A stretch of 64,000 bases of DNA from Norana najaformis (taxonomy: Eukaryota > Annelida > Clitellata > Crassiclitellata > Hormogastridae): the NCBI GenBank assembly GCA_964023275.1, contig OZ029916.1, positions 20,058,064 through 20,122,063 of the forward strand, given 5' to 3'. A model generated the notes under the pieces. That model was not told the DNA's origin. It saw only the letters and a program-made list of their open reading frames with translations, and searched no databases. Shown here one piece after another: positions 1 through 64,000 of the stretch. A program made the translations under genes and the position numbers. How positions within the stretch are numbered: position 1 is the stretch's first letter; every line of letters starts with the position of its first letter.

Positions 1-658
1 CAAGCACGTTAGTTAGGGCCTCATTTGGCCCGTGATTAGCCACCAGTTGCCACTAGTGGCACATTGCGGGTCCACTGTGCGTCAAATAAACGTGGCTGTC
101 TGGGATAGGTGAAGACATTTCAAACATAATGGCATTTACTTGATTCACGACCTTTTCCTTCTTTTCTTAATGTGTTAGGCCGTCTGTGCACAAATACTTT
201 CAAGACCGAGGAATTTTCAAGTTTCAACTTGCACTACTTGCCCAAACCCGTCAGATGTTTACGGAACTAAAACAAATCGCGGTCAGCATTCAACAGTTTC
301 AGAGTGTATGTAGGCCTATGTGGTATTTATTTCAACTTTATTAAAACTTGTGACCATCATGTAAGTTAATTAAGCCTAATCGTTTCATCGCAATCTTTCA
401 CGTTTTAGATTAACAAATCAGACGTTATTTTGGTTTACTTGAAAGCTACAAAGCGGTGAATAGACTTTGGACAATGAAAAAGAAATGAAAAAAATATGAA
501 AAGATAGACTTCATTTCATTTCATGGCCATCTAGCGATTCAATACAATTGCAAACCATGCCAGTACCTAAGTTTAGAGAAGCGGCGAAGACTAGTCATTC
601 TAGATCAAGTCTCTTTCTCATACGATTCTGTATGACTCTCTTGGGATAACCTTTCTAG

Positions 659-660
<2 letters not shown>

Positions 661-721
<61 letters not shown>

Positions 722-845
722 GTATTGTTATTATTATTATTAGTAGTAGTAGTAGTGGTAATAGTGGGAGTAGTGGTAGTAGTAGTAATAATAATAATAA
801 TAATAATTTTTGTAATCCCGAGGGATCAAAAAATAATAATAATAG
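661..845. repeat. AAT/AGT trinucleotide microsatellite
   Basis: A pure AAT run fills 661-720, followed by mixed TTA, AGT and GGT triplets and a second AAT run to about 845. Any reading frame through it gives only Leu/Ile runs, so the open frame here is an artefact. Confidence 0.95.
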
Positions 846-1237
846 CATTGCTCATACACCAAGACAATAATTCATCATCCCTGTGTTGATATTTGCCCCT
901 CCTTGAGCTGTGTTAGGTCTACTGAGTTCGAAGCTGCGTGGGACAAGATATCAGCCTTCTGGGGCGGGCCGAATGACCAATGGCGTCGGCACACTGAGGC
1001 AAAAGAAGCCAAAGTGGGGGCTCTTTGGAGTCTATTTTTCCTCGGGTAGAGCTTAAAGCCTGTACGGTCAGTTGGGAAGGGGAAATGAGAAAGATAAGTC
1101 ACCAACCGAAGAGTGAGAAGTTGCATTTTCAGTAGGAGGCGGGGGAGTGATGACTCAAAAACCACAAGAATGAACACCTTTGAAGGGTAACAACGGTCGC
1201 TCTTTTTTCCGGCCTCAGCAGTGTTACGGCGCTGTAA

Positions 1238-1269
1238 AAATGTATTACTACTACTACCACTACTACTAC

Positions 1270-1301
<32 letters not shown>

Positions 1302-1340
1302 TGTTGTTGGTATTATTATTATTATTACTGCTACTACTAT
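1238..1340. repeat. ATT/ACT trinucleotide microsatellite
   Basis: Alternating ACT and ATT triplets form a long run, in the complementary orientation to the AAT run about 500 bases upstream. It translates to a Tyr run and is not a gene. Confidence 0.9.
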
Positions 1341-2235
1341 AACTATTAGCGGAAGACTGTTAGAGAAAGACGGTCCAAAGCGGTCTTAAGCGAGCTTCAG
1401 TAATGAACTGTTTGGATTATGGCATTGTTTAGTTTAGTCAGTTTAGCAGTAGATGCGATGATCTAGTGGTTATCGTGCTGAACTGTTAACATAGAGGAAA
1501 ATCCCCGACAAGGCGGAAAGAAGTTTCGAGAGTATTGCACTACTTGCGCTCTCTAGCGAACTCAGTCATAAAATGAGTAGCCTGACTGTACACTGTCGGT
1601 TGGAAGATCATCTCATATACCGAGGTTACGATTGCTTCACTGTAGCATTTTTTCAGAGTCCGGCATTGTATTGACTCGTCGAAACCTGATAGTAAAACTG
1701 CAAAATCCAAACGTAAATCTGTATCTTTCACTCCTTTAGTTGATTATAAATGTTGTCAGGTTGTACAGCGCATCATGTATAATGCTGCGAAATATGGACT
1801 AGAATATAACTTGAAAACATAAAATTAATGCGTGAAAAATACCCCAAAATGTATTCTGTCAGAAGACCCTCTCAGGTTCAAGGAGCTTCGCCCTCTGATC
1901 CTCTGGCCTCCACGTGTAGGCTTTCGCTTCACGCTCGCCATGTGACCCCCTTTGCTTAAATCCTGGATTCGCCCTTGAGTACAGATGGACAATGGCCGGT
2001 CTCAAAGCAGAGGCCAGGCATCGAGGCCTGACATCCCTGCTCAGGCGAAGGCTATTTAGAAATGGCTATAAATCCAAACTAGTTGCATGAACTGCCATTA
2101 AATCGTGACAACGAATGAAACTACTCATAAGTTTGGAACGTAGGCCTTTAGATCTATTATACACACGTAATACAGCTCATATATAGGCTGTGTATTTAAG
2201 AACGACAGGGTTGTTGTCACAGTACTTAATATTAT

Positions 2236-2286
2236 AACCCATATATATATATATATATATATTTGTGTGTGTATATATATATATAG
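2236..2286. repeat. AT dinucleotide microsatellite
   Basis: About 25 AT units interrupted by a short TGTGTGTG segment. Confidence 0.85.
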
Positions 2287-4870
2287 GATATGTTAGTTTT
2301 ATAAGGCTATATATAATATGCAAATGTGTAATGTAGCCTAGCTTTAAACTCGATGAACTAGATTGTTAGCGATATGCTGCAATATTTGCGCCTTCTCGTC
2401 AAACTGGAGCTTTTATCAGATCAGATCATAGACCTGTGTGGTAAACAGGGTGAGATTTGTAGAGAGGGGGAAGAAACTTCCCACACATGTTCCGAATATC
2501 TATTTTATGATATGTTTCTCCTTGCGATTCGCTGCTGCCCAAGCGTCTATCATGCCCACTGCAGCCAACTATGAAGTAATATTTGTGTGGTTGTATGGCT
2601 AAAATGAAGTGGAATTCATAGCTCACTGCCAATATACATGTACAATGTGTTGCTCTGTGCTGTTGCAATGGCCGATAAGCAGGTTTTGACAACATCGTAT
2701 AATTTGAAAACTCAATTCAACAAAGAGATGGAATTTGAAACGCAGCTGTTTTAAAGATTTTGCAGAGGTCGTCGATAAAGGATGTCGGCAAAAATAACTC
2801 TCTTTGGACCCCTCCGATTTTGCGGTCCGCATTCCCTCCCACCTTCTCCTTCTTTGCGGACGTCTGCGCTCCAACGGAATGCTAAGGCCTAAAATATGAT
2901 ATCCTGTTTTTCTTGCAGGGTTATCTGTGCTACGGGTTGGGGTTCCTTGACGCTGCCATGTTCAGCAAAGGAACTTTACTTAGACCCAACACAGTACAGA
3001 CTCTATGTCTGACTGAGATTGAGGTTTAAGGTATAAGCTGTAAAGAAATAACTTTGTGTAGCAAATTTAGATGAGGACGTCCGCACTGGGCATAACCCTC
3101 TCACTGCATGTCTGTATTTGTCCTCATTTGGGTGACCCATCTTTCCTTTACTGGCGACCTTTACTCTTGCTAGTTGAGCCATAGACTTATAAGCAGCTTT
3201 GTCTGTAAGTCTGTTTGTTTATGCAGCTACAAACATTCAGTATGTCTTTTCAGCACTAACTTCCGTGAACATCGATCTGCACAGTCTGAATAGGTCTACA
3301 GTAGTTGATCGCTCAAGTCAAGGAGCACGCAAGCGTAGGCCACATTCTTCTCGACTGTTCTCTTTGTTCGCCCTCTCCGAATCACCACATGCTTCTACAC
3401 ATTCCATTCGTTCTGCTACGCTTGAAGTGCCCCGTCTATATGGCCTGTATTTCGTGACATTAAAGACAACTTTCCAACCGGATTGAAAGGTTTGAGGTAA
3501 GGTAATTGCTAGTTTTCCTTATTCGACGGTTTATGTAACTTTGTTATAAAACACGTGCAGAGCATGACTGAGTGAGGTTTGAGGACTGCAGCATCTCATA
3601 GCAACATTATTCATGTTGTAGGCCTAAGTCGCTCGATCTGTCTATGGATACGCTTTGTGATAGTATGAAAGCCCTACAACAAAATTTTCGATTTAAATCT
3701 AAATTGCAGATAAGCTTACTGATGCAGCTGTTTGAAAACCTGACGAAGACCTTATGCGTTTATATTGCGATTATATGTCCCCAGCATAGATTACGACTTC
3801 ATGCTTCATTGACTCCATGATTTTTTGGGATAGCACCGACGACAAGGATGTGGACCAGACGGAAAGCTCTGGGGCTAAGAAGCTAGTCACCCGTCCAACT
3901 ATTGAATCAGTCGCCCATTAGTGTTTGCCGCAAGTTGAAAGCTTATCATGTGAATCGATTGATTTTATTTGAAAGCCTAAAAGCTTTTGTGGTCCACAGC
4001 CACCATTTAGTTTGGCCTTTTAGAATAGACAATGAGAGAATTTTATAATTTAGGATAAAGTAGGCTGCTGTATGACCGGTGATTATTACAAACCTCTTTC
4101 AACATTAGTATTCAGAGGCCTGGTTATGAAGAGGCCCTGGGATTGAAGGGAGTTTCAGCTGAGGCGCAAACACGACAACAAACAATCCATCAACCGAACT
4201 ACCTACCTATCTCTGTTGATTATATGGCGGGCCAATGAATCGTCAGTTTCACACGGTGCACGTGAATTTCAACTTCAAATCGAAACGCGTTAACAATACC
4301 GCCATTGCCAATCTGCCACTGGGCCATGTGTATGATGATATAGGGCCTTATAGGATACAAAACACGACAAAGTACGGTATAATTTACTCTAAATTGACAA
4401 GATTTGTTCCGTAAACCATTTGCATTAATCTGCTCAGAACTGTTCCTGTAATAATGTAGATGTTTCCATTTTCGATATATTTTCTTATGAGAAGCAAAGT
4501 CACCTGCTCTAAATTACTCACATATTCTTCTCATATAACGCAAAACACATTGCTTTAAATTACTGATGGGTGGCGGCCCGGGGTTCGCTCTGGATCCCAC
4601 TAAGAACATATGATTTGCTCTTAACACCATTGTGCCACAAGAATGGGGTGATGACCTGATCATGTTTTTCAGATGAAATCTACGTTTATTTATAGTTTAA
4701 AACAAGAAAGTCTTTACAAAAACTTCTTAGTTGGCTGGTCCTATGCATGCTCCAGTGGCTCCTACCAGTTGATACTCTGGAACAAAGCTCCCAACTCACA
4801 ACCCTAGCGCCACCACTAAGCCGATATGTGCACTAGGTAAGCAGACATTGCCACATTTTTAGTTGTACTG

Positions 4871-4877
4871 TATAAAA
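4871..4877 (+). promoter_or_regulatory. Possible TATA box of alpha-galactosidase copy 1
   Basis: TATAAAA lies 84 bases before the ATG. The region is AT-rich, so chance occurrence is likely. The motif is reported only because position and strand fit. Confidence 0.2.
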
Positions 4878-4960
4878 TTGATTTAACCAATCGATTAAAA
4901 AATAACTTTCTTCGTATTATACAATATTTTTTATAGATAAGTCTACTTTTATACGAGAAG

Positions 4961-12058
<7,098 letters not shown>

Positions 12059-12306
12059 CGTAACTGTGGACCTAGGCGGCTATGTGCCTACATAGATTTA
12101 AGTTTGACTCGCAAGTAATAGTTACTTTCTATTTTATTTTATTTTTTATTTATTTATTTTTAAATTTCTTCAAAGAAAGAAATATTACCGTTGGATGAAT
12201 TGACGTCCTTTATTCTTGTCAGGGTCCATCATGCATGCGGTAGAATATAATACCTTATTTGGACGAGATTGCGTCTAGGCAAATGTAAACGTGGTACGGT
12301 GCTACC

Positions 12307-12312
12307 AATAAA
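12307..12312 (+). promoter_or_regulatory. Poly-A signal, alpha-galactosidase copy 1
   Basis: AATAAA lies about 250 bases after the stop codon and is followed by a G/T-rich stretch (12326-12350), as expected for cleavage and polyadenylation. Confidence 0.55.
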
Positions 12313-15237
12313 GTTCATTATCGGGGTTGGAAGTAGCTTGCTATCGTTCTCCGAGACAGCTAAATGTAAATTTACATGTTTTCTATACCCAGCGTATGGC
12401 AGGTGTTGGTAGGTCCACCTTCTCTCATGGTGGCTAGTCGTTCCGAGTTACTTTAATGGAAGAAGATAAACAGGCGTATGTGAAACGAGTAATAACTTTA
12501 GGAAAGCTTATCACACTGGTGCAGTTGGTAAAGCAAGATGTACGGAGTTTTCCTAGGAGAAATAGGTCTGATGCAGAGAGTTAAACTTTTCACAGCCTTC
12601 TGGGTGACGTCATCTGTTGTCCAAATCAGATAATGTCTGACTGAGACTGAATTCAGAGGAAGACCTGCTCTGTTGGGAAGTCAGCGAGACGGGCTTGATG
12701 GTTGAAAGATGCAACGGATCTGTGTCCCAAGTTCAAGGCTTTAGGAATCTGCAGTCATACGTCATACGACATACGCGTAGAAGACAAAGGTAGGCGGACA
12801 GACAGGCATACGGGCAGACAAAGAAGAAGAGTTGAGACATAGGTATCCGGATAAGATTACTGAGACAATCACACATATACGCAGACACGACAAGGAGGAG
12901 TTGATACAGTACATACCGGTACTGACTCATTTGCTTGCCTACGCACATTCTGCACAATCGAGCGTTCAATGACGGGCCCCCAAGATGCCCAAGTAGAGAT
13001 GAGAATGTGTTAGGCGGGCATCCCTACAGACAAAAAGTGAGAATTTGAGGTCGTTTTGCCCGATAGACATATGTCAGTGGCAGACAAAACATCGAGACAC
13101 GTCGATACTAGGAGAATAACTGGTATCCGCTGAGATAAAAAGCCGTATCACAAAGGCAGTGAGACGTAGAATGGCTGTGAAGAGAAAGAATATGACCAAG
13201 AAAGCACAGAAGAAGGGAACAACTGTTGCCACAACGAAAACAAAGTCTGTTCTGGGATAAGGCCATCATTCGGACGTTTTCCTTCCGGTTTCAGCAGAAG
13301 TCGGGTTACGAGACTGAACCTTACAGTGTTGCCTCTGTTAAGGAAGCAGCCCATCTTGGACTTCTTACAGAGAGAGCCACTAGGCCTACTCTTTTGGGGA
13401 AGGCAGTGACGAACAATCACTGGACGTCGGAAGTGAAAGTGGGGGTGGCAGCTGACGAAGAACAAAGATTTGGATTAGAGTCACCATGGCACCAGCCAAT
13501 TATGCGAAGGAACGAAGACTGCAAAATTAGGTACAAGGACGGGTACAATAGTTTCGTTTCACCGAAGTAACACCACCACAGTACGTAGTGTATAGGCCTA
13601 CATGGGAATACGTAGTCTCATACACTGAATTTCTCAGATGGATTTCCCATAAAGATTTCTGAGAGAAAATTTTGTTTCTCGACTTTGGAGTGGAAATCCC
13701 ATCTCCCTCTAAAGTGTTGGAAGTTTTAAAACTCCTTACACCAATAGAACAACTGCTCAAGCAATCTTATATTGAAAATCTGTGGGCTCACGTGCAAGCA
13801 CGACAATCAAAGCAGTGCACAACCTTCTCATGAATCAACAAACAGTAGCTAACCATAGAAGGTCTACGCATGCTCAATTATGTAATATACCTAGACCTTA
13901 GATGTTCAATTATGTATTTACCTGGAAATTCAATTATGTATTTGCCTGGACATAAGCCAACACCTTTAAGTTCATCACAAAAGACCTGAAGCAAGTTATC
14001 TGGCAGATCTTGAAAGATGTAAGTTATCTGAAGACAAGCTAAACGTTGTTACTTGACTAATCTGGCGACGCAGTTCAGTTACGAGAGGCCGTCCGTTACA
14101 TAATAATATTTGATGATGGTGATGCCATTTAACTGGTTAAGCAATTAAAAGGCGTCAATCAGTCACGTCAATACATGAGCTCACAGACCCTTTACAAGTC
14201 ATTCGTGCTAGGAAATGAGCTTTTGTAGTAAAGTGACAAAGATAATTCTAACATGCTTCGCCTAAAATGGAGCCGTAGAGACCTCACTTAGTCACACATA
14301 TGCACACGCATGCTAATGTTTCGTGATAAGAAGAGTCGCACAAAAAAGAGGACCAACTGAACTACCGCACAGCAATTTCGTCCATCGAGAGTTCACTGAG
14401 TTATATATGCATTACTATATATATATATATATATATATACAAACATATATAAAAGCTTATATACTGCTTTTGTATATAAGCATTGTCTATATATATGTCG
14501 CTTCTTGATATATTTTATGTAGCATCGGGCAACTTAAGGATTTATGCGCTATATATTTAGACTATATGATTGTGGCCGCTGTGCAATTACTTCGCTTGTT
14601 TGGATATAAATGCAACCGCCATATAATGGATGACATATGTACACGCAGGTCTATTTATGACGAGTAGGCCTATCCAACTAAAGACCTATGTATATTTATA
14701 TATGTATATATAGATATCTTTGCTTTATATATATATATGTACCGATTTGTGCTTACGGTAACACGACCAACAGGATTGCCAACTTCACAGTCATGCGTAC
14801 GCGCCAGTTTAGTCTTTGGCCTAGGTTCACCTGCGCGAAGCGAATAATGTATTTTGCAGAAGCGTAAAGCAGCATGTCAGTTCTCGTTCTTTAACTGAGT
14901 TCTGCAGACCGTGAAGAGTTATCTTAAGCCCAGTTAAATATACAGTTATTCGTGTTATTCGCATGAATTCGTTGTTGTGATTACACAAGGTAATATGTGT
15001 TATATATGCAGCACGAAACATAGATGTTAAGTTAAATTTTCTAAAGCAATTTTATTAATGTTTGGTTTGTCGTTTATGAATCAGCTGATGATGTTAATTG
15101 ATTGAACACAGCAAGCGAAGAAAATGGTTCCAGACATGTGCCCATTCACGCTTGCAGATGCTGTATAAAAAGAAAGCATAACAGGCGACCATATGCCTAT
15201 CTACAGGCTTATATAGGCCTCTATTTAAAAAGTGTCG

Positions 15238-15423
15238 CAATAACCAGAGATGTTTCAAGTACTTAGGTCTCAAGTACAAGTACGAGTACAAGTACATAGA
15301 TCTCAAGTACAAGTACGAGTACAAGTACTTTGGTCTCAAGTTCGAGTACAAGTACGTCAAAACTGTACTCGAGTTGTACTCGAGTACGAGTACAAGTACC
15401 AAGTACAACATCTCTGGCAATAA
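15238..15423. mobile_element. MITE-like element made of GTAC repeats, with terminal inverted repeats and target duplication
   Basis: CCAGAGATGTT (15244-15254) and its perfect inverse AACATCTCTGG (15407-15417) bound a 174-base element. CAATAA is duplicated directly outside both ends (15238-15243 and 15418-15423). The interior consists of AAGTAC/GAGTAC units with a 33-base period starting with TCTCAAGTAC. It encodes no protein. The structure is that of a non-autonomous DNA transposon; the family is unknown. Confidence 0.75.
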
Positions 15424-15650
15424 CAATTACTAAGTTACAAAGAGCAAAGCGTAGAACATTGGGGTCGCTGCGCGTGACAGAGTCCAGTAATAGCAGCAAA
15501 AGATTCCGTTCAATTCAGCAGGACTAAGCATGATACACTTGTTCTATTATTATAATACCTGTTGGATGTGCATGCCGAAAACTTCGAAGGCCCATATGGA
15601 TAGTTCAGTGGCTGTTTCTTGCATTGTCTTGTTTTCTATCTGTCCAGAAT

Positions 15651-17485
15651 ATGACTGTTCGGCCTCTTCTGGTGAGCGCCTTTGTCCTGATATTGTTTTT
15701 GTCGGCCGTGGTGGACAAAGTTCAGTCGTTAAACAACGGAATGGCCCTAACTCCGCCAATGGGTTGGATGTCATGGCTTCGGTTTGAATGCAATGAACGA
15801 TGTGATATCGACCCTGACAACTGCATTAGGTAAATACGTGTACTAAGTATGAACGCATTGTGTATTATAGGGCGTAACGGATAAGGCAAGTTTCTTCCTT
15901 ATTCAGACTATTAAAAACAAAGAAAGCATATATATCTCATCATCGGACGCTACTATATGCCTTCAATCAGGACAGTAAGTACTTAGCGCAAGAGATCCCT
16001 CTATCGGTCTGGGTAACAGGTTCCTGATGCAGGGCCCGGAGCAGAGCCCTGACGACCACAATTTTAGAGAGGCACTTTTATAAATTTCTGTTTAATATTT
16101 CACTTTTAAAGGGTAATTTGGGTATAAACTAAGGAAGGCTGCTGTGGGGCAAGACAAAGACCCCCGGGCGGGCTGAATTATTCGTCAGAGCTAGAATGAT
16201 TGATTTTTTACTTAGACATTAAGCTCTGAAGAGGGGCCGAGATGAGGCCGGCTTCCAATGGTTTTATAGCATATCTTCTGAAAATTTATATTGAGAATTA
16301 AATTAATAAACTGTAATTTATGGGTAAATGACTGGGGTTTACCAGAGCAGTTATAAACTATTAAACTGTAATTTATAGGTAAATGACTGGGGTTTGCCAG
16401 AACAATTATAAACTATTAAACTGTAATTTATGGGTAAATGACTGGGGTTTGCCAGAGCAATTATAAACTATTAAACTGTAATTTATGGGTAAATGACTGG
16501 GGTTTGCCAGAGCAGTTATAAACTATTAAACTGTAATTTATGGGTAAAAGATTGGGGTGTGCCAGAGGAATTATAAACTATTAAACATTAATTTATGGGT
16601 AAATGACTGAGGTTTGCCATAGGAGGTACGACTTAAGATTTTCATGCATGAACCATTTGACACATAAACCCGAACGTTTGTGCTGCCATCTGACCATTGC
16701 TTTTCCCACTCCATAAAATTCCGATGAAGATACAGAAATGGCCAAACTGCTTCATTCAAGTGCCTTGTGAATCCGCCTTTGACGACAGCAATCATAAACG
16801 GATGACCTTTCACTGAATGTTAGCTGAGTTGACAACGGACTGTCTGTGTCTGTCACAAGACACTCTCAAAGTTAAACAATATCTGCTTTTCAGATCTGGG
16901 AACACTCTACTTGAACTGGCATGATTCTCAATGCACATTATTGGTTTGCATTGCATACGAACGATTGCTAATATACAGTAGCTCAGTTCAGTCATGCACT
17001 AATATATTTATGTATATATATGTATATTAAACAGCATATAAATAATGTATTAATGAATAGGCCTACTTTTAAACGGCAGATGTCATGTTTGATACTTATA
17101 AAAGATATTATACAAATAAGAAAAGACATTTATTGAATCTTTCGAAGTTGAAATTAAATAAAGTGTCAAGAGATAAATGTGTAGACATAGTTGAATCAAC
17201 CTTGGAGTTCGTGGCCCCATTTTGTTCCAGCCTGTTTTTATGGAGACCTTGCAACACATTTAAATGTTAGCGTATGTTTATTTGAGAAGCAGTAAAGCGA
17301 TAGCCTAAGTGAGTTGGTATGATAATGAAACACGCATGTCTGTATGGAAACCATGAATACTTCAAATGTATGCTGTATTATTCTTTTTACTTTCTAGGCT
17401 ATAATGTCATAATACAATGACAATAGCTCAGTGTATGGCGGTAAGCAATCATGACTTGCTCACGATAGGTAAATGCACACAGAAG

Positions 17486-17533
<48 letters not shown>

Positions 17534-20500
17534 TCTTTCCCTCTTTCTCTCTCTCCCCCACCCTGTGATGGCGAGCTCAGCTGAGCGTAGCCGTGTCGAT
17601 CATATGATGTCAAGGTGCTCTATTCCGGGCCTTCTTCCACGCCTTATGAAGAAGGCTTGAATCTGCACAATACGTATAACAAAGTAGCACTTACGTCACC
17701 TTGCAGTGTAATGTATAGTTCTGAACATTTTATAGCGACTTTTTAAACCTTTCAACAGCGTTGCTTCGTAACTCAGAAGCACAGTGTGATATTTGAGTCT
17801 GAGATGAATGAGAACTTTGTCGGTTGCATCTTATGCATATGCAGTCAGTTTACTAGTGCACATGGTGTGTATGCATATTGTCTATACTCATTGTGTTTGT
17901 CAGCGAGCGCCTATACAAACGGATAGCTGATCGAATGGTAAAGGACGGGTACCTTGCTGCCGGGTATGAGTACGTTTCCATAGACGACTGCTGGATGGCG
18001 AGGTCCAGGGCATCCAACTACACCCTTCAGGCGGATCCCATAAGATTCCCGAGTGGCATCAAAGCATTGGCTGATTATGTAGGTCAAAACCTTCAGCCCT
18101 TCTTGTCGAAATTCTTCCATCAAATCATAAAAATTTGCAACATATTTCGTATAATCACATTGCAACATCTTTTGTATTGATTAAATCTGAATACGACTGC
18201 TGGGTGTGAAAAAGACTGCGACGAACTCCTAACTTTATCTTGCCTGTACTTGTCAGGTTCCATTATCCTCCACCGGTAGAGTGCAGGATCACTCATACCA
18301 CGTTATATGTCCCAGGATATACCAGATACACCAGTAGGATGCCAAGGACTCCCGTGTCGCAGAGTAGCGCAGCGACTCATGGCCAATGGGTTGGAATCCG
18401 GATGCGAAGAATTTAGCCCTATGTCCTGCATAACTATTTCATGGCCCCATCAGGGGAATTGTTCCGGCAAGAATATAAAGACGTTTTAGACTAATATATC
18501 AAGTAACACGCAACACACATGTTTAGAGAGAATTATTGTATCTATGACACACTTAAGTCAGTTAATCAGTTACTACAAGATTTGCAAAGTCCAAAGGAAA
18601 TATGACTATAATTGTCTTGGTACCGGCCTTCCATCAACACAGGATTCATAGAAAAAGGGCTTATTATCCGAGAGGAATGAATGGCTTTCTTTCCACTCAG
18701 ACTAAACTCGACAGACTATGGGTCCTTCGGATTCAAACGAAATGGATTGACCCTGCACCCTATGGTGACCCATTTTTCCTCTAAGACAGCACCAAAACTA
18801 AATATCCTGGCTATCTAGAAGAGGAGGGCTTCCAGCTATGCTTTGTGCCACATAGTTTTCTCGCCCTCGAATTCTTTCTCACAGCTACATCTCATCCGAC
18901 CACCGACTAAGACCAGAAAGCCTTCTCTTCTAACAACAAGAAGCTTTGAGATACTTCTGCAATAAATTGTCACTATTACTGCTGGCACCTGCCTTGAGTT
19001 CTTGGTACTCACAGGTAATGTCGCGTCTCAACTCAGCCTGTCCTTCATCCAGCTTTTCCTTCCAACTTAATCCGGTCTGTCCTATTGCTCTCCATGCCAT
19101 ATTAATTCACTTTGGTCTGTACCGGTATAATTAGTCGATCATTCTAGACTCAGGCCCTACACATCAGTCTGTTTAGTCAGTCCCAATTGAGTTCCATAAG
19201 AGGTCAGTCTACATCATTTGCATTTCTAACTCCTTCTCACCCAAGGGGCATTTCTAGCTAACGCTGGAGTCCCTTAATTTATATTTCATCCTCAGTTTCA
19301 GATAACCCATTGTCAATGTACCTATCCACAAAGCTGCACTTCACTTCCTTAAACACTACTTATAAACCTATTTTGATCGAGGATGTGACTTACTCTACAT
19401 AATACCACAGAATTTGCATTTCTTTTCGCATTATGTGCGTCATACATAACCGCCATCCTCGCTTCTAAAGGACAAGGTAGGGCCTATGTAGGATATTTAT
19501 ACATAACGCATTTTAAGAACCTCACAAAAGCGCTACTTTATAACTCGCCAGTACATGTTTTGCTCTGCTTTAACTTTTGGATGCTTCTTTTGCTTTCTTT
19601 ATTCATTATATAAAATAGGTAACTAATCTAACTCGTGTAATTCAATAATTTCGAAAACTTTAAGCATCTGTGTGTGGATCTAGACACTTAATGTAGCTGC
19701 CTGTTGAATCATAAGGTGGCCCGTTTGAAAATAGTTCAGTGCAGGACAGTTTCGCTCGTTACATGCCATTCATTCCTTTGCTCAAAAATATTAGGTTTAA
19801 TGGTTTACCTCGCATATCTTATCCTGCTCGTTCACTACAACCACAATCGATTGAACCAAAATTCAGTCCTCTACCCAAGTCTACATACCCACTGACAGCT
19901 TACTTGACTTTCTTTTTCATTCTCAACAGAAAGAGTTCGTGATTACTCTGTAGCAAAACAGTTAGCTTATGGCACTGCTCCGTAAGTTGCATTTCAATCT
20001 TATGCACAAGGAACTTCGTTCGTTTAGTGTAAAGTGTCGTATTTAACCCGAGTTTCTTCATTTCCGTCTCTATAGATGCACAACCGTGGACTGAAGTTGG
20101 GCCTGTATTTGGACATAGGAACTTCGACTTGTGCCGGATACCCTGGATCGAAGAACTTCTTTGATCTGGATGCGAGAACAGTGGCCGCGTGGGGCGTCGA
20201 CTTCATCAAGATGGACGGATGCAACGCAAACGCAGCCGAATACAGAAACGGTATGCAGGCAACATAAGACCGATTGAAGAAACAGCAGAGGCAATGCCGA
20301 CGGATGTACGTGAACATGCACGTGCCAAAGCTGTATATCTGCAATCAAAAACATGCTTAGGAAATGTGCAAAATTTATTTCCTTCACAAGGAAAATTAAC
20401 GCATGTAGTAAGGTTTAGGAATTTCTTATTGACAGTGAAAACAGAGTATGATGTGGCCATTCAGAATGTTAGCTTTAAATAACGGACAAGTTAAAAACAA

Positions 20501-23500
20501 CCGAATTTGAGAGAAATCGGGTTTTTCAGTCTGCTCGCATAGTGCGAATTTATAGCGTGCATAGAAAGTACTGTTAGAGAACAATTTTTGCCAACATATT
20601 TTGGAAGCCAGCTAATGACAAAAGTTACAAAGAGAACTGTAGAAACAAGGCCATAACAAAGCTCATTAACAGATTTAAACAAAACGCTGATTGTAATTAT
20701 ATCAAGTACCGCTAGGTAATATGAAACAATTATTTCAAAATGACAAACGCGTATGTAATCCAGCAACTCCCTATAGTTTAGGCTTGAAGCTGATTTAAGT
20801 GCATCTAGGTCCTAATAGCCCTAATCTGGCAATATTTGATTAAATATTTTTGCATCGTTTTCTCTGTCCTAGATTTTATAGCATTTGGGGCATCGCTTAA
20901 TCGAACTGGTCGTCGAATTGTCTATTACTGTGAATGGCCGATGTATGCCAGGTACTACGGACAAGAGGCAAGCATGCTTGTTACAGAAAGATTTACAAAT
21001 ATATATATAAGTCTACTTGGTAAACCTTTATGCATTCTACATTTAGGTCTGCTTGTACTTACATAGACAAGTATAGAAACATTTCGGCAAATGATTTACG
21101 AAACTCGCATTATTATTCTTGAGCATTGGAATACGGAAAGTCTAGCGTGTATGTTATGGATGTCCTGGGTCATCCTTTTTCTGTAATCTGTGTTTCGAGA
21201 AAATTTCTTTTGTGATTTGCGTAATTGCTAACAATACAGTGCTTTGTGACCATTTATTAACATGTATTTCAGAAGAGACCATCAATGTTGTTTTTCTTTT
21301 GAAGGTCAATTATGAGCTGATATCCCGGACGTGCAACATGTTCCGGGCTCTAACTGACATCTATTACATCTACCACAGCATCGATGCCATGATCGAATAC
21401 ATCTCACGCGATCCTTACAACATGTCGCGCTACGCTGGCCCTGGTGCCTGGAACGACGCCGACGAAGTAGGACAATCGCTTCCATAATTCAATCGTAAGC
21501 AGGGTGCCATCTTGAAGGGAAGTCGTGAAGCATCCTCCCTCGCTGGTTCTGGTTATAAGGCCTATCTATGTGCATTTTCCCTATTTGTTTAGCCTCAGCA
21601 CGCTGCTTCTTCTTCCCATGTGCTTCCAAAATCAGTTCGTACCCTGTTCAAGACAACCTGGTTTAGAAGGTTGCTGTAAAGGTCTACCCTCAGTGAAGAG
21701 TTTCGATTAGTCGGTAACCGCTTGTCCGGGCCATTTAACTCATGTTTTCTTTGAGCGCTAAAACAATAAACTAAACGGTTTGAGAGGCTGCAAAATACGC
21801 TCGATAAATGCCCAGTTACAAAATCCAAACACTTACCTTCGATCTTGATCTGGAACCAAACACTTTTGCCTATCAATTTTGTTTTGACTGAGCGCCTGTG
21901 AATAGGCTGATCCCCGTGACGTGGCTTTCGTTGGGCGCTGTATAAATCTCGGGATTACGATTACGATTACACCTCTCCCAGATTCCATGTTTCCTGTAGG
22001 TTGTTTCCATGTTTCTGTTGAATTTGTTGGATTTCGACTGGACTCGTCTCTGACTTCAGCATGCGTATCGCTTGATGCCTTAAGCATTGTTATATCCTTA
22101 AGTGTTATTACAGCTTTGCCACAGAAGTTTTCCGTTTCAGGTTATATTTTTATAGACTAGTTGTGTTCATTTGCTTACAACATGCGTTGTGCCCTAATTT
22201 AATTAACGATGTTACCTATTCTATGACTATGTATAAAACCTATGGTCAAACATTGCATATAGAAAGAATTATTAATGAAGTCAAATTTCAATCTTTATCC
22301 CTGCCTCTAACATGCTAAAGCGTTAACGGGTAAAAGACATTTATATGTCTTTAAAGAACCTTTCAGAAGTGTGGTCCCTGAGTAGAAGGACCTTTCGACT
22401 GAGAGGTAAATAAGACCATAACAGTCCCTCAATAGAACATAACTAACATCCTAGATTGCGCGGGTATCCTATTAATTTACCGACCCAGACAAAATGGCGG
22501 TGGCCTGGTATATAGTAATCGTAATCGTAATCTCGAGATTTCTACAGCGCCCAACGAAAGCTAAGTCGCGGAAACCAGCTTATTCACAGGCGCTCAGTCA
22601 AAATAAAATCGATAGGCAAAAGGGTTTGGTTCCAGGTCAAGATCCAGGAGTCAGGCAGTCAGACAGTCGGACGGCTACGGTGGATGGTGTTTGAAATTGA
22701 AGCGAGAAGAGAGATAAGGGGAAGAGGAAGAATCAGGATAAGATTTAAGAAGATAGTATACAACCATACTCGACTGAGAGGTAAATACGTATATATATAC
22801 ACGAGTATACAAGTATATCAAGAAGATAGTATACAACTGCAAATGACTGCTTAACTTTAAAGTGCTTACCGGCGTCGTATTTACAGCTCCAATCTGCCAC
22901 CCAAAAGACCACTCATTAGTCTTTAGTGACTGCATAGACTATAATATGATACCGAAATAAATGTAGCCTACATACAAGTTTGAGTGATAATTAAAAATGA
23001 ATTCAAGGTACATTCAGATCTGTTGGGTGAGCTTTTGCAGCGTTTTTCATGTAGGCCTAAGCTTGTCAATAAGTCAGTGTACACCGATGCACATTAGGAA
23101 TGTCCCAACCTATAGTAAGTTTATTACTATAAAGCTTTGTTAATGATAAGCCTATTGATAGTAAGCTTATTACTATAAAGCTTTGTTAATGATAAGCCTA
23201 TTGATAGTAAGCTTATTACTATAAAGCTTTGTTAATGATAAGCCTATTGATAGTAAGCTTATTACTATAAAGCTTTGTTAATGATAAGTCTATTGTTTTT
23301 CTCCTTTCTCGCCTAATTATCTGACTCATTGGCTGGATTATCTGTTGTCATGAAACTTGACAGCTGGCCATTGGCAATTTCGGACTTAGCGACAATCAAG
23401 AGCGTCTGCAAATGGGGATGTGGTCAATAATGGCGTTGCCCTTGATAATGTCAAACGATCTCAGTGACATTCGGCCTTCATCGAAAGATCTGCTTCAGAA

Positions 23501-24192
23501 CAGAAACATCATTGCCATCAACCAGGATCCACTCGGAAAACAAGGCATACGAATCGCACAGGTATTTAAGTTAAACGACACTCCTTTTGCCATAGACGAC
23601 GCTGATGGCGGAAGTCATCAGGCACAAGAGGTTTAACTCAGACTAGCCCGATACAATTGTTAAAGTGGACATTTGACTCACTTGTTTTTCAGCATCAATA
23701 ACAATAACAGTGGCAGTGATAGGGAAAGTGCTATTGTCACTGACAACAGCTGTACCGATGACAATAACGATAACAACATGACCAACAACAACAATGTAAA
23801 TAGGCCTACAACACAATTTATCTTAGAAATCATTTTTACATTGAGCAAGGCAATAGTAATTATTGTTGATCTAAAGTAATTCAGTTGGCCCCCAATGAGT
23901 ATGGCCTGTTATTGGTTATTCGCAGCGAGTGTCGGTGTCGGTCTGGGTGAAGGAAATCTTGCCACGTGGTAGTCTGGCCGTTGCCTTCATGAATCAGGCG
24001 AGATCAGGTGGTCCAAATCTGGTCATCTTCAGCCTCAGCAACCTTTCTCAGCTCAACCCATCACTTTCCTACAACGTCACAGAAGTGTTCGACAACAACT
24101 TCATCGGTCGATACAAACTGAACGACACTCTGCGAATCTATGTAAATCCGATGGGAATTTATCTGGTCAAAGTTGTGCCATCAACAACTTAA
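15651..24192 (+). CDS. GLA: Alpha-galactosidase A-like lysosomal glycosidase, copy 2 (7 exons, 416 aa)
   Basis: Tandem paralogue of the upstream gene with identical intron positions. Exons: 15651-15829, 17904-18078, 20076-20250, 20873-20967, 21305-21466, 23364-23561, 23926-24192. Intron 4 uses a GC donor (ACAAGAG then GCAAGC); the others are GT-AG. The signal peptide is hydrophobic residues 5-21, then VDKVQS before LNNG. Catalytic residues are five positions lower than in copy 1: nucleophile D165 in KMDGC and acid/base D226. CEWPMY supports alpha-galactosidase rather than NAGA specificity. NQDPLGKQG is intact here, unlike copy 1. Sequons NYT, NRT, NMS, NLS, NVT and NDT are visible. The start is the first in-frame ATG after a likely 5' UTR splice acceptor at 15648. 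Exon 7 is nearly identical to that of copy 1 while exon 5 is only about 78% identical, suggesting gene conversion. Confidence 0.93.
16301..16622. repeat. 55-bp tandem repeat, about 6 copies
   Basis: The unit contains CTGTAATTTATGGGTAAATG and GGGGTTTGCCAGAGC. Copies are spaced exactly 55 bases (for example 16311 and 16366). The array lies in intron 1 of alpha-galactosidase copy 2. The last unit is the most diverged. Confidence 0.95.
17489..17556. repeat. CT microsatellite
   Basis: A CT run with CCCTCT interruptions in intron 1 of alpha-galactosidase copy 2. Confidence 0.9.
19503..19540 (+). repeat. Dispersed repeat fragment (GCGC..AAGAACCTC..AAAAGCGCT)
   Basis: The core CGCATTTTAAGAACCTCACA then AAAGCGCT recurs at 52411-52445 and, diverged, at 52964-52998; an inverse-orientation relative is at 35140-35175. 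It resembles the 3' tail of a retroposon family. It lies in intron 2 of alpha-galactosidase copy 2. Confidence 0.5.
21840..21971 (+). mobile_element. SINE-like repeat, copy A (truncated)
   Basis: One of five copies of a dispersed element in this window. In sense orientation it contains TTGACTGAGCGCCTGTGAAT and GGCTTTCGTTGGGCGCTGTA, and ends in repeated GATTAC units (GATTACGATTACGATTAC near 21954-21971). This copy lacks the 5' part seen in copies D and E. It lies in intron 5 of alpha-galactosidase copy 2. Confidence 0.8.
22515..22740 (-). mobile_element. SINE-like repeat, copy B (antisense)
   Basis: Reverse-complement copy of the same family. On the + strand it begins with GTAATCGTAATCGTAATC, then CAGCGCCCAACGAAAGC and AGGCGCTCAGTCAAAA. 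It sits about 540 bases from copy A in the same intron, in the opposite orientation. Confidence 0.8.
23111..23296. repeat. 46-bp tandem repeat, 4 copies
   Basis: The unit contains TTATTACTATAAAGCTTTGT and TAATGATAAGCCTATTGA. It lies in intron 5 of alpha-galactosidase copy 2 and ends about 70 bases before exon 6. Confidence 0.95.
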
Positions 24193-26123
24193 TGATGCCA
24201 TTCTGTAATTATAGGCTCTCTATATAAACACATTTCTTATTCACATACATCGCACATAAGATGTCGTTTGAATTGTAGTCATGGATGGTCATTCAAGTCT
24301 GAGTTTGCGAACAAATAAGACACAGAAATAAATGCAAGTGCCTTTGCTAGTGTTTTAAGATCCCGTTGTTTTCTCGGGGCATAGGCTATACACGCAAACC
24401 TGCCTTTGCTTTTTCTTTAGCAATGCATAACAAATAATCCTCGGCCAACTTCATCTCAGACTGTTTTTAGTAACTCGTGAAACGATGATACTCAGAGTAA
24501 GTCTTACATTAGAGGTAGCCTTAAAAGTTTTATAGGTAGCTGGAAATAATCAGACTCGTGTGATACCTAAACGTTAGGCTTAAATCGGTGCTTCGTTGGC
24601 TCAACAACATCGCACTTTGAGTTTCATTTGGATGAGAGATGTTCAACATATTGGCCTAACGTTGCTGTTGGGTTACAATGAAGAAATTTGCAGAGCTGCG
24701 AAATTGTTATATTTTACAATATTTCAATACATTATGCGATTTATGCATAATTATGTAGATTCATATGTAATCTGTTATGGTGTATATTTTTATGCACAGA
24801 ATATTCATTAGGCCTATGAATTGCATGCGTTTTTTGTTGTTTATTTGTGTCTTCGCTACACACACTCTAGTGATATGTATTTTGTGTTAATGCTGTTTGA
24901 GTTTTTAATAGTTGCTTCTGGGCATTGTTAAGTATCTTGCTTCTGCCGTCTACAAGTTTTCCAATAAAACTCTTACTTAGATATGTCACAGACTGCATAT
25001 ATTTCAGTTCCAGACTTTATCCCATCTCCACATCGACTGCCAAGATTTACCTAGTCGAATTCATGTTCATACTTAGGCAATGATTATTGCATGCTATATG
25101 CTAGCGCATACTCCTTTACTTCATACCTAAAATCTGCGAACCTTCTCACGTACTGTCTTTACTTAATCTATACATACATTCAAATTCACTAAACTGTGGC
25201 TGCATTATTTATGTAGCGCCAAAAGATACTTCACTGCAAATCTATTCAACTTTTAGTTTTATAAATAAATTTTATTAAAGCGCTGTACAACTTAAACTGT
25301 TCTGCACACGTAGCTAGCTACCTTAAGAAAAATATCATACTTAAATGGTTATTCCAACCTTTAATTTATTTTTTACTTTCTGCTCATCAGCTGCACCTAT
25401 GCTGTCTCATGGTATAATCTGTTCCGCTCTTGCGTTAACGGTTTGCCTTAATTAAATATCCAAGAATTGAGTTCTCTTTATGAAACTTTTAGAGCGCTGA
25501 AGAAAAGCAATGAGCGAGTGACTATAACTACATGAAAATAAAGAATCTAAAACATTGAACCCAAAAAGGTTTATGTATCAGCTTCGTTTAAGATGGAAAT
25601 GTACATCATGCAGTTCTTTGAAAGCAAAAGCATGCATGTCGTTAATGCTAATTGTTTTTGCACTTCAGTAGAACAATTCTGCAATTATTTCGGCAAAGAA
25701 CGTTCTCGAGCGGATAAGATGCGTTTCTGGCCAACACATTAACAACTGTTAGACAACTTAACCATGCCTTACTTACCTGCGCCTTCCTTACATTGTCTTT
25801 TTTTAAAACAAGAATTACGTCATAATGAAGTTGATTAATTGCCGAGCAGCGGTGAGACAACTTCCATAAGTTGCACTTAGACCGGAGGTAGAGAGGACGA
25901 GGAGGACAAGGGTGGTGTGCTTTCGCTGAATGGATTTGGTCCGATGGCTTCAGGGGAGTAACGCGGGGGTAGGAATTAGCGTGAAACACCGATGGGAAGA
26001 AAACAGCAGAGAACGATGGAATAAGTGTAATTTTAACATTAAATATAATTTTTAAAAATTGCTCAAGTTATAAAATAAAAAATCAAGCAACAGCGTTATA
26101 GCATAAGTTAATTTTCATTCAAG
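24193..26123. other. Intergenic region before the beta-tubulin gene
   Basis: Holds the 3' UTR of alpha-galactosidase copy 2 and AT-rich sequence. No gene is recognised; the 113-codon antisense frame at 25648-25989 resembles nothing I know. The tubulin promoter should be near the right end, but I see no convincing core motif. Confidence 0.55.
24327..24332 (+). promoter_or_regulatory. Poly-A signal, alpha-galactosidase copy 2
   Basis: AATAAA lies 135 bases after the stop codon, followed by a GT-containing stretch. Another AATAAA at 24963-24968 could serve a longer 3' UTR. Confidence 0.5.
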
Positions 26124-29100
26124 ATGCGGGAGATAGTTCATCTTCAGGTCGGAAATTGCGGAAATCAGATGGGAGCCAAGGTAAGGAGTGCATTTGAAAG
26201 CTATCTGTAGGTCATCCACATTCGGCTATGGTTCTATTGCCTCTTTTGTACTAAAGATTATTCAGATGAGCCATACAGGCGCAGATCTTACCCCAAATTG
26301 ATTAATATATAATTATAATTTATGTGCATAGAAACATGTTTAAATGTACGTAGTCTAAGAACTTGTGTGCTGACTGTTTTATATCAGAAATCCTTTCTGT
26401 CATCAACATTGTCTACAATATTAAAACTTTTATTTCTGCCTTTTCGTGTTCTTTTGTTCTTTTCATGCAGCACTTAAAAATACGCGTTTGGCACTGAGCA
26501 ACTATACCCAGTTCTTTTACGGCCCTGCAGGTCAATCCCTAAATGCTTTATACATCACCTCCGCCTTGCTTAGTTGAATCTTTCAACTCTTTGAAAATGT
26601 TCTCTTATAGTAAATATGTCAAAATTTATAGGTAGTAGGTTGAGGGTTGGTTGATAATAAGCTAATATTACTTTGACTTGTAGGCCTATAGTCTAAAAAT
26701 AGCCCTATTGTTTCTGCAGTTCTGGGAGGTGATTTCAGACGAGCATGGCATCGACCCAACAGGTCGCTTCCGGGGAAATTCAGATCTTCAGCTGGAACGA
26801 ATAAACGTCTATTTCAACGAAGCCACAGGTCGTTCTTCAGTCACTTCACTTTGAAAAGGAGGACACAGACGCGCAGTCTAATAAGTCTCGTTTTAAATGT
26901 CACAACTAGACAATCACTTAATTTTTTGACGATCGAGGCCTCTATAAAGTGTTTATATATTAATGCTCAAGCTCGAATGTAACAAAGTGTCTCCTCTCAC
27001 ATTTTAATCTCATGGCTCTAATTTAAAATCAGTTGGTGAAAGGTCAGTCGACTCTCATTTGGAAAACCATTCCATGTCTCATATGAAGTCTGAACTTCAT
27101 TCTGGACACCCTGGCTGTGTCAAGTTGCTTGAATCAGGTGGTTGAGTCGTCAACGTACGTAAACGTATTAGATATATGAGGTATAGTCCAATATGTGAGG
27201 TGTTGTGGTTTATAGATGGTTATCTGTTTCAGGAGGACAGTTTGTGCCGAGAGCCGTGCTAGTCGACCTTGAGCCGAGTACGATGAATTCAGTCAGAGCT
27301 GGTCCATTTGGACAACTCTTCCGACCCGAAAACTTTGTATCCGGTTGGCTGATTCGCTGTTACTTTATTCTAATTTCTATTAATGCACAGGCTGCATTAA
27401 TTAGACGCGCAACTATAATTACATTCTTTACTAAATAATCATTCAGAAGGCCTATATCTGTGCAGCGAAGTCACTGCACTTTGAACTATGTTTATAAATA
27501 AGTGTCTCGAGCCGCAACACAAGAATAAGTCATGCTAGAAATATCCAGATCTACCTTAATTTGTCTCACAAATATGTGTGCATGTTCTTAGGTCTTCCAA
27601 ATGTCCGGTTTAGAACAGGACCCGTCACAAGGCCTGCGCTATTTAAATTCGGTTTCTATAGAATTGTGTTTTGTGAAAGATTAAAAATTTTTGGGTTCTG
27701 TTGCTTTAGACGGTTGTAGTCGTAAGTAGCTACACGCCGAGTGTACTTATATTTATTCACGGCGACCTTGGTCGCCTATGCATATGATAAAGACTTAGAC
27801 AAATATGCAAATTATCAAGCGTCTTTGATATTATTAAGAGCCAGTAGGCAGTATTAGTACATGAGGTTGATATTGAAACCATAGTTTATATAATTAAAGT
27901 TGAATCATATTCAGTTTATTTAGTCAGTTCATCGAATTAGCAGCGTCTTGTTTGAAATGCAGGGCATAACCACAAGATCAGTGTATTCCATTTTATAGCT
28001 TAAAGTTTCTCCTTTCATCTTTTTGTTATCAGGCTATTACATATCTTCCGAAATATGAAGTCAGTTAAGCGTCATTTTAGTTCATGATTTTTTTATTGTC
28101 TTAATTCTGAGGCCGACTATTTCTGGATGTGGTAACGTGAGGCCAACTAAGCCTAAATTGTAAGCTGGGCTTAGTCTACTCTTCACCAAATTCTCGTCAT
28201 ATTTTGTCGCGAGCTCCATATTATCAGCACGTGTCCGGTATTAGAAACCCTACATGTTCTCTTGGCGTTTTCTTATTGAATACTTAGTGGGAGATTTAGG
28301 AAATTTATCAAAATTAGAACTATACTGGACACATTTTTCGCTTGCAGTGCAATTAAATTAGGGGCGAGGCCACTGGTGGTCGGACACCCGCGTTTTCTTA
28401 CGGATGATTTATTAAATTTGCGTTCAGCGAGTTCGACAGAGAAGTGAGGCAACAGAGACCGATGCTGTACAATGTACACAATAAATTTATGATTAGACCC
28501 CTCACTGGGTAGAGTTCATAAGGTCATTAATAAAGAAACTGGGGTGTACTACTTGAGGTCAGACCGGAGCGTCGAACAACTGGGCGCGAGGCTACCACAC
28601 AGATGGCGCTGTTCTCGCCGAGACGGTGCTGGACATCGCTCGCAAAGAGGCGGAAGGCTGCGACTGCCTCCAGGGCATCCAGCTGACGCACTCCATCGGA
28701 GGAGGATGCGGTTCCGGTCTCGGTTCCAGGCTTCTAGATGAAATGAGAGACGAATATCCGGACCGCATTATCGCCAGCTTCTCCGTCATTCCGTCTCCTA
28801 AGGTCTGTGGAGTTTGTCTTCCGTATGCATGCATGCGTGTCATACACACCGGCATACGTACAGGTACATACTGGTACATGCATACAAACATACATACATG
28901 CATACATACATACATACATTTAAACAACGACACATTCACATACATACATATATATCATCATCATCTGTGGCGAGCCCCTTTCTGGAGTGTTGCCGTTTCC
29001 ATAACACGCTGCCAGCAGTCTCTATTCTGGGAACGTCTTCCGGCCACGTGTCGTCCGAAATTCAGTGGGCTCCACCACTCTAATCCATGTGTGGCGAAGG

Positions 29101-31527
29101 CGTCCAGCTGGTCTCTTCCAAACTCTTGTGGGGCCAGATATCATGGCTCATAGAGCTCTGGCATGGTCCTGTTTGCTGTCGCAACATGCGATGTGTCCAA
29201 ACAGCCGGAGCCTTTTTGACTGGATCATCTCTGACACAGGGATGTGCATCGTGCGTCGATTGACTTCCGCATTGGTGACGTGCACCATAAAGGGAATGCG
29301 CGGAATACTCCTCAGCCACCCTCCATGGAGCTTCGCCTCCAGGTCTTCGGTTAGCGTCCAAGTCTCAGCTTCATACAGAAGCACAAGGCAAAACAAGACA
29401 AACAAAAAGCAAGCTCACCTTTAATATTAAGACAGATAGTGCCCGGTATACATACTATATACTTTTTCAAGGCAGACAGTAAGTATGCCTTGAAAAGGCG
29501 GCGTTTTGTTGTTCAGCAAAACGTTAGTACTCCAGATTCCTGGTTGCATAGGCTGCTCATATATTCCTAGGCAATGGCCACGCACTGCCAAACCTCAGGC
29601 CCGATGCCACCATTTAGCCTAAACATGAGAATCGAGGTTTACAAGAGAACCCATTAACCAGCTCCATCTGGCTTCCTTTCACCTGTACGTGATCCAGTGT
29701 TGGACAATGGTCCCTGTCGTGTGTATTTTTTCTTTGCCCGGTTGATTTCGAGTTCGAATTTATGTGCCACCCGATCCATTATCTCCGAGGACAGAACCAG
29801 GACCTCCAGCATTTCGGCGAGAAGGATCACATCATCAGCATAATCCAGATCCGCCCCAACACATGCACCTGGGTTCTGGGTGCCTCTGTTCAATTGTCTA
29901 TTCCATGATCCTATCCATATGGCGTAGGAATGGATCTGGCGCCTTTTTGCACCCATTATTTCATGCAGGTATCGGAGACGGTCGTTGAGCCCTACAACGC
30001 CCAGCTGACGCTGAATCGCCTGGTGGAGAACAGCAACGAGACCTTCTGCATAGACAACGAAGCCCTGCACGACATCTGCTTCCGGACCCTCAAACTCACT
30101 GCTCCGAGCTACGCAGACTTAAACCACCTCATCTCTTGCACCATGTCAGGTATTTAGCAAAGACGTGTAGAACGCAATCAGTCATATTCTGTGGCCATGT
30201 AGGATTATCAGCCAATATACAAACGAACAAGATTGAGACTGTACATCGACTGTAGTATATCCATCTGCAGAAAGTTCATACTGAACGCAAGCAAGCAAAA
30301 CAAAGAACAGAAAAGCATACTATTCGTACTAGTCACCTATCAGTCACTTGCAGCATCGTCTTATAGTTTAGGGTGTGTATAATCTGGAGGATAATTAGTG
30401 AGACTGAACCACACCTAGAACTCGAGACAATTTTTATTACGGATGGAACTTGACTTTTCTTTGAGCCCATATATATTCAAGTCGACAAGATCCAAGAAAA
30501 TTTCTTATGGCGATTAAGCAACTTACGATATTTTAAATTCTAAATTATTTAAAAGGCTTCATATAATTCATAATTAATTATAGGCCTAGTTGTAGCCCTA
30601 TTTTTGTCTGTCAGCAATTCTGGATACCCACAAAACTATTGTAAGCTATTCTGGATACAAGCAAGTTATACCTCAAACTAGACAAATTGGTTACATCCTT
30701 CCATTACCTTTTTCCTTTACCTGTTGCAAATTATCATTCAACGTGTATTTTTCCATTGTGTGCACTCAGGCATAACGACGTGTTTTCGTTTCCCGGGGCA
30801 GCTGAACGCCGACCTACGTAAGCTTGCCGTCAACATGATCCCCTTCCCCCGCCTGCACTTCTTCATTCCGGGCTTCGTGCCTCTGACGGCCCGTGGCAGC
30901 CAGCCGTACCGCGCCCTGACCGTCCCCGACCTAACCAAGCAAATGTTCGACGCCAATAACATGATGGCGGCCGTGGACCCCCGTCACGGGCGATACCTGA
31001 CGGTGGCCGCGATCTTCCGCGGGCGGCTGTCGACGAAGGAGGTCGAGGAACAGATGCTGAACGTCCAGATGAAGAACAGCGCCTACTTCGTGCCATGGAT
31101 TCCGAACAATGTCAAGACGGCCATGTGCGACATTCCACCGAGAGGACTCAAGATGTCGGCCACCTTCATCGGTAACAACACAGCCATCCAGCAGCTGTTC
31201 AGACGCGTCAGCGAACAGTACGCCGCCCTCTACAGACGCAAAGCTTACCTGCATTGGTACTTGGGAGAGGGCATGGAGGAGCTAGAGTTCAACGACGCCG
31301 AATCCAACATGAACGATCTCGTCTCTGAGTACCGACAGTACCAGGAAGCACAGGCCACGTCGGCACCTCCTAGGAGGATGTCAAACGGATCCAACCGACA
31401 GCTGCAGCAGCAGAGACCAAAACAAATGGTAGCTCCATCTGTAGGATTTTCGACGAAACAGATTCCAACGACAACAGCCAAAAAATTCCCCAACAATTCA
31501 ACTAAGCCTCCGCCCCAAAGAAAATAA
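26124..31527 (+). CDS. TUBB: Divergent beta-tubulin with long basic C-terminal tail (6 exons, 486 aa)
   Basis: GTP-binding subunit that pairs with alpha-tubulin in microtubules. Exons: 26124-26180, 26720-26828, 27233-27343, 28558-28802, 29969-30149, 30770-31527. The first three (57, 109, 111 nt) match the usual animal beta-tubulin exon sizes; two further introns split the normally long last exon. The MREI autoregulation start, [45 protein letters not shown] and WIPNNVKTA are all present, so the fold is intact. Divergent points: NCGNQM near residue 11, and the phosphate-binding GGGTGSG loop reads GGGCGSG (Cys at 143). After EYRQYQEAQ the usual acidic tail is replaced by 57 residues (about 430-486) with no Asp or Glu and eleven Arg/Lys. 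Such a tail lacks Glu sites for polyglutamylation. A tissue-specific isotype is my inference. The beta-tubulin assignment is firm. Confidence 0.92.
28830..28960. repeat. TACA/TGCA tetranucleotide repeat
   Basis: GCATACATACATACAT-type units in intron 4 of the tubulin gene, ending in ATATATCATCATCATC at the edge of the antisense LINE relic. Confidence 0.85.
28960..29930 (-). mobile_element. Decayed LINE (non-LTR retrotransposon), antisense in tubulin intron 4
   Basis: The minus strand from about 29929 to 29654 encodes a reverse-transcriptase palm segment with [13 protein letters not shown] (YADD at about 29831-29842). The minus strand at 29405-29148 encodes a typical LINE C-terminal stretch with YEAETWTLT and RLRLFGHIA. 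Frames are interrupted and the middle is not readable, so it is inactive. The YADD and C-terminal motifs look RTE/jockey-like; the clade is uncertain. The element's 3' end appears to be near 28960, next to a microsatellite. Confidence 0.75.
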
Positions 31528-31605
31528 CAACAGAAATGACATTCATAACAACGGAAATGCTACTAAAACATCAACGACAACCACAACGACGACAACAACG
31601 ACCAT

Positions 31606-31611
31606 AATAAA
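31606..31611 (+). promoter_or_regulatory. Poly-A signal, beta-tubulin
   Basis: AATAAA lies 79 bases after the stop codon, downstream of a CAACGA-rich 3' UTR. Confidence 0.45.
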
Positions 31612-31674
31612 AATATTATTATTTTGAGTACTGTTCTGATCAGTGCATGTACATATGCGTGTATATAACCAATG

Positions 31675-31858
31675 TATGTATGTTTGTATGTATATGTATG
31701 CATGTATGTAGGTATGTATGTATGGATGGATGGATGGATGCATATATGGATGGATGGATGTACGTACGTATGTATGTGTGTATGCATGTACGTACTTACG
31801 TACGTATGTATAGATGGATGTACGTATGTATGTATATACATATGTATGTATGTTTCAA
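31675..31858. repeat. TATG/GGAT tetranucleotide microsatellite
   Basis: TATGTATG blocks alternate with GGATGGAT and TACGTACG blocks. Open frames here are Tyr/Met/Cys artefacts. Confidence 0.9.
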
Positions 31859-31983
31859 GACAATATAGCGCCTTGTAAGTGCCTCACAAAAGCATTGCAC
31901 TCTTGACTATAAGAAATTCTAAGCAAGATCATTGTAGGGTAGTTGTAAAGTTACTTGGGCTATCGTTATTTTACCTATACGGA

Positions 31984-32023
<40 letters not shown>

Positions 32024-33013
32024 GCGAACTTCAGGCTTGCATTCTGCCGCCGGAGTCGGCTGAGATGCCATACGAACTCGTGAGCTCAGCACTCACCGCA
32101 TGGATGGCCCTAACAGGTGCGGAGCCACCAACTGGAGCAGCATCACGCCGCCAAAAAGACTGGGATACTCGTTGGATAAGCAAGGTCTGCACGGATCAGC
32201 TAGAGTCCTTTAGCAGTCAGTGCGATCGCGCTCGCCTCCTTGCCTCACGAGCACCACATTCCGGTGATTGGCTACTGTCTCCCTCTGTATCTGCTTTGGG
32301 ACTGCGTCTCTCAGACGAGGAGGTACGGTTGGCAATTGGGGTGAGACTGGGCACAACACTTTGCGAACCGCATTTATGCCACCACTGCGGTGGAAAAGTC
32401 TACGTCAGCTGACTACACGGCCTGGTTTGCAGAGAAGGAAGCGGCAAACAACAACGGCACAGTATGCTGAACGACGTCATTTGGAGAGCGATGAACAGAG
32501 CCAAATTGCTACACAGAAAGAACCTCTTGGCCTCTCGCGGGAAGACGGAAGACGCCCTGACGGTGTGACGCTCATCCCTTAGTCGCGTGGCCGGTGCCTA
32601 GCATGGGACGTCACAGTACCGGACACCTATGCAACGTCTCACCTACCTCATACGTCGGTCAGAGCAAGTGAAGCTGCCGACCGCGCAGTCTCGTCCAAAA
32701 GGATGAAGTACGCCACCATCACTCGCTCTCACGCCTTCGTGGCGGTGGCCTTGGAGACCAGCGGAGCCTGGAGCAAGGAAGGACTGGAGTTCATCACAGA
32801 ATTAGGAAGACGGACAACAGATGCAACCCATGATCCTCTAGAGACCTCGTTCTTGTTTCAAAAGATGTCGGTGGCTGTTCAACGAGGAAATGCCATCTGC
32901 CTCTCCGGAACATTGCCGGTTCATGCTCTGAACCCTCTGGAGATGGCGATTATTAACTGAACTTATTTTAATTAAACTGTCACACTATAATGATGATGAT
33001 GATGATGATGATG

Positions 33014-33072
<59 letters not shown>
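31984..33072 (+). pseudogene. Broken retroelement C-terminal region bounded by AAT microsatellites
   Basis: After an AAT run (31984-32023), three + strand frames carry consecutive pieces of one protein: SALGLRLSDEEVRLAIG and CHHCGG (to about 32390), then GLSREDGRRPDGVTLIP (ending 32580), then, past an in-frame TAG at 32580-32582, RCLAWDVTVPDT and FITELGRRTTDATHDP (to 32957). The order of a Cys/His cluster, then RPDG, then WDVTVPDT, resembles the tail of non-LTR retrotransposons with a restriction-like endonuclease; that comparison is my inference. Frameshifts and the stop make it inactive. It ends with GATGATG and AATAAT repeats at 32993-33070. Confidence 0.6.
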
Positions 33073-33439
33073 GGCGTTGAATGCCACAACTAGCCCTATT
33101 CGATTAAATGGTAGGGCCTACGGGTAACGGTTTGGCCTGTAGGAAAAGCAACGGCCGGATTGTGACATTATGCTGTGTAATGTATATTCTTCGTTCTACG
33201 ATTCTACAGTATAATAATAGCAATAGCACTATCATTCGTAATAGCAGTGGTATAAGCACCTATATAGTCAAGTGCGACAGTCTCCGTGTGTCTGTTGTGT
33301 ACTAGAGTCGGGTCATGCGAGTGGGCCCCGGTAGGCGTGGTGTGTGGTAGCCGATAGCGTCCATGCTTCTGCGGTAGCTGTCACACGGAATACAGTTTCC
33401 TACAAGCTGCGGGAGGCTGTCATGCGAAGAGAAACAGTA

Positions 33440-33670
33440 TTAGTAATCGTAATTCCGAGATCTCTACAGCGCCCAACGAAAGCCGCGCCGCGGGGACCAG
33501 CTTATTCACAGGCGCTCAGTCAAAACAAAACCGATAGGCAAAAGGGGTCGGTTCCAGGTCAAGATCCAAAAGTCAGAACGAGAGGCAGCTATGGCGGGGT
33601 GTGTTTGGGGTTGGAGAGGAGAGAGAGATAAGAGGAACAAGGGGTGTCGGGATAGGATCTGTGAAAGAGG
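33440..33670 (-). mobile_element. SINE-like repeat, copy C (antisense)
   Basis: Begins with AGTAATCGTAATTCCGAGA, then CAGCGCCCAACGAAAGC and AGGCGCTCAGTCAAAAC, and GATAGGATCTGTG at the far end, which is the element's 5' side. Same family as the copies at 21840, 22515, 36861 and 58554. Confidence 0.8.
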
Positions 33671-35209
33671 AATGTTTTCAGTTTTGAGTGAAAGGCCGAA
33701 GCAGAACTTGCAAGCGGCGGAGAAACGTCCCACTAGGCCTTGCCTGAGAGAAAGAGAGCAATGGGATTCGCAATCACACGGTTTAGCCTATATGTGATGA
33801 CGCCTCATGACGTTCGTTATTGGTTTTTTATTGCTTGAGCAGTTGTCTCATATTCATTAGCAATTATTTAAGTGGTGGGTGTTACCTCTCCGACCTGGTT
33901 CGAAATTGCCCGGCGCTTGATCGAAGGATTTTTTGGATGAGGAAGCAAACACAACAATAATCGACAATCGGACTTGTAACTTTTCCATTCTAAAGACTTC
34001 TATAACGCCGCTATCTTAATTTCCAAAGCATCAGTCAGTGGTCGACCTCCAAATGTATTGTGCATGATATTGATGAAGGGCAGTGGCGTCGATCCTATGG
34101 GTGCCCCTGGGGCCCGGGCCCCGGCAATATTTTGAGCCTGGGGGCCCGGCCATTGCTTGGGCCCCGGCGGCAATATTTTAGCTGTAAAATCGATACAAGG
34201 CAGCTCTGGACTGACAAAAGTTGTCATTCTTCACTTTAAGACTTTAGTAAACAATGCCAGTCCGTAATTTCAGATTGCACCTCTCCAGGTATTGCTGTCT
34301 ATGCCTACCTTTGCTTAGGTAGACAAACGGACAGACAGAAAGACAGATACATGAATATGTACTACAACAGTACATATGTATTTATAATTATACGCAGTTC
34401 GACCAAGGGAACTGAGTCACAGGCAGTTGGACATACAGACTTTAAGCCAAATAGGTCGCCGGGGGCACAGATCTATAGCAATGTTTGACACAACCCTGAA
34501 AAATTAATGGAATGCAGGTCATACAACTTGCTCTCACATCAAGGCCATCGCCATCTGGATGTCATCTTCGACTAGTCAGGCAATAGGGATGTAAGCCGAC
34601 CCGCTAAATTAGTCTCTTCAGTTACAAAACCATATACATGACCCTTATGCACATATGGTTGTGTAATTATGGGGTGGATACATATATACCCATATTCGTA
34701 TAGTCGCCCTTTATAATTATAATCCCCACACAGTCTCTGCATCGCTAGCCGAAGAAAGCGCCCTCTGTTAAGTATATGGATATAAGATTTCGTTAATTTT
34801 GAACAAGTAAAATTTGGGCACATTGTGTTTGAATTTGGTGATATGAAAATAGATAAATAGGGTATAAAACGTAAACGACTAGATGACAGTATTGATGGTG
34901 AAATTGCACTTGTGGAGGTAGGCTTGTCAGCTTTTCATCACTGTTTGGTGTAGATGCAATGAGGTGAAATTGAAAGCCAGTTACTTAGTTTCCAAGGTTC
35001 AACCCCAGGTATGGACAATTTTCCTAGCTGACTCAACTATCCGTCTCATCTGTATAGGTACAAGAAAAGAATCACGTAAGCGGATTATATAGTGCCTCAT
35101 TGTGTTGACATCCGGTTATAAATGAGTAATTAATAAATTTAGAGCGCTTTTGAGAGGTTATGCGAGGCACTATACAAATGCTGTATTACAACAATATGAA
35201 ATGTAAAAT
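33671..35209. other. Intergenic sequence without recognised gene
   Basis: Contains a very GC-rich patch of repeated GGGGCCC/CCGGGCC units at about 34081-34190. Its partner-like sequence (CAGGGGCTTTGCCCCTG) occurs at 36495-36511. Otherwise featureless AT-rich DNA. The antisense frame through the GC-rich patch (34000-34227) matches no family I recognise. Confidence 0.5.
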
Positions 35210-35224
35210 ATGAACTTGTTTTCA

Positions 35225-36207
35225 TTTACACAGTCTGCATTTAAGGCAAGTGACTCAACTCTCTGTTCTGACACTAGAGTCTTAAACCAAGTTCAGTCAT
35301 GGATGGCCGAAAATGGATTGCTCTTAAACCCATCCAAAACTGAGTTTCTCCTTTTTGGAACCTCACAGCAACTGACTAAATTTAATTCTTTGACTTCCGT
35401 CCATCTAGGCATCTGTGTCGTACAACGCAACTGTTCAACCCGCAATTTGGGTGTTGTATTTGACCCCAACCTGTCATTCAATGAACACATTAATTCTATA
35501 TGTAGGTCTGCCCACTACCACATTCGTGATATCCGTAAAATTAGGCCCCACATTCCCTTCTCTGCCCTGGTTTGTTTGGCTAATGCTCTAGTCTCCAGCC
35601 GTCTTGACTACTGCAACTCGCTTGTTACTGGCATTTCTAAAACTAATTTGTTGAAGCTTCAAAGAGTCCAAAATACATTGGCAATAGCTATCACTAAAAC
35701 TCCAAATTATGATCATATATCACCAATCTTAAATGCGTTGCATTGGTTGCCCGTAGAAAAGCGCATATTTTTCAAGACTGGACTAATTGTATTCAAGACT
35801 CTACATTTCGGCCAACCTCGCTATCTTCGCTCTGTTCTGACTCCCAAGACTTATCTCTACTCGACCAGGTCTTCTAGCTATGTAAATCTGACGATTCCGT
35901 GGACAAGAACAGCTCTTGGAAGGCGTGCATCTTCTGTCGCTGGTCCTTGACTCTGTAACTCTCTTCCGACAAATGTTCGCTCGGCAAAGTCAGTTTCGGC
36001 CTTCAGACCTCTAAAAACTCACCTCTTCCTGAACTCATTTCCTCCGTAGGCTGTCTCTGTGTCTTCTGGACTCCTCTTAGGCTTTTCGACCCGGACTCAC
36101 CATGGAATTTGACTTGGACAATGATTTTTTAGCAGTGACCATCGAATGATGCCTTGAGCATTATTACATTGGCGCTATATAAGTTCTTAGATTAGATTAG
36201 AGTGATA
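35225..36207 (+). mobile_element. 5'-truncated CR1/L2-like LINE
   Basis: An open frame ending at 35950 covers the part of a reverse-transcriptase ORF after the YADD box: SWMAENGLLLNPSKTEFLL, NLGVVFDPNLSFNEHI, SSRLDYCNSLVTGI and LNALHWLPVEKRI. A TGA at 35948-35950 interrupts a continuing frame with CNSLPTNVRSAKS. The 3' end is GGCGCTATATAAGTTC followed by the short repeat TTAGATTAGATTAG (about 36189-36203). Truncation at the 5' side and a short-repeat 3' tail are typical of this group. Confidence 0.85.
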
Positions 36208-36860
36208 AAAACTGAAGTAGATGACAGATAATCTGAAACCTACAATAGAGGCTATAAATTTGCTAGAAGAAGCACACTCAGGAAGAACATTTTTGGCAAG
36301 TTCATTGACGAATAAATAATGATGTGCTCATATTGCGCTGCTTTAGCATTACTGCCATATAACTGCTGTGTATTGGCCTACTTAAGTTGACATTCTATTG
36401 TAAATAATATTAGCGACATTTCTCATTGTTTGTCTTCCGAGCTTTGTGCTTTGTGTCTGTCTGCATTAGGCCTACTTCGATCTTGACCCCATACCAGGGG
36501 CTTTGCCCCTGAAACCCAATAGGGCTTCGCATCCAGACCCCATTATAGGCCCGGCCCCCCTATGTTTACGACGGATCGACGCCTCTGATGAAGGGCTCGG
36601 TTAACGCCGGGTGGCGTGGTATTAGACCTATTTAATATGAGCTACTCCATCAGTAAGGTCATGCATGGGGCATATGACCCAAATAGGACAATATTCTCAT
36701 GCATGTTTCGCTTCACTAGTTTAATAGACCCTATAGACAACCCTGATCACTCTAAGCAGTTTGGGAACTCAGTGGTGCATCTAATAAATCACAAGCCTAT
36801 GGCCGGTTGACACTCTGGATCCTTTCTTGCAAACAGCAACGGTTTTATAGACAACTACTC

Positions 36861-37110
36861 CTCTTTCACAGATCCTATTCTGATCCCCTTCTTCTTCTTA
36901 ACCCTCTTTCCGCTCCAATCCCGAACATCACCCACCGTAGCCGCCACTCTGTCTCTGCCTGACTTTTGGATCTTGACCTGGAACCAAACCCCTTTTGCCT
37001 ATCGATTTGGTTTTGACTGAGCGCCTGTGAATAATCTGGTCCCCGTGGCGTGGCTTTCGTTGGGAGCTGTAGAAATCTAGAAATTACGATTACGATTACG
37101 AATTACTATA
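36861..37110 (+). mobile_element. SINE-like repeat, copy D (near full length)
   Basis: Sense orientation: GATCCTATTCTGATCCCC at the start, CTTGACCTGGAACCAAACC, TTGACTGAGCGCCTGTGAAT, GGCTTTCGTTGGGAGCTGT and a tail of ATTACGATTACGATTACG. It lies about 310 bases before the receptor start codon. I see no clear tRNA-type promoter boxes, so the source of its 5' part is open. Confidence 0.8.
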
Positions 37111-37421
37111 GTTTGGAAATGAGCTAATGGCCGCGTTAGGATACTCTAGGCCTACTAAAGACAAAGGAACAGAGTTTACAATTACGCTACATTTGAGACA
37201 TTAGACACATGTTTCTTCTGACTATTCTTTTCAGTGATATTCTTTTCACTGACATTGTACACACTGTATATCGTTTCACAACAGTTCATATAATGTGACC
37301 AATGTAGACCTCAAACCTCGATGTTTACTTTGGACAACGCATGTGTTTACGATGCTAAAGGAATGCGGCGGTATTGCGGTGACTCGTGTCCGATGTTTTG
37401 GGTTGGAGTCTTGTGACCCAC

Positions 37422-40400
37422 ATGGAAAAACGGACAAGAGAAGCTAGCATGGCAATGATTTTGCGAACAGTTCTTTATTATTTAGCTACAATTCAGTTGT
37501 GTGTGGTTTACAGCACCGCAGATACTGGCTGTATATGGCACGATTACAATTTCAATGCACTAGACAAGTAAGTTTCTCCGATGACGGTGGGTTTAATATA
37601 GTTATCTAGCGCCTGTATAAAGTAGAAAGCAAAACAGAATTACTGTTACATTTATGTAGTGCACTGTGACATCAGTTGCTTGCTGGCAGATGTCACTGAT
37701 TGTAGATAGCTAAAGCGATCCCAGCGTATGATGCACGTAATCCAAAAGATCTTAGAGTATACTTAGGGCTGCCAACCGTTCATGATTCGCCTGGACAATC
37801 CTGGAATCGGCCTTGCGCGTCCCGTGTCCCGGATTGATCCAGAATTGTCCCGGAACTTGGTGTAATTGGTGTAAATGTTTACTTCACCAAATGTTGTTCT
37901 TTTTGCACACTAAACTCGAACAGCCGACCATAAATAAGTTTTACAGAGCGACCATGGAATAGAGGGTAGTTAGGTTAGTAGACCCAATAAATGACATCTG
38001 CAAATTGCATGTATATATGAACTTTGCTTGTTCTAGGCCCTGCAGCCTGGAGGTTACTGGAATTTAATAAACGTTTTGCTCTTGAAGTTGATTCAAATTT
38101 TATTTATAGGCCACTTGTCTCTTGATGATTTGAGTCAAATCATTTGACTGTTTGCATTATGTCCTACATTAGGCTGACGCATTCGTTACATACAGTGATG
38201 TGGACAGGGTAAATTGGTACTGGCATATTGAGTGACTATGCAGGCATCCCAGATTGGCAGAATCAAAAGTTAGCAGCCCTACTGCGTTATGACTATCCCT
38301 ACATTCGCTGTGTAAATTGCGTGTGTGGTGGTCAGCATTACAAAACAAACGTACACCTAGCAAAAGATTTGAAGTGCATATGATGTCCAGGGTAAGACAG
38401 TGCACCCTGGGTCATTGGGCCATTTAAGTAATACGACCTTGTTGATTGGGCTACAACTTCATGGATTGCAGTGCCACCACACTGTTGGTATTTTACCAAA
38501 TGAGGACATTAGACAGTACGAAGCACTGAGTGCTATATCATACTGTATTCTAAGATCTTTGTTAATCCCATAGAATCCAGTGTAGCGTAATGGTCTGTTT
38601 GAAAATTGGATTACAGAAAGTCTTTTGTGCATTTTGAATAACGTTGTAGGTCCCCTTACATCCGATGTGAACCAGGAACTAGAGTCATGGTTGTTGTGAA
38701 TTTAATTATGCATTGTGATTTTGATCACTTGATTGAGGCAATTGGTAGTTGAACGCTAATCTCGACGAGTGGAACTAACCATACCCCTAACCGTTACCCT
38801 AATCCTCCAACTTGGATCTCCTGCATTGATGGCTGCTATTTTTCAATTATACAAGTGAACAAATTTGTGTGAAAATGAATAAACTGACAAATCAACTACC
38901 AAGCTTGACGAAAATCATGTGACAGGCTTCATCCAGTTCCATGGCAGGCATGATTTAGTTCCTGGTTTGTGGGTCCCGTCAGTATGATCTACAGTGTTTG
39001 AAAAATACTATCATGTTTAAGGTATTTTCATGAAATAAGAAAATCGGGACAGACTACTGACTATAGTCATCCAATTTAGTGAAGATTGCTGTTCTCTTAA
39101 GTTGACTACATTAACAATGAATCTCCAAATCTTTGTTTATGAATAATTTCATTAAAGGTAGTCACTTATTCCCAATGTAAAATAATATCACAGATAATCC
39201 TGTAACACTGACAAAAGAAAGTGTGGCCAGGTTTGTCAAGGTTTTTCTTGCAAAAAGGGAACAGTACATTGCATGCATGTATTTCCTTGTTGCTTGGCTT
39301 GGAATCATTGTGACAACATCATGCTGACATCAGGAAACTTTGTTGTTGGCTTTTGTCTGTTGGTAGCATCCGTAGCTGTGTGTAGCTGAAGTTTGTGTAT
39401 CACCTGTAGATTCAACTCTTTTTAGGCTGACACGGAATTGGACTGAGGTTTTAAGAACTGATGGCAACATTTTGCTTTGTATTTATTACATGTCAAGTTA
39501 GTCTTTTGAACTCTTGAAAATTTGTGTTGTTGTGTTTTGAGTCTCTGTATATGTATTTAGTGGAAACCTTATTTTTGCTGTGTCACACATTTAACTAAAT
39601 ATTACATCAAGAGACATCTGAATATAGATTGGGTGTGCTGTTTAGGACACACCACACTCTGGGCCACCAGGGTAGTCCGAATATTTGTTGTATTGTGTTA
39701 TAACTAGGTCGGCTTTGTATACTGATTAAAGGAAATGGAAAATGTTGTGATTTTAGATTGCCTTGGAATCTTGTGGTAAACAATGGGTCAAACTATGTGG
39801 AGTATTTGCTCAGTCTTTGTCAACCTTTGAAGTCTTCTGTGGAGGGTTGTCCACAGAATACGTCTGTGTGTCAGATTAGCGGCCATCATGGTACATCGAT
39901 TGGCAAATACTTCGCTTCTTTTGAGAACATCTTAACTGAAGATGCAACTAAAAGGGAGTTGACGCTTATGTTGGAGGGATATGATGACTGCCAAAATGGA
40001 AACAAAATGCAGAAGATGAAGACTTTTATCATATTCAAATGTGGAAAAACATTGGTGAGTGCCATGGTTTGTGTTCATCGCTGTGTGTAATTGGAAACTT
40101 TCCACACCCAAGAAACCTAAGTTAGAAACCAGCTTAGTCAAAGCTACTGAAGATGTAAAAGTTTTGTAAATTGGATGGACTGATAGTTTTTTAGAATGCC
40201 TCATATGGATTCAGGTACTAGTTTAAGTTCTGTGCAGTTGTTGGCTCTACTTATTGCACTGCATAACCTGCAGTATTTTCATTTGCTTTACTCAAGCAAG
40301 GTCATAAGCAGAATAAGCAATTTGAAAATTCCATTGCTTCAAAGTGGTGTTACGCACTTGTGCTGGATGTTATGTTGCCATTACAGAAAACCACTATAGA

Positions 40401-43400
40401 ACTGAGCAACAACCTTAGAACTTGGAGTCAGGCCATGTTTTGACTTTTGATTCAAACCACCTTGGAGCCAGTTATTTCTAGCCACTACTTTGGTCATCAC
40501 TTACGTTTCATATCATTCAAACAAATTTAACAAATTTTGTGAAATACTGTCTGTAGTTTATAGCGAATGTCTAATTTTACTTACTTTATTATCGTTTTAG
40601 GGTTCACCCACATTTCTAAACTCTTATGCGTGTGACACATACTTTGAGTGGTTTACAACGACTGCCTGCAAATCACCAGCCAAAGTCAATGAGACCAAGT
40701 GCTACGTGTATGATGCTGACCAGCAAATGAGAGATTTGAATCCCCTCATTAAAACAAGTGGATCTTATTTGGTGGAAATGGATGAGGATGAAGGAGGAGG
40801 AGGAGAAATGTACATCAATGTTTGCCGAGACATGGTTCAACGTGAGTGCCATCACTAAAACTGATTTGTTTCGTTTCTGAAGATTTACTTGTTTGCAGGT
40901 TTTATCAATTTATCTTTTAGGAGGATTTGTTAAAAGTAATTTCTGTTATTAGTACAGACTAGTGTATATTGTACATAAACTGTTGGGTGAAGGGAATTCA
41001 CTGTAGCATGCTGCCATAAGCTTTGTTCTACAAACAGCCATATTGTTGTCTAATCTAACCTATTCTGATGAATTCTGTGGCATCTTTATCATAATGTCCA
41101 GTGCATCAATCAATATTTGCTTCAAGTGAAATCATAATCAAAAATCAAAATCTGTTGGAGAAACCATGTTGAACATTGATAGGTTAGAAAAACCAGAAGT
41201 TAGGCTGTGTGTGTAGGCAGTTTGAAGCAGATGAGTCTTAAGTTTAGGCCTGAAGGACATCAAAGAACTGACAGAATGAACAGAACTGGGAAGCGAATTC
41301 CAAGGCTTTGGATCAGCCACCAAGAACACCCAAGAACCCAAGCTGTTAATTGTTAATTGCTAAATTTGTTAATTATTAACTTATATTGAACCGCTGTTTT
41401 ATGCACAAGGCATTAACCGATGGTGACCAAAACTAAGTTGCAGTCAGGTCAGCAGCATCCAGAAGATCAGTCCACAGTCTGGTTTTATGCCACATTTTGC
41501 TTTATTATTAGAGACATCTGAAAGGTGTGACTAGGGAGGAAAGTGTTTCTCGAGCTTCCTCTGATGAACTAATTCAGATTTTCTGTGGTAGATTGCTCCA
41601 AAAGGGTGCTCCATTGTGTGAGAAGGCGTATGTTTGCTTCATAGTCTGGGAGCCAATATTAACAATTATTTTTTATCTGGTCCCTTGTGTATTACAAGAT
41701 GCATCCACTGTCAAGGCCTGCCCATGAGTACCTGGTATGTTGGATCTACCCATCTCAGTCAGAATTGTTAAATGCAATTCTTGATGCATTTGACAATTTA
41801 GACTGTATGGCCATAGTTTGAATGGCACAGTTAAAGACAGAATGTTTATGGCTGAAGTATATGGAACTTCAGTAGTTCTGTAAAGAAAAGATACTGCTAA
41901 GATCCTGGATGATGTTTGTCTTTATAAGACTGGAAATGGTGCCGATATGGTATGCCTATCTCTGTATGCATCTCTGTTGTTTATTGCATGTATGCCAACA
42001 TTGACTAATTTAATAGGACTATAAGAATTACAGCCATCTATGGCTGATGGTTTAAATATTTTATTTAATTTGCTATATAAGACACAAAATTCCTGATATG
42101 ATGTAAGTGGAAGGCTAAACAGATGTCCAAACGTTGGATTGCAGTTGTCATGTTTGCACATGAGTCAAATGATCCTTCAACCTTGGAACCAATGTCTCTG
42201 AAGTGTTTCTATGGAGACATGTAAACAAGTGTGTTACTTAGTTTCCTTTTTCCTTGACTTTGACGGCAAAGGTTCTAAACATCACCAAGCCCAATTTGAA
42301 ATCGAATTGACTCTCGAAGCTTCACAGGTCCCTAGTTTCAAGTCAGGATATGTGAACTGATTTCAAGCCTGGTTATTAACCAAAACATTTGCTACAACAA
42401 CTGATGCAATTAATTTTTTGTGTCTTGTTGATTACTATGTGTGGATTTGTGTAGCAACTGGATGCCAGGGTAGTGCAGTGTGCTTGTTCAGGAATTCATC
42501 CTACATTCCTCTTGGCTCAGTTCAGTCAGATTCTCTGCTACGAATGGACTCTGATGGCAGCCTATTCATAAGCTACGCAACAACAGCAACTCCCACAGCC
42601 GACTGTTCCTCTCCAGCCTCAACTAAGGTCACCTTCAGATGTCCACGAAGGGGAAAGGTCAGTTCTGGCCTTAATTTGTCTGTTTTTAGGAATTTTTGAT
42701 GCAAGAGCTGACATTCCCTTTGCACCAGTAACATCAGTGTGCTGTTAGAAATGAGATTATTTCACAGAATGACTGTATAATTATCTGTTTTCTCTGTTTG
42801 TGTGGATGCTTTTGTGAATTTCAATCTCAGACTACAGTTTGACTTTCACTTTGCAGTGACCATCTGTGTGATGCCTTCCAAGCGCATTATTACAATGACA
42901 CTTCAAAAATTATTTGATTAGCTTGGAATCAGCCATAATTATTGCAAGGGTCCACCTTCACTGACTGCGTTTCTTCCCAGTCATTTCTGTTCACGTTCTC
43001 CTCTCCTTGTCTTCAAGTATCTGGGAGTTTTGTTATTCTGCCCTTCCTGGTGCTCAGCTGAGTCTCCCAGCAAGAATAGATGTGATATTGATTATGATGC
43101 TGAAATTAGCGATTGTTGTACTGATGTGGCCAAGGTGCCTGCATGTTTGTCTAGCATGTCATTTTTGATCAATCCGTAGGTCACCTGCAGAATTTGTTCA
43201 ATGATTTTCAATTGCTTTGACTTCTATTGTGACTAAACCTGCATTCTTGGAGATATGTCTTGCTTTCACGGTTGTTTTTGGGTGTTTTGGACGGTGTTCA
43301 AACATTTGTTTGTCGAGGTCTTGTGTGCCTAGTTTCGACTTGTCTGCTCTGGGAGTTTCAGGTTGCTGTCTGGAAAGTGTCAAGCTCCAGTTGGAAAGTC

Positions 43401-46400
43401 AGAGAGTCCTTGAGTTGGTGCTGACTGTTCTACTGTTCTAATGTTCTTCTTTATGAATGGTGCTGACTTTTCTACCATTCCAGTGTATGACCAAATTGCT
43501 AATGAATATCCTTCACAGACCTGGTGGCTGAGGGATGTATGGATGCAGCATCTTCCGCCATCTGCTTGGCATTGTGGTTCGTGTGTTGCGGGCCTTGTTG
43601 CCCAATGTTCCTCCTCTTCTTCAATGCTACATGGTCCAAGAACTCTGAACATGGTGTCTGCTGTCGACTTTGAATTGGAATCTTTCAGTTAAGTTCTGCG
43701 TGTCTGCAGGAGCCCACCATTGATGACTCTGAGTTATTGGCGCACTGTTCGCTTGTTGATAACTTATTGTTCTTAATGACTTTAACTTAATTAAAGCTGG
43801 CATAGGCAGCATTATGTAAGTAAGACAGTAAGTAAGACATTTGTTAACATGCCATATGTCCATCGGCTGAGCGAGGAATCGTAGGCGTTATGTGAGGTAC
43901 TTCAAAGGTCCTGTGCTTATATACAGAAATACATAATTACGTGATGCTGGATCAAGTTCGTAATGTAAAATCTCTGCTCTGGGTCTAGGAAATGATTGGT
44001 TTATTGTGTTCCAGTTAGTTACTTGACTGGACCCATGACAGAGATTTCTCCTTAGGAGCCTGATGAATGTGATTAGAATCTTATCCAATCTGATATAGTG
44101 GCTTCATAGACATTTTTGTCATTAGCTCCTAACAATTTTACAGATACAGTTATTCTTTGGTTACTCTGCAGATTGTACATCCTGTATTTTGTTAATATAT
44201 GGATACTATAAAGTAAATGTATCATATTTTTCTGCTTTTCTGAAGGGTGGAAGGCCACAGCTGATATCATCTAATGAGTGTCAGTATCATGTGGAATGGG
44301 AGACTGAGTTTGCCTGTCCTGCTGCTGATCTTACAAGCAAGATGTGTCGACTGAGTCAGCCACTTCGTAATATCAATATCGACCTCAGTTCGCTTGCCAC
44401 AGGTGCAGTGGGGGTTTGATTTTACAGGTTGGGTAAGACTTGGGAAAGTGACATGCCTTTGGTTCATGAGTGAATTCCTCAAATGCATGTTCCTATAGTT
44501 AAGGGTAATTCAGAAACGTTTAATTTGATAGTAGATAAATCAGTCATTACCCAGCACAGATACAACCTTTCTATGGGATTGCTTGGCTTAACAACAAATT
44601 GAGAATCTAAAATAAAATGAAATAATACTAATTATTACCATATGCTTTTCTTATGCCCCACACAATGGCCCATATGTAGCAATTAGGAAGCCTGTATGGG
44701 AGTATTGTCATATTCTCACCAATCTTCCACATATGATGTTGCTGTTGGGGGTTATGTTACATAATAGCTGGTAAGCTATTTATTATTTGCCCTCATCACT
44801 TATACTATTAGTGCATGATGGTGCATTTTTTTGGTGCAAGCGATTTTTCATTTGAGGCAGAAACATGTCGCAAGCGTTTCCACAGTTGAGCAGCATTTCC
44901 TTATAAAATGTGCATGGTACAAACCCATTTTCCAAAATCAGAAGCATTGGTGCAAATGGTCTATGTTTTTTTCTGTTGGCTAATTTTGCTGCTTTAAACC
45001 TACATGCACTGGAATTTAGAATATTTGAAAAACTTCTATGCAGCATTTTTTATCATGAGCAACATTTAAAGTTTTACAAAACTTATTTTGTTGTATTGTG
45101 AACAAAACAAAGCAAGTCTTCATCAAATTCCAAGACAGCTTGTTGGCTCTTAGCCATTATGATATCTTTTCTAATTGGCATTTTATTCTAAAGTTCTGCA
45201 TTTGTTCTGCTATATTACTCTGCAGTTGTATGTTCTTTCTTGCAGGTTTTTTCTTCTGACCTTGTAATGTAATTAATCTAACTGGCCTTTTTTAAATGGC
45301 CTCTATTATGGCCTGTATTGTGATCAACTAAATATTTTCCATTTATCTTTCGGCATTGTGGAACCTGTGGTTTGTGTTCTGGTTAGGTCGTGATGAAGCT
45401 GTTTCTGTCCAAGCAGTGGATTCAGCTGGAAAGAAGTATACATATTCAATGAATGTGTGCTCGCTAAATTTGACAGATAAAGGAGTGTTGTGTGGTAGTG
45501 ATCGTTCAGTTGCTGTTTGCCAGTTTTCCGAACCTGACTTGAAAAAGTCTCTTGGCCAGCTGGAAAAGCAGACATTAAGGTTGGTGATACTTCATTCATA
45601 ACTATTCACCTTGAATATATTGTAATTCTGTGCATTTTAGGAAGTCAAGGCAAAGTGATGATTCAAAGTAGTGATTGTCTTAGCCATTTCTTTGTTTGTA
45701 GTGGTTGTTGTCTTATGCCGCTTTAATTATTCTTTCATTACCTTCTACTTGGGTTTATGAAGTCTGTAATTGTGTTTCTCTTCAGATATTCTGATCGGCA
45801 GTTGTCGTTGACATACGAAGGAGGAGATCCATGTAGCAGTGGTTTCCACCGAAAAACAATTATCCACTTCCACTGTAATGACACTGCAGGTATGAAGCAG
45901 TATCTATTTATATATTTATTTCTGTAACGTTCATAATATATATATATAACATATATTATGTAGTATTTTATGCATATATATATATTTGTATATGTAATTA
46001 TATATGCATCAAAATACTACTGGTAATCACAATACTGAAAATTAGAAACTATATATTCATATATAAAAACACACATATTTATATAGAAAGTTTCTGATTT
46101 AATTCCATTTCTAAATATTATATTTATATATCAGTTTCTAATTTTAACTGCTGTGATTACCAGTAGTACTTCAGTTGATGAGGACCTACATAATGTGGCT
46201 TGAATGGGAAAATCTTTTTGGTGTCGTAATTTAGTCACATAGGATTAGTATTTATTTGGTTATTTCTGGTGATCTGTAGACTGTAAATAAAAGCCAGTTA
46301 ATGTGAATAGAAAGCGAAGTGCATCTTTTTAAACTCAGAAAGGTTAATTACAGAAGCACGTAGTGCATTTGCTGCTTCCAGTGCACGGATAAGGCATGTG

Positions 46401-49400
46401 TTCATAGGAAGCATCACTGTAGTAATTTATGAAACAGTCCACATTGTAAATGTGAAAATCCATCAAAGTGGATTGATGGAAATCCATCAGCATGGTCTCA
46501 GCAACTTTCTGTGGACAGACAGTTGCTGAGGACATGTTGCAATTTCCTCTATAACAATAGGACTGTTATGACAGCAGGCCAGTTTTTAAATGGACTTAGT
46601 TTTTAAGTGGACTTGTTGGTTGGTTAGAACTTCTTTTTATTAGCCAAGAGATTGTTGTTTAGAATATAAGTGTAGCAAAAGACTATGTATTAAAGAGGTG
46701 TTGATATGTTTAGGCAAAGGGTTTCCAGTATTCTCTGGAGAAGACAGCTGTACATATATATTTGACTGGAACACTGATCTGGCATGCGTAGCTGCTCCTC
46801 TTGAGTGCCAACTGACTTCAAATGGAGCAAAGTATGACCTGACTCGTCTCATGAGATCTGATGGTTCAGGTCAGTGTCATTTCATTCAGCGGACTTGTGT
46901 GTCCCCTTTATGCTTCAAACGCAGTTATTTGAAATTGTCTGCTGTCATGCTAATTATGATAATCCCTACATAATGAGCTTGAAATGGATGATGATGATGA
47001 TGGCGATGATGACAACTAGGCTGATTATGAAAAGGGTGGAGGCTCTGGGGTTGATAGTAATCTAATCTGTAGCCTTATACAGTTGCTATTATCAACCGAT
47101 GGTCCCTGCTAGTTGTGCTAGAATGTAAAATTTAAAGCCAAGAATTGTTTTTCAGATCTATAAAGAACTCTTAAGTTTGAAGCCATCCTAGGAAATGAAA
47201 ATATTGAAAGTACACTGAGTGTGATTATCTTGATCACGGGGATTGCATTGCTCTTCTGCTTAAGTGAATGTGCTGCAAATTGAGTGACATACGATTTAAT
47301 ATTAAACATAATTTGTTTCTGTGTATGACTTTTTGGCAGATAACTGGCATCTGACAGATGCTGAGACAGCGGAAAACATCGTTCTGAATGTCTGTGATGA
47401 TCTTGCAAACAGTGATGGCCAGTCTGTCAACTGCCCTGCTGGTGCTGCCATCTGTCTCATCAGTGAGTCTGTTGGCAGCTGCTGTTTGTATCGTGACAGA
47501 ATTACTTAGACGTGATCAACGTTTATGGTAGAAATCAACTGTGCATTTTCCTTTTGAATTGAGGTCCATTCAATAGACATCTGCTGCAGATTGCAGCCTG
47601 TTATGAAAATTTGATTAGCTTTCAGTTTAATACAATGTTACCTCTGATTTATTTGTAGCCTCTTGGAAGTGCTGAATTAGCAGTTTTTCATGATCAAAAG
47701 GCTCCTTATTGGTTGAACTTGCATTTTAAGAACTACTATTCAAAGTTTTCTGTTATTGTCTATCTTTTTTTATTGTTAATATTATCATGGTGATTTTGTT
47801 CTTGCTTTCTGCTGTAGAAAGCAGCACAGTTGCCGTGAGCCTGGGAAAGTTCAAGAGTTCACCAACTTTTGACCCAGAAACTCATAGTATAAAGTTGGCA
47901 TATGAAGATGGAGATGATTGTCACCATGGCCCAACTGTTTCCAAGTACTCAACCAACATAACTTTCCAGTGTAGTACAGGTCATTAAGCTTTATTTCATT
48001 GGTTCTGACATGAGAGAGAGATGTCACTCTGCACCCCTTACGTGCACATGTGCTAATGTAAAAATAACCTGCTCAAATCTGTATAGTATCACAGTTGAAA
48101 CAGCAACAAACTTCTACTAGGGAGAATGACAGATCTGTAATGTCAGTGTCCAGAAGCACAAGGCCAGAGCATATATCACCAGAATACATGTTATGTCAAA
48201 TGTCTAAGCATGGGACTGGAGTGCAAATCTCCTGAGTTAACATTATATAGTTTTTGTGATTTGCTTGTTTTTCTCACTGAACTTGACTGAACTTGCTACA
48301 GTAAGTATATAATGGTGATAATGATAAGTGAGCAATCAAAATTGTGTGAAACTGGAATTGTTTTATGATTCAGTAAAAAATTTAATCTATCTTTATTGTG
48401 TTTGATTATGCTTCCATCCAGGTGGAGATGAGAATGAACCAAGGTTGTTGCACAAGACTTCCAGTGGCTGCCATTATGAATTAGTCTGGTACACTGCCTT
48501 TGCTTGTGCTCTTAGTCATAAATCTGGACAGAACTGTCGAGTTGAAGATTCAGTTGCAGGTACTATGAAGTCCGAATCTGATGTTGAAAATCAGCATTAG
48601 TATTTCACATTTCAAATCTTATTAGTGTTATTGTTATTATAACAACAATGGTGCAGCAGTTTTCATGGGTGCAGTAATAACAGATAATGTCGTATTACAA
48701 TATGCAATTTAGAAACAATCAAGCCTAACTTTCTGATCGCTTTCATTATGCTGGTGTTCATAATGGAATCTTGTGGTCGTGGGGGGTACTGAAGTAGCAG
48801 TGCCAAAGCTATCAGCAAATGTTGCACGAGAGGCTATTGTCTCTTTCACACTGCATTATAAGTGACTGAAAGGGGCTGATGTGAATTCTAAGATATATCA
48901 CATTCTGTCCTGTGCTGCAAGTTGTGGCATCCTGGCTTAAATTACAGATAAGTAATTGTAATGTTTAGCAACTTTACAAACTATTCCAATTTTTAATAAA
49001 CTATTATTTTGTGACACACTTTTGTTTTGTGTAAGAGTTTAATATATTTTCATTTTAAAATAGTCATTGAAGCAAATGAATGTTAATTATTCCTGTGGTT
49101 GGCTTGTGATTTGCTTAGGGTATAGTTTTGACCTGAATCCACTAACAAAGCCTGGAGACCGTTCCAGTTCCTACTATAAAGTGACAAGTAACACATCAGA
49201 ACATGACTACTATGTAAATATCTGTGGTCCTGTCACAGACACTGCCTGCATTGGTCAGGATATAGGTGCCTGTCAGGTGCAAAAGGCTGATACCAGGTAT
49301 TCCAAAACATGTCTTCTATACGTGGTTAAATACTTTCATTACAATTCGTAGGGAAACAGTAATCAGTTGTTCTGGTGAAGCTTTGTTATCAGATTGGGTG

Positions 49401-52400
49401 CAGTGTGCTTTCAATAAACCCGAAACAGTTGCCTAATTCAACAACGTGTTCAGACTTGGTAGAATGACACAGAAAGTTAATAATAACTACTTTTAGTGGA
49501 CACATGGAATAGAAGCCAAGGATATGTACTGGGCAGCTCATGCACCCTGGTTAGCTAGAGGCTGCTTGATATCCATGCTGGCTTTGTCAGGAACTGCCAC
49601 CCAGACAATCCTCTGGACAGTTGGCGGGATAAATTTAGCATCATCAACATTGCACGTAGTAGGTCTACTGACAGCCGTACCGTTTTTACTGTCCTTTTTC
49701 TTGCATCCTTATGTTTGATCAATACTGTAAACTTTGTCCCGCAGTTCAGACACAACCACCAGCAGTGGTGGAGAGTCAGTTGACAAGATGCCAGTTGCGG
49801 GAAAATATAGAAGGCCGAATGTGGCATATTACAGAAATTTAGCTTTGTTTTTACATCTGGTAGAGCATACAAAGTAAGCAGGTTGTCCACACCAGCATAG
49901 ATTTTCAGCATTCAGAGTTTCTGCAAATAGGAACACCATTTTTATCACATTTTCAATTTCATCCATATTGTAAAAATCTACCAGACTTGTTGCTACATCT
50001 GTTCTATTTACTTTAAAGTATTTTGATTGAAGCGCAGAACTTCCAATCACTCCACTGGCATGCCTGTCCTTCAGCTATCTTGCTATAAGAATATAATACA
50101 GAGAAGATGGAGTAGCACAAATTAAAGTAATGAGAGTTTTGCAGATTTATGTTAACATTTGTGATTTAACTGTTTGGATTTCAGTCAAACGCACGTCACG
50201 GGGAAGGCTAACCAAACACTGCACTACTATGATGGCATTCTCAAGCTGGTCTATGATAACGGCGACTTCTATCGTACTGATCCACCAATTGCACGGAAGA
50301 CTGAATTTGAGTTTCTCTGTGACACTGAGGCTGGAATAGGTCAACCTCGTTTTCAGATTGAGGCCAATCATACATACAGCTTTGAATGGATGACAGCATT
50401 TGCTTGTCCTCCATTGTTTGTTGATTGCTCAATCGTCGATTTTAATGCCAAAAAGCGTTACGATCTGAGTCGGTAAGAGTCAGCATAGGGTTTACATTCA
50501 AGACATGGATAAATCTCTTGATCAAGACACTTAGTGACAGCAAGCAGCGAATCCCAAAATTTATTCATTTTAATAAAATTATTTATTCATAGTTGTGATT
50601 AATATTATTTTAAAGTTAATTAAACCTAAATTAATTAATTTTTTTATTAGAAAGATGTGTAAGAATCTAGGCTTTTAAATTTCAAATGTTTCAGTCCTCT
50701 GAGACACTTGGATAAAAACCCTGTAGTATAGAAGAATAGCATCGTTAGGACAACTTGCATTGCATTTGCATTTTCATTGTTTTACAGAGGAGTTTCTATA
50801 TGCACTTAAAATTGCTGTTTTTTCTTCTGTTACTTCTCCTTGTTTTTTGTGCTTTACTGTTCCATGTGCTGTTCTGCAGGCTCTCTCGAAGGAATGCAGA
50901 TGGCAATTGGGTTGCGGAACTAACTAAGAGTAATGGTGGGAAGCAGAAGTTCTACATTAATGTCTGTCGTCCAGTGATTCAGCTCGATTTAGTGGACTCT
51001 GATTCCTGTGATGCAAGCGCTGGAATCTGTGTTACTGAGGTGTCTGGTAATCGGGTGAGTTCTTCAGTAAATAGATAAGTTATCTGAGAAGTTGGCAAGA
51101 GAGTCAATAAATGCCAAGAGTTTGGTAATGAATCAGTGACCATATGGATCATTTTATATATCAGTGTGAGTTGATGAGCTAATGGTTTAATGAGAGCCTT
51201 CCAGGTTGGTTGTTTGATGCACTCAAACGAGATAGTAGCATGGTAAAATAACGTTTATTGGTTCATTCTACATGTTCATGTTGTACTGAGCTACTTCTTT
51301 TGGCATGTGCCTGTGTAAGTACTGAGCTACCTCTTTTGGCATGTGCCTGTGTAAGTACTGAGATACCTGTTTTGGCATGTGCCTGTGTAAGTACTGAGAT
51401 ACCTGTTTTGGCATGTGCCTGTGTAAGTACTGAGATACCTGTTTTGGCATGTGCCTGTGTAAGTACTGAGATACCTGTTCCTGCATAAAAGTATTTTGCA
51501 GTACAATGGTAGTGTGTAACTAGTTTTAGTTTGCCTATTCATGATTAAGAGCAACTATTGCCTGCAAAACGAAATGCAAAAGAAAGTTAATGCCACAAGT
51601 AATAATAAAACTGCATATACTGATATTGTCTTCTGATTTTTTCAACAGGAAATGGTTAAGGTTCCTAATTTAGGTCGGTCGCTGAAGGGCCCAAAAGTCA
51701 CATCTGATGGAAACCTGTTGCTTGAATATACAAATGGTGGGGTCTGTGATCAGAAGAATGAAACCAGGCATTATGCTGTAAACATCACCCTTGTCTGCAA
51801 CAAGGAGCGCACAGTATGTTTGCAAAATATCCAAGGCCAAAAAATTTTGAATTTGGACATGACAGCAAGCTTTCAGTGGGTCATGTAAATAAACTCAGTA
51901 TAGAGTACAGAGACCTGTACAGGTCTGTATAGGTGACTATAACTGCTTTTAACATGGTGCTCATAAATTGTTTTAGTATGTTAACATTTATACAGTTGTT
52001 GTCAAGCGTTCCCTTGCACAGACTGTCTTTGATTTTCCAAAACCAGGATTTCTGACTTGAGCGGCAGCTGATTTTGCCAGTGTTTTCTCTGTGTGTATTT
52101 GCAAGCAGAAACTTTTTGCAATTTCTGACACATCAAACAGTATGACAACAAATGAAATGGATCCTGCAGTCATGAGTACTGAAGTCATACAAAGTCAGAG
52201 GTGTTACTGGAGTTCCTTATGTGAATTCCTCACTCATTTTGATGTTACACCGTGTGTGTCTTGAACCATCTTTGATTTATTAATTGTTGTAAAACAAGTT
52301 ACTTGTTTACTGATGCATTGCATTTTACAGAATATTTAAGGAAGAAATGATTGTATCATTGAAGTTTGTGGTGTGAATGTATCTAATCTTTGTATGTATC

Positions 52401-55400
52401 TAATCTTTTATATAGCGCATTTTAAGAACCTCTCAAAAGCGCTGTGAACATGGCTGCCCAGTTAATTTAAACAAGTAAGTAATGAATGAATTGAATGAAT
52501 AGCAGTGATCGTACAGTTTGCATTGCATTTGCATTTGTCTTGTTTTGCAGAGATGCTACTTGAAGCACTTAAGATTATGGTTGTTTCTTCTGCTACTACT
52601 TCTTGTTTTTTGGTATCTGCTATTTTAGACGAGCGGTCCTTCGTCAGTTAACCAAGTGGATGACTGTACTTACTCTGTTATGTGGGAGACTGCATTTGCA
52701 TGTCCTGAAGAGATGACTAGTGAGACCTCAGGTGATGCTGCGTGCAGTATCAGTGATCCAATCACTGGTCATACCTATGACCTACTGCCACTACATACAA
52801 GCAAAGGCTATGTTGTCAACAACACAGGTCGAATATTTAAGGTAATATGTGTATGTATGGATGTATGTGTGTGTGTATGTTTATATGTATGTATGTATGT
52901 TTGTTTGTATGTGCGCATGTATGTATGTTTGTATGTGTGTATGTTTGTATGTATGTATGTATATAGCACATTTTTAGAACCTCTTAAAGGTGCTAAGAGT
53001 GTAAACACTGAAATATTAAATTTCAATGTTGTCCACTGCAATTTAATATTTTTCATCTTATTTAGGATAAAACTACAGAATTTACATGTAGCTTTATTTT
53101 TCTGCTCTGCATTTTATTGTTTATTATAAACGGTCAAGGGATGTATGTTTTTATTGCTTTTTCGACCGATGTCTTGACTGACAGCCAAAAGAGGGTGCAG
53201 CAGATACAAAAAATTATCAGTGTGGATTACGGGTGCAATAAGAGACCCGGTGAGAGACTGGCAAAGAAATTGAAATACAGTATAAAATATTATGTATAAT
53301 TGGGTTCTGTTGCAAGATGATGGATATAGATAAGAAGTGTGATAAATTCTGGTGAAATGATATGGATCTGGTATAACAATGCTAAACGCCTTGTGTGTTG
53401 TTATTTTATCAGTTGAACATCTGTGGTCCTGCTGCTGAGTGCAACAAAACAGGAGTGGCTGTATGCGATGACAAAGGCCAGCCACTTGGCTTTTCCCCCA
53501 ATCGCACTATTCGGTTCACTGATGGTTTGGTTGAACTTGTCTATCATGGACCAGATACTGCGGCTGGTAATAATCTCTGTCTGCTTCATTTACCAGAATA
53601 TTCGATTTTCAAACATGCAAGAAAATTCGCACTTATAACTGGGCTTCTGAACTTGTTCCTGCTTTTTTGTTACATTTTTATCTTGTTTGAATGAATGACT
53701 TAGAGTTCTGGATAGTCTGTATTTTCAAAGTTATATTTATGATTGGCACTGTGATAATTGATGCACTTGTGTATATTATGATACTCCCAGTATTAGATTA
53801 GATGTGCAAGGGCTTCATATTTATATCTGCTTTATGTTTATTTCAACATGAATGTTATTTTAAATTCATTACTTTTTATTATGCTAATTTTGTACCGTTT
53901 TAGAGAAATCATTTACAGCTGAGCAGTGTTATGAGACAGATTTGGTTGCAGTCTGAGAAGTCTTTCTAATATCTCATATCTTGACTGTATCTGTTTAAAA
54001 GACTATGAATACGAACCACTTTTTCACTTTAAAACTTAATGGCTTATGTATTATGGTAATGGCACAATAGAAGTCTCCAGATTAAATTAGATCATTGTTC
54101 CTTAGTATCTTTTCCTCTTATGATTTGTCTGCAATTTGTTTTAGGCAAGCGAAAAGTAAGCATGGTTTTTACATGCAACAGCCGACTGGAACAGAACTTG
54201 GCACTTGTAACATTTGTTGAAGAGGAGGCTGAGACACTTCTATTCAGCGTGGAAACCCCTTTGGCCTGTCTGTCTTACGCTGTTGACTGTCAAGCCTTTG
54301 ATAGAAATGGCGACAAATATGACCTTTCACCTCTCATGAAAGTTGATGAAAACTGGGTTCTTAAAGATTCAAAGAACAACAAATACTACATAAACATCTG
54401 TCGACCGATAAATAACGTGAATTCAACAAAATGCCCTGGTTGGTTGACAGCTTTTCTTGCCTATATATTTATTTACATGAGAACTGTTCATATTTTTTAC
54501 TATATACTTATATACTTGAATGTAAAAAAGCTGTACATTTTATTTACAGTTTGTCATTTCTGACACAAGGTGATCTGTCAGAAGCCAACTTACTCTGTAC
54601 TGGTAATTGATTCTTGTGTACTTGTCTGAAGGATTGCCAGATCCCAGTGGATGATGTGCTGAACAGAAGCTGTCTGCTTGGGATTGATGTTAATTTTCAT
54701 TTTAGAGGAGTACACATTGAGCTGATATTATCAGAGAAATAATATTCATCCAGGTGCATGCTTATTATTATTATTGCAGAGTGTCATTGTTTTATTATTA
54801 CTTATTATTATTGTTGTTATTCATCATCTGTAAAATCTTATTTTGTGTTCTTGTTTTTTTCCCACTAGGTGGAGCTATTGGTGGTTGTCAGGTAACATCT
54901 GCTGGTGAGATTTTCAATATGGGCTACATCCAGAGTCACCTGATAGCCACTGAGCCAAAAACTCTTACAATGCAGTATGAGAATGGTGATATTTGCAACA
55001 AAGGAACTGAGAATGAATCTCATCGAAGTACAAGAATCATCTTTTACTGTTCCACTCGAGTAGGTTCAAGTAGAAACACTTTAAGCTGTTTTCTGTTGAT
55101 AAATGTCTTAACGTTCCTGCTATTGCATGTTGGCAAGGGATGTAGCCCTAATTGTTTACATTGCAGTTCAGTAACTGTGAACACGCTTACTTAATATAAT
55201 TAATAATTTTATTACAGAAATCTGGTTATGGAGCTCATGACAGTAAACATTCTGTGTCTGTTTATGGTTGCACATGCATCTCTGTCATACAGAAATCAGC
55301 ATAAATCATTCATCAGTGTATGAGAGCCAACTTTTTGGGATTCTGAATGTTGTTGTGTCTTTCTGTTACACCCACCCAATTTAGTAATCTTTTGTAATGT

Positions 55401-58400
55401 ATGAAAAAAGACTTCCTCACCTTGTGCTTTGATTAAATATTTACTGTACGTTTTCTTCTTAGCATGAATTGCCAGTTTTTGTTCGAGAGGAGGACAACTG
55501 TGAATATGTGATCGAATGGCAAACGCCTTTTGCATGTCCAGTGCAGGTAATACGAATTACTTGATTGCCTTACCTCATGGGAGATCAGGTACACTAATCA
55601 GACTCAGTTGTGTTAATGTTCATGGGTCAGGAGTTGAAGGGTCTTGTGCATGTAGGACAAACGTGACAACAGCAGTTCATGAACCAGACTGTCTGTCCTT
55701 AAGAGTTTTGTGACCCAAAGGCAAATCTCTGATTTCTTGAAATATGCCTGAATTCAAACCTCAGTGTGACATGTCACTCATAATTCAGACATTTTGTGCT
55801 CTCTTGTATTGATTGAGTGATTTTGTATAGTTTTTATTCTCAATTTACTGCTGATTCTGTGATTAGTAGTGAAATGAGGCAATGTGGTACAGTTGGAACA
55901 TGTAGAATGGCACAGTGTTTTCATTGTGTGCAATGTTTGTGTCTGCAGTATGAATGTAAGCATAACACTGCATGTGTGGTGCATCACTTAGTCCTCAAGT
56001 GATTGTCAACACATTACAAAAACACACAATCAGTACAACATGTAAATGGTAGGGTGCTTCAGGTGCAAATGTGCAAATTTTCAGGATCAGACCCGCTGTT
56101 GTTTTTGTATTTTCAACACAGCATGCAGTTGGTGACGATTGTAAAGTTGAAGATCCGCTGTATCATGTGACCTTTGACCTGAATGAAATGACCAAAATTG
56201 GTGACAGTGACTACATGGTTTATGGTGATGGTCGACAGAATTTTACCTTGAACATTTGTGCATCTCTGCGGACTCACAAGGATGATGGCTGTGCTGGCAA
56301 TGCCGGTGCCTGCATTGGTCAAGGAAATACGGCAACTAACATTGGTATGATCTCATTAGTGTCCAACTGCTGATCTGAAAACACAAACCTGTCTTCAAAC
56401 TTGTCTTTAACACCTTGTACAATGAATGCAGTAAAGCAGAAAGAATGTGTCCAGTTATAAAGCTGGTTTGACCACCCATCAGGCAGGGTGAGAATATAGT
56501 TGGTGTGTTCAATTTAGTTGAGTGTTTGGGTGTTGTATGTGTTTTATCTTTGACCCAAGCAGTAACTAAATAAAAGTTCACTTTTCATAGAGAAGTATAA
56601 CTACAAGTATGAAGCAAAGTGGTAGTAGCAGTTGCATTTTGGTCTTGCTACTTATAAATTTTTTATGATTCATAGGAAACTACAGCAGGCGCTTGGAGTA
56701 CGATGACGGACAACTGAAACTGGTTTATGTTGATGGTGAAGAAACCTGCAATGGAAAACACAACCGGACAACAATCATTGTGTTTACTTGTGATCATAGC
56801 AAGCGTGGTGCCGCCGGTCTTTCTTACGTTCAAACCAAGTCATCCGACTGTAGTCACTGGTTTCAGTGGCAGACGTCTCTGGCCTGTCTACCTTTCAGGT
56901 TAGCATGGAAATTAATGATCTGGTACCTGTATCAGTCAGGATACCATTAATCATCTATGATTCTGAGAACAGATTGATAACAAAAACAACATTTGTCGCT
57001 GAAAACCTGGAAAACCATTTGTTATTATTTCATGATGATGTTGTAGCGTCGGTCTATCTTTCAACTTAGGACGTGCTAGACTTAAAAGTTAAGGTTTTTA
57101 TATTGTTCCAGACAAAGGTGGTGTTACTTGGTTAAGCTAAAAATAAAGTGGCCAAGTAATTCTAACTCTTCCTATGTTGCTGTGTGTTTATGTCCACCTA
57201 TCTCAGGCATTGGCAACCTATAGCACAAGTGTCACTTTGTGGCACGTTAAGAGATTTCAGGTGGCACGTTGAGTGGCACCAGAAATCGTATTACGATAGC
57301 CGGTTTTAGGTAAATAGATAGAAGAGGGGAGAACAATTAACAAATTAAGGATAATAATGTTCTCTGTGAGGCTATGATGCTATGCACTGCTAGATGAGCT
57401 TGAAAACGGTCCATCTGGTATCTGCTGGTCAACTTCTTTGTCACTGGAGTGGTATGTGCAGGTCAGTTTAACAACCTTTGCCAACAGGATGATGATGAGT
57501 CTTGCTGTCCTTTACCAAAGCTTGGAACTGGCGCCCCTATGACATCCATCACGACCTGGTCCTTAGCTGCTATGCTTATTTGGTGTTAAGTAATCCAAAT
57601 AAAAGTAATAAAATAGGCATATGCAGCTAAACTGTTTATTTTTGCAGTTATTTTGCAAAAATTATGTATCTGCAAATTTGCAATAAACAAAATTCATATA
57701 TCTGCAAAAATTTACGATAAAAAAGACACAGACAAAAAAATGAGAGACTTTCAAGATGACTGGGTAGATAAATATGGCATATATGTATATATTACACATA
57801 TGTGCACAGGTGACACGTGAAAGGACACATGAAAGGATCAGTGTGTATTGTATTCTGCCAAAAATGGCACCCTGTGCAGAGAACCAGTATTGCTGATATA
57901 TACTGCCGATCTATGTGTCTTATCTATATATCTTTCTGTCTAGATCTTGTTTTTTTTATCTGACCTGACTTCCATCTGTTTGTCTGCTGCCCACGTTTCC
58001 CAAGATTCCCTCTCTCATTCTCTCCTACTTTCTTGGTCTCTCTGTCTTGCATTTGTTCTTGTCCTGGAACTTCTGTGTGTCTGTTATGCATGCACGGACG
58101 GCCAGCTACTCCCTTGTGCGGGGTTGTTTAATTGCAATTTCTTCCAGAGCCACATGAGTATATCCGTACTTATACATACTTATATTGGTATATTCATGAA
58201 TTTGTGCATTCATGGATATTTATATATATACAGTGTTATACATGCTTATTAAAAATTGACCAAAACTCTTAAGTGATTATTAAAAATAGAACAGATTTAT
58301 TTTAAATTTTGCTTGAAGTGACAAAATGAATAACAGTGAATTAATGTATAGATGCATTCAGTCTAATTTAGCTTTGAATATTTTTTCTTTTTTAGCCAAG

Positions 58401-60621
58401 CCGATTGTAGCATTACAGATAATAAGGGCAATACGTTGAACTTTGAACCACTGACAATGATGGATGACAATTATGAAGTGGGTGGAAGTGACTCGGCAAG
58501 TGACCCTGTAAAGTTCATCATTAACGTCTGCACCACGCTTGTCCACATGAAAGGTATCATCATAATCGTATCGTAATTGTAAACTCAAGATTTCTACAGC
58601 GCCCAGCGAAAGCTAAGTTGCGGGAACCACCTTATTCACAGGCGCTTAGTCAGTACAAAATTGATAAGCAAGAAGGGTTTGGTTCCAGGTCAAGATCCAA
58701 GACTCAGGCAGACAGACAGTCAAATGGCTATGGTGGGTGGTGTTTGGAATTGAATCTGCAGGACAGATAAGGGAAAGAAGAGGAATCAGGATAGGATCTG
58801 CATAAGAGGAGTGGAAGACCTGCGCAGAGACTGGGCTGGAATCGTGCAACAACACCCTTCATTCTTCTGTCATTCTTTCCATATACAAAGCAAGTCACAC
58901 TGGTTGTGGGTGGGTTCCAGAATTTAGTCCATTGTGTTCTGTGATCTTCCTCAGTCCAGTCGCTTCACCGTCTTCTTATGTATTTGATATTGGAACCTAG
59001 TTACTGTGTCTAGATCCCTAGCAGTACTTGGTCATTATGGGTAGGAAATGCCTGTTAATCTGGAGAAGGATTGCACAAGTACATGTGAACTGAGTAATTC
59101 TTTGTTGAACCATGAAGCCTGTGGAGAATGGTAGTCTAGTTGTGAAACTGATGAACTTGTAATTGTGCCTCAGGTTTGTTCTGCTCTAAAACCATGTGTT
59201 CTTGGAGGATCTGTGATGATATGTAACAATTGTATTATTGCCATTCTTTAAATTAAAATTCATTCAAAGGTTCTCTGACTTCAGTTTGAAGTATTATCAT
59301 CTGAAAGCCTGATTCTGAAATGCTGATCTTGTTGATATTTGTTATGCAGGAGTTTTATGTCCTCCCAATTCAGCAGCCTGTATGATCAGGTTGAATGAAA
59401 CAGACCCAAAGAAAAGGTCAGTGTTTTGTGTACCGTTTCCATCTCTATTATGGTCTGAGAAAAATATCAGCATGGTGATGTTATTGTTGCAACGACCAGT
59501 TAATTCTGCAGTGTATGATGCTTCTGATTAGTGTTCTCAGCACTGTACCAGAAGGCTAACCTTCACTTTAAGTCTTGCAGATAGGCTTAATGTTTGCTTT
59601 GTGCTTTTTTATGCATGCTCTCACAAGTTACTTAAAAGATGCTATAAGAAGTGTTTGATACATACATGCGTTCCAATTCAGATTTACTCTGTGCCTCAGA
59701 TTCAGGTTTACTGACTTTGTGCACATAATGATGGCTTTAAAGTCATAAATAAATACCTCTGACACTATTTTCATTACCACCATTTGTAACTGTAAGGAGT
59801 GAAAGCAAGATGATGATAAGAAGAATTGTCCGTAATAGCATTTCGGTTGAGTAGTTTGTCAGCCATGATTCATGTTTTGTCTGTTGCTTTAGGTACACAA
59901 GTATTGGTCAATTAGGCAAAAGAATCCTTGGTTTTGAAGATGATCATGTGATTCTAACATACGAAGGAGGTGACAACTGTTCAAATGGACAACTGAGTAA
60001 AACGATTGTTCGATTTGACTGTGCTCCAGAGGCAGTGGTCAGTTTTTTATTTTTATCTTTATTTTGGAGGCTGATGCTCTCCCTACATAAACCTGATAAA
60101 TTCTGTGAAGTTGATTTGGTTCAAAAAAAATTTGACTGTGCACTAGGCATTGTGAAGTGAGTTTCAGTTGCAAATTGGGTTGTCTCAAAGGACAGTCCTT
60201 TTTACAATCTGTGGTTGAAACATACTTGATTTTCTTCAATGCAAGCCATATATAGATGTACAGCGAACGAGTTTATCACTATTCACGATGCTTATAACCC
60301 AGAGCAGATTGGCCGTGAAAAGACCTGAGAAGAAGACCAAGGGATAGGGAGTTTTAAACTTTTGTGAATCGGTTCTCAAAACAGCTACCACTGAACTACA
60401 TTTAAGCTTTGCTTGTTATCATCATATTAACATAGTACTCATATGTAAGTTAGTGCATATTGCATGTGTTTATGTATTTATGTAGCTGATCATTTCTGTA
60501 GGGCCTTCTAATTACCTCTTGTACCTAAGTTCAGCTACATACTGTAGTAATACTACTCAGTGAGAATTTGTTTTAATGACAATTATTTATATTGTGTTAA
60601 TTACAATTATTGATATGATTA

Positions 60622-60661
<40 letters not shown>

Positions 60662-63600
60662 CTATATGATTAACTATATATATATAAACATTAATGATTT
60701 TTAGCTTAAGGTTAATTACCAGCATTCAAAACTTATGTTCTTATTTAATAAAATACTTGAAACCTTAGTGGTAAATGTTTAGTTTCTGTGCAGGAGACAT
60801 GTAATCTTAGTTATCATCAGTTTTGCTGTCCTTCATACAAGGCTGGTGTTGAACGTCTGTTATTATCACCTAAACTAAGTCTTTACCCTTGTGCTATTAC
60901 TTTAAACTTTACTGTAGGATAGTGAGCCGGAATATGTAACAACTGAATCCGGATGCATTCATCGCTTTGTTTGGTCCACTCGGAATGCCTGTATTTTGAA
61001 CAGCACCCAGGTGCCAACTGGCAATTGCTCAGTCAAAGACCCACTTACAGGTAAGCATTCTGTTTAGTTTTCATAAGGTGTGATTTGTTTGGGGAAAGGT
61101 ATAAGGGAACTTGCGTCCTCCCCAATGGTTTGGACTATCTCCCACTGAAGAAACATTTCCACCACATTTTCATTTTGCTTCTATCCAGAAGTCTTTTCCT
61201 CTGCTGTCAGCCAGAAATGTTATAAAGCATTTATGCAGTAATTTTGTGCATTTTTCATTTGGTCATTTAGATGTTTGTATTTAATGCTTTCTTTAATTGC
61301 ATTTGTTTTAGGTCATTTGTATAATCTAAGTGCCCTTAGGAATGGCTTTGAATCGTACATAGTGAGTGATGCCCAGTACGATCATGAATACAATCTGAGC
61401 ATCTGTGGACCGCTGACTAACTCTCCTTGTGGTCCAAATACTGGTAATAAACCTTATGTTTTTATCATAGATACATTATAGATACCGATAGTAGCAGTGT
61501 GCTGAAAGTCCATTAAAGACTAGCACATTCACATCAGCCTTCATTAGATTTCTGATTTTAGTAGTTTGCACTTAAGCTGAAACGTTTTTAATTACCTAAA
61601 ACCTTAAAGAATGTACATCACATTTTTGTACTTAATTACGCAGCTGTGGTGAAAATCTACATGGAATAAACATAGAAAACATTTTCATCGTGAAGTTTTC
61701 TTGGTCATCCTTATTTGTATATGTGCATAGACTAAATAAATCTCTAACTGCTAAAATTACTATTTTGACTTAATTATAATACAGTTTTATTAAACTTATG
61801 ATATTTTAACTAATCAGTGACACACCAAACCCCAGGACCAAATATAGTAAAAAACTTTAGGAAACAAATTCAATGAATTGCCCTTTTGTATTCACCAAGA
61901 TTTTGTTTTAAAATTTGATGGTAATTTAGGTTCGTGTCAGACTGAGAAAAATGGTGGAAAAAGGTCATTTAATGCTGGCCAGCCCAGCTCTGATGTTGCA
62001 TTTCTCAGCAGTGGCTTACTCAGCCTGACTTACTCAAATGGAACAGTATGTCATCACAACAGTAAGCCACGCTCGACAACCATCCACTTTATCTGTGCCA
62101 GTGGAGTTGGCAAAGGAAAACCAGAGTTTGTTGGGGAAGATCCAGATGGTTGCTCTTACATCTTCTCATGGCACACAGAGCTAGCCTGTGACCAGCAGGT
62201 TAGTTTTCAGTTGTCATATTATACTTTGCAAAAGTTAATATTGATGGCTTAAACTTTGTTGCATTACTTAGGCTAAAGATATCTTAGCTTTTGGTTGGAT
62301 CTGTCGGAAAGTCTGTTGACAAAACATTCTTCTGAATATTTTTAATATTTTAAATTTAATTGTATAGTGCCAGTCTCTACTGATGAGCATCAGTTGATGA
62401 CTGTACGTATTTACTGAAGGTCCCCACATCTGCCTGCAGATGAGCTTGCTCTTCTTATTGAGCGCTAACATCTTTTAGGCTAGTGGAGAGCGTTTTCAAG
62501 TCTTTTCATATTCCTTAGAAGGCACTGTGGAAATGTTCAGTTAGGCCGACTTTTCTGCAGATTTATAGACGTTGCTGCAAATTAAGTGGAAAAAATACAT
62601 TAGTTTTATTTAGTTTTAATTTCTGAATGTTTAGATTCGTTGTGTGGCACATTCCGATGAACAGGACTTTGATTTATCCTCATTGAAAATGGATCAAGGG
62701 TTTTATACAGCAAAGGGGAGTTCTAATGCCACTACGTACTTTATCAATGTTTGTCGTCCACTTGGGGCCATCTATCGCAAGTTTTGCCCACCAGGAGCCG
62801 CTGTTTGTCGAGAAGATTCAAACGGAAACCTGATCGTAAGATAGCTTCTGTTGAATTATACTTACCCCGAAGTAGTACAGTAAATAAGTGAAGCATCACC
62901 TTGCAGACGTTTTGTTTTTAGTAGAATGACTTTGTAAAAAAATTGTTTTGCAGCTGCTTTGTGTTTTGCAGTGAATTTCTGTACTTCTTTTAGGAACTAA
63001 TACTGATAATAAAACGTTACATTTAATTTCTGGTACTATGCGAAAAGTTTATGTGGTGGAAATTTTTTTTTAATTTTATTTTTCCTATCACACCAAAATA
63101 TTTATGTCACAAACTCATTCAAGTTAACAGATAAAAGGTGAGGGGAGGAATATTAGCTGTGAGTCTGTTACATATCTTGACAACAGTCATCATCTGAGGT
63201 CTGTCATTAGTCTTGAGTTTCAGGAACTCTCAATACTTGTGCATCTGTGGAAAAGTTTGCCCACCAGAGACTTTTCTGTGTCTAGAAGATGGCATGGCCT
63301 TCCCATTCCAACTGTTTGCTTTGATAGTAATTGCGATTTTGTTTGTATGATTTGATTCTCCGACATAACAATGAAAAGCTACAATGTAGCCACTTGGTAA
63401 CACATCTGTAGGTTAATTAAACAGAAAGTGTAGCTGGTTCTTGTCTTGTATTCTGGTCAGTGTGGTGTGGTTATAAAGTACAACTTGGTGGTCTATCGGC
63501 AGCATAATGGGCCTGTAATGTATTGAATAAATATCAATGTTGATTCAAGCCTGCTGGACCACTGGACGACCCTGGACATGTTGTTTGCTCACACTTTTCT

Positions 63601-64000
63601 CTGTCACCAAGCAGTATAATTTGATATCGGCAGAAGCTGGGAAGTGCTGCAATGCATTGACCCCGTGTCTAGGACTTTGGGATTTGTCCACTGCTGGTTG
63701 AAGTGCCGAAGAGTGAGTATGTCCCCTATGTTTCATGAGGGACTTGGGAGCTTCACTTTTACTTATAAAGTCCTGGAAAGACTGATTCATTAGCTGATGT
63801 TGATGATGTTCATTTCATATGGATGTAGTTATTAGTTATCTAGCTGTGCAAATATTGCTGACTTACTCATGTCGTCTGAATATTTATTTATCTGCTTATC
63901 CTGGATTTGGTGTTTTTATTGCTAAAATGTCTTCTGCAGGTTAGCCTTATGTCTGAATTTATAATGACCAGTTTTCCTATGTTTCTTATGTAGAGCCTGG
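37422..64000 (+). CDS. IGF2R: Cation-independent mannose-6-phosphate receptor (partial, 29 exons plus start of exon 30)
   Basis: Type I membrane receptor that carries phosphomannosyl-tagged hydrolases from Golgi and cell surface to lysosomes. The readable part gives 1738 residues: a signal peptide (ATG at 37422, or 37449), then MRH domains 1 to mid-12 of the usual 15. Domain order and linker sequences match the vertebrate protein one to one, for example FKCGKTL in domain 1, FDLNPLTKP in domain 5 and LVYHGP in domain 7. Domain 5 lacks the same cysteine pair as its vertebrate counterpart (GDFYRTD). All 29 splice junctions preserve frame. Exon 30 is inferred to begin at 63994 (AGCCTGG, Ser-Leu-Gly) after an acceptor, and is cut by the window edge. 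Transmembrane and cytoplasmic parts lie beyond it. Exons are given in the three domain-block entries. Confidence 0.93.
38648..38985. repeat. Imperfect inverted-repeat element in receptor intron 1
   Basis: CCAGGAACTAGAGTCATGG at about 38668-38686 is matched in inverse by CATGATTTAGTTCCTGG at about 38948-38964. GGTCCCC and GGGTCCC lie further out on the two sides. It may be an old MITE. No target duplication was identified. Confidence 0.35.
41138..41345 (-). mobile_element. CR1/L2-like LINE 3' fragment, antisense in receptor intron 3
   Basis: The minus strand encodes [19 protein letters not shown] and [13 protein letters not shown], the C-terminal signature of CR1/L2-type reverse-transcriptase ORFs, which also follows the TGA in the element at 35225-36207. 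Only the tail is present. Confidence 0.75.
42830..42925 (+). mobile_element. CR1/L2-like LINE 3' tail in receptor intron 4
   Basis: GCAGTGACCATC, TGATGCCTT and GCATTATTACA line up in order with the 3' UTR at 36135-36175 of the larger LINE. No coding part is preserved. Confidence 0.6.
45961..46178. repeat. Nested inverted repeats in receptor intron 7
   Basis: TACTACTGGTAATCACA (46015-46031) with following AAAATTAGAAACT is matched in inverse by AGTTTCTAATTTT and TGTGATTACCAGTAGTA (46133-46169). A second AT-rich pair lies beside it (TAGTATTTTATGCATATA at 45961 and its near inverse at 46001-46018). It is probably a MITE or another hairpin-forming element. Confidence 0.65.
50753..50850 (+). repeat. 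Intronic repeat unit 1, upstream of receptor exon 14
   Basis: GCATTGCATTTGCATTT, TTGTTTTACAGAG, TGCACTTAAAATT and TTTTTTCTTCTGTTACTTCT align in order with 52516-52615 upstream of exon 16, at roughly 80% identity by eye. The unit ends in the pyrimidine tract leading to the acceptor of exon 14 (50879). Confidence 0.75.
51284..51483. repeat. 36-bp tandem repeat, 5.5 copies, receptor intron 14
   Basis: The unit starts TACTGAGATACCTGTTTTGG and recurs at 51284, 51320, 51356, 51392, 51428 and 51464. Because 36 is a multiple of 3, both strands show repeated open frames, but no splice context supports coding. Confidence 0.95.
52411..52445 (+). repeat. Dispersed repeat fragment (GCGCATTTTAAGAACCTC)
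   Basis: TATATAGCGCATTTTAAGAACC then TCTCAAAAGCGCT, shared with 19503-19540 and, diverged, with 52964-52998. Likely the 3' tail of a retroposon. It lies in receptor intron 15. Confidence 0.5.
52516..52615 (+). repeat. Intronic repeat unit 2, upstream of receptor exon 16
   Basis: Counterpart of 50753-50850: GCATTGCATTTGCATTT, TTGTTTTGCAGAG, AGCACTTAAGATT and TTTCTTCTGCTACTACTTCT. It ends in the pyrimidine tract before exon 16 (acceptor 52628). Confidence 0.75.
52846..52998. repeat. TATG microsatellite followed by dispersed repeat fragment
   Basis: TATGTATG/TTTGTATG units to 52964, immediately followed by TATAGCACATTTTTAGAACC then TCTTAAAGGTGCT, a diverged copy of the fragment at 52411. The microsatellite may be the terminal tract of that element. 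Confidence 0.7.
58554..58812 (-). mobile_element. SINE-like repeat, copy E (antisense), abutting receptor exon 23
   Basis: On the + strand ATCGTATCGTAATTG then TTTCTACAGCGCCC, GGCGCTTAGTCAGTACAAAA, CTTGGTTCCAGG-like sequence (GGTTCCAGGTCAAGATCC) and GATAGGATCTGCA. The degenerate TAATCG tail begins within about ten bases of the splice donor of exon 23 (GT at 58554-58555). Confidence 0.8.
60625..60658. repeat. AT dinucleotide microsatellite
   Basis: Seventeen consecutive AT units in receptor intron 25. Confidence 0.9.
63222..63350 (+). pseudogene. Relic of a duplicated exon 29 segment in receptor intron 29
   Basis: The frame at 63234-63290 reads [19 protein letters not shown], which aligns with YFINVCRPL...[13 protein letters not shown] of exon 29 (62635-62835), including three cysteines and the LED/RED end, with an eight-residue gap. 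The nucleotides TGCCCACCAG and AGAAGAT are shared at matching places. A stop follows at 63348-63350. An acceptor-like TTTCAG (63218-63223) precedes it but in the wrong phase for exon 29, so a dead partial duplicate is the best reading. Confidence 0.6.

Follow-up and report, generated by a model that had tools for sequence, protein, structure and literature searches.

Mannose-pocket residue quartets in repeats 3, 5, 8 and 11, with loss from repeat 9, in an annelid CI-MPR

Results

The window, a stretch of 64,000 nucleotides from contig OZ029916.1 of the annelid Norana najaformis, carries a CI-MPR (IGF2R) gene on the forward strand, of which exons 1-29 (37422..62835) were joined into a spliced model of 1737 aa with GT-AG junctions and no stop; several splice donors are non-consensus. 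The gene continues past the window end, repeats 1-11 being complete and repeat 12 partial. PF00878 (CIMR) scored above the cut-off in all four stretches tested (domains 8, 9 and 11 and the N-terminal 171 aa), and the tandem CIMR repeats occur in vertebrate order. As the model is colinear with bovine CI-MPR (6um1) over repeats 1-12 (phmmer E 4.1e-293, query 63-1734 with 70-1728), the repeat numbering is sound. OS-9, glucosidase II beta, GNPTG and ER lectin 1 matched the final strands of the window repeats weakly (E 0.0025 to 0.49); these MRH proteins have one or few MRH domains, unlike the tandem repeats here. CI-MPR / IGF2R has 15 repeats, of which repeat 13 carries a fibronectin type II insert, as well as a transmembrane segment and a sorting tail. 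The protein is a CI-MPR by architecture and orthology, and the site layout is what differs. The span proposed in the initial annotation, 54145..56898, coincides exactly with exon 18 start (54145) to exon 22 end (56898) in the open GT-AG model. Alternative last-strand exons hidden in introns were ruled out by a motif scan of both strands with a pattern that detects 8 of the 11 domains (missing domains 1, 5 and 7), all eight matches lying inside model exons.

Textbook accounts give the receptor an invariant set of sugar sites, at repeats 3, 5, 9 and 15. To define pocket positions, bovine repeat 3 was used as ruler, and window domains (S) were compared with vertebrate domains (V), bovine for domains 1-6 and human for 7-11, the full comparison covering domains 1-11. 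The full Gln/Arg/Glu/Tyr quartet is present in 4 of the 11 window repeats (3, 5, 8 and 11), the remaining seven carrying zero to two of these residues. Over the 22 domains of both sets, four residues occur in seven domains, three in none, two in one and zero or one in 14, an all-or-few pattern that would follow from joint retention or joint loss of the residues. Domains 3 (44318..46787, forward strand; Q394, R435, E457, Y462) and 5 (48508..50407, forward strand; Q693, R737, E759, Y764) retain all four in the domain alignment, as had been annotated, and share this feature with vertebrate CI-MPR. Domain 5 has six Cys, without one Cys pair, like vertebrate domain 5, and a sequon that lies between Glu and Tyr. 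Domain 3 has a loop-C Cys-Ser as in bovine domain 3 and retains the counterpart of Ser386, which is located in loop C (PMC7481795). The initial annotation had placed the vertebrate quartet in domains 3, 5 and 9, which is correct for these three, while the vertebrate sugar sites are described as four, in domains 3, 5, 9 and 15 (PMC7481795); repeat 15 of the present gene falls outside the window. The pocket Glu of vertebrate domains 3, 5 and 9 stands five residues downstream of a conserved Pro.

Domain 8 (54270..55537, forward strand, exons 18-20; Pfam CIMR 9.6e-25) has eight Cys and the full quartet, encoded on the forward strand as Gln1137 (CAG, 54889..54891, in GGCQV), Arg1182 (CGA, 55024..55026), Glu1202 (GAG, 55487..55489) and Tyr1208 (TAT, 55505..55507, in CEYVIEW), whereas human domain 8 has L/F/Q/Y at the pocket positions. 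All four codons lie at least 20 bases from the nearest exon junction, and GTAACA, which could act as a cryptic donor, follows the Gln codon. All four residues are present, as annotated, but the pocket Glu does not stand five before Tyr: by the Pro rule, it is the first Glu after PVFVR (Pro+5), which opens the Glu pair of REEDNCEY and precedes Tyr by six positions, like vertebrate domain 9. At Cys-7, domain 8 has Asn, compared with Tyr in vertebrate D3, D5 and D9; window domains 5 and 11, whose quartets are complete, both have His there and also lack this Tyr. Loop C of domain 8 spans 11 residues from Cys to Arg, compared with 7-8 in the other quartet domains that have this Cys, and contains an NES sequon four residues before Arg; its Cys is followed by Asn at the phosphate-side position, in contrast to the Cys-His of vertebrate D9. 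We know of no lectin site in an even-numbered repeat, and among the other members of the even clade, Arg or Glu is found in none of eight and Gln in one (vertebrate D6).

Domain 9 (55538..56887, forward strand; Pfam CIMR 1.5e-18) retains one quartet residue, with I1286, R1326, T1349 and H1356 at the pocket positions, confirming the annotated loss of Gln, Glu and Tyr and leaving no vertebrate-type domain 9 quartet. The surviving R1326 is part of an NRT sequon at N1325, and the conserved Pro before the pocket Glu position is replaced by Leu. Domain 11 (60993..62189, forward strand; Pfam CIMR 1.4e-24) has eight Cys and the quartet Q1584, R1628, E1650 and Y1657, entirely within exon 28 (61930-62198); it lies outside the initially annotated span, and its quartet was missed there. 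Its loop C has Cys-His, as vertebrate D9, whose His1329 presumably has a role on the phosphate side. Structure prediction of exon 28 alone, which covers part of domain 11, was uninformative (mean pLDDT 39.8, pTM 0.26).

The best window match of a vertebrate domain carries the same number in 10 of 11 cases, the exception being D9, which scores 187 with window domain 11, 162 with 8 and 151 with 9; repeat 11 is more D9-like than repeat 8. S08 matches best with V08 (211, next V09 with 162) and S10 with V10 (196, next 124). Window domains 9 (V05 167, V10 153, V09 151) and 11 (V05 217, V09 187, V11 161) both score best with V05, and their numbers were therefore placed by order, not score. Vertebrate domain 1 is start-truncated in the comparison set, so that the highest score of window domain 1 is with another domain (V08 108, V01 104). 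A MAFFT alignment (A2) in which the domain 3 row is off by one residue served one search only. In the tree built without the pocket columns, domain 8 was placed among even-numbered repeats (support 92/88) and S07 was placed with V07 (100/98). The S08+V08 grouping is absent as a clade from the best tree and was not rejected (p-AU 0.18), and S08+V09 gave a p-AU of 0.055, close to but not below 0.05. This tree, the second of two, contained 20 of the 22 rows, domain 1 of both species being omitted. A numbering shift making domain 8 equal to vertebrate domain 9 was rejected on colinearity, domain scores and tree.

DNA-level comparison among the 29 exons led us to reject a recent origin of exons 19, 20 or 28 as copies of other exons: with self-matches excluded, exon 20 gave only matches of 11-16 bases (E 0.15 or worse), and exons 19 and 28 gave none at E up to 1. 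A search for relatives with a 124-aa stretch around domain 5 returned 34 pattern matches in genome contigs, none a relative, and 0 in viral contigs, neither of which is an animal genome collection.

Column shuffling and the quartet count both used pocket states typed in from the alignment. With few domains and the shared ancestry of the repeats ignored, 4 full quartets in the 11 window domains compare with 0.79 expected (P = 0.0004), 2 in 9 with 0.25 when domains 3 and 5 are left out (P = 0.012), and 1 in 8 with 0.09 for domain 8 alone when domain 11 is also left out (P = 0.09, not significant). Under the same restrictions, residue frequencies taken from the 15 non-quartet domains (window and vertebrate) predict 0.004 full quartets in nine domains.

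Discussion

The window protein and vertebrate CI-MPR / IGF2R (bovine 6um1, human 6p8i and 6z32) have in common the order of repeats 1-12, the quartets in repeats 3 and 5 and a domain 5 without the same Cys pair. They differ in that the vertebrate quartets are in 3, 5 and 9 among the 11 domains compared (with 15 from the literature), whereas those of the window protein are in 3, 5, 8 and 11, with 9 lost. What is observed, from the genomic sequence of one species, is which residues stand at the pocket positions, how they are spaced and how the repeats are numbered. A third site passing from domain 9 to domain 8 oversimplifies this layout, in which candidate pockets are redistributed. Repeats 3, 5, 8 and 11 each carry the mannose-gripping quartet and repeat 9 has lost it; we consider it somewhat better than an even chance that the predicted pockets in 8 and 11 have the usual fold and recognise phosphomannose or mannose glycans. 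The pocket of repeat 11 would be an ancestral odd-repeat pocket that was probably kept, and that of repeat 8 may have been gained in this lineage or kept while vertebrates lost theirs. Four pockets in the first eleven repeats could then serve lysosomal enzyme sorting by avidity. The earlier suggestion of ancestral sites lost in a lineage-specific way agrees with what is seen in domains 9 and 11, because odd repeats share the quartet (3, 5 and 9 in vertebrates; 3, 5 and 11 here). The quartet also serves MRH lectins such as OS-9 in recognising unphosphorylated mannose, and OS-9 and glucosidase II beta bind mannose without phosphate; the quartet is therefore no proof of phosphomannose binding.

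The initial annotation had offered, as one of two readings, a third binding site shifted by one domain, 8 replacing 9. Domain 8 is complete and domain 9 has only one of four residues, V09 is the second-best whole-domain match of domain 8, and the end stretch of domain 8, which starts ten alignment columns ahead of Arg, scores best with vertebrate D9 (125, compared with 94 for V10 and 92 for V08). However, when the Arg and Glu columns are removed, this stretch has 18 identities with V09 and 18 with V08 by hand count; domain 11 is also complete and is the best window match of vertebrate D9; and the placement of domain 8 in the even clade, the low p-AU of S08+V09 and the lack of DNA-level exon copying do not support such a move, which we regard as improbable.

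A stronger, though still unlikely, explanation is that the quartet of domain 8 came together by chance or is a non-binding relic, working sites being only 3, 5 and perhaps 11 (and 15). The P value for domain 8 alone, the missing Tyr at Cys-7 and the long, sequon-bearing loop C are consistent with this, but that Tyr is absent from window domains 5 and 11 as well, the other even-clade members have neither the Arg nor the Glu and in one case the Gln, and the non-quartet frequencies predict hardly any full quartets. It is very hard to credit that errors in the gene model, assembly or numbering produced the pattern, domain 8 being vertebrate domain 9 after repeat loss or gain. The model was built from genomic sequence and has several off-consensus donors, window domains 9 and 11 were placed by order, and S08+V08 is missing from the best tree; against this, the neighbours S07-V07, S08-V08 and S10-V10 fix the count, colinearity spans 1672 query residues, and the domain 8 quartet codons keep clear of every junction.

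Mammalian domain 11 is the IGF2 site. Human domain 11 occupies the same chain position as window domain 11, which is the best window match of V11 (161; clade support weak, 56/64), but it has none of the quartet residues (F/Y/L/L), with Phe at the pocket Gln position, whereas window domain 11 has all four. By arithmetic, this Phe would be F1567, five residues before Ile1572. Ile1572, in the CD loop of domain 11, is described as required for IGF2 binding (PMC6684648), and Aplysia M6PR, a non-vertebrate CI-MPR orthologue, reportedly has no IGF2 affinity (PMC6779898). The literature searched, with partial coverage, yielded no description of pocket residues in a non-vertebrate CI-MPR or of sugar pockets in domain 8 or domain 11. 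Lying where mammals bind IGF2, the candidate pocket of repeat 11 suggests, but is no proof of, an origin of the IGF2 site from an earlier sugar pocket. As a tentative proposal, more doubtful than not, the IGF2 face of mammalian domain 11 may be a converted phosphomannose pocket: early animals would have bound sugar at 3, 5, 9 and 11 (perhaps 8), vertebrates would have dropped the domain 11 sugar residues, mammals would have rebuilt the pocket for IGF2, and the present animal would keep the sugar form together with an even-repeat site.

If repeats 8 and 11 bind sugar, the lectin sites would be interchangeable modules, retained or lost by lineage, and receptor avidity would be achievable with other site spacings. 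A site in an even-numbered repeat would, if true, lie in a class with no known lectin site. The repeat 11 pocket bears on the origin of the mammalian IGF2-binding receptor, a question linked to genomic imprinting, and would, if true, be a sugar-binding precursor of the IGF2 site, testable with single domains from several animals.

Receptor gene model and neighboring genes

Exon-by-exon reading of the + strand gave a stop-free receptor model of 29 exons (37422-62835; 1737 residues), in which all junctions are GT-AG and which ends at the window end. With every repeat taken to end at its conserved final Cys, the model comprises 11 full repeats and a partial twelfth. Among PDB sequences, bovine CI-MPR (6um1) is a colinear phmmer match (query residues 63-1734 against 70-1728, E = 4.1e-293), and all four stretches searched with Pfam CIMR (domains 8, 9 and 11 and the N-terminal 171 residues) scored above the cut-off. 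The intron between exons 14 and 15 contains a 36-base tandem repeat (51283-51479; 5.5 copies, 98% match).

Two alpha-galactosidase A-like genes lie head-to-tail 5' of the receptor on the + strand (4937-12063 and 15534-24192), identified by Melibiase_2 in the two exons tested per copy, and near-identical peptides recur there. Because alpha-galactosidase A is a lysosomal enzyme, the sorting receptor adjoins candidate cargo genes, an adjacency that is probably coincidental. A tubulin gene in pieces is also present on the + strand (28557-31524), with a GTPase-domain exon matching Pfam Tubulin (4.7e-23) and a C-terminal exon matching Tubulin_C (1.9e-40); it has a long, unusual tail beyond the tubulin core.

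Distribution of the phosphomannose-binding quartet

The pocket residues of bovine domain 3 are Q392, R435, E460 and Y465 in the precursor, corresponding to 348, 391, 416 and 421 after subtraction of the 44-residue leader. For Gln, Glu and Tyr, as for the domain 9 residues, this numbering agrees with the sequence positions. R391 is described as an essential binding residue (PMC7481795). The pocket was read by a single rule, with Gln directly after the aCQ-strand Cys, Arg eight before the Cys of the F-x-C strand, Glu five after the Pro and Tyr four before the Trp. By this rule, the complete Gln/Arg/Glu/Tyr quartet occurs in 7 of 22 domains, namely window domains 3, 5, 8 and 11 and vertebrate domains 3, 5 and 9; one domain (window 7) has two of the four residues and 14 have one or none. 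The initial annotation had located a quartet in domain 8 instead of domain 9 (54145-56898), which holds with corrections; window domain 9 reads I/R/T/H, without Gln, Glu and Tyr and with its Arg inside an NRT sequon. The annotation's domain 8 spacing was off by one: window domain 8, like vertebrate domain 9, has the pocket Glu six rather than five residues ahead of Tyr. The corresponding positions are L/F/Q/Y in human domain 8 and F/Y/L/L in human domain 11.

Window domain 7 (52629-54269) keeps Arg and Glu but carries Asp at the Gln position and Leu at the Tyr position; no other domain of the 22 has a partial set. In window domain 5, the pocket Glu and Tyr flank a glycosylation sequon at N761 (50360-50377), and the aligned bovine domain 5 sequence has a sequon, DNST, at the equivalent site.

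Domain numbering

Each of the 11 window domains was scored against vertebrate domains 1-11, of which 1-6 were bovine and 7-11 human. The same-numbered window domain is the top match for 10 of the 11 vertebrate domains, the sole exception being vertebrate domain 9, which scores 187 with window domain 11, followed by domains 8 (162), 3 (161), 5 (159) and 9 (151). In the reverse direction, the own number ranks first for 8 of 11 window domains, the exceptions being domain 1, whose vertebrate counterpart is truncated in the comparison set, domain 9 (vertebrate 5, 167; 10, 153; 9, 151; 11, 149) and domain 11 (vertebrate 5, 217; 9, 187; 11, 161). Window domain 8 matches vertebrate domain 8 best (211) and domain 9 second (162).

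In a tree of 20 domains, with the pocket columns removed and domain 1 of both species excluded, window domain 8 fell within a clade of even-numbered domains (support 92/88), with window domain 10 outside it. Its grouping with vertebrate domain 8 is absent from the best tree and is not rejected (p-AU 0.18); that with vertebrate domain 9 gave p-AU 0.055. Groupings of vertebrate domain 9 with window domains 9 and 11 gave p-AU 0.21 and 0.37, and the two domains 11 form a weakly supported clade in the best tree (56/64). The Cys pair missing from domain 5 is the same one in the window and in vertebrates. Combined with neighbor order (the two domains 7 forming a clade at 100/98, and window domain 10 matching vertebrate domain 10 at 196 vs 124 for the next), the tree and scores indicate that the domain numbering, including that of domain 8, stands.

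Origin of the redistributed pockets

When each pocket column was shuffled among the 11 window domains, a procedure that ignores the shared ancestry of the repeats, four full quartets were seen against a mean of 0.79 (P = 0.0004). With domains 3 and 5 removed there were two against 0.25 (P = 0.012), and with domain 11 also removed, one against 0.09 (P = 0.09). By this test, the redistribution as a whole exceeds chance and the domain 8 quartet by itself does not firmly do so. Neither Arg nor Glu occurs in the other eight domains of the even clade, so these two residues are unusual for the class and arrived together with Gln, which counts in favor of domain 8.

A single ancestral odd-repeat pocket would fit domains 3, 5 and 9 of vertebrates and 3, 5 and 11 of the window animal, with losses in vertebrate domain 11 and window domain 9. 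Since Arg and Glu occur among the even repeats compared only in window domain 8, a gain somewhere along the domain 8 branch is favored for that pocket; with two species compared, it may have preceded the lineage split, with later loss in vertebrates, or followed it. As for exon copying, no DNA-level trace was found when exons 19, 20 and 28 were compared with the 29 exons of the model. The last stretch of domain 8 is somewhat domain 9-like by score (125, vs 92 with vertebrate domain 8), but with Arg and Glu excluded the identities are 18 and 18 by hand count, so it is not domain 9-like by identity.

Residues beyond the quartet

Immediately after its loop-C Cys, domain 3 carries Ser in both lineages, equivalent to Ser386; vertebrate domain 9 and window domain 11 carry His at this position, and window domain 8 carries Asn. 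Ser386 and His1329 contact the phosphate. Loop C is the location given for Ser386 (PMC7481795). Seven residues before the N-x-C Cys, vertebrate domains 3, 5 and 9 and window domain 3 have Tyr, window domains 5 and 11 have His, and window domain 8 has Asn. Relative to domain 3, loop C of window domain 8 is extended by four residues, and it contains an NES sequon. Of the two new candidate sites, domain 11 is thus more convincing than domain 8. A structure prediction for exon 28 of domain 11 by itself had low confidence (mean pLDDT 39.8).

Human domain 11 aligns a Phe with the pocket Gln, five residues before an Ile; these are probably F1567 and Ile1572. Mammalian domain 11 is reported to bind IGF2 via loops AB, CD, FG and HI, with Ile1572 of the CD loop required and I1572A weakening binding 100-fold (PMC6684648). 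Unlike human domain 11, the IGF2 binder, window domain 11 has a full sugar quartet. Affinity for IGF2 is said to have been acquired late and to be peculiar to placental mammals (PMC6779898), and it is linked to a CD-loop change found in monotremes (PMC6684648); a sugar pocket as the origin of the IGF2 site would fit this history.

By homology, the four residues of a quartet repeat would grip a terminal mannose, and its loop C would face the phosphate. Whereas vertebrate CI-MPR has its sites in domains 3, 5, 9 and 15 (PMC7481795; PMC11735522), the candidate sites here, within the part seen, are 3, 5, 8 and 11. We infer from their residues that domains 8 and 11 may bind sugar, and several quartet repeats per chain would provide avidity for multivalent lysosomal enzymes.
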